NCBI RefSeq assembly: GCF_000219625.1
Contig: NC_018211.1
Location: forward strand, 2,379,573-2,443,572
Direction: 5' to 3'
From: Zymoseptoria tritici IPO323
Taxonomy: Eukaryota > Ascomycota > Dothideomycetes > Mycosphaerellales > Mycosphaerellaceae
Length of the DNA: 64,000 bases
The stretch's first letter is position 1. Each line of letters starts with the position of its first letter. The notes beneath the pieces were generated by a model that was given only the letters and a program-made list of their open reading frames with translations, was not told the origin of the DNA and searched no databases. Positions 1 to 64,000 of the stretch are shown piece by piece. The position numbers were made by a program, and so were the translations under genes.

Positions 1-1208
1 GATAGTATATACTAGGTCTATACCGCCGCTTCTTCCGCTTCCTCCTTTATAGCTTCCTCCTTCGTAATCTCCGTCGAAATTTGCTCGAGGATCTCGTTAG
101 CTCGCTTCTAGTATCCTATATTTAGAAGGAAGTCTACCTTAGTAAACTTCGTATTCGTAGTACCTATTTTCTTATATATCTTCTACTTTGCCCGTCGTTC
201 CTTCCTCGAGAGCTAGCTCGTCCTATTTTCCCGGTAGTAAGTCTCGTATCCTTAGATAAATTTACTCGTATAGACGTAGAAACTATAGGTATAGAAGGTT
301 CTACGCCGATACTAGAGGAAGCGCTTCTAGAAGGACCGTAGCGCCTTTAAAAAGTAATTAGCTCCTCGTAAGTCCCGCTTTAGGTAGCTTTCTTCTGGTA
401 TAATCCGGGTTAGGCTCTACTTCTTAGCCTCTTTAGCTATATCTTCCTCTCTCTTCTAGCGTAGGAACTACTAGATAGAACGGCGGTCTTCGCTAAGGCT
501 TCGGTCGCGAGGCTAGGACTCGGGTATCTTACGGTACTTCTCGTAGAGCTTATCCTCTGTTAAGCGCCGGAAGAACGCTTTAGGTTTCTAGATTAGTAAT
601 CCTAACTTCTGTAGCGGACTTTCTTCCGGAGCGTACTTCTTTACGACCTAAAAGCTAGTTTTTAGTACTTTAAATCGCGAGGGTAGGGCGGAGATTCCTA
701 GGAGATTACGAGTAAAGTAAAGGTTAGAAGTATAACCCGAGATCTACTTCGTTAGCTTCGTAACGTCCTTAGTCGTCTTATCCTAGAACTTAGGAGAGTC
801 CTCGGTAAACGCCGTGAGGAGAGGCGCGCTATACTCGAACATCGGTACGAGATACTACTAATAGACTTATAGGCGATGCGCGAAGCCCTAACTATCCGCG
901 TCGAGGGTTAGGAAGTCGCTTCGTTTCCCGGCCTATTCGAGCCGGCTCTTAAGGTACCTCCTTAAGTTAATCCCTCGCGCCGTTACGGGAAATCCGAGGT
1001 AGGTATATACCTCTCTCCTCGGTACCTTCGTACTAAAGAGGTAGTATAGTAGGGAATATCGTACTATTACGTATAGTCTATATCTAGCTTTAGCTTTATA
1101 TATAGGTCGGAGGATAAAGAAGATACCTACGGAGATAGGAAGACATCGACGACTAGTACCTCCGGAAGGACCTTCGATACGAACATAAGGCCTAATAGTA
1201 TAGAGCAC
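1..1208 (-). pseudogene. LINE ORF2 C-terminal fragment, RIP-degraded
   Basis: On the minus strand, positions 1-1042 match 25,911-26,959 almost base for base; most differences are C/T or G/A. The stretch encodes the reverse-transcriptase thumb and the long charged C-terminal region of a LINE ORF2. The open part at 933-1208 contains the thumb motif YLGFPVTARGINLRR, also seen in the other copy. Homology to the second copy stops abruptly at about 1042, right after a shared ACTAAAGAGGTAG, so 1043-1208 comes from another copy or a rearrangement. The 3' end of the element is cut by the window edge. This copy is more RIP-mutated than the one at 26 kb (more TA, fewer TG/CA) and cannot make a protein. 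Confidence 0.8.
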
Positions 1209-1595
1209 TTAATACTACCTCTTTTGCCCCCCTACCTTTTACTCTAATTATATAGTTTACCGCCCTTTTTACCCCCTATACTACCTCGTACGTCTGTACT
1301 ACTACTATCCGCGGGAGATCGGAACCTTTAGAAGTTCCCCCCTTATATTTTAGTAGACGATATAAGACTCCTTCCTTCGCGAAAGCGGAGAAGGAGGATA
1401 TATAAAGGATAGGTAGTAGTATAGAAGTACAGAGCGGCTATAACCTCGATAACGGCGCCGGTCGCCTTACGAGTACTTACGACGTATACGACGAATACCC
1501 TCCCTCGAAGAAAGGATTACGATATACCTCTACCCCTTAGCTAGGGCAGTAGGCTTAAGTACCTAAGATTAAAGTCTAAGTTTAAAATATAAAGT

Positions 1596-1709
1596 ACCTT
1601 AATATATAAATCGCTATATATATATTACTAGATCTACTACCGAATATACCCTACCTTAATATACAAATTGCTGTATATATATTACTAGATCTACTACCGA
1701 ATATACCCT
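1596..1709. repeat. 57-bp tandem duplication
   Basis: Two adjacent units start at 1596 and 1653, each beginning ACCTTAATATA and ending in TACCGAATATACCCT. They differ at a few sites, mostly C/T transitions. Confidence 0.85.
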
Positions 1710-1984
1710 AAATATACGAACATATAGATATATTTCCTATGCCCTACCGAGCTATATACCCTACGCCGAGTAGCTCGTCGATATAGCCTAAGAAGGAGAA
1801 GGAAGAAACCGAGGGAGTAAAAGAGTATATAAAAAAGGGATACTAACATCGTATAGAGGCTCGGTATAAAGCGCTCTCGTACTAATATATATAACCGCGC
1901 TACCGGACTCGGATGTACGCCCTTAAAGCGCGACGCTATAGCAGAGAGTATATCGACTATAATAGGCGCGATTTAGGGCGAAAA

Positions 1985-2390
1985 GAAGCCTCCTAGGCCT
2001 AAAATCGTACTACTATAGCTTTTCCTATACCCGACTATAGCGGTTAAAGGTAAGCGCGACGAGCGGCGACCGCATTTTATCTCTTATTTAGCGGCCCGTA
2101 GTACCCTATATACTCCGAAAAGAAGAACGAGCGAGTAAATATGCCCCTTTAAGTACCTAGAATATCGTACCGGTCGCGGTAAGAGTTATAATAGATATAA
2201 TAGATATTAGAGATTATTACTCCTATACCTATACGAACGACTACGCTACCGAGCTTAGCTATACGCCTTTAAAACGCGACACTACTACGGAGATAATATC
2301 GACTCTAGCGGATATAAAATAGGGTAAAAATAAGCCTCCTAGGGCTAAAATCGTACGGCTATAGCTTTTCCTATACCCGACTACCTACCG
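1985..2390. repeat. Pair of diverged direct repeats about 344 bp apart
   Basis: The block at 1988-2039 (AAGCCTCCTAGGCCTAAAAT onward) recurs at 2332-2384 with few changes. Weaker similarity continues on both sides (GCGACGCTA versus GCGACACTA, and a later TATAATAGATATA), so the region looks like an old tandem duplication. Confidence 0.6.
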
Positions 2391-2855
2391 AGGTAGGTAG
2401 GCTAGGCGTATAGCGTACCCTATACGTAGCGATCGTAAAGAAAGGAAAGAGAAATAGGGTAGAAAAAGAGCCCTCTAGTACCTAGAGAACTTTACCAACC
2501 GCCGCGGTAGCTATAATAGATATACTAGGCATTAGAGAATACTTGGTTACGTAAGCCGTCCTGTACTCTCGATAGAATAGCTATAAGAAACGAGACTAAC
2601 TAGCTATTATAGCGTAGGCGTCGCGAATACCCTAAGAAACGTCGCCCTATCGTACCGACCGTCCGACTGCTCCTCGGTATTACTTTCCGAGGTAATAGTA
2701 GATAATATCGCTACGAACCCTATACTAGAACTAGGGAGCATATAAACCCTACCTAGATCTACCGATACTAGGTTCTCAGTACGAGAATGCGATATATAGT
2801 ACTCGGCTCTAGCTAGCTAAAATAGTCTAAGAGGTACGACCTTTCGAGGATATAA

Positions 2856-2894
2856 TGTTTCCTAGACTAAATTAGGAAGAGGGTCTAGTAAACA
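2856..2894. repeat. Dispersed quasi-palindrome, copy 1
   Basis: Reads TGTTTCCTAGAC, then a 15-nt spacer, then GTCTAGTAAACA. The arms are inverted repeats apart from one central mismatch. Related copies lie at 3907-3934 and 7394-7421 with shorter spacers. Confidence 0.6.
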
Positions 2895-3539
2895 AATAAT
2901 ACCGAGCTACGGACCCTAGACGTATCCCTAGTCCTTATTCCCCTACCCTAGACTCTTTTATACCGTACGAGAAGCGATCCTACCTTATTCTCGAGTTTCT
3001 AGATACTTAGCCGTCCTACGTACCCGGAACGTACGATTATACCCTACCCGTACTAAGGAGACTAGACGGCCGAACAGACTGCACCTTTACGCGGTGGCCG
3101 TCGTAAGTACCTTCCTTAGAAGGGAAACTAAGACAGTCTGGAAGAAACCTCCTTAAAAACCTCTCGAATCCGCCCGAAATCCTTCTCGAAATCCGCCTCG
3201 AAATACGAGCTATAACAGAACAATAGTACGATTCGAACGAATAGCCTTCTACGCTACGAACGAGAAGAAGAAAGAAGTAGTCTACTCTGCCTTATACGCG
3301 CACCTCCTCGAAATCCGAATCGAAATCGCATGTCCCTTCTCTAGAGACTTCGTCGCCTTCGAAGGAAGCATATATACACTTTAAAGAGCTAGAACTCGGT
3401 AGAATCTACAACTCTGCGATTAACCTACGTAGCTATATGTGCTAGAAGGCGGCATATAGTTCTACAAAGGCATATTAAGGACAAGAGAAGGTAGCGAGTT
3501 AGACAGCTGCTTTTTGCGCCTTTGCGCTATATCTCTTTC

Positions 3540-3828
3540 GAATTCGTAGCGTATATGCGAAGCGGAAGGATCCGCTAAAAATTCTGCAAAAGCTTAGCAT
3601 GAAAATTCTGCAGCCTTAGGCTGCAACACTCGTTTGATTTCCTTTGTCTCGCATTTGTTTAAAGTCCTTTAGCATTGCCTTAGGCACGGGGTCTTCCCTA
3701 AGGTTAAAGAATACCGAAAAATCTAATTGTAACTAGATCTACTGCTTTGCCTTTATAGCAAAGCCGTCCTATATAGTCTTGGACTCCGAAAGGACGTAAA
3801 TGGAACAAACAAACAAACAAACAAACAA
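3540..3828 (+). mobile_element. 3' end of a Tad1-like LINE with two hairpins and a CAAA tail
   Basis: The segment is related but not identical to the 3' UTR of the full LINE at 35,640-35,837. Both share GGACGTAAATGGAACAAAC, a (CAAA)n tail and two stem-loops. Stem 1 here is GCTTTGC/GCAAAGC (3744-3750 with 3758-3764). Stem 2 is GTCCT/AGGAC (3766-3770 with 3791-3795), enclosing AGTC/GACT. CA and TG are retained, so this tail is less RIP-mutated than its surroundings. No reverse-transcriptase domain is recognisable just upstream, so the element is truncated or its body is too degraded to read. Confidence 0.7.
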
Positions 3829-3906
3829 CTAAGGAGACTATCGAATATAGCCCTAGGCTATATTTGATAGGTATAATTAGCTATAGTGCACTACTAGTAG
3901 TAACAA

Positions 3907-3934
3907 TGTTTCCTAGACTAATAGTCTAGTAAAC
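3907..3934. repeat. Dispersed quasi-palindrome, copy 2
   Basis: TGTTTCCTAGACTA is joined by only AT to an inverted AGTCTAGTAAAC. It lies just upstream of the gag-like frame of the gypsy remnant. Confidence 0.6.
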
Positions 3935-4080
3935 CCTCGAGAGCTTTAAATAGCCTACTCCCGCCGCCCCGGTATTAACGACGACTTACTAACCTTTTCC
4001 TATACGCCTTCCGAATACGTATCTATACTCCTTACTTCCTATTTCCCTATTTACGATACTAAACTATATATCGCTATTAC

Positions 4081-5520
4081 GATGTCTTCTAATAATACTC
4101 TTAATAACGGCCCGGACGGACCCTCCCGTCGTAGCTATCTTAATACTCCCTCGGAGATTCTCCGTAATACCCTAAGTACCGGCGAGGCTTCCGGAACTAA
4201 TAGCCCTATCTAGGCGCCTTCCGATACTCGCGCCTTCCGCGATAGTAATAGGATTCTAGTAGCTTACTTTACGACTAATTCGACTAAAGGGTCGACTAAT
4301 AAGGCTCTCCCTTAAGCTAAAGGGATTACTACTATAGTAACCTATAGTATAGTTCTAGCTCCCTAGCCTACTAATATAAATATCGTAGATCTTATTACTA
4401 CCCTTACCGCGGCTACTTATAATAATAGAGCCCCTACTTACCGTAGTCGCGTACCCTTCCCTAGAGAGCCTAGTACTCTATCCTTCGACGGTAAGGATAC
4501 CTCGACTTTCTTCTAGACTATAGCCGACTTCTTCGATTCGTACTTTAAAGGATTACGTACTCCTAATAGGGAAAGGATCCGACTTACTACTCGACACTCG
4601 GTACCGGATGTTCGAGCTTAGCTCGAGAGTCTTTTAGGCTTCGATAGCGAAAACTATAAAGCTTTTAAGGAAGAGGCTCTTTCCTACTATTAGTGCTATA
4701 ATAGCTAGGTATATAAGTATAGCCTCCCTTTCCTCGAAGAGCTATACGTAAAGGAAAGAGTCTAGGATATCTCCGGATAGAAGGATAACCTACGTTAGTA
4801 CGTTATAACGTTTAAAGCGGTCTCGAAAAGGATACCTCTTAAATAGTATAACGAAGTTGCTCGATACTACCTCTTCCTTAAAGGCTTACCCTCCGAGGTA
4901 GGATAGGAAATTATAAATAAGCTCGAAGTAGACGTCTCGAACCTAGCCTCCTATACTTAGCTTCCTCTACTATACAATACGACACTTAAGTACGTTATAA
5001 GCCGTATAGCTTACTAGGAGTTGTACAGTAAGGGTAAGAGCTAGGTTACTAGCTAGCTTATTAACTAGACTAAGAAGAGGAATCCGAAGCTAGATATATC
5101 GAACGATAGAGTCTAGTCGTTACGCGTACTAAAAGAGAAGCTGCCGGATATAGAGGACCTATCTAAAAAGCTTTCTAAGATAACTATTACTAAGATTAAG
5201 CGTATAAGAGCTAAGAGAAGTGTACGTATAGCTATTAATCTACCTAGAGACTTTCCGAAGTCTTATATAGCTACGCTATATACTAATAACACCCCTAATT
5301 CTCCTAAGTACTACTCGTATAATATCGCTAGACCTAGACTAGTACCCTATTAGTCGTCTAGTAGCTCGAACCCCTTCTACTAGGAAGCCTCTAAGTATAT
5401 ATACTTTTATTACTTTAAACCCGGTTATAGTATTTAAGAATATAAGTATATAAACTACCTCCTAAGTACGGGCTAGATATACCGCGATAGTAAAAAGAAG
5501 TAGTATATCAGACAAGAAGG
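4081..5520 (+). pseudogene. Gag-like region of a Ty3/gypsy retrotransposon
   Basis: The frame begins with ATG at 4081 (MSSNNTLNNGPDGPS) and can be followed through numerous TAG/TAA codons, which fit former Trp and Gln. A gag-typical stretch around 4460-4560 contains LSFDGKDTSTFF followed by DFFDSYF. Near 5395-5460 a zinc knuckle is visible in mutated form: Cys positions read Tyr (TGC to TAC, the RIP direction) around FKPGYS. The pol region lies downstream in the same orientation. Inactive. Identification as gypsy gag rests mainly on the pol context. Confidence 0.65.
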
Positions 5521-6879
5521 TAATATTAATAGACGAAAGGTATAGTTTAGGAACTAGCCGGATTAGCCTAAGCTCCGGATAATAGCTCCCGCTATCGAGA
5601 AAGTATAGGGAAGGGCTATTACTTAGCCTACCGATACGAATCTTAAGGATGCTAAGAAGTACTAGCTAGCTTATAAACTACCTATAGCTACCTTTGCTCC
5701 TCGGACACGTATACCGAGTATACCTCTTAACCCGGCACTTATTCCTAGCCCTATTCTACCGACCTTAAAATCTATACCCTCGTTACTAGCTTAACCTAGT
5801 TACCTAGGCTAAGGCTTAGGTCCCCCTATAGGACCCGTACTAGCGACGAATATAAATAGAAACTAGTACAATATCGTCGCTAGAAGTACGGTTCCTAAGG
5901 ATCTAGTATATATTAATAAGCGAGACCCTCGTACCCCCTATATAAATTAGATCCGTACTAACTCTCTATCTACGAACGCTACGACTAGGCTAACGAGTAC
6001 GGCTAAGGGAAAGGAGCTAGCCGCTAAGCCGAGTAATAATACTAGTCGTATTATAAAGCTAAAGAAGATAGTATCTATTAAGATCGATGCCCGTAAGATC
6101 CCTAATACGGAAGAGTATATAAAGGTAGTCGAAGAAGGCTCGTAGTCGATATAGGGCACTCTTACTAGTAATAGTACATTTAATACCGGTAACTAGCCGT
6201 AGTCCGCGAACGATAGCTAGACCTAGGACCCTACTAGAAACATAGATATAGATCCTACCCCTCCTTCTTAGGGCTTCGTTAACCCCCCGCTACTAAAGAA
6301 AAAGAAGAACTAGAAGCCTACTACGGCTAGAAAGGGTGCGTAGAGAAAGGACATTTACCTTCGAGAGCGGCTTAATATAGAAAAAGTGCTACTCGATAGG
6401 ATACTAGCGTAGCCGTCTAATATCCCTATTAGGGAGCTTCTCGCTACCTCGCCTACTATAGCTAGGGGACTTCTTAAGCGCTATGCTCGGAACTAAGAAG
6501 ACTTCGTAATAGCTACTAAGGAAGCTAGGCTATCGATTATCGTTAAGGAAGATAACATTACTACTACTATAGCATACCTATATAATATAGACGAGCCGCT
6601 TCGTTCTTACGGGGTACGAGTCGAGTTTAAACTTAGTAGTACTACCGCTAAGTACATCCTACCCTCTAGATTTTATATACGTAATAGGTTCGTAGAAGAG
6701 ATAGAAGACGATAACCCTACTTTCCTCGGTCCTATAATTAAGGAGCTATATATTATAATGCCCCCGAGACTAATATAGGACCTATACGAAGACCCTAAGG
6801 ACGCGAGGTTATCCTTTAACGACCGAGACTATATTATTATACCCTCGCCCGTTATAGAATATATTGTCGGTCTAAAACG

Positions 6880-9800
6880 ATATAGGGAGCGTCGTACTAT
6901 AATTAATAAGGGATCTAAAGGGAATATTATAAGCTAGTCTACGGTAAAGCGAGCGGGTATTAGTATACGTACCTACCGGCTAATATAGATAAATACGGTT
7001 AGTAGCTATACGGATTTCCTAGGTATTATAGAGCGGGTACCGATCGAGGTTATAGGAGTTCTTACCTACTCGTCGTTTCTTATTATACGGACTATACCTT
7101 TCCTTCTCGGCCGACTATAGACTAGATAGGTACGGCTTAGATCTATAAACTACGACGACGGGTCCCTCGAGTATATAATCGCGACACCGGATAGAACAAC
7201 GATTACCTTTACTAGAGTTAAGGGATACAGAGATAGGTACGGTCCGACCGAGGTATTTTATACGACTAAGCCCGAGGAGTCGGGAAACAAGTAGGCTACC
7301 GATACCCCGGTAACGTAGTAGCATTATTTAACTATCCGGAGGATTACTTATAGTCGTCCGGAACGAGACTACTAGTCGAAGTCGACCCGAAACCTTTCCT
7401 AGACCTTAGGTCTAGTAAACATTTCCTTAGTACCTAGGATAAAGTAAGGGCTTAGGAGGAGTTCCGGACTATTACCTCGATAAAATATACCCTTAATCCC
7501 TCGGATATAGTCTAGGAAACTACCTTATAAGCTCGAGTAGCGTCGCTACTTATTAAGTAGGCAGATATTCTTTAGTTAGATTACCTCTAGCGTAAAGCGG
7601 AATAGGAGGTAGGATCCGCTCCGAATATATATACTATATATAAACGTAAGGCGGACAAGATTAGACCCGTTAATAGTAGTATTTACGATACTAGTAGCAA
7701 GCCCCCTAGTAGTACTTTTAACTAGCGGTAGAGATGTCTTAAAAATAAGGCTAAACTTATACTAAGTACGTACCCCTAGGATAATAAGTACCTTATCCCT
7801 AAGTTTTCCGACATCGAGAAGGGTTCGAGACTTACCCCTAAACGTATAAACAGCTTTAAGACTACGATCGAACTAAAGCCGAAAGAACTCGAGCTTTTTT
7901 ATACCTATCTCTTCTAACAAGAGAAGTCTCTTACTTAGGATTTCTTATATATCGGTCGCCTTAACGAGGATGTTTCCCTACTAGTAGAGATCCGTACGAT
8001 TCCGTATAAGGCCTAGTAGTATAAGAACTTCCCTATCCCCGCCGCCCTCGAGAAGGTAGTAATATAGATAGTTAGTAAGTAAGCCTATAATAGAGTAATC
8101 GAGCTATCCTATAGTATATACCGGAACCCCTAGTTTATCGTATAAAAGAAGCTAGACAACCTAAAGCTACTAAAAGCTAAGGACCCTATACCGGAAGGGG
8201 AGCGTATCTAGGAAAAGAAGAAGGAGAAGAAGTACCGACTTATTAACTTAGCTATAGAAGTAAACCGTATTACGCTAAGGGATACTAATATACTACCGGA
8301 CGTAGACTCCTTTTCCGTAGACTTCGTAGGGTATACTACTACCTCGCTTATAGACCTCTTCTCTAGATACGACTAAATACCCCTAGCTAAGTACTATCGG
8401 GACCTTACCTCCTTTTATATACTGCTCGGGCTATTTAGGTATATAGGGATTCCTATAGGCGGAACGAATTCGGTCGCTTAGTTCTAAAGGATTATAACTA
8501 CTATCCTTTAGGAGTATATAAATTACCGAGCTCGCCCCTTTCTAGACGATATTAGAGTTAAAGGTCTACGTACTACGTACGATAACGAGGAAACCGAGCC
8601 CGGCATCCGACGTTAGGTTACTAAATATATTACGAACCTTAACGTAGTCCTTACCGACATTAAGAGAGCCGGACTTACTATATTAGCTCTTAAGTCGCGA
8701 TAGTTCTCGATAGGAGTACTAATTGTCGGGTACGTTTATAATATATATAGCCGTTACCCTAATAAAGTACGAGTCGTTAAGATTACCGAGTAGCCTACTC
8801 TAGACAACCCTAAGGAGGTTCGAGTATTCCTAGGCGTAGTCGTATACTTCCGTATCTAGATTAAGAAGTATATATAGGTATTAGCTCCGCTATATAATCT
8901 ACTAAAGCCTAATATATACTAGTATTAGACCGCCGAGCATAACGTATCGATAGAGAAATTAAAGAAGGCTCTCGTTACTACACCGGCTCTTAAGACTATA
9001 GACTACGTTTCGGGAGGACAGATTATCCTTACTATTAATATATCTAGGGATAGGTTCGGAGTAGTCCTTATATAACGAGATATCGATAACTATAAGATAA
9101 GATACCTATCTCGGTATAAAAGCGGTATCTAGAAGCCGAACGAGCGAAAGTTCGATACTAGGAAACTTAAGTATCTTAGTGTTTTAAAGGCATTAAAAAA
9201 GCTAAAGCACTATCTCTACGGTGTTTACTTCCTACTTAAGCTAGATGCGAACACTCTAGTCTATTAGTTAAACCGACTACCGACCGACTTGCCTAACGTA
9301 GTAATAACAAGGTAGCTTTTATAGATACGACTATTTAATTTCGATGTAAAGCATATTCCCGGCCGACTATATACTGCTATAGATGCGCTGTCTCGACGAC
9401 TGCGTACTTAGTCCGATAACATTAACAAGGAGCATAAGTAGGACTACGAGGAAATAATTAACAGTACGCTGTATATAGTGTACGCGAATCGTGTCGAGGC
9501 CGAAGAGATTACCCCTACTCTAGAAGAGGAACTTGTTCGGAATAGCATTAACGGCTTCCTCTCGGACTTCTACCGTAATGTAACATACTACCTCCTAACT
9601 CTTCGACGACTAGTAGGAGTAAATAGGAACAGCTAGCATACCTTTAAGAAACGGGCATCTCGCTACTTAGTTAGGGAGCGCTGCCTATAGTATTAGAAAA
9701 GAATTAACAAGCCGCTATATAGAGTTATCGACAAGGAGTCTAAGTAGAAGTCGATTATCCGTACCCTCTATAGGGACCCTACCTCCGGCTATAGAGGGCG

Positions 9801-9980
9801 TAAAGGGACCTATATAAAGATCGCTTATCGGTATTACTAGTAGGGACTATATAAGTAGGTCCGAGATTTCGTCGGAAAGTACCCTAAGTATCTTCTTCGA
9901 TCGTCCGGACTAGCGAGTATATCGGAACTATACCTAAGATATAATAGCTATATTAGCGAGTCGTAGTATATACTATAAGG
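6880..9980 (+). pseudogene. Ty3/gypsy pol: protease, RT, RNase H, start of integrase
   Basis: Order seen: a retropepsin tail near 7080-7130 (PFLLGR), reverse transcriptase about 7900-8950, RNase H about 8950-9400, and the zinc-binding start of integrase about 9780-9960. In the RT the catalytic segment reads PFLDDIRVKG, and GLFRYIGIPIGGTNSVA precedes it, as in gypsy enzymes. RNase H shows DANTLVY near 9245. The integrase core is missing: the frame ends at about 9980, where a short TTAGGG tract begins. Many in-frame TAG codons stand where Trp or Gln is expected. I found no LTRs, so the element is truncated or its ends were lost. Confidence 0.75.
7394..7421. repeat. Dispersed quasi-palindrome, copy 3
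   Basis: CTTTCCTAGAC, a 5-nt spacer, then GTCTAGTAAACA, inside the pol region of the gypsy remnant. It shares both arms with copies 1 and 2. Confidence 0.55.
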
Positions 9981-9983
9981 TAG

Positions 9984-10001
9984 TTTAGGGTTAGGGTTAG
10001 G
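9984..10001 (+). repeat. Interstitial telomere-like tract
   Basis: TTTAGGGTTAGGGTTAGG sits exactly where the gypsy integrase breaks off and the ACCGGTCG-rich element begins. The G-rich strand is the plus strand, the same orientation as the chromosome end. Confidence 0.75.
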
Positions 10002-13000
10002 CGGTCTCCGTAAGCTAAAGCCGGCTTTCGGTACCGCTAATTAGTCTAGCGATCTAAAGCCGCCTTTCGCGACCGCTAATTCGTCTACCGGTCGCGGGAT
10101 CTATACCCTTACTTTTTCTAATATATCGAGACGACGAGGACGTACCCGTATACCGCCCTACTCCCGGTATAGCTTCGGTTCTTACTTAATTCCCTCCTAC
10201 GAGAGGTTGCTCGGAGCGATACCTAGGCGAGCGGTTTACTAGTCTCCGTGGTCGTAAGCCGCCTTCGATACCGCTACCTACGAACGTCGGTTATAGACTT
10301 AGTAAGAGCTTCGCGTACGGCGACGATAGGATACTCTCGTAGATACCCTATAACCGTAGGTACCGGTTATAGCCGGACTATCTATCGTCGTAGGACTATC
10401 CGTCGTAGCGAGCGCGGCGTAGTAGTAGTAGTACCGTCCGACCGAGCTCGTAGAAGACGCCCTAGAGATAGCTATCCTTAGGAGGAGCCCTCGGAAAATC
10501 GCTCCTAAACCTCCTTCGTACGTAGCGCTACTATATAGACCGGTCGACGAGTCCGACTAGAACACCCTCGTTAGAGGCATCGTAGTAACGGGTATCCGCG
10601 CTAACTAGTAGGCCGTACCCCTACTACTGGTCATCGACGAATCTAAAATAGCCTAGGAGCCCGACCCTCTACTACCGGTTATCGACGAATTCGAGTTACT
10701 AGTTATCGATAAGTTCGAGTCGGACTAGGAGCTTAGCCCTCTATTACCGGTTATCGACGAATTCGAGATAAATTAGGACCTTAACCCTTCCGACCTCGAC
10801 GACCGGTCGCTTACCGCTCGCGTAGAAGAAGATAAAGAAGAAGAGGAGTAAGAAGAGGATTACGTCGAGGACGACTTTTCGGATATACGTAGCGACCAGT
10901 TAGTTACTTTAGGTAGTAGCGCTACTAACGAGGACGAGAGGGTAGGGATAAGGTATACTATAATACTAGTTATTAACGAGCCCGAGATATAGGAGCCCGT
11001 TCCTCGGGATCCTAACGACCGGTCGCTTACCGATAGCGACGTAGGAGAAGAAGAAGAAGGAGACGTTAAGGACGATTCGTCGTCGTATACTAGTAGCGAC
11101 CGGTCGAGCGTACGAGGTAGTAGAGGGACAGATTAGGATAAGAGCGAAGAGGTTAGGAACACTATAACTCCCTATACTATTCGGATACTCTAAAGAGCCT
11201 TTCGCTATAGCGGCTATAAGTGTTCTTAGGTAATAGGAGATAGCGCTAGTCTAGAGAGGTAAGGGACCGGTTAAACGCTCCGCTAGTTCTACCGTAACTA
11301 GAGCCTTAAGGTTACTAGAGAAAGCAATAAGGAGAGTTAAGACCGGTCCCCGGACAGAGATATAAATATAGAGGAACGACGTACGATTCCTGATATAATA
11401 CGACATATTATAGAGCATAGAGTTCTCCCGGTCTATAGTTAAGACTAGATCCGCTACATCGTATAGGAAAGACTCCTCGCTAGTAGCACTAGTATACCGG
11501 ACGATAACCGACCGGTCCTATCGCTCGAGCAGTCCTATCTAACGTACTAGTAGCGGCCCTTTACGATAACGCGCTAGTAGGATATTAATGCCCTATTCCT
11601 ACTACTAACCTTACTTATAGCCTATCGGTATAGTATCTAGTTCTATTACTAGCTACGGTTTATAAAGACTCTTTCTAGTAACTAGTATATACCTATCGGC
11701 CGGTCGGGCATCCGCCTAACGACGTATAAGTACTTCCGGCTCGCCCGTAGCTTTAGTACTACCGGCTTCGATACCTATATCTTCTTCCTAAACCTACCTT
11801 TACTATCTATAAAGCGGTAACGAGTAGTCGACAAATAGCGCCGCTACTACCTTAACCGGATCTAGTAAGCGTATTTTATTAACGAAATCTTTATACCTAC
11901 CCTCGAAGATACCTACCCGGACAATATTCTCTAGTACTATCCTCGTACTTTCGAATAGGCGTATAACCGGTCCTACGCTCGCTAGCGGCAGTCGATTCGG
12001 TCGACTAACCGGTCGTTTAGCGAGCTATTCTACGACCTTCTAAATATATAGCCGAGCGATTAGGCCCGGCGTCCTAGGGTACTACTACTCGCGCGTCTCT
12101 AGACCTATATTTATAAACGCCTAGTAGACGACGAAGAGGACTAGTAGGAAGCGGAACTAATTATAGTACGCTACGGCTATAAGCTCGAGCTCCGTAAGAC
12201 GTTTATCGCTAGCCTTCGGTAAGTAGTCGACCGGTCCCTTAAATAATAATTCGACGAGGAGTACATCGACTTCGATACCGCCTTCGTAGATCTTACGTTT
12301 AAGGACCTAGCCTACTAACCTATAAACCGGTCGAGGGTTTATTGAGAACCCCTCGTTCTACTCCGCCGTACGAACTATAACGAATACTAAGCTAGCCGGC
12401 TTAATATAAAGCTAGAGCTCTACTAGTAGAGTAGGACCTTTAATAGTACTACGGTTCGCGGCGAATTAAAGCGCGAATTACCTAAGCGTTTAGGCGGTGT
12501 CGCCTTTATATAAGGGTACAACAACATTAAGGATCTCTTTATACCGGTCGACTGGTCGACCGAACCTCTATTCTCCTAGCCGGTATATAGTAGCCTCGCC
12601 TTCTCGTAGAGTATAGCCGATAAAGCCTAGGCGGTCTCCCGGCGAGGGTAGGCTACTAAGGCTCTATAGCGCCGTCGCATCTTTATAGCGTTTAAGTATA
12701 AAGTCCGGTTAGTCTACCGCTCGCTCCGGTCGTACGAGGATAGTCTATACGGCTTCGGGGTCCGAGAAGAATATCGGATATCCTAGGACTTATTTTAGAA
12801 AGTATAAGTCCCTACCGGTCTCGATTAACCGGCTCTTATATAGTATACGAATAGATAGATATACTAGCCCTTCTTTATGCTCGAGAGGCGCGATGTACTC
12901 TACTATATCCGGACCTAGATTAACCGCTAGCTATATATAATCTATATAGTCCTATCTATACTCCCGCGGACCGGTTACTCTACTAGTAGCGACACTATCG

Positions 13001-13899
13001 ATATTTAATAGAGCCTAGCCTCGGCTTTCTTAACCGCCCTTCTCGATATCCTTACGTTTACTACGAATAGCCGCAATATACGGCGTTACTATCGGCTAGA
13101 GAAAGACCGGTATAAGCGGTCTCGTAGAGTACGTACGCCCTAAGATCGCCGTAGGCTAGCTCTCCTATAGACCCTTCGTCGTACTAACCTCTACTAGCTC
13201 CTAAACGATATATTCGACTAGATTTAGCTACGGTTCTAATTAGGCGTTCTATTATAGACGGCATATATAAACGACTTCCTCCGGTAGAAACTCCGGTCGA
13301 CTAGTTAGGGCCGTCTCTATATAGCCTTTAAGACCTAGGTATAGACGCTAATAAGTTAGTTAGCCGGATATATATAGGCCGGCGACGCCGAACTCTACCG
13401 CGCTACGTTAAATAGAACCCTAAGGGAACTCGTACAGCTATATATATTCCGCTACTATAACTATCTTCTCTCGACGCTATCTATACTAGTTAAATAGTTA
13501 GGGAAGATGCTCCGTTTACCGTATATTAACAACCCCGACGAAGTATCTCTATAGGAACGTATAGGACTCGAAGGCCTTTCCTACGACCTTATCGATCGGG
13601 CGACCGGTCGAGATCCCTAGGTCTCCCCGATTAGAGACGGTAGTAGGCGGGCGACCGGTACTAGCGGCTTCTCTACCTAGCTAAACACCTAGGAAATACG
13701 CATTTAGCTCCTCTTTAACTAGGACGATAGATTCCCTCGTACGTAGGATAACCGCCTATAGCGGGTATAGACTCGCTACTACTACGATATACTAAAGACT
13801 ATCCCTAGCAATTTACCCTATATAGGTAGACCGGTTAGTCCGAGGATAGCGGAAAAGTAGAGGACGAACTTTACGTTATACGCTACTAGATACCTCCGG
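10002..13899 (+). pseudogene. Unidentified element, left half (ACCGGTCG-rich, RIP-degraded coding)
   Basis: Plus-strand coding character is visible over roughly 10,600-13,900. It starts with an acidic repetitive part (runs of GAAGAAGAA-type codons near 10,820 and 11,045) and continues into a long basic and hydrophobic part. The recurrent DNA motif ACCGGTCG gives repeated Asn-Arg-Ser or Asp-Arg-Ser in this frame. Dozens of TAG codons fit former Trp/Gln. I do not recognise a domain: no RT, transposase DDE or helicase motif stood out. The unit is interrupted by the chromovirus at 13,905 and resumes at 20,233. At 10,000-10,270 a short segment with AAGCCGNCTTTCG is repeated two to three times. Confidence 0.45.
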
Positions 13900-13904
13900 G
13901 TCCT
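13900..13904. repeat. Target-site duplication (left), GTCCT
   Basis: GTCCT directly precedes the 5' LTR and is repeated directly after the 3' LTR at 20,228-20,232. Confidence 0.9.
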
Positions 13905-14179
13905 TATTAGAGGCTAGTGCCTAAGGCTATATCGGCTATACCGATGCCTAGGCTAACGCCTAACGGACGAACGCCGGTTTAGAAATCTACTAGGCCGAAT
14001 TGGGAATAAGCTTCCTTTCGGCCGACTAGAAGGCTACGTATACGCTAAGCGACGCTACGCGTATATATAGCTTATACTCGATGTTCCGTTGTTCTAGATA
14101 GATCTTCTTTTCGGTAGCTTTAGAATTTTATATATTCGGATCTAGACCTTTATACGTAACTTCGGTTTAGACCCTTACA
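13905..14179 (+). repeat. 5' LTR of the chromovirus
   Basis: 275 bp, differing from the 3' LTR at about six sites, all transitions, which suggests little age beyond RIP. It keeps the CA terminus that the 3' LTR has lost (TTACA versus TTATA). Confidence 0.9.
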
Positions 14180-14216
14180 TTTTCTAAAGCTCGCTATCGA
14201 ATAGATCCCTTAACGG

Positions 14217-15560
14217 AAATACCACCTAAACTTTAGGCGTAGCTCGCTATAGAGATAGAGCGGATTCGAAACGAATATCGCGCCGCTATCGTAGAGACTA
14301 AAGCTATATATAATAAACGATATCGAGCTAACGAGCTCGTATAACGCGAACTCGAGATAGTATAACGCGAACTCGAGGTAGTACGACGCGAACTCGAGAT
14401 ATATCTTAAACGAGCCGGAAAACGACCGGTATAACGGACGCTGGAAGCAAGTAGCTCTAGACTCGCCCCGGAAATAATTGAAACAATAACGACGGATATA
14501 AATACGACGAACATAATAAATACGAACGACGACTATATACCGAGACGCCCGAAAGAGCGTCTCCTAACGCTACGGACCTTTAGCAGCAAAAGATTAGAAT
14601 AGGAAGACTAGTACCTCGCTACCTTATCGAAGCTCGCTATTAATAAAGTAGCTATTAGTAGGGACTTCGACTAATTCCTCTATTTAATAAGTAGGCTCGA
14701 AGAGAGTACGGCGAGAATAGTAAGAACAACTATCGAGAACGCTCTCCGACTCGGGTAAGGTAACGCGAACGATTTCCTCGAGTACCTAAATAGTATCTAC
14801 GGCGATATAAACTAGTAACGACGAGCGCTATAAACCCTCTTAAGGATATAATAGGGCGACAACGAACCTATCGCGACCTACCTACCTCAATTCGAGGTAG
14901 TTCTCGCTAATACAGGAATAGCCGAGACCCTCTCGCCGGATATAGAATCGGACCTAAAGCTCGAAGGTATTCGGATTACCCTTCTTAAGAACTCTCTTAA
15001 TAAAGAGATACGTAAGGCATTACTCCCGTTTGCCTTAAACCCGCCGGATAAGTACTTAACCTTTACGAGAAACCTTCTTACTATTGGCGGATTACTTGTA
15101 AACCTTCGTTTTCGGTCAAATATATCTAGACCCTCTACTCCCTAGGAGACCCTACTATCGATAGGGTTACGGGCGACCCTACTATTAATAGGGTTATAGG
15201 CGACCCTACCGCGAGAATCAAAAGACTAAATAGATTAGGAACTAACTCGATCTAACCAAGTCGAGTTAAGTAATAAGAAGAGAGTAAAGTAGGTTATAAG
15301 AGAAACAATATAGGCTCGAAGGGAATAAGGCCTTTATCTCCGTTACGGGATAAAAGGGTACCTTATTGCCGACTATACCTATCTTACCGCCCGAAACCCG
15401 AACGCTATATAAGCTACAGTTAGTAAGGCCGAGTGCGAGATATAGGAAGTCTTTCTAGAGGAAGACAACGACTTAGTATCGGAAAACGAGTAGCCTCTAC
15501 GATAAGTCGTCCGTAGAGGTAGAGTTAGATATAAATAGAAGTAGAGTAGAATATCTTTTA
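14217..15560 (+). pseudogene. Chromovirus gag
   Basis: Capsid-like protein of the nested gypsy element. The frame after the 5' LTR encodes a charged coiled-coil N-terminus with a tandem repeat (VQRELEI / VQRELEV / VRRELEI near 14,340-14,400), then a capsid-like helical part. A degraded zinc knuckle near 15,330 reads LRYGIKGYLIADYTYL, where Cys and His have become Tyr as RIP would produce. Several TAG codons interrupt the frame. The start codon seems lost: ATA at about 14,219 could be a former ATG. Not functional. Confidence 0.7.
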
Positions 15561-15599
15561 AGGTACAAAAATAGAACAATCTCTTTTCTATACTTCCGC

Positions 15600-18500
15600 T
15601 ATTATTAACAACGACGTACTTCGATTCTCTCTTATCGACAATAGTAGCTAATCGTATTATCTAATAAACGAACAGTTAGCTAAGAAACTCTAGCTCCTGT
15701 AGATTCCTATTCCGAGACGAAAGGTTATTAGCGTATAAGGATCCCCCTTGTAGAAGAAGGGAATCTCTTTTATTACTAAGTTCTCTCTTAATATCGGTAG
15801 GTATAAGTCTACGGCGTTTACTTACGCTATACCCGACCTATAAAAGGATCTTATTCTCGGAAGGCCCTATCTCTTTTACGAGAGTATATAAGTTATCGAG
15901 TCGACGAACTATCTCGAGTTCCTTTTCGACGGTTTTTCGATACCTTACGAGACGCGGCCGATAGGTTCTACGAAGGCTAAGGCTATTAGTAGAGCTACCT
16001 TTAGATACCTCGCTCGGTTATCTCGGAAACGAGATATTACTATCTTTACTGCCTCCTTCGAAGATATCGAGAAGGCGTTACGTACAAAGAAAGCCCTTAC
16101 TCGTAAGGACATTATCGAGAAGCTTCCCGAATACTACCGCCCCCAGATACGTACCTTTATCTAGGAAGGAGAGTAGTTACCGCCGTATCGACCTAGATTT
16201 AACTACGAGATCCTACTTACTACTAATAGTAACGGGAAACCTAGCGAACCTCCCTAGGGCCCTCTCTATAATATAACCCGGAACGAGCTTTTAGTCCTCC
16301 GGAAGGAACTATACTCGCTCCTCGAGAAGGGCTATATTTAGTATAGTAAGTCCCCTACCGCTACGCCAGTTCTTTTCGCTAAGAAACCTAGCGGCGGCCT
16401 TCGTTTCTATGTCGACTACCGTAGCCTAAACGCTATTACTTTAAAGGACCGTTTTCCCCTCCCGCTTATCTAAGAGACGCTTATGTCTCTTAGTAAAGCT
16501 AAGTAGCTTACGAAGCTCGACGTTTCTACCGTATTTTATTAGATCTATATTACTAAAGGCGAGGAATAGAAGACTACTTTCCGTACCCGCTACAGCTTGT
16601 TCGAGTAGAACGTTTGCCCCTTTAGTCTTACTAGCGCGCTAGCTACCTTCTAACGGTATCTAAACTAGATCCTACGCGACTTACTTAACAACTTTTATAT
16701 AGCCTATATCGACGACATCCTTATCTTCTCTTCCGGTACCCTTACTAACTACCGGGAGAAGGTAACGTAGGTTTTATAACGTATTAAGGATAGCGAGCTT
16801 ATCCTAGATATATCGAAGTACGAGTTCGAGACTCGTACTACAAAGTACCTAGGATATATCGTTAAAGTAGGTATCGGCGTACGAATAGACCCCGCGAAGG
16901 TATAGGCTATCCGGGACTAGGATAGACCCCTAACTGTTCGCGGAGTCCGCTCGTTCCTCGGGTTTACTAATTACTATAGGATGTTTATCTATAAGTATAG
17001 TAATCTTGTTCGCCCTCTTACCGATCTTACGAAGAAGACGATAGGCTTTCGTTAGGGAGACGAATAGGATAAGGCTTTCGAGGATATTAAGGACGCTTTT
17101 ATCTACGGACCTGTCCTAGCGAGCTACGACCTAGATAAGAAGACGCGAGTCGAGCCCGACTCTTTAGGCTAGGCGACGGGCGGCGTACTATATTAATTCG
17201 ATATGGTACTATAGATTTAGCGACCAGTAGCGTTCTTCTTATAGCGATACGCTATTGCCGAGATTAACTACGACATCTATAACAAAGAACTCTTAGCTAT
17301 CGTTAAGTGTTTAAAGGAATAGAATTCGGAACTACGTAGACTAAAGTACGAATTCGAGGTCCTTACGGATTATAAGAACCTCGAGCCTTTCTTTATTAAG
17401 AAGTCTCTTAACGAACGCTAAATCCGATAGAGCGAGTTCCTCGCGCCCTTCCGTATATTATTAGTTTATCGCCCTAGAAAATAAGCTACCGTCCTGGATA
17501 TATTATCTCGACGGGAGTAGGACATACCGCGAGACGAATCTAACGATAGGCTACGTAGTCGAGAGGGAATCTTACTCGACTCTAGCCTAAAGTCCTTCCC
17601 TACCGAGCTATCTACGCCTACTTCTCCCTTCCCGGACGATACCGAGTTATCGTAGCTTTAGATAGACGCTTTTTCACTACCGTACGGAAATAGTTACTTA
17701 CGCGTACTCGAGGCCGTCGAACAAGGTTAACAGGCGTTCCCTATAGATCTTAACCTTAAGCTCTCTATCGGGGAATGCGATATATAGGACGGCCTACTTC
17801 GCTTTTAAGAACGGATCTAGCTACCTCTCTTCGAACCGCTAACGATAAGAGTTATCTAAAAGACGTACGACTCGGTCCTCGGTAGATATACCGGACGCGA
17901 TGCTACTATCGACTTTCTATCTTGATAGTTCTTCTAGCCGGGAATAAATACCGAAGTACGTAAGTTCGTACGAAACTATACTACGTATAGGTAGACTACT
18001 ATCTAGAGAGAGAAGCGACGCGGGCTATTACGTCCTTTACCGATCCCGGAGCGTATTTAGACAGAGATATCGATAGACTTTGTTATAGACCTAGCGCCTA
18101 ACGAGGAGGACGGCGCTACTACCCTCCTTATTATTACAGATCGCCTCGGGAAAGGCACTATACTCTTACGAGTCCCTCCTAGGTAGTTCGACGCTAAGGG
18201 CGTTATAGAGCTCCTTATCGAACGCTACATCGGTATATACTAGCTACCTACCGGTATTACGTCGGATCGAGGTGTTTAATTCGTTAACGCCCTCTAGAAA
18301 GAAGTATACGAGCGGTTAGGTATCGTTTAGCGACTATCTACCGCGTACTACCTAGAGACCGATAGTTCTACCGAACGACGAAACTAGGAAGTCGAGACCT
18401 ACTTACAGGCATTTGTTAGCTATAATTAAGGCGATTAGGGCAAGTAGCTCTCGCTCGTATAGATCGCCTTAGATTCGCGCGTACCCTCTACGACGTAGGT

Positions 18501-19170
18501 CTCTTCCTTCTTCCTTATATACAGGTACTACCCGCGTACGATCGAGACTATTTCTAATACTATTAAGTCGCCTCGGAACCCTCGCGAGGAAGGTACGTAT
18601 ATCGTTACTAAGCTATAATAGGCTCGCGAGTTCGCCGCTTTAGTAATAGCCGTAGCCTAGTAGTAGTAGGAGTACTATACGAACTAGTCCCGGAACGTCG
18701 CTACTAAGTATAAGGTCGGGGATAAGGTCTAGCTCTTACTTCGGAACATTAAGACGGACCGGCCTACGAAGAAGCTTAACTAGATTTACGCGAAGTATAC
18801 GGTTGTCCGTACTTTCGAGAGTATGCCCTACTTTGTCGAGCTCGATGTTCCTCGCGGTATTTATCCGAGGTTTTATACGTCGCTCTTACGATTAGTATAT
18901 AACGATATACTTCCGTCCTAGGTCGTTACGGATTCGTAGCCCGCCGCGATTCTTAACGATACGGGAGACGAAGAATACGGTATAGAGGCTCTTCTACGCT
19001 ATCGTATAAGGCGCGTCGGCCGCGGCTATCGCCGGGAGGCTCTTATTAAGTAGGTAGGTTACAACCGACCTACTTAGGAACCTTTACGTAAGTTTAAGGA
19101 TATAGTAGCTCTCGAGCGTTTCGAGACGCTCTACGGCGACGCGAATACGGTAGACGGTTATATATAACCT
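15600..19170 (+). pseudogene. Chromovirus pol: PR, RT, RNase H, integrase, chromodomain
   Basis: Domains in order: retropepsin about 15,640-15,950 (LIDNSS at the active-site position; LILGRPY near its end); reverse transcriptase about 16,260-16,950 with YIDDILIFS near 16,705; RNase H about 17,130-17,500; integrase about 17,900-18,600 with DFVIDLAPNEEDG, then SDRGVQF and an altered STERRNQEVE segment; chromodomain about 18,970-19,090 (EYGIEALLRYR, then a YNRPTQEP-like end). The zinc-binding Cys of the integrase N-terminus read as Tyr, again the RIP direction. In-frame TAGs occur throughout. Chromodomains in this position direct integration to heterochromatin marks in the family. Confidence 0.85.
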
Positions 19171-19231
19171 TAAACTACGCGACGTTAGACTCCTTAGTCC
19201 GGTTCTTTATTACGGGCCCTTACCTTTACCG

Positions 19232-19297
19232 GATACTAGATACGACTACTAGATACTAGATACGACTACTAGATACTAGATACGACTACTAGATACC
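19232..19297. repeat. 20-bp tandem repeat, three copies
   Basis: GATACTAGATACGACTACTA occurs three times in a row between the end of pol and the 3' LTR of the chromovirus. Confidence 0.85.
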
Positions 19298-19932
19298 TAT
19301 TTATCTATCGTACGATATAAAACTACGACACCGCGCTCGCGGTATACTAGACTCGACCCTCTTCCTTCGATAAAAGATAAGAATCTCGTAAAAGATTTAA
19401 GTCTTCCCCCTCTTAAACTTATAGTAAACTATATCGACTATATAACGAAGTACTTAGAAGTCTACGACTTCCCGATCGGGTAAAACCTATAAGTTTAAGA
19501 GGAGTATTATAGAATAGAGGACCTATATAACGTAATAGCGTATATAGTAATATATAGAGCACAACCCTACTTACGATATAGGGTTAGCCGAACTACTTCT
19601 ATACGTACCCTAAATAGCTAGCCGTTAGGCTACTATATCTATTAGCCGCTTCGTTATCGGCCTAGACGTTGTCGACTAGTAGGTTATATAAGGCGTCTTA
19701 AGAACGTATAAATCTAAGCATATATAGATTCCTAAAAAATATATACCTAACAATTTCCTAGAGGTTAAATAGCTAAGTAGAATAGACCCTTTACCTCCGG
19801 CTTTTTATAAGCTATAGAGTATAAGATTAGTAGGTTAGGAGGTAACGGAGCTAGATTTCTAGGATAGGAATAGGGTAGAATTTTAAGGCGGATTTAATAG
19901 TTATACCGGTTTTACGATTAGGGGTAGGGATA

Positions 19933-19949
19933 GGGGGGGGGGGGGGGGG
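19933..19949 (+). promoter_or_regulatory. Polypurine tract with a run of 17 G
   Basis: A homopolymer of 17 G lies three bases before the 3' LTR, preceded by AGGGGTAGGGATA. This is the position of the plus-strand DNA primer (polypurine tract) of LTR retrotransposons. The length of the G run is unusual. Confidence 0.7.
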
Positions 19950-19952
19950 TAT

Positions 19953-20227
19953 TATTAGAGGCTAGTGCCTAAGGCTATATCGGCTATACCGATACCTAGG
20001 CTAACGCCTAATAGACGAACGCCGGTTTAGAAATCCACTAGGCCGAATCGGGAATAAGCTTCCTTTCGGCCGACTAGAAGGCTACGTATACGCTAAGCGA
20101 CGCTACGCGTATATATAGCTTATACTCGACGTTCCGTTGTTCTAGATAGATCTTCTTTTCGGTAGCTTTAGAATTTTATATATTCGGATCTAGACCTTTA
20201 TACGTAACTTCGGTTTAGACCCTTATA
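19953..20227 (+). repeat. 3' LTR of the chromovirus
   Basis: 275 bp, matching the 5' LTR apart from about six transitions. It is followed directly by the target duplication GTCCT (20,228-20,232). Confidence 0.9.
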
Positions 20228-20232
20228 GTCCT
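20228..20232. repeat. Target-site duplication (right), GTCCT
   Basis: Second copy of the 5-bp duplication created by insertion of the chromovirus. Confidence 0.9.
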
Positions 20233-21900
20233 ACCCTTATACGAGAGCGGTAAGCTCTACTAGACTTACTAACTACCGGCGTTTACTTAACCCCTAGCCC
20301 TAGCCCGACCTTACCCGAGTTTAGATAACGATTTACCGCCTCTAAGGACCTATCGACCGGTCGTATACGAGACATTAATTAGGTAGATTATAGCTTTTCC
20401 GTCTAACCTAGAATAAGCCTACGAAGAGGGGAAGACCCCGAAATAGGAAGCCCTCCGTATATAGCGAAAAGACCTATATCGAGATAAGCTACGTTACGAC
20501 GGCTAGTACATCGTACGTTAGTATAGGGCCTATCTAGAGTACTTCTCTAGGGCGAATCTAGACCTTAGTAGTCCGGTTAACGAAGTAGTACGTATAATAG
20601 TACGGGGTACTAAGGGTAGCGAAGGAGGTAGTTCTAACGAAGTAGACGAGTAAAATTAATAGAACTCTTAAACTTTAGCTCCGCTAACGAAGTTATTAGA
20701 TAACGAGGTTACTCCCTTAACCGGTCGACTAGTCCCGACTTCCGCGATTCTACTAATAAGTAGATAAGGTTACTCGACTAACCGGTTAACCGGCCTCGGG
20801 CTACGCTAAGCTTAATTAGATCTACGCTAAGCTAAAAGAAGGTATACGCTAAGCTTAAAACGGGATATACTACCCCGTATATTAGACTCCTTAGTCCGGT
20901 TTACTATAAAGGCCGAGCGCCGAATTCGGTAAGTACTTAAACCTTATTTTATACTTTACTTCCTATTTCTTAGGGTTCTCTCTTAGGGTTACTATAATAC
21001 ATTTTATATAATTATAAGAGTTTCCCTTTACTATTACGTCCTATATTTACTTTTCCCTCTAAAGATCTCTCTCTATATTTTTATTTAACCTAGGGTATTA
21101 CTTTATTTCCTATAATATTATTATTTACTTCTTTTTAATTTTTATAATATCTCTATCTATTTAGAGATATATATTATTTTTTATATTACCTAGTAGTAAC
21201 TCCTCTCCTACTCCCTTTACCGCCTAGCTTCCGCTCCTAACCCTTATTACCGGCTTATACCGCTAATATTATAACTAGTCGTTACTAGTCGGTCTCTATT
21301 ACCGGTTACTAAGGCGTAGTCTCTATACCCTAGTTACTAGGTAGTTTATTTATATTTAGTTACTACGCTCTAGCGACCCTACTTATAGCTTAGTTACTAA
21401 GCTTTAAGTTACCCTACCTTACTACGTCGCTTAGTAACCCCCTACTAAAATTCCGCTCTTCCGGTCGACTACTTAAATTTTTAAATCTTCTACTAAACAT
21501 TAATACTAACATTATATATATAAACTATACGACCGGCCGCTACCTATACCGCTCCTACTAGCCGACCGCTCTAGCGCTCTAGCGCTATCGACCGTATTAC
21601 TAGTCTACGCTTATAGATAGCCGTATTACTAGTCTACGCTCGACCGGCCGTTATTAAGATTTCTTAAAAAAATTTTACTAACCGCTCCGCTAGTTACTAA
21701 CCGCTCTACTAGTTAACTACTAGCCGCTTACTCTCCTCGAACCGCTCCTACTAACCGACTACTCGTATCTACCTATACCGCTCCTACTACTCCTCTACCG
21801 CTCTTACTAAATACTACTCGACTAGTCCGTACGTAACCGGTTACGTAAGAAAAAAATATATATACGTTACCGCTTTACTAGTTACCGCTCGACCGGTTAG
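20233..21900. other. Unidentified element, continuation and AT-rich spacer
   Basis: The ACCGGTCG-rich sequence resumes right after the target duplication. Weak coding character persists to about 20,900. 20,940-21,200 is AT-rich and non-coding. 21,240-21,880 has many CTACTAG, ACCGCTC and ACCGGTC repeats without a readable frame. I recognise no product. Confidence 0.4.
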
Positions 21901-21901
21901 T

Positions 21902-23990
21902 ATAGCTCCTAACCTTAGATAGCTAAAGAACCTAGAGGATATCGACTACTACGACCTATTAGGTATAGACCCCTATACCGGTCGCCTTACCCTAGTAGAG
22001 CTACGGAGGCTTGCTCGCTAGACGACCGGTCTTATCTAGCGCTAAGGTAGTACCGGTCCGTATACCCTTATTTAGATTAATACTTTACGTAACTTCCTTA
22101 ACCGGTCGACCGAATAACTATAGTATAATACTAACTACTAAGTTACTAACCGGAGTACCGGTCTAACCGATTACTAACTCCTCGACCGGTTCTACTACTA
22201 GTATACTATAGCCCGTTAACCGGTCCTCTTATCCTAGGATCCTTATAATAATAGGGTACTAGAGACCCCTCGGACCGGTACGGATAAGGACGGTCCTATC
22301 GTACTAAGTAGTAGTAAGGAGGATAGTAGTAGTAATATAGAAATAGAGGAGACTAGACCGACTGGTCGCGCCCCTTCGACCGGTCGCGCCCCTCTAACCG
22401 GTCGCGCTTAACCTACCGGTCGCGCCGCTCCTTCTAGCTCCGCCCGTCCTACTAGTCGCCCTCTACTAACCTATCCTTCCGGCCCCTCTCTATTAACCCG
22501 TCCTTCTAGTCGTACCCCTCCGCCCCCTCCTACCGTACTAACCCGTCGCCCCGGCTTTAACGCGACTAGTTAGACTAACGCTCTACTACCCTATAGCCCT
22601 CTACTACTAGCCTATACCGAGACCCGTCCTACTAAGACCCGTTATACTAGCTCCCGTCGCCCTAAGACCGGTCCGATTCCTAGACCTTAGTTCGGCGGTA
22701 GGACTAGTACCTCTAACCTAGTAGACTTAGATAATAAGGAGGAGGCTAATACGACTACTTACGCCGGCCGTACCCCTAGCCGCCGCCGCCCGACTAGTCC
22801 CTAGTCGTCTACTAGTCGCCGTTAGGGTATATTTAGTAGTAGCCTAGGCGGTACGACTAGTCTATTCGCTATATTAGATAATAAGAAGGAAGATAAGACG
22901 ACTACTCGTACTAACGCTACCCCCTCTCGCCGCCGCCTAACTAATCGTAATAACTTTAATAACCGCCCGACCGGTACTCCTAGTAACGCTACCTATCTAC
23001 GGCCTAATATCCCTATACCTACCTCCTTCCTTACCGGTTTAGGCGCCGGTCTAGGCGGTCCCGCTACCGGTACTACTACTTAGCCGACTCCCGCTACTGG
23101 TACTACTACTTAACCTACTCCCGCTACCGGTCGTCCTACTACCTAGGTTATACCTTCTCCTATCCGTCCTACCGGTCGTACCGCCTAGTCCGCCCCTCCT
23201 TAGACTACTCCTACTAGTCCCGCTTATCCTACTCCTACCTTAACCGGTCCCGCTACCTATAACCCCTTTAATATACTAACCGTACCGACTACTTCTCCCG
23301 CTCCGACCAGTAGTACTAACCTATTTGCTACTCTACCCGCCCCTCTAGCCGCGACCGGTCCTCTCGTACCCGCCGGTCTTCTAGCCCTACCTACTACCCT
23401 ACCGACCGGTCCCCGCTAGTATACCGGTCCTACTAATTAGTCCCTCTAGCGGCTATAGATCTTTACCGGTAGCTTAGTCGGTAACCGGATCGCTATTAGA
23501 CTAGTCCTACGGGTTGTTAGAGGCGTCCCGACCGGTCTACTACTCCTTATAGTTACCGCTAGCTTAGACTCCTAGAGTAGACTTAACTACCGCGTCCTTA
23601 GCGTCGACGTTAATAGTCGACCGGTGCCCGGTAGTGCCGGTTGTAGCAATTCGCTCGGTTGGCCCGGTCTCCAGACCCGTAGACTAGTCTTGCTTAGCCG
23701 GTTTACCGGTGCTACCTAATAGGAGATTCGTAACTTTATAGGACAGTTTAATTCGCTCAGACCAACCGGTCGCCTTCCCCTCGCCGACTGCTCCCCTAGC
23801 TACAATCGTACCGGACATAGCGGTTCCTCCTACACCGGTTAGGGCAAGGGTCGCAAGGACTATAACAACCGGTCTCGCTCTCCCTCCTCTAGTCCTCCTA
23901 AGCTCGGTCGTGGTCGCTCTCCCCCAGCCGGTAGTTCCGGTATAGGTAGCGGAAACCGCTGCTCGACCGCTTACTAGGAGACTAGTTAAA
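21902..23990 (+). pseudogene. Unidentified Ser/Thr/Pro-rich protein of the ACCGGTCG element
   Basis: A plus-strand frame can be followed from ATA at 21,902 (probably a former ATG). The first 150 or so codons encode a globular-looking start (EDIDYYDLLGIDP, TLVELRRLAR). A long low-complexity part rich in Thr, Pro, Ser, Gly and Arg follows, including repeats of TGRAP near 22,360-22,440 and TGTTTWPTPA-like units near 23,070. TAG codons stand where Trp is expected. After about 23,600 CA and TG become more frequent, so RIP is weaker there. A disordered gag-like or nucleic-acid-binding protein is possible, but no domain is recognisable. Function unknown. Confidence 0.4.
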
Positions 23991-24529
23991 CCGGCATATT
24001 TCTTTTAGTGTTTAGGGGTTTTAGTTTAAGAGATACCTAGGGCAATTAGGGCGTTTAGGTCGGTAGGACCAGTCGATTTGACCGGTCTCCAAAAATAGTT
24101 TAGTAGTTTATACTTCCATTTTATAGGACTTAAGCTGCTATATGCTTAACTTAGTTATGTTATATCTAACGTTAATCTTGAGCTGGCGAAGATATTAGAT
24201 AGTTAGGCCACATTCCTAGACAAATCTGTCTATATTAGAGAGCGACAGTTTAAAGGCGTTTATACCGTAGAGGATAGGTGTAGCTTCCGCTTAGATAAAT
24301 TTGGGTATAGGATAGGATTAGTCTCTCTATATACGAACCGACGCTACAGCTGCCGCCGCCAACGACACCGGCACACCGCCGCTAGCATCCTTTAGCGCCG
24401 TATAGTTCGAGATTAGTAGGTCCGGTAACCAATCGACCGGTTAGTTAGCCTATCGAACTAAGTCTGTTACCGCTCGAGCTAGTATCCGTCGTCGAGCTCG
24501 CGATTAATCTACTAGTAGCGCCCTAGGAA

Positions 24530-24640
24530 GCACGGTTGTCTATGGTGTCGTAAGGAGCCGTAGGATGCACGGTCGTCTATAGTGTCGTAAGGAGCCGTGG
24601 GATGCACGGTCGTCTATAGTGTTGTAAGGAGCCGTAGGCT
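24530..24640. repeat. 37-bp tandem repeat, three copies
   Basis: Units start at 24,530, 24,567 and 24,604, each beginning GCACGGTYGTCTATRGTGT and ending GGAGCCGTRGG. The array directly precedes a telomere-like tract. Confidence 0.9.
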
Positions 24641-24652
24641 TAGACGAGGAGT

Positions 24653-24678
24653 GTAGGGTTAGGGTAGGGTTAGGGGTT
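24653..24678 (+). repeat. Interstitial telomere-like tract
   Basis: TAGGGTTAGGGTAGGGTTAG continues as GGGTTC. It is an imperfect TTAGGG tract in the same orientation as the one at 9984-10,001; the two bracket the ACCGGTCG-rich unit. Confidence 0.8.
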
Positions 24679-24679
24679 C

Positions 24680-25580
24680 ATTGTACTTGTTTATATAGGC
24701 TAGTCTACCTTTGCACCTGATCTGAACTGAAGCCCTATCCAAGCCCTTGCTCCCGGCTCTTTTGGCCGTCTTTAGAGGGGAGGAAATAGACCTACGCTCC
24801 TACGTAAAGCGCCTCGCGATGCACAGCACCGCAGCTACTCCCAGCCCAACTACGTTTTACAGTGTCCTTTTAACCATCTCCCGAGTTGACCAAACTGCCA
24901 AAAAGAGAGACTACCGATAGGCTAATCTACATCCTAACGCATAATATCGCTCCGGTAATTGCTTACTGTCTATTGTACCTTAGGTTTCCAAACCTCCTAG
25001 GTAACGGACGAGGTGTGCGTCTCCTTATCCGCCTGAAACTGTAACCCCGTCTCGTTAAGGGGGAACATCCCGCTTTAAGACTGTCCGGTAGAGCTCTGTC
25101 CTCCCTCTGTCCGGCGTATCTACTATCGGAGATATTCGATTCTAATCGAGCTACTTGCACACTAGTCTATAAGTGCTTCCCGAACGGTTTAGGGAGTGCT
25201 GTCTTCCCTTCGGCTAGAATTCCTCCTCTAGCAATTGTCGTCGTCCACTCCTCTCCCCTACTACGCTGTCGCCTTCGCATTCCTCTAAGCCTCCTACTAC
25301 TCTATAGAGGTACTAGTTTTCTTCCTCCCGCTCCCCGGCTTTAAGAGGAAGCAGCCGCAGATCTAGGGTATACGCCTTATATCTACTGCTAGGCCTTCCG
25401 GATAGAGTTAATCGTCCGGTGCGGAGCCAGTCCGGGCCTCGCTAGTCGCCTACGTCTCCTACGTCGCAGCGCAGCCTTTTAACGTCCTACCGATCGGACG
25501 CCTACTTTCATCTCGAGGGAAGAGACTCCTTTTCGATAGGGTAAACACCCAATTTATCCTTAAGGGATGATCTCCGCTTT
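24680..25580. other. Less RIP-mutated segment without a recognised gene
   Basis: CA and TG are frequent (for example 24,840-24,900), so this sequence escaped much of the mutation around it. Open frames are short and none looks like a known protein. It may be the 3' flank or an insertion at the end of the LINE at 25.9-30.2 kb. Confidence 0.4.
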
Positions 25581-25589
25581 TGCGTCCTA

Positions 25590-25906
25590 GGTCGACGGAG
25601 CTACTTTACGTCCTACCTATCGGACGGAGCCACTTTACGTCCTACTTATCGGACGGAGCTACTTTACGTCCTACTTATCGGACGGAGCCACTTTACGTCC
25701 TACTCATCGGACGGAGCCACTTTATATCCTACTCATCGGACGGAGCTACTTTACATCCTACTTATCGGACGGAGCCTTTTAACGTCCTACTCATCGGACG
25801 GAGCCTTTTAACGTCCTACTTATCGGACGGAGCCTTTTAACGTCCTACTTATCGGACGGAGCCTTTTAACGTCCTACTTATCGGACAGAGCCTTTTAACG
25901 TCCTAC
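25590..25906. repeat. 29-bp minisatellite, about 11 copies, at the LINE 3' end
   Basis: The unit GGAGCCACTTTACGTCCTAC plus TTATCGGAC repeats with single-base variants; the last units carry CCTTTTAACG instead of CCACTTTACG. The array lies immediately downstream of the ORF2 stop of the minus-strand LINE. The 86-codon open frame over it is only the translation of a 29-bp period. Confidence 0.9.
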
Positions 25907-28900
25907 TTAGGACAGTGTGTACTAGGTCTGTGCCGCTACTTCCTCCGCTTCCTCCTTCGTAGCTTCCTCCTTCGTAATCTTCGTCGAGATTCGCTCGAGG
26001 ATCTCGTTAGCTCGCTCCTAGCATCCTATATTTAGAAGGAAGTCTACCTTAGTAAACTTCGTGTTCGTAGTGCCTATTTTCTTATGCATCTTCTGCTTCG
26101 CCTATCGTTCCTTCCTCGAGAGCCAGCTCGTCCTATTTTCCTAGTAGCAAGTCTCGTGTCCTCGGATGAATTTGCTCGTATAGACGTAGAAACTATAGGT
26201 ATAGAAGGTTCTACGCCGATACTAGAGGAAGCGCTTCTAGAAGGACCGCAGCGCCTTTAAAAAGTAATCGGCTCTTCGTAAGTCCTACTTTAGGCGGCTT
26301 TCTTCTAGTATAATCCGGGTTAGGCTCTACTTCTTAGCCTCTTCGGCTATATCTTCCTCTCTCTCCTAGCGTAGGAACCGCTAGACAGAACGGCGGTCTT
26401 CGCTAAGGCTTCGGTCGCGAGGCCAGGACTTAGGTGTCTTGCGGTACTTCTCGTAGAGCTTGTCCTCCGTTAAGCGCCGGAAGAACGCTTTAGGTTTCCA
26501 GATTAGTAATCTTAACTTCCGCAGCGGACTTTCTTCCAGAGCGTGCTTCTTTACGACCTAAAAGCCAGTTTTTAGTGCCTTAAATCGCGAGGGTAGGGCG
26601 GAGATTCCTAGGAGATTGCGAGTAAAGTAAGGGTTAGAAGCATAACCCGAGATCTACTTCGTTAGCTTCGCAACGTCCTTAGTCGTCTCGTCCTAGAACT
26701 TAGGAGAGTCCTTGGCAAACGCCGCGAGGAGAGGCGCGCTATACTTGAACATTAGTACGAGATACTGCTAATAGACTCGTAGGCGATGCGCGAAGCCCTA
26801 ACCGTCCGCGTCGAGGGTTAGGAAGTTGCTTCGTTTCCCGGCCTATTCGAGCCGGCTCTTAAGGTGCCTCCTTAAGTTAATCCCTTACGCCGTTACGGGA
26901 AATCCGAGGTAGGTATATACCTCTCTCCTCAGTACCTCCGCACTAAAGAGGTAGATCGCCTCCTGCGAAGACGCCGGTACTAGATAGGCGCATTTTTTAA
27001 TGTTTAGGGCGATGCGGTTAGCGGAGGACTAGCGCTCGAGGATCTAGATTAGTACACGCACCTCGTCTAAGTCGCTAGCGAGGAGAACACTATTATCGGC
27101 GAAGAACAGCGCGCGAGGAATCGGCAGCGCCGCGGGCATAACGTCGGAAGAGCCGGCCAGGGCGAGTGTCCCAGGTCGATTTAAGTCCTCGAGCAAGCTA
27201 TCGATGAAGATGTTAAACAGATAGGGCGAGAGGAGTAAGCCCTGCAGAACTCCCCTCGTCCGCGGAAACTACTAAGAAGCCGTACAATCCGAAACGACAA
27301 AGGACCAGACGTCGAAAAAGCAGAGGCTCGTAATCAGAGCTAGCATATTCTCCGGACATCTCCGCCGGCGTAGAACGTCCGCGAGCAGTACATAATCCAT
27401 AACGTTAAAGGCAGCTTAAAAATTAAGGAACACGGCGTCTATAATCCGGCTTAATTCGAGGAGGGCGTGGACAACCGCAGTGTTCGTTATGGTAGAGTAG
27501 TAACTTCGAAATCCCGCCTAGTTAGGATACATCCTCGCCTATATCCTGCTATTAAAGCGCTAGAGGAGCAGGCGCTCGAAGACCTTTCGAAATATTGTTA
27601 CTAGCAAGATCGGACGAACATTATTAGTGTCCTTCGCTAGTATCGTACTATCCTCCCGTCGGGTCTTGTCCTTAACAACCAGACAGACGATAGTTTCGTT
27701 CTAGCTCTACGGCGTCTTACTATTCCGGAGATAGGAATTGTAGAGGGCGGCTAGGATCTAGAGGAAGCTCGTTGTCGCGAGGGTTTTTATTAGACAGATA
27801 TATACCCTATCGTTTCCGCAGGCCTTCGTAGCATCCTAGTAGGTAAGCTCCTACATTATCTCGTTAATCGAGAAGGAGAGCGAGGCGGATCGATCGTCGA
27901 TAGGAAACATCTCCCGTACTAGGAGGGTCGCCGTCGAGACGAATCGACTGGCAAATCCCTCCGTTACCTCGTCGATTGCTATTATCCCTCTCGCCTTCCC
28001 TGCCGGGGTCGGCACTAGTAGTATGTTCTCGTTCGCGCGGCGCTACGCTCTCTTATAGAGACGGACCGTCTTAAGCGTCCTGCTATCGGCGTCCGGATTC
28101 GGCTTTGCTATCGCCTTAAGACGCTAGTCCTTCTTCTTCTTACTACGGCGGCGTAGCCGCTTTAGCTTGCGAGTAGCGTCGTTATTATCCTTAGCTCGCT
28201 TTCGCTTCGGGTCTATTATCGCCTTTCGAGGCCTATCGTTCTTCTCTCTACCTCTATTCTTCTTCTCTCCGCCTCTATCCTTCTTCTCTCCGTCTCTATT
28301 CTTCTTCTCTCCGCCTCCGTTACTTATATCCTCCGCCTTTCGTCTACCCGGAGGACGATTTCGACAACGCGTAGAGGCGAGTCCTAGCATAGCTTCGCTT
28401 ACCTACTAGTAGAGCAACATAATTTCCGCATTCCGCTTATCTACATCGGCGCTTATATAGTACAGATGCCGTTAATGCCGCGCCCTTCTCTCCTAGCTAT
28501 AGCAGAGCGCCTGCGCCGTATCGTCGTCGTTTGGCCAGCTTATCGCATAGCATCGAAGTTAATACGGCATAGCTAATCTACCTAGAGTACCCGCAGTTAG
28601 GTCTAGCTAGAGGTAGAGCTAGTAGACATAGTCGGTATTTATCTTCTCTATCGGTCGCGGTAGAGCTAGCGTCGCATGCGGCAGCGTCCGGCGGACAAAG
28701 CAGTAGTTAGTCGTCAGTTGTTTCTCGCATACGGTATCTGTAATTGTAATCGGCTCCTAGATCGGTATTAGATAGGTTATCGCGGAGTCCTCGATCTATT
28801 ACGAGACGACCTTCCGTCTTAGAAGTAGCGACGCCTTCCCGCTCTAGAGAGACATCTTACTAAAGCGGACGTTAATATCTCCGAGAACGACATCCGAGCC

Positions 28901-29460
28901 GGCAACCGCCTCAAGCGTAGACCGGACCTTATCCGGCTTCCGCTTAGGGGGAAAGTAGACTCCGCTAATCGTTCCCTAGTCTGTCGGTAGGGTTATAGCG
29001 TCTATCCTAATAATCTACGCCTCGCCGGTAAGCTAACTTCGCGCGCGTACCGTCCCTATTACTAGAATCCTACAGCCTAAGCAACCCTTTCTCGGCACCG
29101 TATCGGGCTTTACCGTAGTCGCAATTACGCGGTAATCCGCTTAGCACTTCTTATACTTGACGAACTAGGTCTCGACGATAAAGAGGTAGTTAAGGACGTC
29201 GTCGTTAATTAGCGCCGCTAGGATCGGCTACCTATTATCCCCTAAGCCCTAGATGTTAATATATCCAATCCTAGCATTCCTCCTAGTCTCGCGACCCGCG
29301 AGAGGACTCGCCTCCCCTAGATGCCTCTCGACTCTCTCTCTTAGAGGATGCTCCTCGAGTCTCTCTCTTCGAGCCTAGGCTATCCTCCCGTCCCGCCGGC
29401 TCCTCTTCTAGCCCCTACCGTATTAGCTCGGCTTTAAACTCGTCGAAGACGCTAGTACTC
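25907..29460 (-). pseudogene. LINE ORF2: endonuclease, reverse transcriptase, charged C-terminus
   Basis: Reading leftward: an apurinic-type endonuclease about 29,250-28,650 (VVLGDINVRFSKM near 28,880); a very basic linker at 28,390-28,124 with repeated GGEKKNR/GEKKDR; reverse transcriptase about 27,900-26,960; thumb YLGFPVTA near 26,900; and a long charged C-terminal region ending at TAA 25,907-25,909. RT landmarks are GFRSYYSTITN, RGVLQGLLLSPYLFNIFIDS and the catalytic box. The box reads FADN (near 27,090-27,105) where FADD is expected; a single TpG to TpA change explains the lost aspartate. Several TAG codons interrupt the frame. CA and TG are still fairly common, so this copy is only partly mutated. 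The family is Tad1-like but distinct from the two full LINEs in the window. Confidence 0.8.
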
Positions 29461-29464
29461 TTCG

Positions 29465-30232
29465 CCTTCTGCCGTACTACTTACCTTTTGAATTTGTTAT
29501 TAGCTTCTTAATAGTAATTAACAAACTCGCGGACCTAATCCGTAGACGATCTCCTAAGAAGGTTTACGGAGCGGGGTTAGAGTAGTTTCCGCTTACGGTC
29601 TACTAAAGGAGAGGTCGGTTTCGTTCGTAGCTTCGGCTCCGCAGAGAGAATCTAGAAGGTCTTCGCTTTCGGGGAGGGCGTTACCAGTTCGGCACGCGCA
29701 GCTAGGTCCGCGATCTATAGCCTCTACCATCCCGACGAAGAGAACAGAAAGGGAGTAAGCTCCTTTGCCTTTATAGGAGAGGGTATATCCGGAGAGGGTA
29801 CGAGGGGAGGAAGGACGGATGCTATAGAAAAGGGCGAGAGAAGGTCGTAGTCCTTACTAGGAAAGAGGTCGTAGGGTCGCACCTCGGGAGGAATACTCTT
29901 CCCTCCGCGCTTCTCCTCGACGGAACAGTATAGAAGACTCTTCCTCCGCTGTCTCTCCTCGATTGACTCTACTTACGCGTCGTTCGGGCTAGGCGGTAGG
30001 GCTCCGTTTGTAGCGGGTCTCGATTCCTTCTAGTGCTCGCTTACGCCGTCTTTAGGTCTAGGAGGGTCCGGAGGATCTTTACTTAAGCAATAAGGAGGAC
30101 CTTCGTCCGAGCGATAAGGAGGACCTTCGCCTAGGGTATATAGGAGGCGGTTAACCGATCGCTTCGTCTCCTTCGCTACGCGGATTAGGCAGGCCTTAGC
30201 GTATTTCTAAAAGAAGGGTATCTACCTTATAT
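29465..30232 (-). pseudogene. Probable ORF1 or 5' part of the minus-strand LINE
   Basis: Upstream of the endonuclease, the minus strand keeps a mostly open, Pro/Lys/Glu-rich frame with short repeats (GPPYRSDEGPPYCLS near 30,070-30,120). TAGs again replace likely Gln or Trp. No zinc knuckle or RRM could be identified. The assignment to ORF1 is by position only. The plus-strand LINE inserted at its outer edge at 30,248. Confidence 0.4.
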
Positions 30233-30247
30233 ATAACTCGGGTATAC
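30233..30247. repeat. 15-bp target-site duplication, left of LINE copy A
   Basis: ATAACTCGGGTATAC is repeated exactly at 35,838-35,852. Confidence 0.92.
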
Positions 30248-31208
30248 ACGCCATCGACATCCGCACTTCCATTGCACACCCAATATTGACCCGTTCATTA
30301 CCAAACACGCACTATTCGAAAGCCCTTATCAAGGCCGTTCTAACGAACCCGCATTTACCCCGCTACCCTCAAAACCTACGCCGCTACTAGAGTTTAAAGA
30401 TTCACCTTGTTGCCCCCTTTGGGGTGCAAATTTTGCTAAACTCCGGGATTTGGCCCCCACCTCCGAAACCTTATTTCGACCTTACCTCCCCTACACTCGG
30501 AATATTCCCTATTTAGGGCATTACACAAGGAAGGTTCACAACCTATACTACAACACAACACTCTAACATACTACAACACAACTAATACGCCGCCGATTCG
30601 GACGCCGTGTAGCCCGTTTGAAAGCCCTCGACGAGAGCTTTTATTCTAGCTATTAAACGCCTAATTTAGTCGAATTTTGAAAGAGCTAAAGGCCAAATAA
30701 GAGCAGTGTTCCCAGGATACACAAACATACATATACACTTAGTTCTCTCTACACTAGAGTTACCTATTGTCCTACGCCGCCGAGAGAGGAAGCTAAAGGA
30801 GCAGTGTAGTTTAGTAAGGACGAATTTGCACCTCTAGGGATTAGAGTAGTAGTACTAGCTATATAGCTAGATACTCTATATAGAGTATAGGCCTACCTTT
30901 CCCTAGAGACAAAGGTTGTCCCGAACCTGCTACCGCTACCCGCAGAACGCCTCTAAAGCCTGCTATAAAGACGCACGTTACTACAGGCTAGAGTACTTCC
31001 TAGAAGCAGAGGTATATTTATATATCTCTTCTCTCCTCTTTAAAGTATACCTTCTCCTATACTACTTAATAGTAGGGAGAAGAGTGCCCTAGTGTCGCAA
31101 GTAGGCTAGGACCCGAACGCGATTAGAAATAGAGACGAACAAGCAGCCCTCTCGGCGTAAGACTGCTGAGCCTCTTTTCAAACAACAAACAACAACAACA
31201 ACAAGACA

Positions 31209-32381
31209 ATATCTACCGAGACGGAAATGATAGACGCAGGCTTAGCCCCTTAGACTCTAAAAGCTACGGCTAGAGGGGACAAGGAAGTTACGTTTAAGTC
31301 TCTTAAAACCCTGCCGTTGCCGGAGGAACTACTAAAAAGAACCGGCATTCCTTTCCTACCTAGGAAAAGGCAAAACCCCTTCGATTTTAGTAACTCCCCG
31401 ACTTACAGCCCTTCTCTCGGAAAGAAACAAACACTCTCTTATACGCCTGCGAACGAGAAGATCCTACAAGCCCGACAGCTACTAGTCGAAGCGGCGGGGG
31501 ATCTAGTCGGGTTTCTAGGAGAACAAACCCGGGTTCTCGACCTTCTTAAAGTCTTTCGGCACTTTACCGAGCGTACAGACTTTAAGATAACGTCCCAAAT
31601 CCTCGCAAAGCAAGTCTCGAACCTAGAAATAATAACAAAGAAACTAGCAGCATAGGCTAAGAAGCCTACTTTCGTAGACGTTGTTAAGGGAGACAGCGGA
31701 TCTGCTACCTCTACCTCTACCTCCTCGACAACAAAGACAACACAACAACAACAACAACAACAATAACAACAACAGTAGACGACCGTCTCCCGGAGGGCTA
31801 GCAAGCCGAAAGAACAAGCAGAACCGATGCCTCTTATCCTTATACCAAAGGATAAAGAGAAGGAACTCGACTAGATCGCAACCCGAGACAAAATTAACGA
31901 CGCTCTTAAAGGCGAAGACCAAGAGCTAGCTGTCCTTACGATAAAGAAATCATTTTAGGGTAACATTGTCCTAAACTTTACAACAGAGAAAGCCCGCTAA
32001 CGAACGATCGATAGCCTTATTAAGGTTACCGATATCGTAGGCGAGGCACGGGTAATAGAGGACTCTCTCTAGCACAAGGTCGTAGTCTACGGCGTCTCGA
32101 CCGCAAACTTTAACACGCTAACGGGCCTATAGGACATTTAACGAGAAATTAAGACCTTTAATAGAGGTCTTAAACTCGCAGGCACCCCGATTTAGCTAAC
32201 AAACGAAGAGAGAAGAAGGACTCTTACTAGGGCGACAGTTCTAGTAGGTTTTGCTACCGAGGAGGAGGCAAAAAGGGCTATTTAAAACTGTCTATATATA
32301 GGCGCGGACAGCCTAAGAGTTAAGAAGGCGAAGGATCGTATATAACAGAAAGGGAGGCCCCTAGAACGTTCTACATGCTAG
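31209..32381 (+). pseudogene. LINE copy A ORF1 (gag-like), 390 codons
   Basis: The first protein of the LINE, presumably an RNA-binding particle protein. The start codon reads ATA at 31,209 where copy B has ATG (56,583), a TpG to TpA loss. The frame stays open at 31,317-31,655 (PEELLKRTGIPFLPRKRQ). A (CAA)n tract follows near 31,740-31,775, then a more conserved C-terminal part with an RRM-like flavour (ATVLVGFATEEEAKRAI near 32,225). Internal TAGs match Gln or Trp. The TAG at 32,379 is also present in copy B and is the natural end. It overlaps the ORF2 start by seven bases (ATGCTAG). Confidence 0.8.
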
Positions 32382-35300
32382 AACACTCTCTACGGATTTT
32401 CTACGTTAATCTTAACCGATCTATCGAGGCTATAGAGTCTACCTTAGACGTCGCGGTTAAGCAGAAAGCCGACCTTCTACTAGTCTAGGAACCGTGGACT
32501 ATAGAAGACCCGATAATAGGCTACAAAGAGACAAGATCTATCGCACACCGGGAATACAACTAGCTGTTCCTAACGACTACGGATTCGACGATCCGGCCAA
32601 GAACAATGCTATATATTAGCACAAGACTTAACGTTAATATCTCTCCTATTTTATTAGACGACAGCGACATACTTTCCTTTGTTATTTTAGACAAGAAGGG
32701 CAACAAGATCTAGATAGTTAATCTCTACAACGAGAAGGACCTTCGGGATACCGAGAACCCGCAAAACCGACGAACAACAGAGAGAATCCTCTACTCTCTA
32801 CGCAACACGTTCCTTCCAAACACTCTACTAGTAGGAGACTTTAACCTTAGACACCCGTCCTAGGATCCGAGGGGAAAGGATACTACTAGCGCCCGCGAAT
32901 TTATAGAGTAGATAGAAGACTAGGGCTTTACTCTACGTAATACGATAGGTGTCGGGACCTTTTATAGGCCGCACCTAGACGCAGAGTCGGTCCTAGACCT
33001 TACGTTCACAAGAGGATCCTTATCTACGAAAGAAATCGACTAGAGAACGATTCCGATAGGCTTAGACTATAAGGCTATATCTATAGACCTTATTAGCGCG
33101 CAAGATCGAGCCCAATAGAAGAAAGTAGTTCTAGATATAGCTTCCGCGGATTAGGAACTGTTTACAGATCTCCTAATAAGCAAGGCGACGTCTATTAACT
33201 ATACGAACTCCCTCGACGACATCGTAGACTCCTTTACCTTATGTATTACTAAATCGATGCGGGGAGCAATCCCAGAGAAAGTAGTATACGCCTACGCAAA
33301 ACCTTAGTAGAATAGAGAGCTACGCACGCTACGCCGTACAATATCTAGAACATATAGACAGACCTTTACCTACAGACGTACGCCGACGCTAGACGAGAAA
33401 GAGGCGTATACGAAAGCGAGAAACGAGTACTTCTAAGCTATTAAAACAGCTAAGAAGAACCACTAGAACACTTTCCTTGAAAAAGAAGACTCGAAATCTA
33501 TCTTTAAAGCTATGTCCTATACTAGGAATAGCAGCCGAAGACAGATACCTACGATAAACAACGAAGATTCTTTCGAGGGGAAATGTAAGGCCTTCTCCGA
33601 AGCCTTATTTCCGCGCCCTCCTGCCGAGGAACCTCTACCTAGCCGTTAGGAAGCGTACACAGCCGGGGATTAGGGCTAGACTACGCTAACCGAAGAGGAA
33701 CTCGCTGCCGCCTATAGCACGAAGATAGTAAAAGGAAAAACGCCGGGCCTAGACGGCATTACGCAAGCTATTATTAGTAAAGCGTACAGCGCTATTCCTA
33801 TTACCTTTCTACGTATATACAGTAGGCTACTCGACGAAGGACACTACCCCCGATGCTGGAAAGTTGCGACAGGCGTAGTTCTAGCAAAGCCGGGAAAACT
33901 AGACTATTCGGTCCCTAAGGCCTACTAAGTTATCTCTCTCCTAAACTGCCTCGGCAAGATTAGCGAGAGAATACTTACAAAACGCCTAAGGATTATCGTA
34001 GAGACGAAGCCCCTTCTACACGACTCGCAGTTAGGAGGGCGAAAGAAGAAATCGGCTATCGATACGGTGCTTCTTTTAACAAACGAAATCGAGGAGAATC
34101 GAAGAAAGAAAAAGAAGACTTCGGTTATCTTCCTCGACGTAAGAGGAGCATACGACTACGTTGCAAAGAACCGACTATTAAAAATAATAATCTAGTTAAG
34201 GCTTCTACATAGCCTTATACGTTAGGTTCAGTCGTTTATAAGCAATAGACGCCTACGAATAGCATTCGACGGACAGATATAGGAATTCTAGGACGTAGAG
34301 ATCGGCGTTCCGCAAGGCAGCCCAATGTCTCCTATCCTCTTTCTTATCTATACGCGCGACATATTCTTCTCGCTATAAGGAGTTACTCCTAGTTCCTACG
34401 TCGACGATATTAGACTATCTACCTCGTCTACGTCCCTTAAGAAGAACTCTAAGGTACTAGAACGTAAGGCAAGAAGGCTAATAGACCTAGGAAAGAAGAA
34501 CTCGATTACTTTCGACCTAGCAAAGACAGACCTAGTACACTTCTCGAAAGGGAAAGGGTCCGATTGCCCGGTAATTCTTCCAAATAGCGACATTGTTCGC
34601 CCAGCAAAGAAAGCGATAAGGTAGCTTAGGATTTAGCTAGACGCCGGTCTTACCTTTAAGGAGTACATTGCAATAAGATCGGCACAAGCACAAGCGGCAT
34701 TCTATCGATTAGAAAGACTAGCAAATACTAAACGCAGTCTATCTTCTATATCGTTAAGAAAGATCTACCTAGCCTGCGTTACTACAATAGCAGACTACGG
34801 GGCCCCGGTTTAGTAGTAGTCGAAAAAGAGCATAAAACCTCTAGTATCTCTACAAAGTAAAGCTTATAGAAAGATCCTAGGCGTTTTCCGTACCGCCCTA
34901 AACGTCCTGTCCGAGGTAGAGTCAAATCTCTTCCCCCCGGATCTACGCCTAGAGAGATAGTCAATTTTATACTCTCTACGCGCAGCAAAGCTACCCGAAA
35001 ACCACCCCGTAAGACTCGCTATCTAAAGCGCGCCTTCGGATACGCGAGAAGTCCGACACGAGGACTCGAGAGAGATACTTCCGCAAAAACGACAGAGAAC
35101 ATAGATACAACTACTCTATTATCGACTCCGACAATACAAGCATTTCGTAGAACACGAGAGGGCTAACTACGCAAAAGACGATCTCTTTAGCGTCTAGAAA
35201 ACCCGATACGAAATAGCAAGACAATAGGAGATTAACAAGGTACCTAGGAATACAAATAGCTACCTTAGTCGATTTCTATAGAGCTCGCTAGGAAAACATA

Positions 35301-35620
35301 GAATAGGAGGAAGACGTGCTTTAACTAGTGCCTTCTATACTATCCTATTAGGACACGGATACCTAAAGTCCTATCTCTATCGCTTTAGACACGTAATAAC
35401 GCTAGACTGCCCTTACGGACGACGAGAAACAGCAGAACACCTCGTATGTAGCTGCCCTATCTACGATGTATTTAGGCTACTACCGCTACGACAAGCACAA
35501 TCTCTACTAGAAATAGTAGAAGATAAGGAACTCCGGAAACACCTTACTACCTTTCTCTCGGATACAAAGATTGCTTCTAGGTCCTAGCACCTAGCAAGAG
35601 GCGAAGACGAGACCGTCTAG
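32375..35620 (+). pseudogene. LINE copy A ORF2: endonuclease and reverse transcriptase, 1,081 codons
   Basis: Endonuclease at residues about 1-240: ADLLLV early on, LVGDFNLRHPS near 32,830, and a VLDLTFTRGS-like end near 32,995. The reverse transcriptase spans about 33,700-34,650, with GGRKKKSAIDTVLLL, IFLDVRGAYDYVAKN, IGVPQGSPMSPILFLIY and the catalytic box SYVDDIR near 34,397. A C-terminal CCHC-type motif (CPYGRRETAEHLVCSCP) lies near 35,410-35,458. Both Asp of YVDD survive, but many TAG codons interrupt the frame (for example in the final SRSWHLARGEDETV, where copy A has TAG for Trp). The length equals ORF2 of copy B exactly, so no indels have accumulated. Confidence 0.88.
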
Positions 35621-35753
35621 CCTACACTCCTTTTACTTTTCCTTATTTGTCTTTCTTTAAAGTCCTTCGATACTAGCTGGCTACTATCCTAGGCACGGGT
35701 CTTTCCCTAAGGTTAAGAGATACGAGAGAACAACGATTGTACATAGATAGACT

Positions 35754-35800
35754 GCTGTCGCGAGACAGCCGTCCTACATAGTCATAGACTCCTACAGGAC
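35754..35800 (+). promoter_or_regulatory. Tandem 3' UTR hairpins of LINE copy A
   Basis: Hairpin 1: GCTGTC-GCGA-GACAGC (35,754-35,769), closed by a GNRA tetraloop. Hairpin 2: GTCCT...AGGAC (35,771-35,800) enclosing AGTC-ATA-GACT. The same fold with a different stem 1 sequence occurs at 3744-3795. A role as the RT recognition structure is inferred from other LINE 3' tails. Confidence 0.6.
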
Positions 35801-35837
35801 GTAAATGGAACAAACAAACAAACAAACAAACAAAACA

Positions 35838-35852
35838 ATAACTCGGGTATAC
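35838..35852. repeat. 15-bp target-site duplication, right of LINE copy A
   Basis: Exact repeat of 30,233-30,247, directly after the CAAA-rich tail. Confidence 0.92.
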
Positions 35853-36330
35853 CCGGTAAAGACAAAGGTTTTTCGACGGTTAACCCGAGGTTCCGTCTAG
35901 GAGTATAGACGGGTACCTAAACCTCGGGTTAGCCGAAATCCGAGACCGGGAATCGACTCTACGGGGTCGATTTAGTCTAGAAGTACTCTACTACTATATA
36001 TCGAAGATACTTCTACTAGTAAATAATCTAGAAGGAAAGAGTCGGAGATAAGGTAGAGTTAAGAGTAGGGTAAACCTACTACCTATACTATATACTCGGG
36101 TTAACCGAAAGCTAGGGGTTAGAAAGGGTTCTACGGGTATAGAGTAGTCTATAAATAATCTATTACGGTCTCTAGGTAAAGATAAGATCTTAGACTATAG
36201 AGTATAAGAGGTATAAGTAAGAACAAGAGAGATATCCTTAGGTACCTTAGCTAGAGTAAACAACGTCTTAGACCCCTCTACCTAGTAATAGTAAGGGTTC
36301 CTAGGGTTTACTTTAGTTTAAAAGTACCCT
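35853..36330. other. Gene-free spacer with diverged satellite-like sequence
   Basis: Contains loosely repeated elements resembling the adjacent satellite (CGATTTAGTCTAGAAGTACT near 35,965; GGTAAAC...CCTACTACCTATAC). No coding frame was seen. Confidence 0.4.
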
Positions 36331-37280
36331 ACTATAGTATCTTTTAGTAGGTCTTGTCTTATAATATATACGGCAAAAGGTAAAGGGAAGCGGGGGTCTA
36401 TTACTTATCTATACCTCGATAAGACGTCTATACTACGGGAGCACCTCGATTTTATTGTAGGAATCGATTCTACGGGCACGAATTACTCTAGAAACAATCT
36501 ACTATAGTATCTCTTAGTCGGTCTTGTCCTATAATATATATAGTAAAAGGTATAAGGAAGTGCGAGTCTATTACTCGTCTACACCTCGATAAGACGTCTA
36601 TACTACGGGAGCACCTCGATTTTATTGTAGGAATCGATTCTACGGGCACGAATTACTCTAGAAACAATCTACTATAGTATCTCTTAGTTCGTCTTGTCTT
36701 ATAATATATACGGTAAAAGGTATAATAAAGTATAGGTCTATTACTCGTCTGTACCTCGATAAGACGTCTATACTACGGGAGCACCTCGATTTTATCGTAG
36801 GAATCGATTCTACGGGCACGAATTACTCTAGAAACAATCTACTATAGTATCTCTTAGTCGGTCATGTCCTATAATATATATAGTAAAAGGTATAAGGAAG
36901 TGCGAGTCTATTACTCGTCTATACCTCGATAAGACGTCTATACTACGGGAGCACCTCGATTTTATTGTAGGAATCGATTCTACGGGCACGAATTACTCTA
37001 GAAACAATCTACTATAGTATCTCTTAGTCGGTCTTGTCCTATAATATATATAGTAAAAGGTATAAGGAAGTGCGAGTCTATTACTCGTCTACACCTCGAT
37101 AAGACGTCTATACTACGGGAGCACCTCGATTTTATTGTAGGACTCGATTCTACGGGTACGAATTACTATAGAAGTAACCTACTATAGTATCTCTTAGTTC
37201 GTCTTGTCTTATAATATATACGGCAAAAGGTAAAGGGAAGCGCGAATAGGTTACTCTTCTATACCTCGATAAGACGTCTA
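36331..37280. repeat. 170-bp satellite, about 5.6 tandem copies
   Basis: The landmark GCACCTCGATTTTATTGTAG recurs at 36,441, 36,611, 36,781, 36,951 and 37,121, exactly 170 bp apart. Units are nearly identical, differing at a few sites such as CTACACC/CTATACC, GTCTTGTC/GTCATGTC and AGTGCGAGTC/AGTATAGGTC. CA and TG are rare here too. The first and last units are more diverged than the middle ones. Confidence 0.95.
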
Positions 37281-38199
37281 GACTATAGCTATACCTATAT
37301 CTACTAAAGTAAATCGATAGGAGGGGTTAAAAGAGGTCTAGAAGAACCTTAGTACGGTCTCTCTTAGGGTATCTTAGAATATTATACTATAGTAAAAGGT
37401 CGTATACTAGATACCGTTACTCGTATAACTCTTATATTCTATTACTTATCCCTACAACTTTAGGGAGGTGTTTAAAAAGCCTTAGAACTTATAAACTATA
37501 TAAAACTAGTCCCTAAGACTCGTAGGAGTAGGGTTTATAAGGTAGGATAGCTAAATATCTACTTCGGACCCGAGGTAAAATCCGGGTATTAACTTCGGAA
37601 ATTTATTACGGAACCGTTTTAAGAGCCTTTAAGCTGAAATTTGGATATAATATAGACTTAATACTCTACTTTTTGAAAAAAAATCTAAAGTGTACTATAA
37701 AAGTCTAATCGCAGTAAGAATCCAGCCTCCTAATCCCTGTCATTATCGGGGACAACCCTTATCTTTTAATACTATCTAGCGGTATATAGGTAGGGTTAGG
37801 GCTTAGGATTACGTCTTTAGGACTAAATTATAATATAAATAAGTATAGTAGTGTAACAGGTTGCTTACGTAACTTATAATTAGCTAGAAGTCTTAGCTCG
37901 GGTAAACCGGATAAAACCGCTTACTACTATAGAAGTAGGGTAGGTATTAGGGTATACCTAATGAAATCTTACGCGTTAGGGTTAAATACAACCCTAATAA
38001 ACATATTTTTACTAACATCCTTAGTAGGCTATACGTAGAGCGAGATACGTTCCCTCTACGCGCCCTCTCTCTGTTTTAGAGCTTTCTTAGCTAGGATAGC
38101 TATAGCTAGACCCTACCTTAATGTCCGCTACGTACGCATATACGTAGCGCTTACTCTCCTTCTCTTTCTCTTCCTTTCTTCTATAACAACACAGCTAAA
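37281..38199. other. Gene-free AT-rich sequence; possible promoter of the next gene
   Basis: No frame was recognised. CA-containing patches occur near 37,700-37,770. The last 60 bases before 38,200 are pyrimidine-rich (CTCTTTCTCTTCCTTTCTTCT) and then ACAACACAGCTAAA, typical of a fungal transcription start and 5' leader. Confidence 0.4.
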
Positions 38200-38836
38200 A
38201 TGCTACTTAGGTAAGAAGACTTCTTCTACTACTCTTTCTTTACTAATAGTACTAGGAGCCTAAGAACACAGACCGAGCCTACAAAGGCCTACAAGGAGTG
38301 GTCTACGGTAGACCCGAGCAAGATCCTAATCCCGATATGCCTTGTACATAACAAAGAACAAGAAGAACAGAACAAGAAGAAAACAGAAGAGCTAAATGCT
38401 CTTCTAGGTAGGTCTACTACCTAGACCTGTTCTACTATATAAACTAACATATATAATAGAGTCTACGACTGCTCGCATCGCATAGATCGAACAAGAGAAG
38501 AGAGAGCAAGAGGAAGCTAGCCGTAAGAAGATAGAGGAGCTAGAAGCTTCTCTAGGTAGGTCTACTCTCTAGACCTATTCTACTTAATAAACTAATATAT
38601 ATTATAGCTTACGCACACGAAACAGTCTTCTACGCGCAGCAAGAGACCGCGGCCCTTCACTACTAAATAAGTAAGCCTCCCCTATCTTATAATATACTTA
38701 TATCTTTACTAATACTTTTATAGAGACGTTAGAAGAACAGGTGCCTAAGGCCCCTTTCAAACAGGGAGCAGAGGATCTAATGCTCTCTATCGAGTACCCG
38801 ATCGACGAATTCGTAGAGCCTATGGATCTAGAGTAG
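38200..38836 (+). pseudogene. Five-exon gene for a 144-codon Glu/Lys/Gln-rich coiled-coil-like protein
   Basis: I do not recognise the protein. The splice model joins 38,200-38,210, 38,256-38,407, 38,460-38,555, 38,608-38,670 and 38,724-38,836. Introns are 45-53 nt with GTAAG or GTAGGT donors, CTAAC/CTAAT branch sites and TAG acceptors, and all phases agree (435 nt in total). Exon 2 encodes a segment with KAYKEWSTVDPSKIL, then a KEQEEQNKKKTEELNALL helix. Exon 3 repeats that type of helix (RKKIEELEASL) and its following intron copies the previous one, so an exon-intron unit was duplicated. Exon 5 ends SIEYPIDEFVEPMDLE. Exons 3 and 4 carry one in-frame stop each (TAG 38,483-38,485 and TAA), both one C-to-T step from Gln. 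Exons keep CA and TG while introns lack them. Either recently inactivated or read through. Confidence 0.7.
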
Positions 38837-38839
38837 ATA

Positions 38840-39766
38840 TACTAGTAGATCTAAGGGTAGAGATTAAAATTTAAGGCGTTTAGGTAAGACTTTCCTTCTA
38901 GACGGCCTATCTTAGGCTCTATCCTCTACTATAGTATCTTTTAGTTATCTAGAACTCTTTATTAGTATATTAACTCGTTTACTTTTTAATCTTATACCTA
39001 TAGCCCGGCTCTACGTCTTATTATAATATCCGGAAGTTATAGGTATTAAAACCGAAACGAGGGAAGCCTCCTACCGGTTCTACCTTATACTAGCTCTTAT
39101 CTACTCTCCTATATACTAAGGTTATCTAGACTATTAAGTAACCCTAGATTAATAAGGTAGTACCTAGTATATTAAAGCTCTAGTACCTCTAGACGTTAGA
39201 GTTATATACGGTAGAGAGACTAAGTATCTATTAACTTCCTTAGATAATAGCTTATTAATTACCTCGACCGATAGCTCGTTTATATATATTATACTAAGAT
39301 ATATATACTATCTATCTATGCTACTACTACTTCTAGGCTTATAACTATTAGAACAAATAAGTAGATAAAGCGATATAAAGCTAAGTAATCTATCTACGAA
39401 GGGGAGTCGAGGCCCTTATATCCCTATTATATATATAGATAGAATAGCCCGTAATATACTACGTAGGGTGCCCTATTTCGTTTCTAGGGTTCGAGCTATA
39501 TCTAGTAGGTCCTAGGTCTCCCGATATAGTCCCCCTATCTCTTAATATAGTCCTCATATCTCCCCTAATAGCGTATATAGCGCTAGTCGGATAACTATCT
39601 TTAACCTAGATACCTTATTACCTTAGTATTCTCTTAGACCGATAGAGTAAGTAGATAGAAAAGTTTAGCCTAGTTTAGTACCTATCCTCTTTCTCCTCGA
39701 TATACTATTTCTTCCTTTATACTATATCTATTAAGACTCTCGATATTAGGGTATCCTCGTAGTACT
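38840..39766. other. Gene-free AT-rich sequence
   Basis: Only short frames are present. A minus-strand open stretch near 39,470-39,570 (MRTILRDRGTISGD) could be an exon but has no supporting splice partners that I can see. Confidence 0.35.
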
Positions 39767-40050
39767 TTAACTTAGCCTCTCGATCTCCTCCTTAATAAGT
39801 AGAAACTCTTCCGACGTAAGATTAAATATATATCTATCTAACATTATTAGAGGCTGTTCGGTTCCTATAATAGCTTACCCGTATTAGTATAAGACGTTTG
39901 TTAGGGATATAGAGGAATAATACCGTTTAACCGTAGTTTAAAGTAGAGGTTCTTTACTACTTGCTCGAATTCCTTAGCTAGAGTCTCGTCGCTAGTCTGT
40001 CTACATTCTTCTCGTATTCTATCTAGAATAAAGTAGAGATCCGTAGGCAT
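39767..40050 (-). CDS. Two-exon member of the small helical subtelomeric family (74 aa)
   Basis: Function unknown. Exon 1 is 39,924-40,050 (ATG at 40,050, MPTDLYFILDRIREEC) and exon 2 is 39,767-39,864, ending in TAA. The 59-nt intron has a GTATTA donor, CTAAC and CTAAT branch candidates and a TAG acceptor, and lies in phase 1 after VVKNLYFKLRLN. Exon 2 encodes PLIMLDRYIFNLTSEEFLLI followed by KEEIERLS. It matches the family pattern: exon 1 ends near a Leu-Tyr pair in a helix, then comes a phase-1 intron, then PL..L....[NY][LI]T.EE...L..EI.RL. No internal stops. The next gene upstream on the same strand begins 204 bp away, so the two form a tandem pair. An upstream in-frame stretch (40,083-40,051, and across a 49-nt intron to about 40,300) is also open and could extend the N-terminus. 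Confidence 0.75.
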
Positions 40051-40253
40051 TCTAGTCGTTACTTCTATCGGTAGTAGAAAGTACTAGAGAATATTAGCTA
40101 TCTAGTATTAGGCTCTTAGAAAATGTACCTACCTTAGGCATTCTATTAAGCCTATTTAGTACTAAGAGGAGTTCTATTCCTTTATAGAATAGGTAGAGTA
40201 ACCGTAACTCGATTAAATAGAAGGAGGTATTAGAGTAGTAGTTAGGGTGCTCT

Positions 40254-40587
40254 TTAGTACCTAAGACGAATAAGACGCCTAATCTCGATACGTAGTCTAT
40301 CCTCTTCCTCCGGCGTTAGGTTATCCTCTAGGCGGCGGAGATACTCGAGGGGCTCTCCTAGTCTTGTAGATATATCTAGACCTATTAGAATATTATCTAG
40401 GTTTCTTATTCGGCTAAGACTTACCGATAAAGCGCTCTCGGAGATATAGACAGATAATCCGCTCCTTAAACTGCTTAGCCTTATCCGTAGCTTCCGGCGT
40501 ATTATTAGGATCGTTAATAAGTCGCTCGAGGCTAGTAAGAAGCCTTTTTGGTATCCCGATATAGTACGTAACGTCAATCTCGTCCAT
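40254..40587 (-). CDS. Two-exon member of the small helical subtelomeric family (96 aa)
   Basis: Function unknown. Exon 1 is 40,425-40,587 (MDEIDVTYYIGIPKRLL...ERIICLYLRERFI) and exon 2 is 40,254-40,381 (TRLGEPLEYLRRLEDNLTPE then EEDRLRIEIRRLI). The 43-nt intron has a perfect GTAAGT donor, a TAG acceptor and phase 1. The frame has no internal stop and ends RLRY-TAA at 40,254. The protein should be almost all alpha-helical, with no signal peptide or membrane segment. It aligns with the genes at 39,767 and 42,773 over both exons, sharing IPKR, the LY pair before the intron and the PLEYL...EIRRL motif. A plain single-ORF reading of this locus starts inside the intron and misses the real first exon. 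Confidence 0.85.
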
Positions 40588-40589
40588 CT

Positions 40590-41559
40590 AATACTTTAGG
40601 TATAGTATAGTAGTAGGGTTTAGTAGTAGTACTTAGCGTACTCTAGGTAGTAAAGATAAATATTCTATAAGTAGGCGGGTTCGGAGTCTTTTAAGTACCT
40701 TAGGTAGGGTATCGAATATATAGTATATTATATTAGCTATAGAAGTACTATAGCGTATACTATATATCTATGGGCTATATAATATAGGGTATATATATCT
40801 AGAGCAAAATACTAAACGTAAAGCCTAGACGGCCTTAGGGTATATAGCTTAGGTATAAGGGTTTATCCTATATAGAGTACCTCTAACACCTATATCTAGA
40901 GGCTCTCTAGGCTACGGTCTAGCCTATACTAACATAGGATAGTAGTAGATATCTTATAGCGTACTATACTCTATAGTAACCTAGACCGGGCTAGGGTCTA
41001 GTATTATACACTAGATATATTCTTCTTATAGGTCTATATCTACTTAGGACTCGTATACTATAGAGAGTAGTAGCGCTTTGTATATTTAGACCTATCCTAC
41101 GCTAAGGATATACTATTCTAGGAGGTATAGTATATACTACTTAATAGAGCGCCGGGCCTCGGGGTTCTATAGAGTATAATTACTTCTAGAGGTATCCTTA
41201 TACCCTATATAATATATAGTCTTTATACCTATATACTCTACGGCTTAGGTAACGGGATATATAGGTTATAATATATATATTACCGGTTCGGGTTAGGTCT
41301 TCGTTAGGACTTCCGCTATATAACTACCGCTATCTACCTATAGTCTTTCTATAATAATTACTCTCCTCTATTCTCTTTCTTCTCTATCTATCTTAGGAAG
41401 AAGAGATATAGAACGCCTTACTACTACTACTATCTCCCCTACGTATCTCTACTATCTAGAGATATAAGCTCTCTCTCGGTTCTTAAAGCTAGAATACTAT
41501 TTCTAGAAAGTATAGAGGGACCTACTATATTATCTACTACTTAGGGTCTAATAGTATCT
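40590..41559. other. Gene-free AT-rich sequence
   Basis: Dense TATA and TAG words with no supported frame. Near 41,330-41,400 pyrimidine-rich runs (CTCTCCTCTATTCTCTTTCT) may belong to the 5' region of the plus-strand gene that follows. Confidence 0.4.
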
Positions 41560-42470
41560 AGTGTCTTCCTCCGGGTCTTCTACTACCGATCGCGCTTCGA
41601 AATAGTAAGTAGGGCCTACTCTACGCTCTTCTACTCGGAGTAAGAGGGCGGCCTCCGGATCTATAGCTCGAGATACTAAGAAGGACGTCCGCGTTCCGAT
41701 ACCGGAGGTAGTAAGAGAAGCTATCGCACGGAGCGTCCGTACGTATATAGTAGCTATATATAAACCCTACTAACGTCTCTATAAGGAGATCTTAGGATAT
41801 CGTACGCCTTTTCTAAAGGTATTCTTAATACTAAGGACCCTAAGATATAGGAGAAGATACGCGACCTTATAAAGGATATTAAGGCAGAGAACTATATATA
41901 CGGCCCTCCGAAGAGCAAATACCGGATGCTTAACGACCGTGCACCCCTATATAGATAGGACGGTCTTATAACGGGGGTTTCCTAGGGGTCTATAGTATTA
42001 TTTTAGGGTATTATAGAGTTAGGGACTACGGGTAATTACTTAGGAAGTAGGATATAGAAAGGTTATATAGGGAGAGACGTATAGAAACAGTCTAGGGACT
42101 CTAGTATACATAGTATTCCTAAAGGGCTAAAATATAGGGTACTAGTAATATATAAAGATAAAGAGTAGGCTCGAGTAAGATACTATTAATAAGAACTTAC
42201 TAGCGTCTACTATATAGTATAGAGGTCTATATAGGTACGATTAGAAGCCTCTACTATAAGGTAGCGATAAAGAGCTACTTACTCTAGGAGTATTTTACTA
42301 CTTCTACCTTATCTCTAGTAGCCGCCGCGAAGATAATAACTATATCCTTAAGCTACTTATATATTAACGTAAGCGCCCTACTGCTCTCGAACGATTATAC
42401 GCTAGCTCTTATACGAGTCGTTTACGTAAGTAATAGATATACGCGGTAGGGTACTAAAGTCTACTCCTAA
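41560..42470 (+). pseudogene. Decayed multi-exon gene of unknown function
   Basis: Coding character on the plus strand shows in two parts. The first has a frame with KRAASGSIARDTKKDVRVPI ending EVVREAIARSV. A 47-nt intron (41,739-41,785; GTACGT donor, CTAAC branch, AAG acceptor, phase 1) leads to a frame with KIRDLIKDIKAENYIYGPPK and SKYRMLNDRAPLY. The second part, about 42,190-42,450, reads SDKELLTLGVFYYFYLISSS then RREDNNYILKLLIY and RPTALERLYASSYTSRLRK. At least eight TAG/TAA codons interrupt it, all one transition from Gln or Trp, with adjacent pairs (TAGTAA). The start, the exact exon joins between the parts and the end are not resolved. It occupies the same position, between minus-strand pairs, as the plus-strand genes at 38.2 and 45.0 kb. 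Confidence 0.45.
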
Positions 42471-42772
42471 ATAATAGCCGGAGCTATTATCTAACTACCC
42501 GATATTTAAAACTCTACTAACTAATGTTTATAAAGGCCCTAGGGTTAGAATCCTATATATTATAACCTATGTCTTATATATTTTACTCTCTACTCCTATA
42601 TTCCCCCTAGCCTATATCCTGTAGTAGCTTAGAATAGTAGTCTAGCATAATATACGCCCTAGCTCTTATAGATAGACTTATCTTATAACTAGCTAATCTC
42701 TCTCTATACTTATATAGACCCTCCTTCTAAGATAGACTCTTTTAATTTTATCCTCCCTATAATCCTACTAGG

Positions 42773-43182
42773 CTAGACTATCTCTTCCTCTCGAACTATT
42801 GTTCGTAGTCTATCTATCTCGTTTAGAAGAATATTATGCTCGTCCGTCGTAATATAGCCTTCGAGACTCGGTAGGAATTCGAGCGGGTCTCTAAGGTTTC
42901 TCTCGTCTATAGTTATATAAGCTCGGGTCTTCTTATACTCTCTTACTTAATACTTACTAAGAAGAACAGCCTTAATATAAAGCATATAGACAACCTTCGT
43001 AAATTGCCGTACTAGCCGCGGCGCGTAGTGTCCTAGAGGTAGAGACTCCCGGTCTATTTCGTCGAGAATTATAAACGTTCTCTTAGGAATTCTAAAGGGA
43101 TAGTTAATAAGGACTCGCTCGCTCTATATAGGGTTAGTATAGTATAGTCTACCTCGAAGCTAGGGTATCCTACAATAGACAT
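42773..43182 (-). CDS. Three-exon member of the small helical subtelomeric family (102 aa)
   Basis: Function unknown. Exons are 43,174-43,182 (only MSI), 42,958-43,123 and 42,773-42,906. Introns are 50 nt (GTAGGA...CTAACCCTATATAG, phase 0) and 51 nt (perfect GTAAGT donor, TAG acceptor, phase 1). The frame is intact: INYPFRIPKRTFIILDEIDR, then VRQFTKVVYMLYIKAVLL before the second intron, then LRDPLEFLPSLEGYITTDEH and LLNEIDRLRTIVREEEIV. IPKR, LY and PLEFL...EIDRL align it with the 96-aa gene at 40,254. The 9-nt first exon is the weakest part, because the ATG rests only on that model. It forms a tandem pair with the gene at 43,443 (261 bp upstream on the same strand). Confidence 0.8.
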
Positions 43183-43442
43183 CGCTTCTCTCTTACTCTA
43201 TTACTCTTTCTTTCTCTTTATATTATTAAATAGGGCAATCGGCTTATAGTATCCTAGAGTAGAGAGGGTTCCTAGTCCCTACTAATCTTAGTAATAGGAA
43301 GAAGAGATTTCGATATAATCTTTAGTAAAGTAAAGGGTATAGTTATCTTACTTACCCGAGATAAGCTAGTAGTAGAGTAGGGTAGGAGATATTCCTAGTA
43401 TCGTAGAATAGACGTAGCCTTAGATAGCTATTAATTCTATAT

Positions 43443-43806
43443 CTAGAGAGTAGGTAGCCGAGGATCCGGTAAGGTAGTAAAGCGCTCTATCTCCTCCTTA
43501 ATAAAGTTATAATTCCTCGGGGAGTCTTTAAGGATCGGTGCGTTCTTTAGCTCTTCGAGGTAGTAAAGACCCGGGTAGAACTTTTGCTTATAGCCTAGTC
43601 CTTAAGTTAGTAATATCGCAAAGGTATAGATAGGCTATAAGGGTACCCTTAATCTTCTCTAAGATATATAGATTAATTAGACTTGCCCGAAGCCTCCTAA
43701 CTTCCTCTCGAATATTCTCGGGTAGGGTTTCTTCCCTAAGGCGTTCGAGAACGCGGTATAGCTCTAGCGGGAGATAGAGGGATAGAAAGAGATCTTAATG
43801 TTCCAT
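43443..43806 (-). pseudogene. Two-exon family member with a stop at codon 4 (103 codons)
   Basis: Exon 1 is 43,647-43,806 and exon 2 is 43,443-43,594. The 52-nt intron has a GTACCC donor, an ACTAAC branch and a TAG acceptor, phase 1. Exon 1 encodes LYRVLERLREETLPENIREE and ASLINLYILEKIK; exon 2 encodes YKQKFYPGLYYLEELKNAPI and NYNFIKEEIERFTTLPDPR. The layout and the LY-intron-L.YL..L...EIERF pattern match the family. Codon 4 is TAA (CAT TAA GAT), one C-to-T from CAA, so a full-length product cannot be made unless it is read through or begins elsewhere. Beyond the stop, another frame stays open (about 43,490-43,356, LLPYRILGYLLSRYRINSYL) and may be part of a further decayed gene. Confidence 0.7.
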
Positions 43807-43809
43807 CTA

Positions 43810-44957
43810 TTAGTAGAGCTTTTACTTTATTAGTAGAAAGGATAGGTAAAGTAGAGTATAGGATCTATACTCGTAGAATACTTATAGGTAGAAAGAGCGT
43901 CGGTTTAGGCCTTCTTATATTATCCGAGCGCCTTCTAGGCTATAGGATATAGAGTCTAGCTATATATCCTATATCTATTAAATCTATTCCCTATATACTA
44001 TATATATTAGGTAAAGAGTTACGGTCATAGGGCTAGTAGTATATAGGGTATAGAGTATAATAAACCGAAGTATATTCGGGATATATACTATAGAATACTT
44101 AGATTAGTAGACTCTACCTTAGCCTCGTTTTAGAGTAAAGCTATATAGGGTTTCTATCTATAGGGTAGGGTAATATTATAGGGTTATATATATAGATATA
44201 GGTCCGGATTATAGTACTATATAGCTACCTAGCCGTACTTCTAAGAGATTATTATCTATATAAGGTATAGGACTAGTATTTGCTATAGCTAAGAAGAAAG
44301 GTTCTAGGGATACTATATATAGGTTTATAATACCTATATAGTAAGAGGGATCCGTCTAAAACTATATAGTTATTTAGAGTATAGGCTAGGTAGAGCTACG
44401 GTATACTATATTTATATATATATATATATATTATAGGATAGGACACTATATAATACCTTCTACTAGGCTTAAATAGGCTAGACGTAGTATAGGGTATATA
44501 GATTATTCTCTTTAAGCTAAGACAAGATATAGAACCCTTAAGTCTAGAGGTAGTACCTACTAATATAGAGTATATACTACTAGTACTATATAGCTCGACT
44601 AAGATACTATAGCTATCTACTAGAAGAGCTCTTAAGACCTTATACGCTATAGAATATATGTAGGGTAGGGCGTTAGGGCTAAGATTTAGCCCTATCTCGA
44701 GCTAAGCCGGGATTAGGGCTTTAGCTTATTCTAGACCCTCTCTAGCCCTACTAGCTTATAACTAGTACTATATATATATAGATTGTGACTCATTCTTACC
44801 TCTCGGGTACCCTTATCCGCTTTAGGAATAGTAGCCGTAGCTTAGTACGGAGCTAGCGTAGTATATCTAGCTTAGTTCTTCCTTTACCTATCCCTTTCCT
44901 TCCTTATCTCTATAGTTCCTTATAATACCTATCTACTACAAGTACAACACTTCTACA
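43810..44957. other. Gene-free AT-rich sequence; promoter-like end
   Basis: No supported frame. The last 80 bases before 44,958 are rich in C and T (CCTTTACCTATCCCTTTCCT) and then TACAAGTACAACACTTCTACA, a plausible promoter and leader for the next gene. A TATATATATATATATA stretch lies near 44,415. Confidence 0.4.
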
Positions 44958-45790
44958 ATGCCTAAGTGCGGTCACAAACGCGGTGCAGACCACCCCAAAT
45001 TCGTGCCTTATAATCAAAGGCAATCTAAGTAAGATAAATATCTACTACTTTCTCTTACTTAGTACTTACTTTCCCTAGGAACACAAGCATCCAGGGAGCC
45101 TACGACCGCATCCGAGAGCTCGAAACACTCCTCGAGCAAAGGGACAAAGAGATACAAGAGCTAAAAATAGCTCAAAACAGTAGTAGTACCTCTAATAGTC
45201 TTAAAAACCTTAGTTTTTACTAATTTCCTCTAGATTCCTCGGCCTCCTCTACTATAACCGACCTCTCCCAGCCTACCGTACCGTCCGGACAATACATCGG
45301 AACGTTCTTCGACCCGTCTTTAGGGTCTAGTCCGGTATACGGAGCTGAAAGTAACTATATAGCCTCTAAAACCCTTAAAATCCTTAGTTTTTACTAATTT
45401 CCTCTAGATTCCTCGGCCTCCTCGACTGCGTACGACCTCTCCCAGCCCCCTATACCGTCCGGACAATGTGTCGGAACGTTCTTCGACCCGTCGTTAGGGT
45501 CTAGTCCGGTATACGGAGGTGGAAATAACAGTAGGGCCTCTAAAACCCTTAAAATCTTTAGTTTTCTCTAAATATTCTTAGGCTCCTTAACCTTCCCGAC
45601 GGCATACGAGCTCTCCTAGCCTTTCGGAACGTCCGAACAGTATTCGGGAGGGCTTATAGGCCCTAACTTTGCACAGGGCCAGCCGTACGCCTTTGAAAGT
45701 AAGACTATATATCTATATCTACTAGCTACCTTACTAATTTTATTAGATACGTCTACTCTACAGTTTGAGAGCAACGAGTATGGTGCATAG
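44958..45790 (+). pseudogene. Six-exon gene with a coiled coil and three tandem repeat exons (190 codons)
   Basis: Unknown protein. Exons: 44,958-45,028, 45,079-45,179, 45,234-45,350, 45,408-45,530, 45,582-45,698 and 45,747-45,790. Introns are 48-57 nt with GT donors, CTTAC/CTAAT branches and TAG acceptors; all joins are in frame. It starts MPKCGHKRGADHPKFVPYN (a Cys/His-rich start), then a zipper-like helix (IRELETLLEQRDKEIQEL). Exons 3, 4 and 5 are homologous (117, 123 and 117 nt, all phase 1-1), for example DLSQPTVPSGQYIGTFFDPS in exon 3. Their introns are homologous too. In exon 5 the LSQ codon reads TAG where exons 3 and 4 have CAG, a direct view of a RIP-type nonsense change. At exon 4 the donor G has become A and a GT six bases on keeps the phase. 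The end is TAG at 45,788. Exons keep CA/TG; introns and flanks do not. Confidence 0.75.
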
Positions 45791-46764
45791 GTAGTTCTAT
45801 AGAGGCGTACGGAGTTTGTTCTACCCTATAACTACTTACTTTTATATCCCTTTAAGTATAATAGCTATAGTAATAATATAGGTACTAAGCCTCTTTATCT
45901 TATACTCTACTTTCGTAGGGGGTTATTATAGAGCGCTACTATATAGCATAGAGAGTAGACGCGGGGTCGGTTAGAAAGTAAGTATCGGTAGGCCTTACTT
46001 AGCGTTTACTCTACTACTATCCCTAGTATATAACTAGATATAAACTTATATAGTTAAGAAGCTAGAAGCTAGACGACCTTTAGTTATCCGGAGAATTTAT
46101 AACTAGTACCTCTACTCTAATCTAGACTATAGCTTTAGGGTACTACTAGGGTTAGTAGATAGTAGGTAGGGTTAGGGTACTCTACGCCTTAATTAAGAGA
46201 CTCCTACTACGAGCCTTCTATACTATAGATATAGGATATTCCGGGAGAGGCTCTTTTATATAAACCCGGTAATAGAGACTAAATCTTAGCTATTCTAAGA
46301 CTATAGCCGATAGTCTAGTTAGGTATTAATCTTATAGCTTAGGGTTAGATAGAATAAAAGAGTTAGGAACGTATATACTTAGTTAGTTCCTTAGGTAAAT
46401 AAATAATTAATCCGAGGTATTATACTAGATTAGACTAAGCTTAAGTTATATCTCTTAGTAAAGAAACATCTTCGGATAGGCTAGTACTACTAAGTCTTAC
46501 CTAGACTAGGGAACGTTACCTATAGCCGTCCTCTAGGGTTTACTAGCTAAATTTTTATTATATACTATACGTACTATAACCTACGAGATAGACTAGTATT
46601 CTAGCGTAGGAACTATAATATAATAGTAATAATAGGAGGCCTCGTAGATAGTAGATTAAAGAGACCTTCTAATAGAAAGACTATATACCTCTAGGTAAAA
46701 CGTCTAACTAAGTAACTAAATACCCTAGACTCCCGTATATATATCTTCGGACTAGCTAAGTTAC
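45791..46764. other. Gene-free AT-rich sequence
   Basis: No supported frame. Part of 46,500-46,764 on the minus strand could hold further exons of the next gene (a TAG|GTAAC at 46,767-46,760 resembles CAG|GTAAC), but I could not join them confidently. Confidence 0.35.
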
Positions 46765-47213
46765 CTAGGATATCGGAGCAAGATCTATAAGAGTGTTAGG
46801 ACCTCGGGTTAATATAAGCTATATATAAAGAGTCTTACCGATGTTTAAAGTAAGAACCTGTTCCTTTAAGATTCCTCGCTCGATTCCGGACAGAGTATCT
46901 TTAGAGACACCTTGACCTAGTAGCTTCGATATATTCTCCTTTACGTTCCCGGTATCTCGATTCTCTTTATACTTAGTTAGTATAAGTCTACCTAGAGAGT
47001 AGAGTATAACATACCGGTTATAAAGATTGTATACTCCTTCTTTAGATTATATAGATTAATACTAGACTCTAGCTTATCTAGTAGTTTAAGGGTAGCCGGG
47101 TCTTCCGAGTAGGTTTCTCTTAGAGTCTTTATAATATCTATAATGTTATAGTCTCTACTACTAATTAGAGTAAGTAGTAGAGAGTCCTTAGTAAGGGAGG
47201 ACGTATACGGCAT
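46765..47213 (-). CDS. Three-exon member of the small helical subtelomeric family (114 aa)
   Basis: Function unknown. Exons are 47,015-47,213 (MPYTSSLTKDSLLLTLISSR ... LESSINLYNLKKEYTIFIT), 46,839-46,964 (TGNVKENISKLLGQGVSKDT, then LSGIERGILKEQVLTLNI) and 46,765-46,784. Introns are 50 nt (perfect GTATGT donor, ACTAAC branch, AAG acceptor) and 54 nt (GTAAGA donor, CTAAC branch, TAG acceptor), both phase 1. Exon 1 aligns with the family (IIKTLRE...INLYNL before the intron); exon 2 is more diverged. The terminal TAG directly precedes GTAAC, so it may be a mutated CAG at an exon end rather than the true stop. Confidence 0.7.
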
Positions 47214-47292
47214 AATAGAGAGTAGAAGGGTTTTAGGAAAAGTAAAAGAAGGTAGGGACTTAGTCCGGTTTAGAGGGTTAAATACCTTTGTC

Positions 47293-47295
47293 TAC

Positions 47296-47372
<77 letters not shown>
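47293..47372. repeat. 7-bp microsatellite (CTACTAT)n
   Basis: About 11 copies of CTACTAT in a row. A 74-codon open frame across it is only the translation of the repeat. Confidence 0.9.
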
Positions 47373-47373
<1 letters not shown>

Positions 47374-48063
47374 ACCGTATCTACTATCTCCTATATTATA
47401 TATACTATCTATTATACCTAGGGAAGTAGCTACCGTACTCTATTTATTATCTATCGTTTCTTATTTACTATACTCTCCTTACTATACTCTATCTACTATA
47501 CTATGCCTATAGGTTATATTAGTAACTACTAGTAGCCCGGTACTCTCTAGGGCGTAGAGGGTAACTCTATACTAACTCGGGCTACTAGTATAGTATTAAA
47601 AACTAGAGCTTAAGTCCTTTTAGATACTCTATATATACCCTCTCCTATTAACTCTCTAGGGTACGGCGTTAGTATAGTCTTATATTCTAGGCCTTTACCT
47701 ACTTATCTATAATAACTTCCCTTAGAATCGAAGATATTAGTTTAACCTATAATAGCCTTAGGGTTTAGGGTACCTTAAGTAGATAATAACTATAGGATTA
47801 AAGAGGGTTATTAAAGAGGCCTAAGAAGATAGGGACCCTATATACTCTAGGAGACTAAGACTATCTAGTAGGGTAAGAAGAGCCCCTACCCTATTCTACT
47901 TATAATAGGCTAGAGCTAGGAGTCGGTATAGAGTCCCTTAGATATCCTAAGGCCTTTAAGGTAGGAAATAGTATACTTATTTGCTTACGGTCTTCGTAGA
48001 GTAGTTAATAGAAACCCTTCCTATATATATAGCTTACTCTCCTTCCTAAGGTCTATCCCTCTA
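47373..48063. other. Gene-free AT-rich sequence
   Basis: No supported frame. The minus strand at 48,060-47,970 may continue the C-terminus of the next gene if two more TAGs are read as Gln. Confidence 0.4.
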
Positions 48064-48794
48064 CTACTCCTTAACGCCGTATAGACCCGGGTACTCTAGA
48101 CTCTCTACTACCTAACTAGTAGCCGCCTTATAGGTATAATAAGTCTGCCAATCCTTAAAGTCCTTCCTCGCCGGCGGTCTAGATATAGTTAGTAAAGGGC
48201 TCCTTAGTTTAAAGAGCTAAACCTACCTAGTATAGACCGGCTTATACTTAGGTCTATTCTTTCCGTTTAGGCCTTGTAGTGTCTTTCGTAGGCTTCCTAG
48301 GGAGCCGCCCTTCGGATTTGCGTATTGTTCTCTCTTTTCTAATCTCTATTAGTCTAGTCTAGTATATATAGTAAGGGTATATATACCGTCTATAGGGAAT
48401 ATCTTCTTAGTAGAAGAAGAACGTTCTGTCCGGTCTTCCGGAGTACTACTAGGGGTACTAGGCGCCTTTATAGCGCCTTCGATAGGCTCCGAGCGCCTTC
48501 CGGTTGTCTGTTGTAGTAGAGAGGCCTCCGGTTCTTTACCTCTTATAGTAGAAGTAGTAGGGTTCTCCCGAACATCTAGAGTAGAACTAGACGGTATAGA
48601 GGGCTCGCGAGGCTCGTTCGGGACTCTCTTAGGTAGAGCAAACGTAATAGGCCTAGGAGTAGCCCTAATAGGGCGGGCCGGCCTTCGGGATACGCCCTTA
48701 GCTATAGTAGTTTAGTAGAGTAATAGATATAGTAAGGTCTATACTTACGCTGTATAAGGCAAGGGCTTACGGCGTAGTACGTATAGAGAGACAT
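48064..48794 (-). pseudogene. Three-exon gene for a Pro/Ser/Arg-rich protein (about 211 codons)
   Basis: Unknown protein. Exons are 48,749-48,794 (MSLYTYYAVSPCLIQ), 48,227-48,701 and 48,064-48,178. Introns are 47 nt (perfect GTAAGT donor, CTAAA branch, TAG acceptor, phase 1) and 48 nt (GTAGGT, TACTAAC, CTAG, phase 2). Exon 2 encodes a disordered basic stretch (KGVSRRPARPIRATPRPIT), a Ser/Thr/Glu-rich part, then EKREQYANPKGGSLGSLRKT. Exon 3 reads ARKDFKDWQTYYTYKAATS. Inactivating codons are an adjacent TAA-TAG in exon 2 and one TAG in exon 3, each one transition from Gln or Trp. The upstream region is pyrimidine-rich on the coding strand, as expected for a fungal promoter. The C-terminus beyond 48,064 is uncertain. 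Confidence 0.65.
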
Positions 48795-48904
48795 CTTTAG
48801 CCTAGGAAAGGCAGAGAGTACCTAGGGAAAGGTTAGTAATAGAAAGAGTAGCTTAGAAGAACCTACTTACTTTATAAGATATAAAGTAGAGTAGAGACTC
48901 TAAC

Positions 48905-48968
48905 TCTAGAGAGTATAGAGTAGAGTAGAGTAGAATAGAGTAGAGTAGAGTAGAGTAGAGTAGAATAG
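48905..48968. repeat. 5-bp microsatellite (TAGAG)n
   Basis: About 12 copies of TAGAG with two TAGAA variants. Confidence 0.9.
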
Positions 48969-49094
48969 TATAGAGAGTAGTAGGTACTATAGTAGTATAG
49001 AGGAAAGAAAGAGGAGAGATAGGTACTATAGCTATTATTATATAGGCTACCTAGGACATTAAGGTTGCTATGCTTACTAATAGACCTATATACT

Positions 49095-49350
49095 AATCTA
49101 TATATATATATAGATGTAGCTAAGCCCTACTATATATATATATCTATATATATATATAGATCTTTTAGCTATATCTATATATAGATCTTTTAGTTATATC
49201 TATATCTATATATATATACATTCTTAGGTTGGGCTATACGTTTCTAGGTTTAATCTATGTATATATATATAGATCTTTTAGCTATGTATATATATAGATT
49301 CTTAGGTAAGGCTATACGTTTCTAGGTTTAATTAATATATATATATAGAT
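49095..49350. repeat. TATA-rich short repeats
   Basis: Repeated blocks of (TA)n followed by GATCTTTTAGCTATATCTA, and two copies of GGCTATACGTTTCTAGGTTTA (near 49,233 and 49,311). No gene. Confidence 0.8.
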
Positions 49351-49527
49351 AACTTAGAGTAGTATCTACGTATAGTCTAATATATACTATATAGTATAGG
49401 TTATATAGTACTTAGGGTTTAGTATATACTATATAGAGATTAGCTAGGGAATAGTAACCTTAATATTCTAGGGTAGAGCTACGGCTTATTATATATAGGG
49501 TAGAAAAGTTAATTTAGCGACGACGTA

Positions 49528-49983
49528 AGGGGTTACGGACAAACGGAGACCGGTGTTCGACGCGGCGTAGTCGCTTTACCCTAGGATAGTCGTCGGGTAT
49601 ATCGCCGTCGTCGACCTCGCTGTCGCCGTCGCTACCGAGGGGTATCGGTAGCGTTGGTCGCGCATAGCTCCGCGAGTAGACCTCCGATCGCAAAATCGAT
49701 AGCGGGAATCGATTTTTTAGGGTCGATTTACCCTATATAGATACCCGAAATGTCGAAATCCGCTTACCCGGCGATTTCGAGATTTTATTTAAATTTCGGC
49801 TTCTAGACCGACCCTGACCAACGCCTAACGCCCTCTTAGTAAGCGGGGCCAAAATAAAGAAAAATCAATTTCTCGACAACGAGAGGGGTTACGGACAAAC
49901 GGAGACCGGCGTTCGACGCGGCGTAGTCGCTTTACCCTAGGATAGTCGTCGGGTATATCGCCGTCGTCGACCTCGCTATCGCC
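49528..49983. repeat. 100-bp direct repeats around a GC-rich island
   Basis: A segment of about 100 bp starting AGGGGTTACGGACAAACGGA at 49,528 recurs at 49,884 (offset 356 bp), with only a few transitions (CCGGTG/CCGGCG, CTGTCG/CTATCG). The 250 bp between keeps CA and TG and is GC-rich compared with its surroundings. No open frame spans it. A small terminal-repeat (TRIM-like) element is possible. Confidence 0.7.
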
Positions 49984-50530
49984 GCTACTATCGCTATCCT
50001 TCTACCGCTACTACTATTAAAGTTATACTAAATTACTAAAGCTTAGGGTTAGTTACGGGAAATACTAGAAGGACTCTAACACCGGTAATAGACCTAAGAA
50101 AGTTAGTATACTCTAGAACGCCCGCCGGATATAATTTACTTATTAACGTAGCTAGGAGTATTACTTTAAATTAATTAGAGAAAAATATAGGGTTAGTAGT
50201 AGGGTAGGGTTTAGCTTAGGGTAGTAGCTTAGCTTAGACTAAAAACGGGAGCTTACTACTATACTATAGATAGGTAACCTTACCGTCTATAGTTAACTAG
50301 AGCAAAGTTCTAGAGTTAGGGTATCTATCTAGTAGTATAGATATAAAGATAAACGAGTAGGCTTAGAAATTACTTAAGGAATTAGGGCTATAGGGTAAGT
50401 ATATAGATACTATATATATAGGGTAGTAGGTAACCCTTAAACCCTAGCTATACTTCCTTCCCTAGTATACCCTAGTACTATTTTTATTTCTTATCCCCTA
50501 GGTACGCCTATACTAGAACCCTAAGCCTCT
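49984..50530. other. Gene-free AT-rich sequence
   Basis: No supported frame and no repeat beyond short TAGGGTTA-like words. Confidence 0.4.
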
Positions 50531-51317
50531 CTACTCCTCTATCTCTATTTTTATAGGAGTATAGTCCCTTAAAATACTCCTAACTTCCTCTACCGTAAGG
50601 GTATCTACCTCCTCTCTAGTAGACCTTAGCTTAAATAGACTAATAGCCTCGATCTCTCTTTCTTTATACTCCTTATTAAAGGAGTTTAAAGATCCGATTA
50701 ATCGAAGATCGTCTACTATATCTACTTCTAAGTAGAAGTCGCGCGCTCCCCTAATATTATACCTTAGGGTCGTAAATAACTCCTTCGGAAAGAGTCCTCT
50801 ACTAGTAAAGGTACGAGAAAGATCTAATTAGGATTAGAGTTAGTATAGTAGAGACTAGCTAGAGGATATAGGCTTACTTTGATCTTTAAAGTAGAGGGAA
50901 TAGCGAGTAAGGTACTCGTTAATCGTCCGGATAAGATTCGAGGTCGAAGTATCGTTTAGAGCCTTAAGATTATAAATATATCGGTTAAGATCTAGGTCTA
51001 GCTCTGTCCCAGAATGATTATAGATAAATCCTAGTTATAGATATATTAGTATACGCTCTAGGGTTAGGGTTAGAGCTCTAACTAATAGCTATCTTATAGG
51101 TCTTAGAGTCGAGATACTTAGCCCGCTTAAGGAAGTATATAACCCGGACCCGGTTTAGGTACTCTACGACCTTTAGATTATAGGATAGGTAATTAATAAT
51201 AGCCTTAATAGTCCGGTCTAGGCAAGTCGAGCGGATAATAGGGTTACTATTAATATAGTTCTTAATAAAGTAGACGATTGTCGGAGAGAGGATAGAGGTA
51301 TTATCCGCGGTAGACAT
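50531..51317 (-). CDS. Three-exon gene, intact, 226 aa, unknown function
   Basis: Exons: 51,083-51,317, 50,878-51,030 and 50,531-50,823. Introns are 52 nt (GTTAG donor, TACTAAT branch, TAG acceptor) and 54 nt (GTAAGC donor, CTAAC branch, TAG acceptor), both phase 1. The 681-nt coding sequence has no internal stop. The N-terminus reads MSTADNTSILSPTIVYFIKN; exon 1 ends after LNRVRVIYFLKRAKYLDSK; exon 2 has LNRYIYNLKALNDTSTSNLI; exon 3 has LFPKELFTTLRYNIRGARDF and ends TPIKIEIEE. Predicted helical and soluble. Intron phase and the helix before intron 1 resemble the smaller minus-strand family, but exon 3 is extra. Only the first exon is visible as a single ORF. This is the best preserved spliced gene in the window. 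Confidence 0.85.
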
Positions 51318-51485
51318 TTCTTAGAGACTCTATTAGTTTTATAACTAGGTTAGGAGGTTAGAGTATAGGTTCTTACCTAGGAAGTCGGTCTAGAAAGAGT
51401 ACCTAGGGTCTAAGTTAGTATAAGGATTAGGGTAGGAAAAAAAGAGCTTACTAGTAGTAGGGTAGAGTATAGAATAATCCTTAGG

Positions 51486-51533
<48 letters not shown>

Positions 51534-51552
51534 ATACTAGTACTAGTTCTTA

Positions 51553-51593
<41 letters not shown>
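51486..51593. repeat. Trinucleotide microsatellites (AGT/GTA)n
   Basis: Two blocks of about 14 and 13 triplets, separated by an ATACTAGTACTAGTTCTTAG segment. Confidence 0.95.
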
Positions 51594-51941
51594 ATACTAG
51601 ATAGAAGAGAAAGAGAAGATAAAGAGAGGAAAGGAAAGGATTACTTATAGATTAGGGATAAATCTCTATACGTATAGTTTAGAATACGTATAGTATATAG
51701 TAGCTATACTAGGAAATCTATACTCTATATAGTTTAGAGTATATAGAACTATAGTATATAATAGCTAGATCTAGGGCTATAATATATATATAGAGTTCCG
51801 ATTATATATATATAGAGTAGTATATAGTATATATATTAGATAGGGTACTATAGTAGAGCTAGCTTAACTAGCGATATATATTAAAGTATTATATATATAG
51901 GATTTAGGCTTAGTATAGGGTATAGCAGTCTATCTATATAC
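51594..51941. other. Gene-free AT-rich sequence
   Basis: TATA-rich, no frame. It forms the left flank of LINE copy B. Confidence 0.4.
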
Positions 51942-51955
51942 TACTTTCTACTATT
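51942..51955. repeat. 14-bp target-site duplication, left of LINE copy B
   Basis: TACTTTCTACTATT is repeated exactly at 57,531-57,544. Confidence 0.92.
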
Positions 51956-52171
51956 TGTTTGTTTGTTTGTTTGTTTGTTTGTTCCATTTACGTCCTGTAG
52001 GAGTCTATGACTATGTAGGACGGCTGTCTCGCGACAGCAGTCTATCTATATACAATCGTTGTTCTCTCGTATCTCTTAACCTTAGGGAAAGACCCGTGCC
52101 TAGGATAGTAGCTAGCTAGTATCGAAGGACTTTAAAGAAAGACAAATAAGGAAAAGTAAAAGGAGTGTAGG

Positions 52172-55100
52172 CTAGACGGTCTCGTCTTCGCCTCTTGCTA
52201 GGTGCCAGGACCTAGAAGCAATCTTTGTATCCGAGAGAAAGGTAGTAAGGTGTTTCCGGAGTTCCTTATCTTCTACTATTTCTAGTAGAGATTATGCTTG
52301 TCGTAGCGGTAGTAGCCTAAATACATCGTAGATAGGGCAGCTACATACGAGGTGTTCTGCTATTTCTCGTCGTCCGCAAGGGCAGTCTGGCGTTGTTACG
52401 TGTCTAAAGCGATAGAGATAGGACTTTAGGTATCTATGTCCTAATAGGATAGTATAGAAGGCACTAGTTAAAGCGCGTCTTCCTCCTATTCTATGTTTTC
52501 CTAGCGAGCTCTATAGAAATCGACTAAGGTAGCTATTTGTATTCCTAGGTACCTTGTTAATCTCCCGTTGTCTTGCTATTTCGTATCGGGTTTTCTAGAC
52601 GCTAAAGAGATCGTCTTTTGCGTAGTTAGCCCTCTCGTATTCTACGAAATGCTTATATTGTCGGAGTCGATAATAGAGTAGTTGTATCTGTATTCTCTGT
52701 CGTTTTTGCAGAAGTATCTCTCTCGAGTCCTCGTGTCGGACTTCTCGCGTATCCGAAGGCGCGCTTTAGATAGCGAGTCTTACGGGGTAGTTTTCGGGTA
52801 GCTTTGCTACGCGTAGAGAGTATAAAATTAACTATCTCTCTAGGCGTAGATCCGGGGGGAAGAGATTTAACTCTACCTCGGATAGGACGTTTAGGGCGGT
52901 ATAGAAAACGCCTAGGATCTTTCTACAAGCTTTACTTTATAGAGATACTAGAGGTTTTATACTCTTTTTCGACCGCTACCAAACCGGGGCCCCGTAGTCT
53001 ACTATTGTAGTAACGTAGGCTAAGTAGATCTTTCTTAACGATATAGAAGATAGACTACGTTCGGTATTTGCTAGTCTTTCTAATTAATAGAATGCCACTT
53101 ATGCTTATGCCGATCTTATTATAATATGCTCCTTAAAGGTAAGACCGGCGTCTAGCTAAATCCTAAGCTACCTTATCGCTTTCTTTGCCGGGCGAACAAT
53201 GTCGCCGTTTGGAAGAATTACCGGGCAATCGGACCCTTTCCCTTTCGAGAAGTGTACTAGGTCTGTCTTTACTAGGTCGAAAGTAATCGAGTTCTTCTTT
53301 CCTAGGTCTATTAGCCTTCTTACCTTACGTTCTAGTACCTTAGAGTTCTTCTTAAGGGACGTAGACGAGGTAGATAGTCTAATGTCGTCGACGTAGGAAC
53401 TAGGAGTAACTCCTTATAGCGAGAAGAATATGTCGCGCGTATAGATAAGAAAGAGGATAGGAGACATCGGGCTGCCTTGCGGAACGCCGATCTCTACGTC
53501 CTAGAATTCCTGTATCTGTCCGTCGAATGCTATTTGTAGGCGTCTATTGCTTATAAACGACTGAACCTAACGTATAAGGCTGTGCGGAAGCCTTAACTAG
53601 ATTATTATTCTTAATAGTTGGTTCTTTGCAACGTAGTCGTATACTCCTCTTACGTCGAGGAAGATAACCGAAGTCTTCTTTTTCTTTCTTCGATTCTCCT
53701 CGATTTCGTTCGTTAAGAGAAGCACTATATCGATAGCCGATTTCTTCTTTCGCCCTCCTAACTACGAGTCGTGTAGAAGGGGCTTCGTCTCTGCGATAAT
53801 CCCTAGGCGTTTTGCGAGTATTCTCTCGCTAATCTTGCCGAGGCAGTTTAGGAGAGAGATAACTTAGTAGGCCTTAGGGACCGAATAGTCTAGTTTTCCC
53901 GGCTTTGCTAGAACTACGCCTATCGCAACTTTCCAGCATCGGGGGTAGTGTCCTTCGTCGAGTAGCCTACTATATATACGTAGAAAGGTAATAGGAATAG
54001 CGCCGTACGCTTTACTAATAATAGCTTGCGTAATACCGTCTAGGCCCGGCGTTTTTCCTTTTACTATCTTCGTGCTATAGGCGGCAGCAAGTTCCTCTTC
54101 GGTTAGCGTAGTCCAGCCCTAATCCCCGGCTATATACGCTTCCTAACGGCTAGGTAGAGGTTCCTCGGTAGGAGGGCGCGGAAATAGGGCTTCGGAGAAG
54201 GCCTTACATTTCCCCTCGAAAGAATCTTCGTTATTTATCGTAGGTATCTATCTTCGGCTGCTATTCCTAGTATAGGACATAGCTTTAAAGATAGATTTCG
54301 AGTCTTCTTTTTCGAGGAAAGCGTTCTAGTAGTTCTTCTTAGCTGTTTTAATAGCTTGGAAGTACTCGTTTCTCGCTTTCGTATACGCCTCTTTCTCGTC
54401 TAGCGTCGGCGTACGTCTATAGGTAAAGGTCTGTCTATATGTTCTAGATATTATACGGCGTAGCGTGCGTAGCTCTCTATTCTACTAAGGTTTTGCGCAG
54501 GCGTATACTACTTTCTCTAGGATTGCTCCCTACATCGATTCGGTAATATACGAGGTAAAGGAGTCTGCGATGTCGTCGAGGGAGTTCGTATAGTTAATAG
54601 ACGTCGCCTTGCTTATTAGGAGATCTGTAAACAGTTCCTAATCCGCGGAAGCTATATCTAGAACTACTTTCTTCCGTTGGGCTCGATCTTGCGCGCTAAT
54701 AAGGTCTATAGATATAGCCTTATAGTCTAAGCCTGTCGGAATCGTTCTCTAGTCGATTTCTTTCGTAGATAAGGATCCTCTTGTAAACGTAAGGTCTAGG
54801 ACCGACTCTGCGTCTAGGTACGGCCTATAGAAGGTCCCGACACCTATCGTATTACGTAGAGTAAAGCCCTAGTCTTCTATCTACTCTATAAATTCGCGGG
54901 CGCTAATAGTATCCTTTCCCCTCGGATCCTAGGACGGGTGTCTAAGGTTAAAGTCTCTTACTAGTAGAGTGTTTGGAAGGAACGTGTTACGTAGAGAGTA
55001 GAGGATTCTCTCTGTTATTCGTCGGTTTTGCGGGTTCTCGGTATCCCGAAGGTCCTTCTCGTTGTAGAGATTAACTATCTGGATCTTATTGCCCTTCTTG

Positions 55101-55417
55101 TCTAAAATAACAAAGGAAAGTATGTCGCTATCGTCTAATAAAATAGGAGAGATATTGACGTTAAGTCTTGTGCTAATATATAGCATTGTTCTTAGCCGGA
55201 TCGTCGAATCCGTAGTCGTTAGGAATAGCTGGTTATATTCCCGGTGTGCGATAGATCTTGTCTCTTTATAGCCTGTTATCGGGTCTTTTATAGTCTATAG
55301 TTCCTAGACTAGTAGAAGGTCGGCTTTCTGCTTAACCGCGATGTCTAAGGTAGACTCTATAGCCTCGATAGATCGGTTAAGATTAACGTAGAAAATCCGT
55401 AGAGAGTGTTCTAACAT
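52172..55417 (-). pseudogene. LINE copy B ORF2: endonuclease and reverse transcriptase
   Basis: Same 1,081-codon architecture as copy A. The start ATG is at 55,417 and the stop TAG at 52,172-52,174. The endonuclease part is open at 54,929-55,186 (RTMLYISTRLNVNISPILLD-like). The RT box SYVDD is intact near 53,390. The final Trp before the C-terminus is retained as TGG here but is TAG in copy A. Other in-frame TAGs remain (for example near 53,150 and 53,600), so the copy is not autonomous. Length identical to copy A. Confidence 0.87.
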
Positions 55418-56583
55418 GTAGAGCGTTCTAGGGGCCTCCCTTTCTATTATATACGATCCTTCGCCTTCTCGACTCTTAGGCTGTCCGCGCCTACGTATAG
55501 ACGGTTTTAAATAGCCCTTTTTGCCTCCTCCTCGGTAGCAAAACCTACTAGAACTGTCGCCCTAGTAAGAGTCCTTCTTCTCTCTTCGTTTGTTAGCCAA
55601 ATCGGGGTGCCTACGAGTTTAAGACCTCTATTAAAGGTCTTAATTTCTCGTTAAATGTCCTATAGGCCCGTTAGCGTGTTAAAGTTCGCGGTCGAGACGC
55701 CGTAGACTACGACCTTGTGCCAGAGAGAGTCCTCTATTACCCGTGCCTCGCCTACGATATCGGTAACCTTAGTAAGGCTATCGATTGTTCGTTAGCGGGC
55801 TTTCTCTATTACAAAGTTTAGGACAATATTACCCCGAAATGATTTCTTTATCGCAAGGACAGCTAGCTCTTAGTCTTCGCCTTTAAGAGCGTCGTTAATT
55901 TTGTCTCGGGTTGCAATCTAGTCGAGTTCCTTCTCTTTATCCTTTAGTACAAGGATAAGAGGCATCGGTTCTGCTTGTTCTTTCGGCTTGCTAGCCCTCC
56001 GGGAGACGGTCGTCTACTATTATTGTTGTTGTTGTTATTGTTGTTGTTATATTGTCTTTGTTATCGAGGAGGTAGAGGTAGAGGTAGCGGATCCGCTGTC
56101 TCCCTTAACAACGTCTACGAAAGTAGGCTTCTTCGCCTATGCTGCTAGTTTCTTTATTGTTATTTCTAGGTTCGAGACTTGCTTTGCGAGGATTTAGGAC
56201 GTTGTCCTAAAGTCTATACGCTCGGTAAAGTGCCGAAAGACTTCGAGAAGGTCGAGAACCTAGGTTTGTTCTCCTAGAAACCCGACTAGATCCCCCGCCG
56301 CTTCGACTAGTAGCTGTCGGGCTTGTAGGATCTTCTCGTTCGCGGGCGTGTAAGAGAGTGCTTGTTTCTTTCTAAGAGAAGGGCTGCGAGTCGGGGAGTT
56401 ACTAAAATCGAAGGGGTTTTGCCTTTTCCTAGGTAGGAAAGGAATGCCGGTTCTTTTTAGTAGTTCCTCCGGCAACGGTAGGGTTTTAAGAGACTTAAAC
56501 GTAACTTCCTCGTCCCCTCTAGCCGTAGCTTTTAGAGTCTGAGGGGCTGAGCCTGCGTCTATTATTTCCGTCTCGGTAGACAT
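55411..56583 (-). pseudogene. LINE copy B ORF1 (gag-like)
   Basis: 390 codons starting MSTETEIIDAGSAPQTLKAT at 56,583. The first 107 codons are open, with the same LPEELLKRTGIPFLPRKRQ segment as copy A. TAGs appear beyond that. It ends in TAG at 55,411-55,413, overlapping the ORF2 start as ATGTTAG. ORF1 length equals copy A. A CAA/CAT-rich tract encoding Gln/Asn lies near 56,020-56,050. Confidence 0.8.
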
Positions 56584-57530
56584 TGTCTTGTTGTTGTTGT
56601 TGTTTAAAAAGAGGCTTAGCAGTCTTACGCCGAGAGGGCTACTTGTTCGTCTCTATTTCCAATCGCGTTCGGGTCCTAGCCTACTTGCGACACTAGGGCA
56701 CTCTTCTCCCTACTATACAAAGTAGGAGAAGGTATACTTTAAAGAGGAGAGAAGAGATATATAAATATACCTCTACTTCTAGGAAGTACTCTGGCCTGCA
56801 GCAACGTGCGTCTTTATAGTAGGCTTTAGAGGTGTTCTATAGGTAGCCGTAGCAGGTTCGGGACAACCTTTGTCTCTAGGGAAAGGTAGGCCTATACTCT
56901 ATACAGAGTATCTAGCTATATAGCTAGTACTACTACTCTAATCCCTAGAGGTGCAAATTCGTCCTTACTAAGCTACACTGCTCCTTTAGCTTCCTCTCTC
57001 GGCGGCGTAGGACAACAGGTAACTCTAGTATAGAGAGAACTAAGTGTATGTGTATGTTTGTATATCCTAGGAACACTGCTCTTGTTTAGCCTTTAGCTCT
57101 TTCAAAATTCGACCAAATCAGGCGTTTAATAGCTAGAATAAAAGCTCTCGTCGAGGGCTTTCAAACGGGCTACACGGCGTCCGAATCGGCGGCGTATTAG
57201 TTATGTTGTAGTGTGTTAAAGTGTTGTGTTGTAGTATAGGTTGTAAACCTTCCTTATGTAATGCCCTAAACAGGGAATATTCCGAGTGTAGGGAAGGTAA
57301 GGTCGAAATAAGGTTTCGGAGGTAGGGGCCAAATCCCGGAGTTTAGCAAAATTTGCACCCCAAAGGGGGCAACAAGGTAAATCTTTGAACTCTAGTAGCG
57401 GCGTAGGTTTTAAGGGTAGCGGGGTAAATGCGGGTTCGTTGGAACGGCCTTAATAAGGGCTTTCGAATAGTGCGTGTTTGGTGATGACCGGGTCAATATT
57501 GGGTGTGCAATGGAAGTGCGGATGTCGATG

Positions 57531-57544
57531 TACTTTCTACTATT
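57531..57544. repeat. 14-bp target-site duplication, right of LINE copy B
   Basis: Exact repeat of 51,942-51,955. Confidence 0.92.
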
Positions 57545-58193
57545 ATACCTAGAGCGTACCCTATATAGCTTAGTTTATAGCTTAGGGCTATAGGGTTAGG
57601 TTATTATATATATATTAAAAGTATCTCTAAGAGACTAAGCGGGGAGACTATAGATACCCTATAGTACTAGGGTAGAGTATAACCCTAGGGTGGGGTAGAG
57701 AATATACGCTTAGGCTTAGGATTCTTAGCTTATATATTATATAGAGTACTCCCCTATATATATAGCTCTATAAGTAGTAGCCGGATATTAGGGTTACTAA
57801 GGTTAACGCCTATAAAATATAGAATATACTATATTACTACGGTTAGTCTATTATATAGTTTAGGGGTAGAATATAAGCTCTATATACCCTAGATAGACTA
57901 TAGGGTTTAGGGTTCCCTATAATCTATATTATTTTAGGGTAATAGAGATACTATATAGCTCTAGACCTAGGGTTATAACTATATAGGGTAGGGTAGGATA
58001 TACTATAGTATAAGGTTAGAGCATAGACTATAAAGGTGCTATAAGATTCTACATAGACCTAGAGGTTCCTTCTTAACTTCCTACTACTTCTCTACGCTTC
58101 TACCCCTATACCCTACTCTACTACTACCTCTACTACTACTATTCTTACTATATATTAGTAGTACCCTACTACTATCTATTAAGGGTTATAATA
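57545..58193. other. Gene-free AT-rich sequence upstream of the helicase
   Basis: No frame. CTTCTTAACTTCCTACTACTTC and further pyrimidine-rich words at 58,070-58,150 could belong to the promoter of the helicase gene. Confidence 0.4.
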
Positions 58194-61100
58194 ATGGATC
58201 CTAGTAGTAAGGACTATATTAATAACCCTAAACTAATAATAGACCGACCCTCGAAGACTTTAGGGATAAAGATCTAGTTAGAGAAAACCCTACGACTCCT
58301 CTTAGCGATACTATTATTTCCTATAGTATAGAGATTAAGACAATCTTCTGTTCTAAATGCTATATAAATCTTACTAGAAATAACTATACTAAGCACCTTA
58401 AAGCTAAGCATAAGCAGATCTATACTATATATAAGGATTCGGGTACTCTAAGGGACTTAACTCTTACTATTAATAATCTAGAGCTATTAGATATAGACGG
58501 CTTAAAGAGTCTTATAGGGCCTAATTTGTACTTATTTAAGGAGCTAGATATCTACTTTAATGCTTTAAAGTGTAGGGAGTGTAACTTCCTTAATATTTCT
58601 AGAAAGGAAGTAAGGAGGCATTATAATCTAGAGCACGGTAATAATAATAAGGGGACTACTAAAGTAGATTGGATTCTAGAAGGTGTACCCGCTCAGCTAC
58701 TAGAGGGTTTTAAGGATAATAAGAAAATATACTTTATACCTAAGTTACCGGACCTAGAACTAAGACGATCTAGAGATACTAGAATACCTAGTAATAGAGA
58801 GGTATCTAGATCTACTAGCCGGAGTAGGGATAGTAGCTCTAGTAGTAGTAGCCGGGTAGTAGAGCTAAGTTCTATTCCGGATAATACTAAAGAGCTCTTA
58901 CTTAGTACATATTCTAAAGAAGAGTTAGGCCGTAGTAAGGATTTACTACTAAGTAGTAGTATTGAAACAAATACGAGGCTACTAAATAGCTTTATTAGAA
59001 AGTCAAATATTATACGGTATCTAACAGATAAGAATAGAGACATCCTTATTACTCTAGGATACTCTAATACTCTATATACTAGGGAGGAAACGGAGTTTAA
59101 CTTAGAGGATAAGATAGGATTAGATCTTAGGGAACTGGAAAGTTTAATCGCTAAGTTTCTAGCGGATACTAGTAGTAAGATCCTAGCAGTCCCCTTAGGT
59201 ATACGGCAACGACTTAGAAGTAATAATATCGACGAAAGAGTATTTAAGGACTTTACTCCGCATATAAGTAAATATACTCGAAGTACTTACTTTAATATCT
59301 ATATACAGCTTATTGTCTTTACTATTAAGGTATGCTTTATACGCTCTAACTTTGAGGGTAGTATAGACCCTATAGAGTCGGAATACTATAATATAGTAAG
59401 TAGTATTTTAGTTCCGGATCGGGTCTATACTCTAGTCGGCGAGATTATTAAGTTAAATCTTAGTACTATCTATCTAGAGGAGAATAAACTAGAGCTCTTC
59501 TATAAGTTTAGCTTACTAGGGATAGAGTTACTTAAGACTAAGATCCCTTTAGCGGTTAATAAGGATAGTACCCTAGATAATCTCGTAATTAATTTCTACT
59601 ATATAAACTGTCTAGATAGAAGAACTAAGGAGGTTAAGGAGGTCTTAGGAATAAGTCAACTTAGTAGTTATCTAGTATATAATGCTAGACTTATTACCCT
59701 AGCTTATTATCTCTTTCGAGAGAAACTAGAAGACGATCTATATACCGAGCGAGAACTAGAGAACGAGCTTAGAATAGAGGACTTTATAAAGACATATCTT
59801 ACAAATACTAGTAGTAACTATTTCGAATTTATCTTTGTTATCCGGCCTTATCTCCTAGCTTTAAGTAGAGAGACTACAACTACAGCCGGTTTAATAGGAG
59901 AGGTTAGGCCTAATATTATTATCTATAATAATATAGAGTACCCTATCGAGAAGATTAAGGAGCTCTTTAGTAATATATATACTAAACTAGAGGACATTCT
60001 ACTACATAGACTTCTTAGTATTAATAGTCTAGACGACCTAGACTTTAACTTTAACCGAGTAGACGATAATAATCTTCTTAATAGGGTTAGGTTTAGTATT
60101 TTAGACATCGAAAACCTCTCGGCCTTTAAGTATAGACCCTACTTTCTAGATAGACTATTAACTCCGGGTACTTATTATAATAAGACCCTCGTAAAGGGGG
60201 TTAGGAATAATAAGATAGTTTTTAAGGCTAGTAAGATAGAGCGGTTTAATAGTAATATAAATTCGTTTGTTACCTATCTCGCTTTAGCAATATACTTATT
60301 TAGCGGAGGGCCTCTTCGCAGCACGGAGTTAACTACTATTCTCTTTAAGAACATCGAGAGTAAAACTCGTAGCCTATTATATAATAAAGAGGAAGGTGTT
60401 TTTACTATCTTAACCGATTGGAGTAAGAGTAATAATATTACTCGTAGGGAGAAAGCAAATATCCGGTTTATACCTCCTCGACTTAGTAAGCTACTTATTA
60501 CTTATATTCTTTATATTATACCCTTTAAAGAGTATATTAATAGAGAGTACTATACGCTAGACGAACCGAGTACTCCTTTACTCTTAGTACGGGATAATAA
60601 GCCGTTGACTACTAGTCTTCTTAGTACTACGCTAGAGTTAGAGTCTAGTCGTCTCTTTCGAAAAGGCCTTACTATAGCTTCTTATCGAAAGATTATTAAC
60701 TATATTATTAAAACAAAGTTAGGTAATACTAACTACTATAGTAGTAGCGAAGGAGAGGAGGTAAAAGAGGATCTTATCGAAGATATACAGGCTAATAGAT
60801 CTACTAAAACTAGCTATAACTACTACTTTAATATCGGGTTCAACTTTAGTAATAGTAAGAACCTAGGCCTCTTAGATAAGGTTAAGACCTTTACTATTCT
60901 CTACTTTAACTACTTTAATTTATTAACCCCTACCGATGTTAATAATCCTTCTATACGGAAGCTCCTAGACTCGTCTACTCTAGAGAGCTTTAATATCGAG
61001 CCGGACTTAGGATTTAGTCTTAGTACAGCTACTATAGAAAGAAATATTAAGGAGCTATATAAGGACCCTACGGCAAGCTTTAAAAGCCAGATTCAAAAGG

Positions 61101-63166
61101 AAGGTCTATTAGAGATCCTTAATAATATACCTATTATTACCTTTATTAATAAGACTAGTAGCGGAAAAAGCCTACTCTATCTTCTCCCTAGCTATATCCT
61201 AAAGAATAGAATATATATAATTATAACTCCTCGTACTAGCCTTAGTAGGGACCTCTATAATCGAGCCTATAACCTCGGTCTAAATCCGAGTACCCTAAAG
61301 GATCCTGCTAGTAGTAATAGTAATTTGTTCTTTATTAACTTAGAGGAGCTTAATTCGAACGAGCTAGATACGTTAATTACTACATATAAGCAATATAATA
61401 GGGACATATCTATCTATATCGACGAGGTACATCTATTCTTATTAGAGAGTAGCTTTAGGCTTCGCCTTAAGTACTTCCGGAGTTTAGTTAAGTATAAAGT
61501 TAATCTTATCTTTCTAACAGCTACGCTACCTAATAGCCTTCTTAATATTCTTAATACTACCCTTAATATAAAGGATTATAATAAAGTTATTAGGGGATCT
61601 AGTAACCGGGAAGATATATCGTATAGAAGAGTCTATTATTCTTCTAAGATAGAGGAAATCCCTACTATATACCGGACTATTAGGGAAATAGAGGAGAAGG
61701 ACCTAGATCTAAGTAATAAAATCCTTTTATTTGTAAGCTCTAAGAAACAAGGCGAGGAGCTCGCCCGTACTCTAGAGTATAGCTTTGTCTATAGCGGCCT
61801 TAGTAGATTAGATACGATACTCGATACGTTTATAAATACTAATACAAAACGGGTACTTATTACTACGAGTATTCTAGAGGTCGGGCTCGACCTCCCTAGT
61901 ATTAAGTATACTATTAATGTAGATCCTATCTTTAGTCTTAGTAGTATTATACAGTCTAGCGGGCGGATCCGGTCTAGCGGTACTAGCTTTATAATAGGAC
62001 CTAGGCCTACTAAGTATAATATAGAGCATACCCGGGAGAATATACTACTAAAGGACACTAGCCGAGTTATAGATCTAAGTATGTATAAGGACCTAGACCG
62101 TCTCTATTATAAGCTCTTTAGTATAGAATCTCGATGCCTACGGATTCCTATAGGCCTATTCCTCGATAATTCGTTAACTAAATGCGCTAATAACTCTAAG
62201 TCTAAGTGTTCTCTCTGTCTCGAAGTAGATACTATTCTCGAAACAATTAAGGATAAAGAGGAGGAAGGAACTCGAAATATAAACCGGGTAGTACTAGAAG
62301 TAGAAGAGAAGCTAGTAGATCTTTATAACAACTATTGTATTTGTTGTATTATTAATCCCTATAATACCTCGAATCGCTATAAACACTATTCTCTCGACTG
62401 CCCCTATGTCCGAGATAGTAGAACTCTAAAGAGTAATATAGAATTTATAAAGAAGGAAGTTAAGGACGGACGCCTCCTTAAAGGAAATTCGGGCTGCTCT
62501 AAGTGCCTATTACCTAAGAATATCTGTTCTATTCTTATTAATAAGTATAATATACTCGATAATAGTTGCTTTCTTAAGGACTATATCTATACTATTATAG
62601 CTATCTTATTTAGTTATAAGGAGGAGGTTTCGTTTCTATATACGGAGGATATAGAGGAGATAAGTCTAAAGCGGTTTATTAGTCTTAATATTAGTCCTAT
62701 AAGTATCCTTACCTTAGAGACTATTCGGATTATCGAGCTTCTCTATAAGCTCCGGATCGATCGACTTATTAAAGAACTAGAGGATAATAATATTAGTAGT
62801 AGTAGCCCTAACACTTTGATTATTAGTCTTAGATCTATAGAAGAGAAGGATTTAGGGCCTATAGACGACGACGAGGAAATAGATCCTACCGGTCTTTATA
62901 AAGACCTTATTAGTAAATCTAGGGTTTCTCTAGGGGAAGAGGGAGGGTCTCTTAAAGGGTTTAAAGATCTAGATCTAGATCTACTCGATCTACGAGTTCC
63001 TTCGCCGGATTCTGTTAGTAGCCTAGAGAGAGGAGGTCCTAGTAATATAAGAGAGTATATATCTAAAAGTAAAGAGAACCGTAAACACTATAAGGATTAT
63101 AGCCAGGATATCGGAGAGAGCTCTTCTAAGCGTACTAAGAGAGATAATAGAGATTGGAATTTCTAA
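58194..63166 (+). CDS. Telomere-linked RecQ-type helicase with zinc fingers
   Basis: A superfamily 2 helicase of the fungal telomere-linked class, expected in the nucleus. The uninterrupted frame runs 58,232-63,166; residues below count from TTG at 58,526. Upstream of that TTG the same frame encodes a first C2H2-like finger (FCSKC...HLKAKH, 58,346-58,413); a second is at residues 16-37 (CRECN...HYNLEH). Helicase motifs: KTSSGKS (876-882), DEVH (966-969), TAT (998-1000), a motif V segment SILEVGLDLPS, and QSSGRIRSSG (from 1143). The C-terminus has Cys pairs (CSLC, CICC, CSKC). Residues about 570-770 resemble a tyrosine recombinase. The only suitable ATG (58,194) is in another frame; a 71-nt intron (58,207-58,277, GTAAGG...CTAG) would join it in phase. 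No internal stop despite the RIP-rich setting. Codons are AT-rich with few His, Gln, Trp and Met. The fingers recall the OrsD-type domain often fused to these helicases. Confidence 0.9.
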
Positions 63167-63580
63167 GGGTGGAGTATCTAGGGTTTAGGATTAGAGAAAG
63201 AGGGGCGTAACTAGGTAGTATAGAAATATACTAGGGTTCCTACTTCTCCGGTTCTTATAGGTAGCTTAGTAGGTTTCCCTAAGTCTTAAGTTTAGTTTAG
63301 AGTAGGGAATACTTAGTATTCTAGGGTATAGGGGTTATAAGCTAAGTTACTAGAGTTCGGTTTATAGTCTTATATAGATAAGGCTATATAGAGTAAGGGT
63401 ATAGAGCTAGACTAATTAGCCTAAGATTACTACGTATACGGTAACCCGTAGTAGAAGTAAAGGGTTATAGGATTCCCGGATTAGGATTTAGATAGAGGGG
63501 TAGTTAAGGGTTATACGCTAAGGGTAGAGGTAGGTTATAACCCGGTAGATAAATTTTCGCTATATAGGGTTTTAGGTTGA
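63167..63580. other. Gene-free subtelomeric sequence
   Basis: TA-rich with many TAGGGT-like words; no frame. It separates the helicase stop from the subtelomeric motifs. Confidence 0.5.
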
Positions 63581-63780
63581 GGTACGCGCAGCGTAACCCG
63601 GTTAATAGATAAGGAGTTATAGCGTATAGGATAACCGTATTAAGGGTATAGGGTACGTAACCCGCTTAGGGTAGAGGGTACGCGTAGCGTAACCCGGTTA
63701 ATATATAAAGGATTATAGCCGATAGGGTTAACCCGTGTTACGGTTAGGGTTTTATATACGCGAAGCGTAACCCGTTAAAC
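63581..63780 (+). repeat. Three copies of a 24-28 bp subtelomeric motif
   Basis: GTACGCGNAGCGTAACCCGG followed by TTAATA recurs at 63,581-63,608, 63,678-63,703 and (shorter) 63,757-63,780. The base at N differs each time (C, T, A). Spacing is about 97 and 79 bp. Confidence 0.85.
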
Positions 63781-63851
63781 GGGCAAAAGCGTTAGAGGTT
63801 AAGTAGGAAAGGTAGTAGAGTAAATAAGAGGTTCAAATCCAAGGGTTTGTA

Positions 63852-63869
63852 CGCGCGCGTAAGCGCGCG
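63852..63869. other. GC hairpin at the telomere junction
   Basis: CGCGCGC-GTAA-GCGCGCG: a 7-bp perfect stem with a 4-nt loop, ending two bases before the first telomeric-variant repeat. Confidence 0.7.
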
Positions 63870-63870
63870 G

Positions 63871-63872
63871 GG

Positions 63873-63906
<34 letters not shown>
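63871..63906 (+). repeat. Variant telomere repeat, six GGGTGA units
   Basis: Six perfect GGGTGA (TGAGGG) units lie between the hairpin and the canonical repeat. Confidence 0.95.
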
Positions 63907-63910
<4 letters not shown>

Positions 63911-64000
63911 TAGGGTTAGGGTTAGGGTTAGGGTTAGGGTTAGGGTTAGGGTTAGGGTTAGGGTTAGGGTTAGGGTTAGGGTTAGGGTTAGGGTTAGGGT
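63907..64000 (+). repeat. Telomere, (TTAGGG)n
   Basis: Uninterrupted TTAGGG to the last base (about 15.7 units). The G-rich strand runs 5' to 3' toward the right edge, so this is the true right chromosome end, cut by the assembly or the window. Confidence 0.97.

Follow-up and report, generated by a model that had tools for sequence, protein, structure and literature searches.

Does the minus strand of a fungal chromosome end carry a family of small spliced genes that single-exon prediction breaks apart? We examined a window of 64,000 nucleotides, a telomere end that fits chromosome 8 of the wheat-infecting fungus Zymoseptoria tritici IPO323, in which the initial annotation had assigned five minus-strand loci to one hidden family of spliced paralogs. 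For four of these loci (A–D), both sequence profiles and intron position bore this reading out; for the fifth (E), similarity did not rise above chance. A–D are likely four diverged tandem paralogs, constituting an orphan family of small proteins within a mutator-scarred subtelomere.

All four genes lie on the minus strand and span 91–103 codons (A, 40141-39767; B, 40587-40254; C, 43182-42773; D, 43806-43443). Gene A was modeled with a predicted first exon of three codons (M-P-K; 40133..40141), a predicted phase-0 intron of 49 nt (40084..40132; GTAGGT...TAG, with CTAAT 9 nt before the 3' end), a core exon extending to Leu-Tyr plus six residues (39924..40083; profile match and spliced model), a phase-1 intron of 50 nt (39874..39923; GTATTA...AAG, also with CTAAT 9 nt before the 3' end; spliced model), and a last exon (39767..39873) translated as PLIMLDRYIFNLTSEEFLLIKEEIERLS and a stop, which is part of the spliced model, matched the motif discussed below, and was recovered by a profile of B, C and D. 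Gene C comprises a predicted three-codon first exon (M-S-I; 43174..43182), a predicted phase-0 intron of 50 nt (43124..43173; GTAGGA...TACTAAC...TAG), a core exon (42958..43123; profile match and spliced model), a phase-1 intron of 51 nt (42907..42957; GTAAGT...TAG; spliced model), and a last exon (42773..42906; profile match, spliced model and motif match). In genes B and D the core exon (40425..40587 and 43647..43806, respectively; profile match and model in both) opens with an ATG immediately after the TAG of a common boundary. It is followed in B by a phase-1 intron of 43 nt (40382..40424; GTAAGT...TAG; spliced model) and a last exon (40254..40381; profile match, spliced model and motif match), and in D by a phase-1 intron of 52 nt (43595..43646; GTACCC...TACTAAC...TAG; spliced model) and a last exon (43443..43594; profile match and spliced model). 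A, B and C are open throughout, and gene C possesses a start codon only if its 5' mini-exon is used. The core exon of D contains one early in-frame stop in the window copy, at a position that is open in a second copy on contig 13. Leu, Ile, Glu and Arg are abundant in the four proteins, and no signal peptide was seen in their translated N-termini, as judged by eye only.

We then compared the exon boundaries. The common phase-1 intron proposed for all five loci was confirmed in A–D, where it measures 43–52 nt and falls at the same aligned codon in 4/4 genes, and failed for E, where it occupies another position. All four genes also have a TAG 12 codons upstream of an invariant proline; the background TAG frequency is 4.9% of minus-strand positions in the subtelomeric block that holds these genes. 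This boundary and the mini-exon are newly recognised here, the earlier reading having missed both. The TAG of A and C closes the predicted phase-0 intron after the three-codon first exon, an arrangement found in 2/4 genes with introns of 49–50 nt; no upstream ATG for a mini-exon was found in B and D, donor and mini-exon together occurring only in A and C. Of the 751 minus-strand TAGs in the block, 1.3% are preceded by an in-frame ATG exon and a 40–75-nt intron with a GT[AG][AGT]G donor (5.3% with any GT donor), a count that takes in the TAGs of A and C themselves and concerns a pattern noticed before being tested. CTAA[CT] occurs 9–11 nt before the 3' end in four of the six A–D introns; a well-placed branch-point motif is absent from the B intron and the phase-1 intron of C.

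Kinship was evaluated with leave-one-out profiles, in which three members were used to find both main exons of the fourth. All 8 targets were recovered as the best non-training match in the window, partial second matches at training members being excluded from the count, and 7/8 exceeded the best match of every one of 10 dinucleotide shuffles. Among these, the D last exon scored 8.1 bits (shuffles up to 6.4); the exception was the B core exon at 11.5 bits, which one of the 10 shuffles surpassed (12.6 bits). In pairwise comparisons, 0/1000 residue shuffles reached the real score for A-B, A-C, A-D and B-C, with 16/1000 doing so for B-D and 21/1000 for C-D; in both the profile and the pairwise tests, as in some of the other searches, the C last-exon query began TD where the model gives N, which affects only the exon edge. 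In hhalign, every core exon aligned with the remaining three at probabilities of 71–94% (E 1e-7 to 4e-5), and identity among the four proteins is ~20–29%. The motif that the initial annotation had described for the second exon matched nowhere in its original form; once the second gap was lengthened by one residue and either Leu or Ile was allowed at a single later position, a six-frame search of the window matched A, B and C only, and 20 shuffled windows gave 0 matches. It is nearly certain that A–D are coding in origin and mutually related.

Locus E (46765..47213, minus strand) yielded a separate, stop-free three-exon model (exons 47213-47015, 46964-46839 and 46784-46765). Its nearby position on the same strand, together with a first exon that has Asn-Leu-Tyr near its end and is followed by a phase-1 intron of 50 nt, would suit a single family of all five loci with E as an outlying member. 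However, this intron sits 11 residues past Leu-Tyr vs 6 in A–D, the motif is absent from the later exons, and every score lies at chance: 83 to 822 of 1000 shuffles reached the four pairwise scores of E, the best A–D profile stretches in E gave only -1.2 and 2.5 bits, and the profile-profile probability was 0.6% vs up to 2.1% in 100 shuffles. A five-member family is quite improbable; E, which has an 86%-identical relative, looks like a real but separate gene.

The earlier statement that A–D belong to no recognisable family was supported in protein databases, Pfam and solved structures. All four genes scored below the curated Pfam cut-offs, and protein database searches returned no homolog, although A, C and D, when broken into single exons, may be too short or start-less for inclusion there. 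Protein searches of this genome, the one fungal genome covered, with B, C and an 82-residue family consensus found contig 8 and the contig-13 copy only, besides a single site on contig 1 (E 0.10); the consensus reached all four genes plus this site, which profiles did not support as a further member. B and C as single queries missed the other paralogs, so more distant members in the genome could be overlooked. A profile scan of 78.7 kb (60, 8.7 and 10 kb of contigs 13, 18 and 16, respectively) and of three short loci revealed no further member among the best four matches per locus, which do not include the D core exon on contig 13; outside the contig-13 copies, the best of these scored 5.4 and 5.8 bits, and the higher score belongs to a remnant of the A last exon on contig 18. 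Since introns interrupt the coding DNA, exons were folded apart with AlphaFold2, and the models, which cover single exons and not complete spliced proteins, comprised helices only for the B core exon (mean pLDDT 82) and two helices with isolated bridge residues for the C last exon (mean pLDDT 79). A fold search with the B core-exon model produced 74 matches with E values no higher than 10, of which none reached 0.001. Among solved structures, the best sequence match to the A–D profile was PDB 1rso, the L27 domain of SAP97, a small helical interaction domain; at E = 0.085 this match is at chance level, and we make no claim of membership.

A–E are contained in a subtelomeric block (36499..51955), of which contig 13 carries an inverted copy at 6524-21983 with 99.1% identity. 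A 4.2-kb DNA query against the whole genome matched this block and the contig-13 copy, and otherwise only 95 and 63 query bases. The surrounding subtelomere is repeat-rich, with a telomere-linked RecQ-type helicase gene ~15 kb from the cluster, a setting in which A–D might be transposable-element fragments or parts of the subtelomeric helicase element. We consider this very improbable, as dispersed copies were not found, the whole-genome DNA and protein searches giving the block, its contig-13 copy and few minor matches, and transposase, polymerase and helicase domains are absent from every member. A–D also lie in CA/TG-depleted DNA, the signature left by a mutator that turns CpA into TpA (RIP and Dim2-linked mutation). 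Such DNA is compositionally biased, and open frames could arise in it by chance, a reading with which the amino acid bias of the four proteins and the one shuffle that outscored the B core exon are compatible; nevertheless, the dinucleotide-preserving shuffles scored lower in the other seven profile tests, the amended motif never appeared in shuffled windows, and strand, exon order, phase and intron position agree in 4/4 genes, leaving chance frames a practically negligible probability.

The main rival is a decayed pseudogene cluster, in which A–D would be true paralogs by descent that make no working protein now and decay slowly under the CpA mutator. The strong CA/TG depletion of the region fits this reading, as do the dependence of the gene C start codon on a predicted mini-exon and the stop in D, which is of the kind made by the mutator; the stop is, however, present in one block copy only. 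An excess of synonymous change among homologues, whose absence the initial annotation had named as refuting its reading, was seen weakly: in 6/6 pairs of paralogs the third codon position varies most and the second least, in a comparison whose protein-based alignment favours this result, but between block copies 4/5 coding changes affect the protein sequence or a stop, and thus give no sign of present constraint. A dN/dS ratio between block copies is of no use with 5 coding differences in total. CA/TG retention in the A–D exons is 3x that of the 39-44-kb flanks (26:111 vs 27:364 relative to AC+GT, p = 1.9e-4), which speaks against decay; as proof of selection it is weakened by a control in which 1268/5000 random whole-block segments were at least as high. 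Also against decay, A, B and C remain open with GT-AG introns, in a block where 53-codon stop-free runs start at 356/12,565 minus-strand positions. Paralog differences amount to 346 transitions and 626 transversions (n = 972), indicating saturation only; there is no transition excess, so the share of the mutator in A–D divergence is not visible. Taken together, we rate the pseudogene cluster at somewhat less than an even chance, and the chance is roughly even, judging from the sequence, that at least one of A–D may still yield a functional protein.

For the preferred reading of A–D as diverged tandem paralogs, we propose that an ancestor gene duplicated locally and that its copies then diverged under pressures among which the mutator would account for at least a part. 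The products would be intracellular all-helical proteins, for which protein-interaction modules appear the most likely role, although we regard this role itself as doubtful. H3K9me3 and H3K27me3 are present on the subtelomeres of Z. tritici according to PMC4589918; the chromatin around A–D is probably silent, and the genes would normally be silenced under subtelomeric heterochromatin. A broader and frankly speculative reading, which we hold to be improbable, is that A–D represent a new helical family living in, and diversified by, a chromosome-end mutator zone: CpA mutation would part tandem copies until they fall below the homology threshold of the mutator, providing variability useful, for example, in self/non-self recognition or chromosome-end conflict, with expression only when heterochromatin opens. 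If transcripts confirm A–D, they would constitute a family with no relative in the searched databases, with exons down to nine bases and introns of 43–52 nt, a structure that single-exon prediction fragments. A multi-gene family could then outlast divergence in a zone that normally destroys duplicated DNA, and gene counts for mutator-scarred subtelomeres would perhaps be too low. If A–D are dead, they still exemplify the persistence of readable gene structure in mutator-scarred DNA.

We found no description of A–D in the openly readable text that we consulted. Grandaubert et al. 2015 (PMC4502367) give 1798 orphan genes for Z. tritici, as well as 23 genes in eight species-specific paralog families; A–D resemble these genes in having no assigned function, and at ~20–29% identity a clustering rule could split them. 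According to Dhillon et al. 2014 (PMC4522978), chromosomes 8 and 13 have a 37-kb subtelomere in common with a RecQ pair and a GC content of 34.7%. The passages on this subtelomere make no mention of small spliced genes, and A–D themselves lack a helicase domain; contigs 8 and 13 both carry the A–D cluster together with a RecQ-type frame of 34.8% GC, and exhibit the same chromosome pairing and a RecQ-type frame at near-equal GC.

Leave-one-out scans were performed for four small spliced genes on the minus strand, A (40141-39767), B (40587-40254), C (43182-42773) and D (43806-43443), with profiles from three of them run over the window in six frames for each main exon, namely the core exon (up to a Leu-Tyr pair plus six residues) and the last exon (3' of a phase-1 intron). 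In all 8 exon tests, the left-out member gave the top match once the training members were set aside, and 7 of these scored above the best match of all ten dinucleotide shuffles; the exception was the B core exon (11.5 bits), beaten by one of ten shuffles (12.6 bits). Profile-profile comparison of each core exon with the other three gave 71–94%. Pairwise, 4 of 6 pairs scored above all 1000 residue shuffles, and the scores of B-D and C-D were reached by 16 and 21 of 1000. The phase-1 intron (43–52 nt) falls after Leu-Tyr plus six residues in all four genes, near Leu-Tyr as the initial annotation had placed it. Together with the profile results, this shared position upholds its claim of a spliced paralogous family for A–D, but not for the fifth locus that it had included, E (47213-46765, minus strand), whose comparisons with A–D all scored at chance level. 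The motif it had proposed for the last exons of the first three loci, PL..L....[NY][LI]T.[DE]E...L..EI.RL, fails as printed and holds after one residue is added to the second gap and Ile is permitted at one position. In this corrected form it matches only A, B and C within the window, with no matches in 20 shuffled windows.

The upstream boundary in all four genes consists of TAG, exactly 12 codons and an invariant proline. For A and C, this TAG closes a predicted phase-0 intron of 49 nt (A) or 50 nt (C), with a GTAGG donor and, nine bases before the 3' end, CTAA[CT]; upstream of the intron lies a three-codon exon (M-P-K in A, M-S-I in C). Because of this predicted exon, C, which seemed to be without a start codon, gains a candidate one. 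Such a structure, spotted by eye prior to the test, occurs at 1.3% of the 751 minus-strand TAGs (those of A and C included) in the subtelomeric block that carries A–E, 36499-51955, or 5.3% with any GT donor. In B and D, no ATG for a mini-exon precedes the boundary TAG; their own ATG stands directly 3' of it. The order of transcription is D, C, B, A, with spacings of 260 bp (D-C), about 2.2 kb (C-B) and 112 bp (B-A).

Locus E is plausibly a gene in its own right, modeled with three exons and introns of 50 and 54 nt, and ending at 46765 as initially annotated. Protein P0002 (97 residues, label lgn) shows 86% identity over the first exon of E; the match starts at Met-Pro-Tyr in both and fades just past Ile-Thr-Gly-Met, residues spanning the predicted donor, a pattern that a conserved exon and a diverged intron would give, with P0002 compared as protein alone. 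By eye, a stretch in the second exon of E (GVSKDTLSGIERG) resembles a helix-turn-helix.

Against 5.8 billion proteins, B as query gave 6 candidates and the A–D profile 1705, and the sole protein returned by either search was the B fragment of the window itself; for A, C and D, single-exon fragments may lack the length or the start codon needed for inclusion in the database. Pfam gave no match above cut-off for A–D, and the best match of the profile among solved structures was an L27 domain (E 0.085). In the whole genome (21 contigs, 39,686,251 bases), the family was found only at the cluster and its contig-13 copy, besides one contig 1 match (E 0.10); single queries failed to link even the A–D paralogs, so distant genomic members could be missed. 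AlphaFold2, run on exons separately, predicted helices at residues 6-9, 14-24 and 31-53 of the B core exon (mean pLDDT 82) and at 7-14 and 20-42 of the C last exon (pLDDT 79); Foldseek with the B core exon model found no significant match. Most likely, A–D would constitute an orphan family whose products are small, helical and intracellular.

Depletion of CA and TG extends over the whole window (ratio to AC+GT 0.03–0.59 per 2 kb), the signature of CpA-to-TpA mutation, and 47 of 96 substitutions between the contig-8 and contig-13 block copies lie in CpA context. Functional Dim2 is described as promoting this change in Z. tritici, and all Dim2 copies in IPO323 as non-functional (PMC8016269). An intact RecQ-type helicase frame of 1644 residues (58232-63166, plus strand), with DEAD and Helicase_C domains and OrsD below cut-off, is poor in CA/TG (95 CA+TG vs 488 AC+GT) and contains 0.1% Met, 0.6% His, 0.7% Gln and 0.2% Trp; it looks like coding sequence with few targets left for the mutator. 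RecQ-type helicase genes are reported at Z. tritici telomeres (PMC4522978).

On the excess of synonymous change by which the initial annotation would have its genes judged, the evidence is divided. In each of the 6 A–D paralog pairs, differences are fewest at second codon positions and most numerous at third, counted on a protein-based alignment, which favours that outcome; against such an excess, only one of the 5 coding differences that separate the contig-8 and contig-13 copies is silent, and one of the other 4 lies at D's early stop, as the main rival reading, an already dead cluster, would have it. A–D exons keep CA/TG three times better than near flanks (26:111 vs 27:364, p = 1.9e-4), a retention matched by random whole-block segments in 1268 of 5000 draws. 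Past constraint is likely for A–D, whose present function is a candidate only. Our preferred reading is that A–D were tandemly duplicated within the subtelomere, that the copies diverged under the CpA mutator, and that they are probably silent most of the time, because Z. tritici subtelomeres are reported to bear H3K9me3 and H3K27me3 (PMC4589918). One published annotation of IPO323 counts only eight species-specific paralog families, 23 genes (PMC4502367), so a cluster of four genes would add notably to this count, provided that it is not already included.

Several repeats accompany the genes. A minisatellite of six 170-nt units (36313-37462) is shared by the contig-13 and contig-18 ends; the latter has window positions 36499-39794 at 98.5%, breaking off within the last exon of A near contig-18 position 5437. 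A 110-nt unit occurs twice at 38350-38607 (plus strand), coding for a charged segment that resembles a coiled coil, with a donor-like site after it; the arrangement looks like that of a duplicated exon. A spliced-looking gene start (MPKCGHKRGADHPK...) at 44959-45710 (plus strand) is followed by three 174-nt tandem repeats, which look like repeated exons with introns; CA/TG there, judged by eye, is better kept than in the surroundings.

At its right end, which the window covers, contig 8 (2,443,572 bases) terminates in TTAGGG repeats. The block recurs inverted on contig 13 at 6524-21983 (99.1% match), and 57531-64000 matches the first 6.5 kb of that contig (99.6%). The 5.6-kb stretch between them on contig 8 (51956-57530), with milder CA/TG depletion (0.38–0.47), is missing from the contig-13 end; the flanking matches overlap there by 14 bases, resembling a target-site duplication, and the stretch is probably a later insertion. 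A subtelomere of 37 kb in common has been described for chromosomes 8 and 13 of the Z. tritici reference, and the contig 8 and contig 13 matches agree with that published account (PMC4522978).
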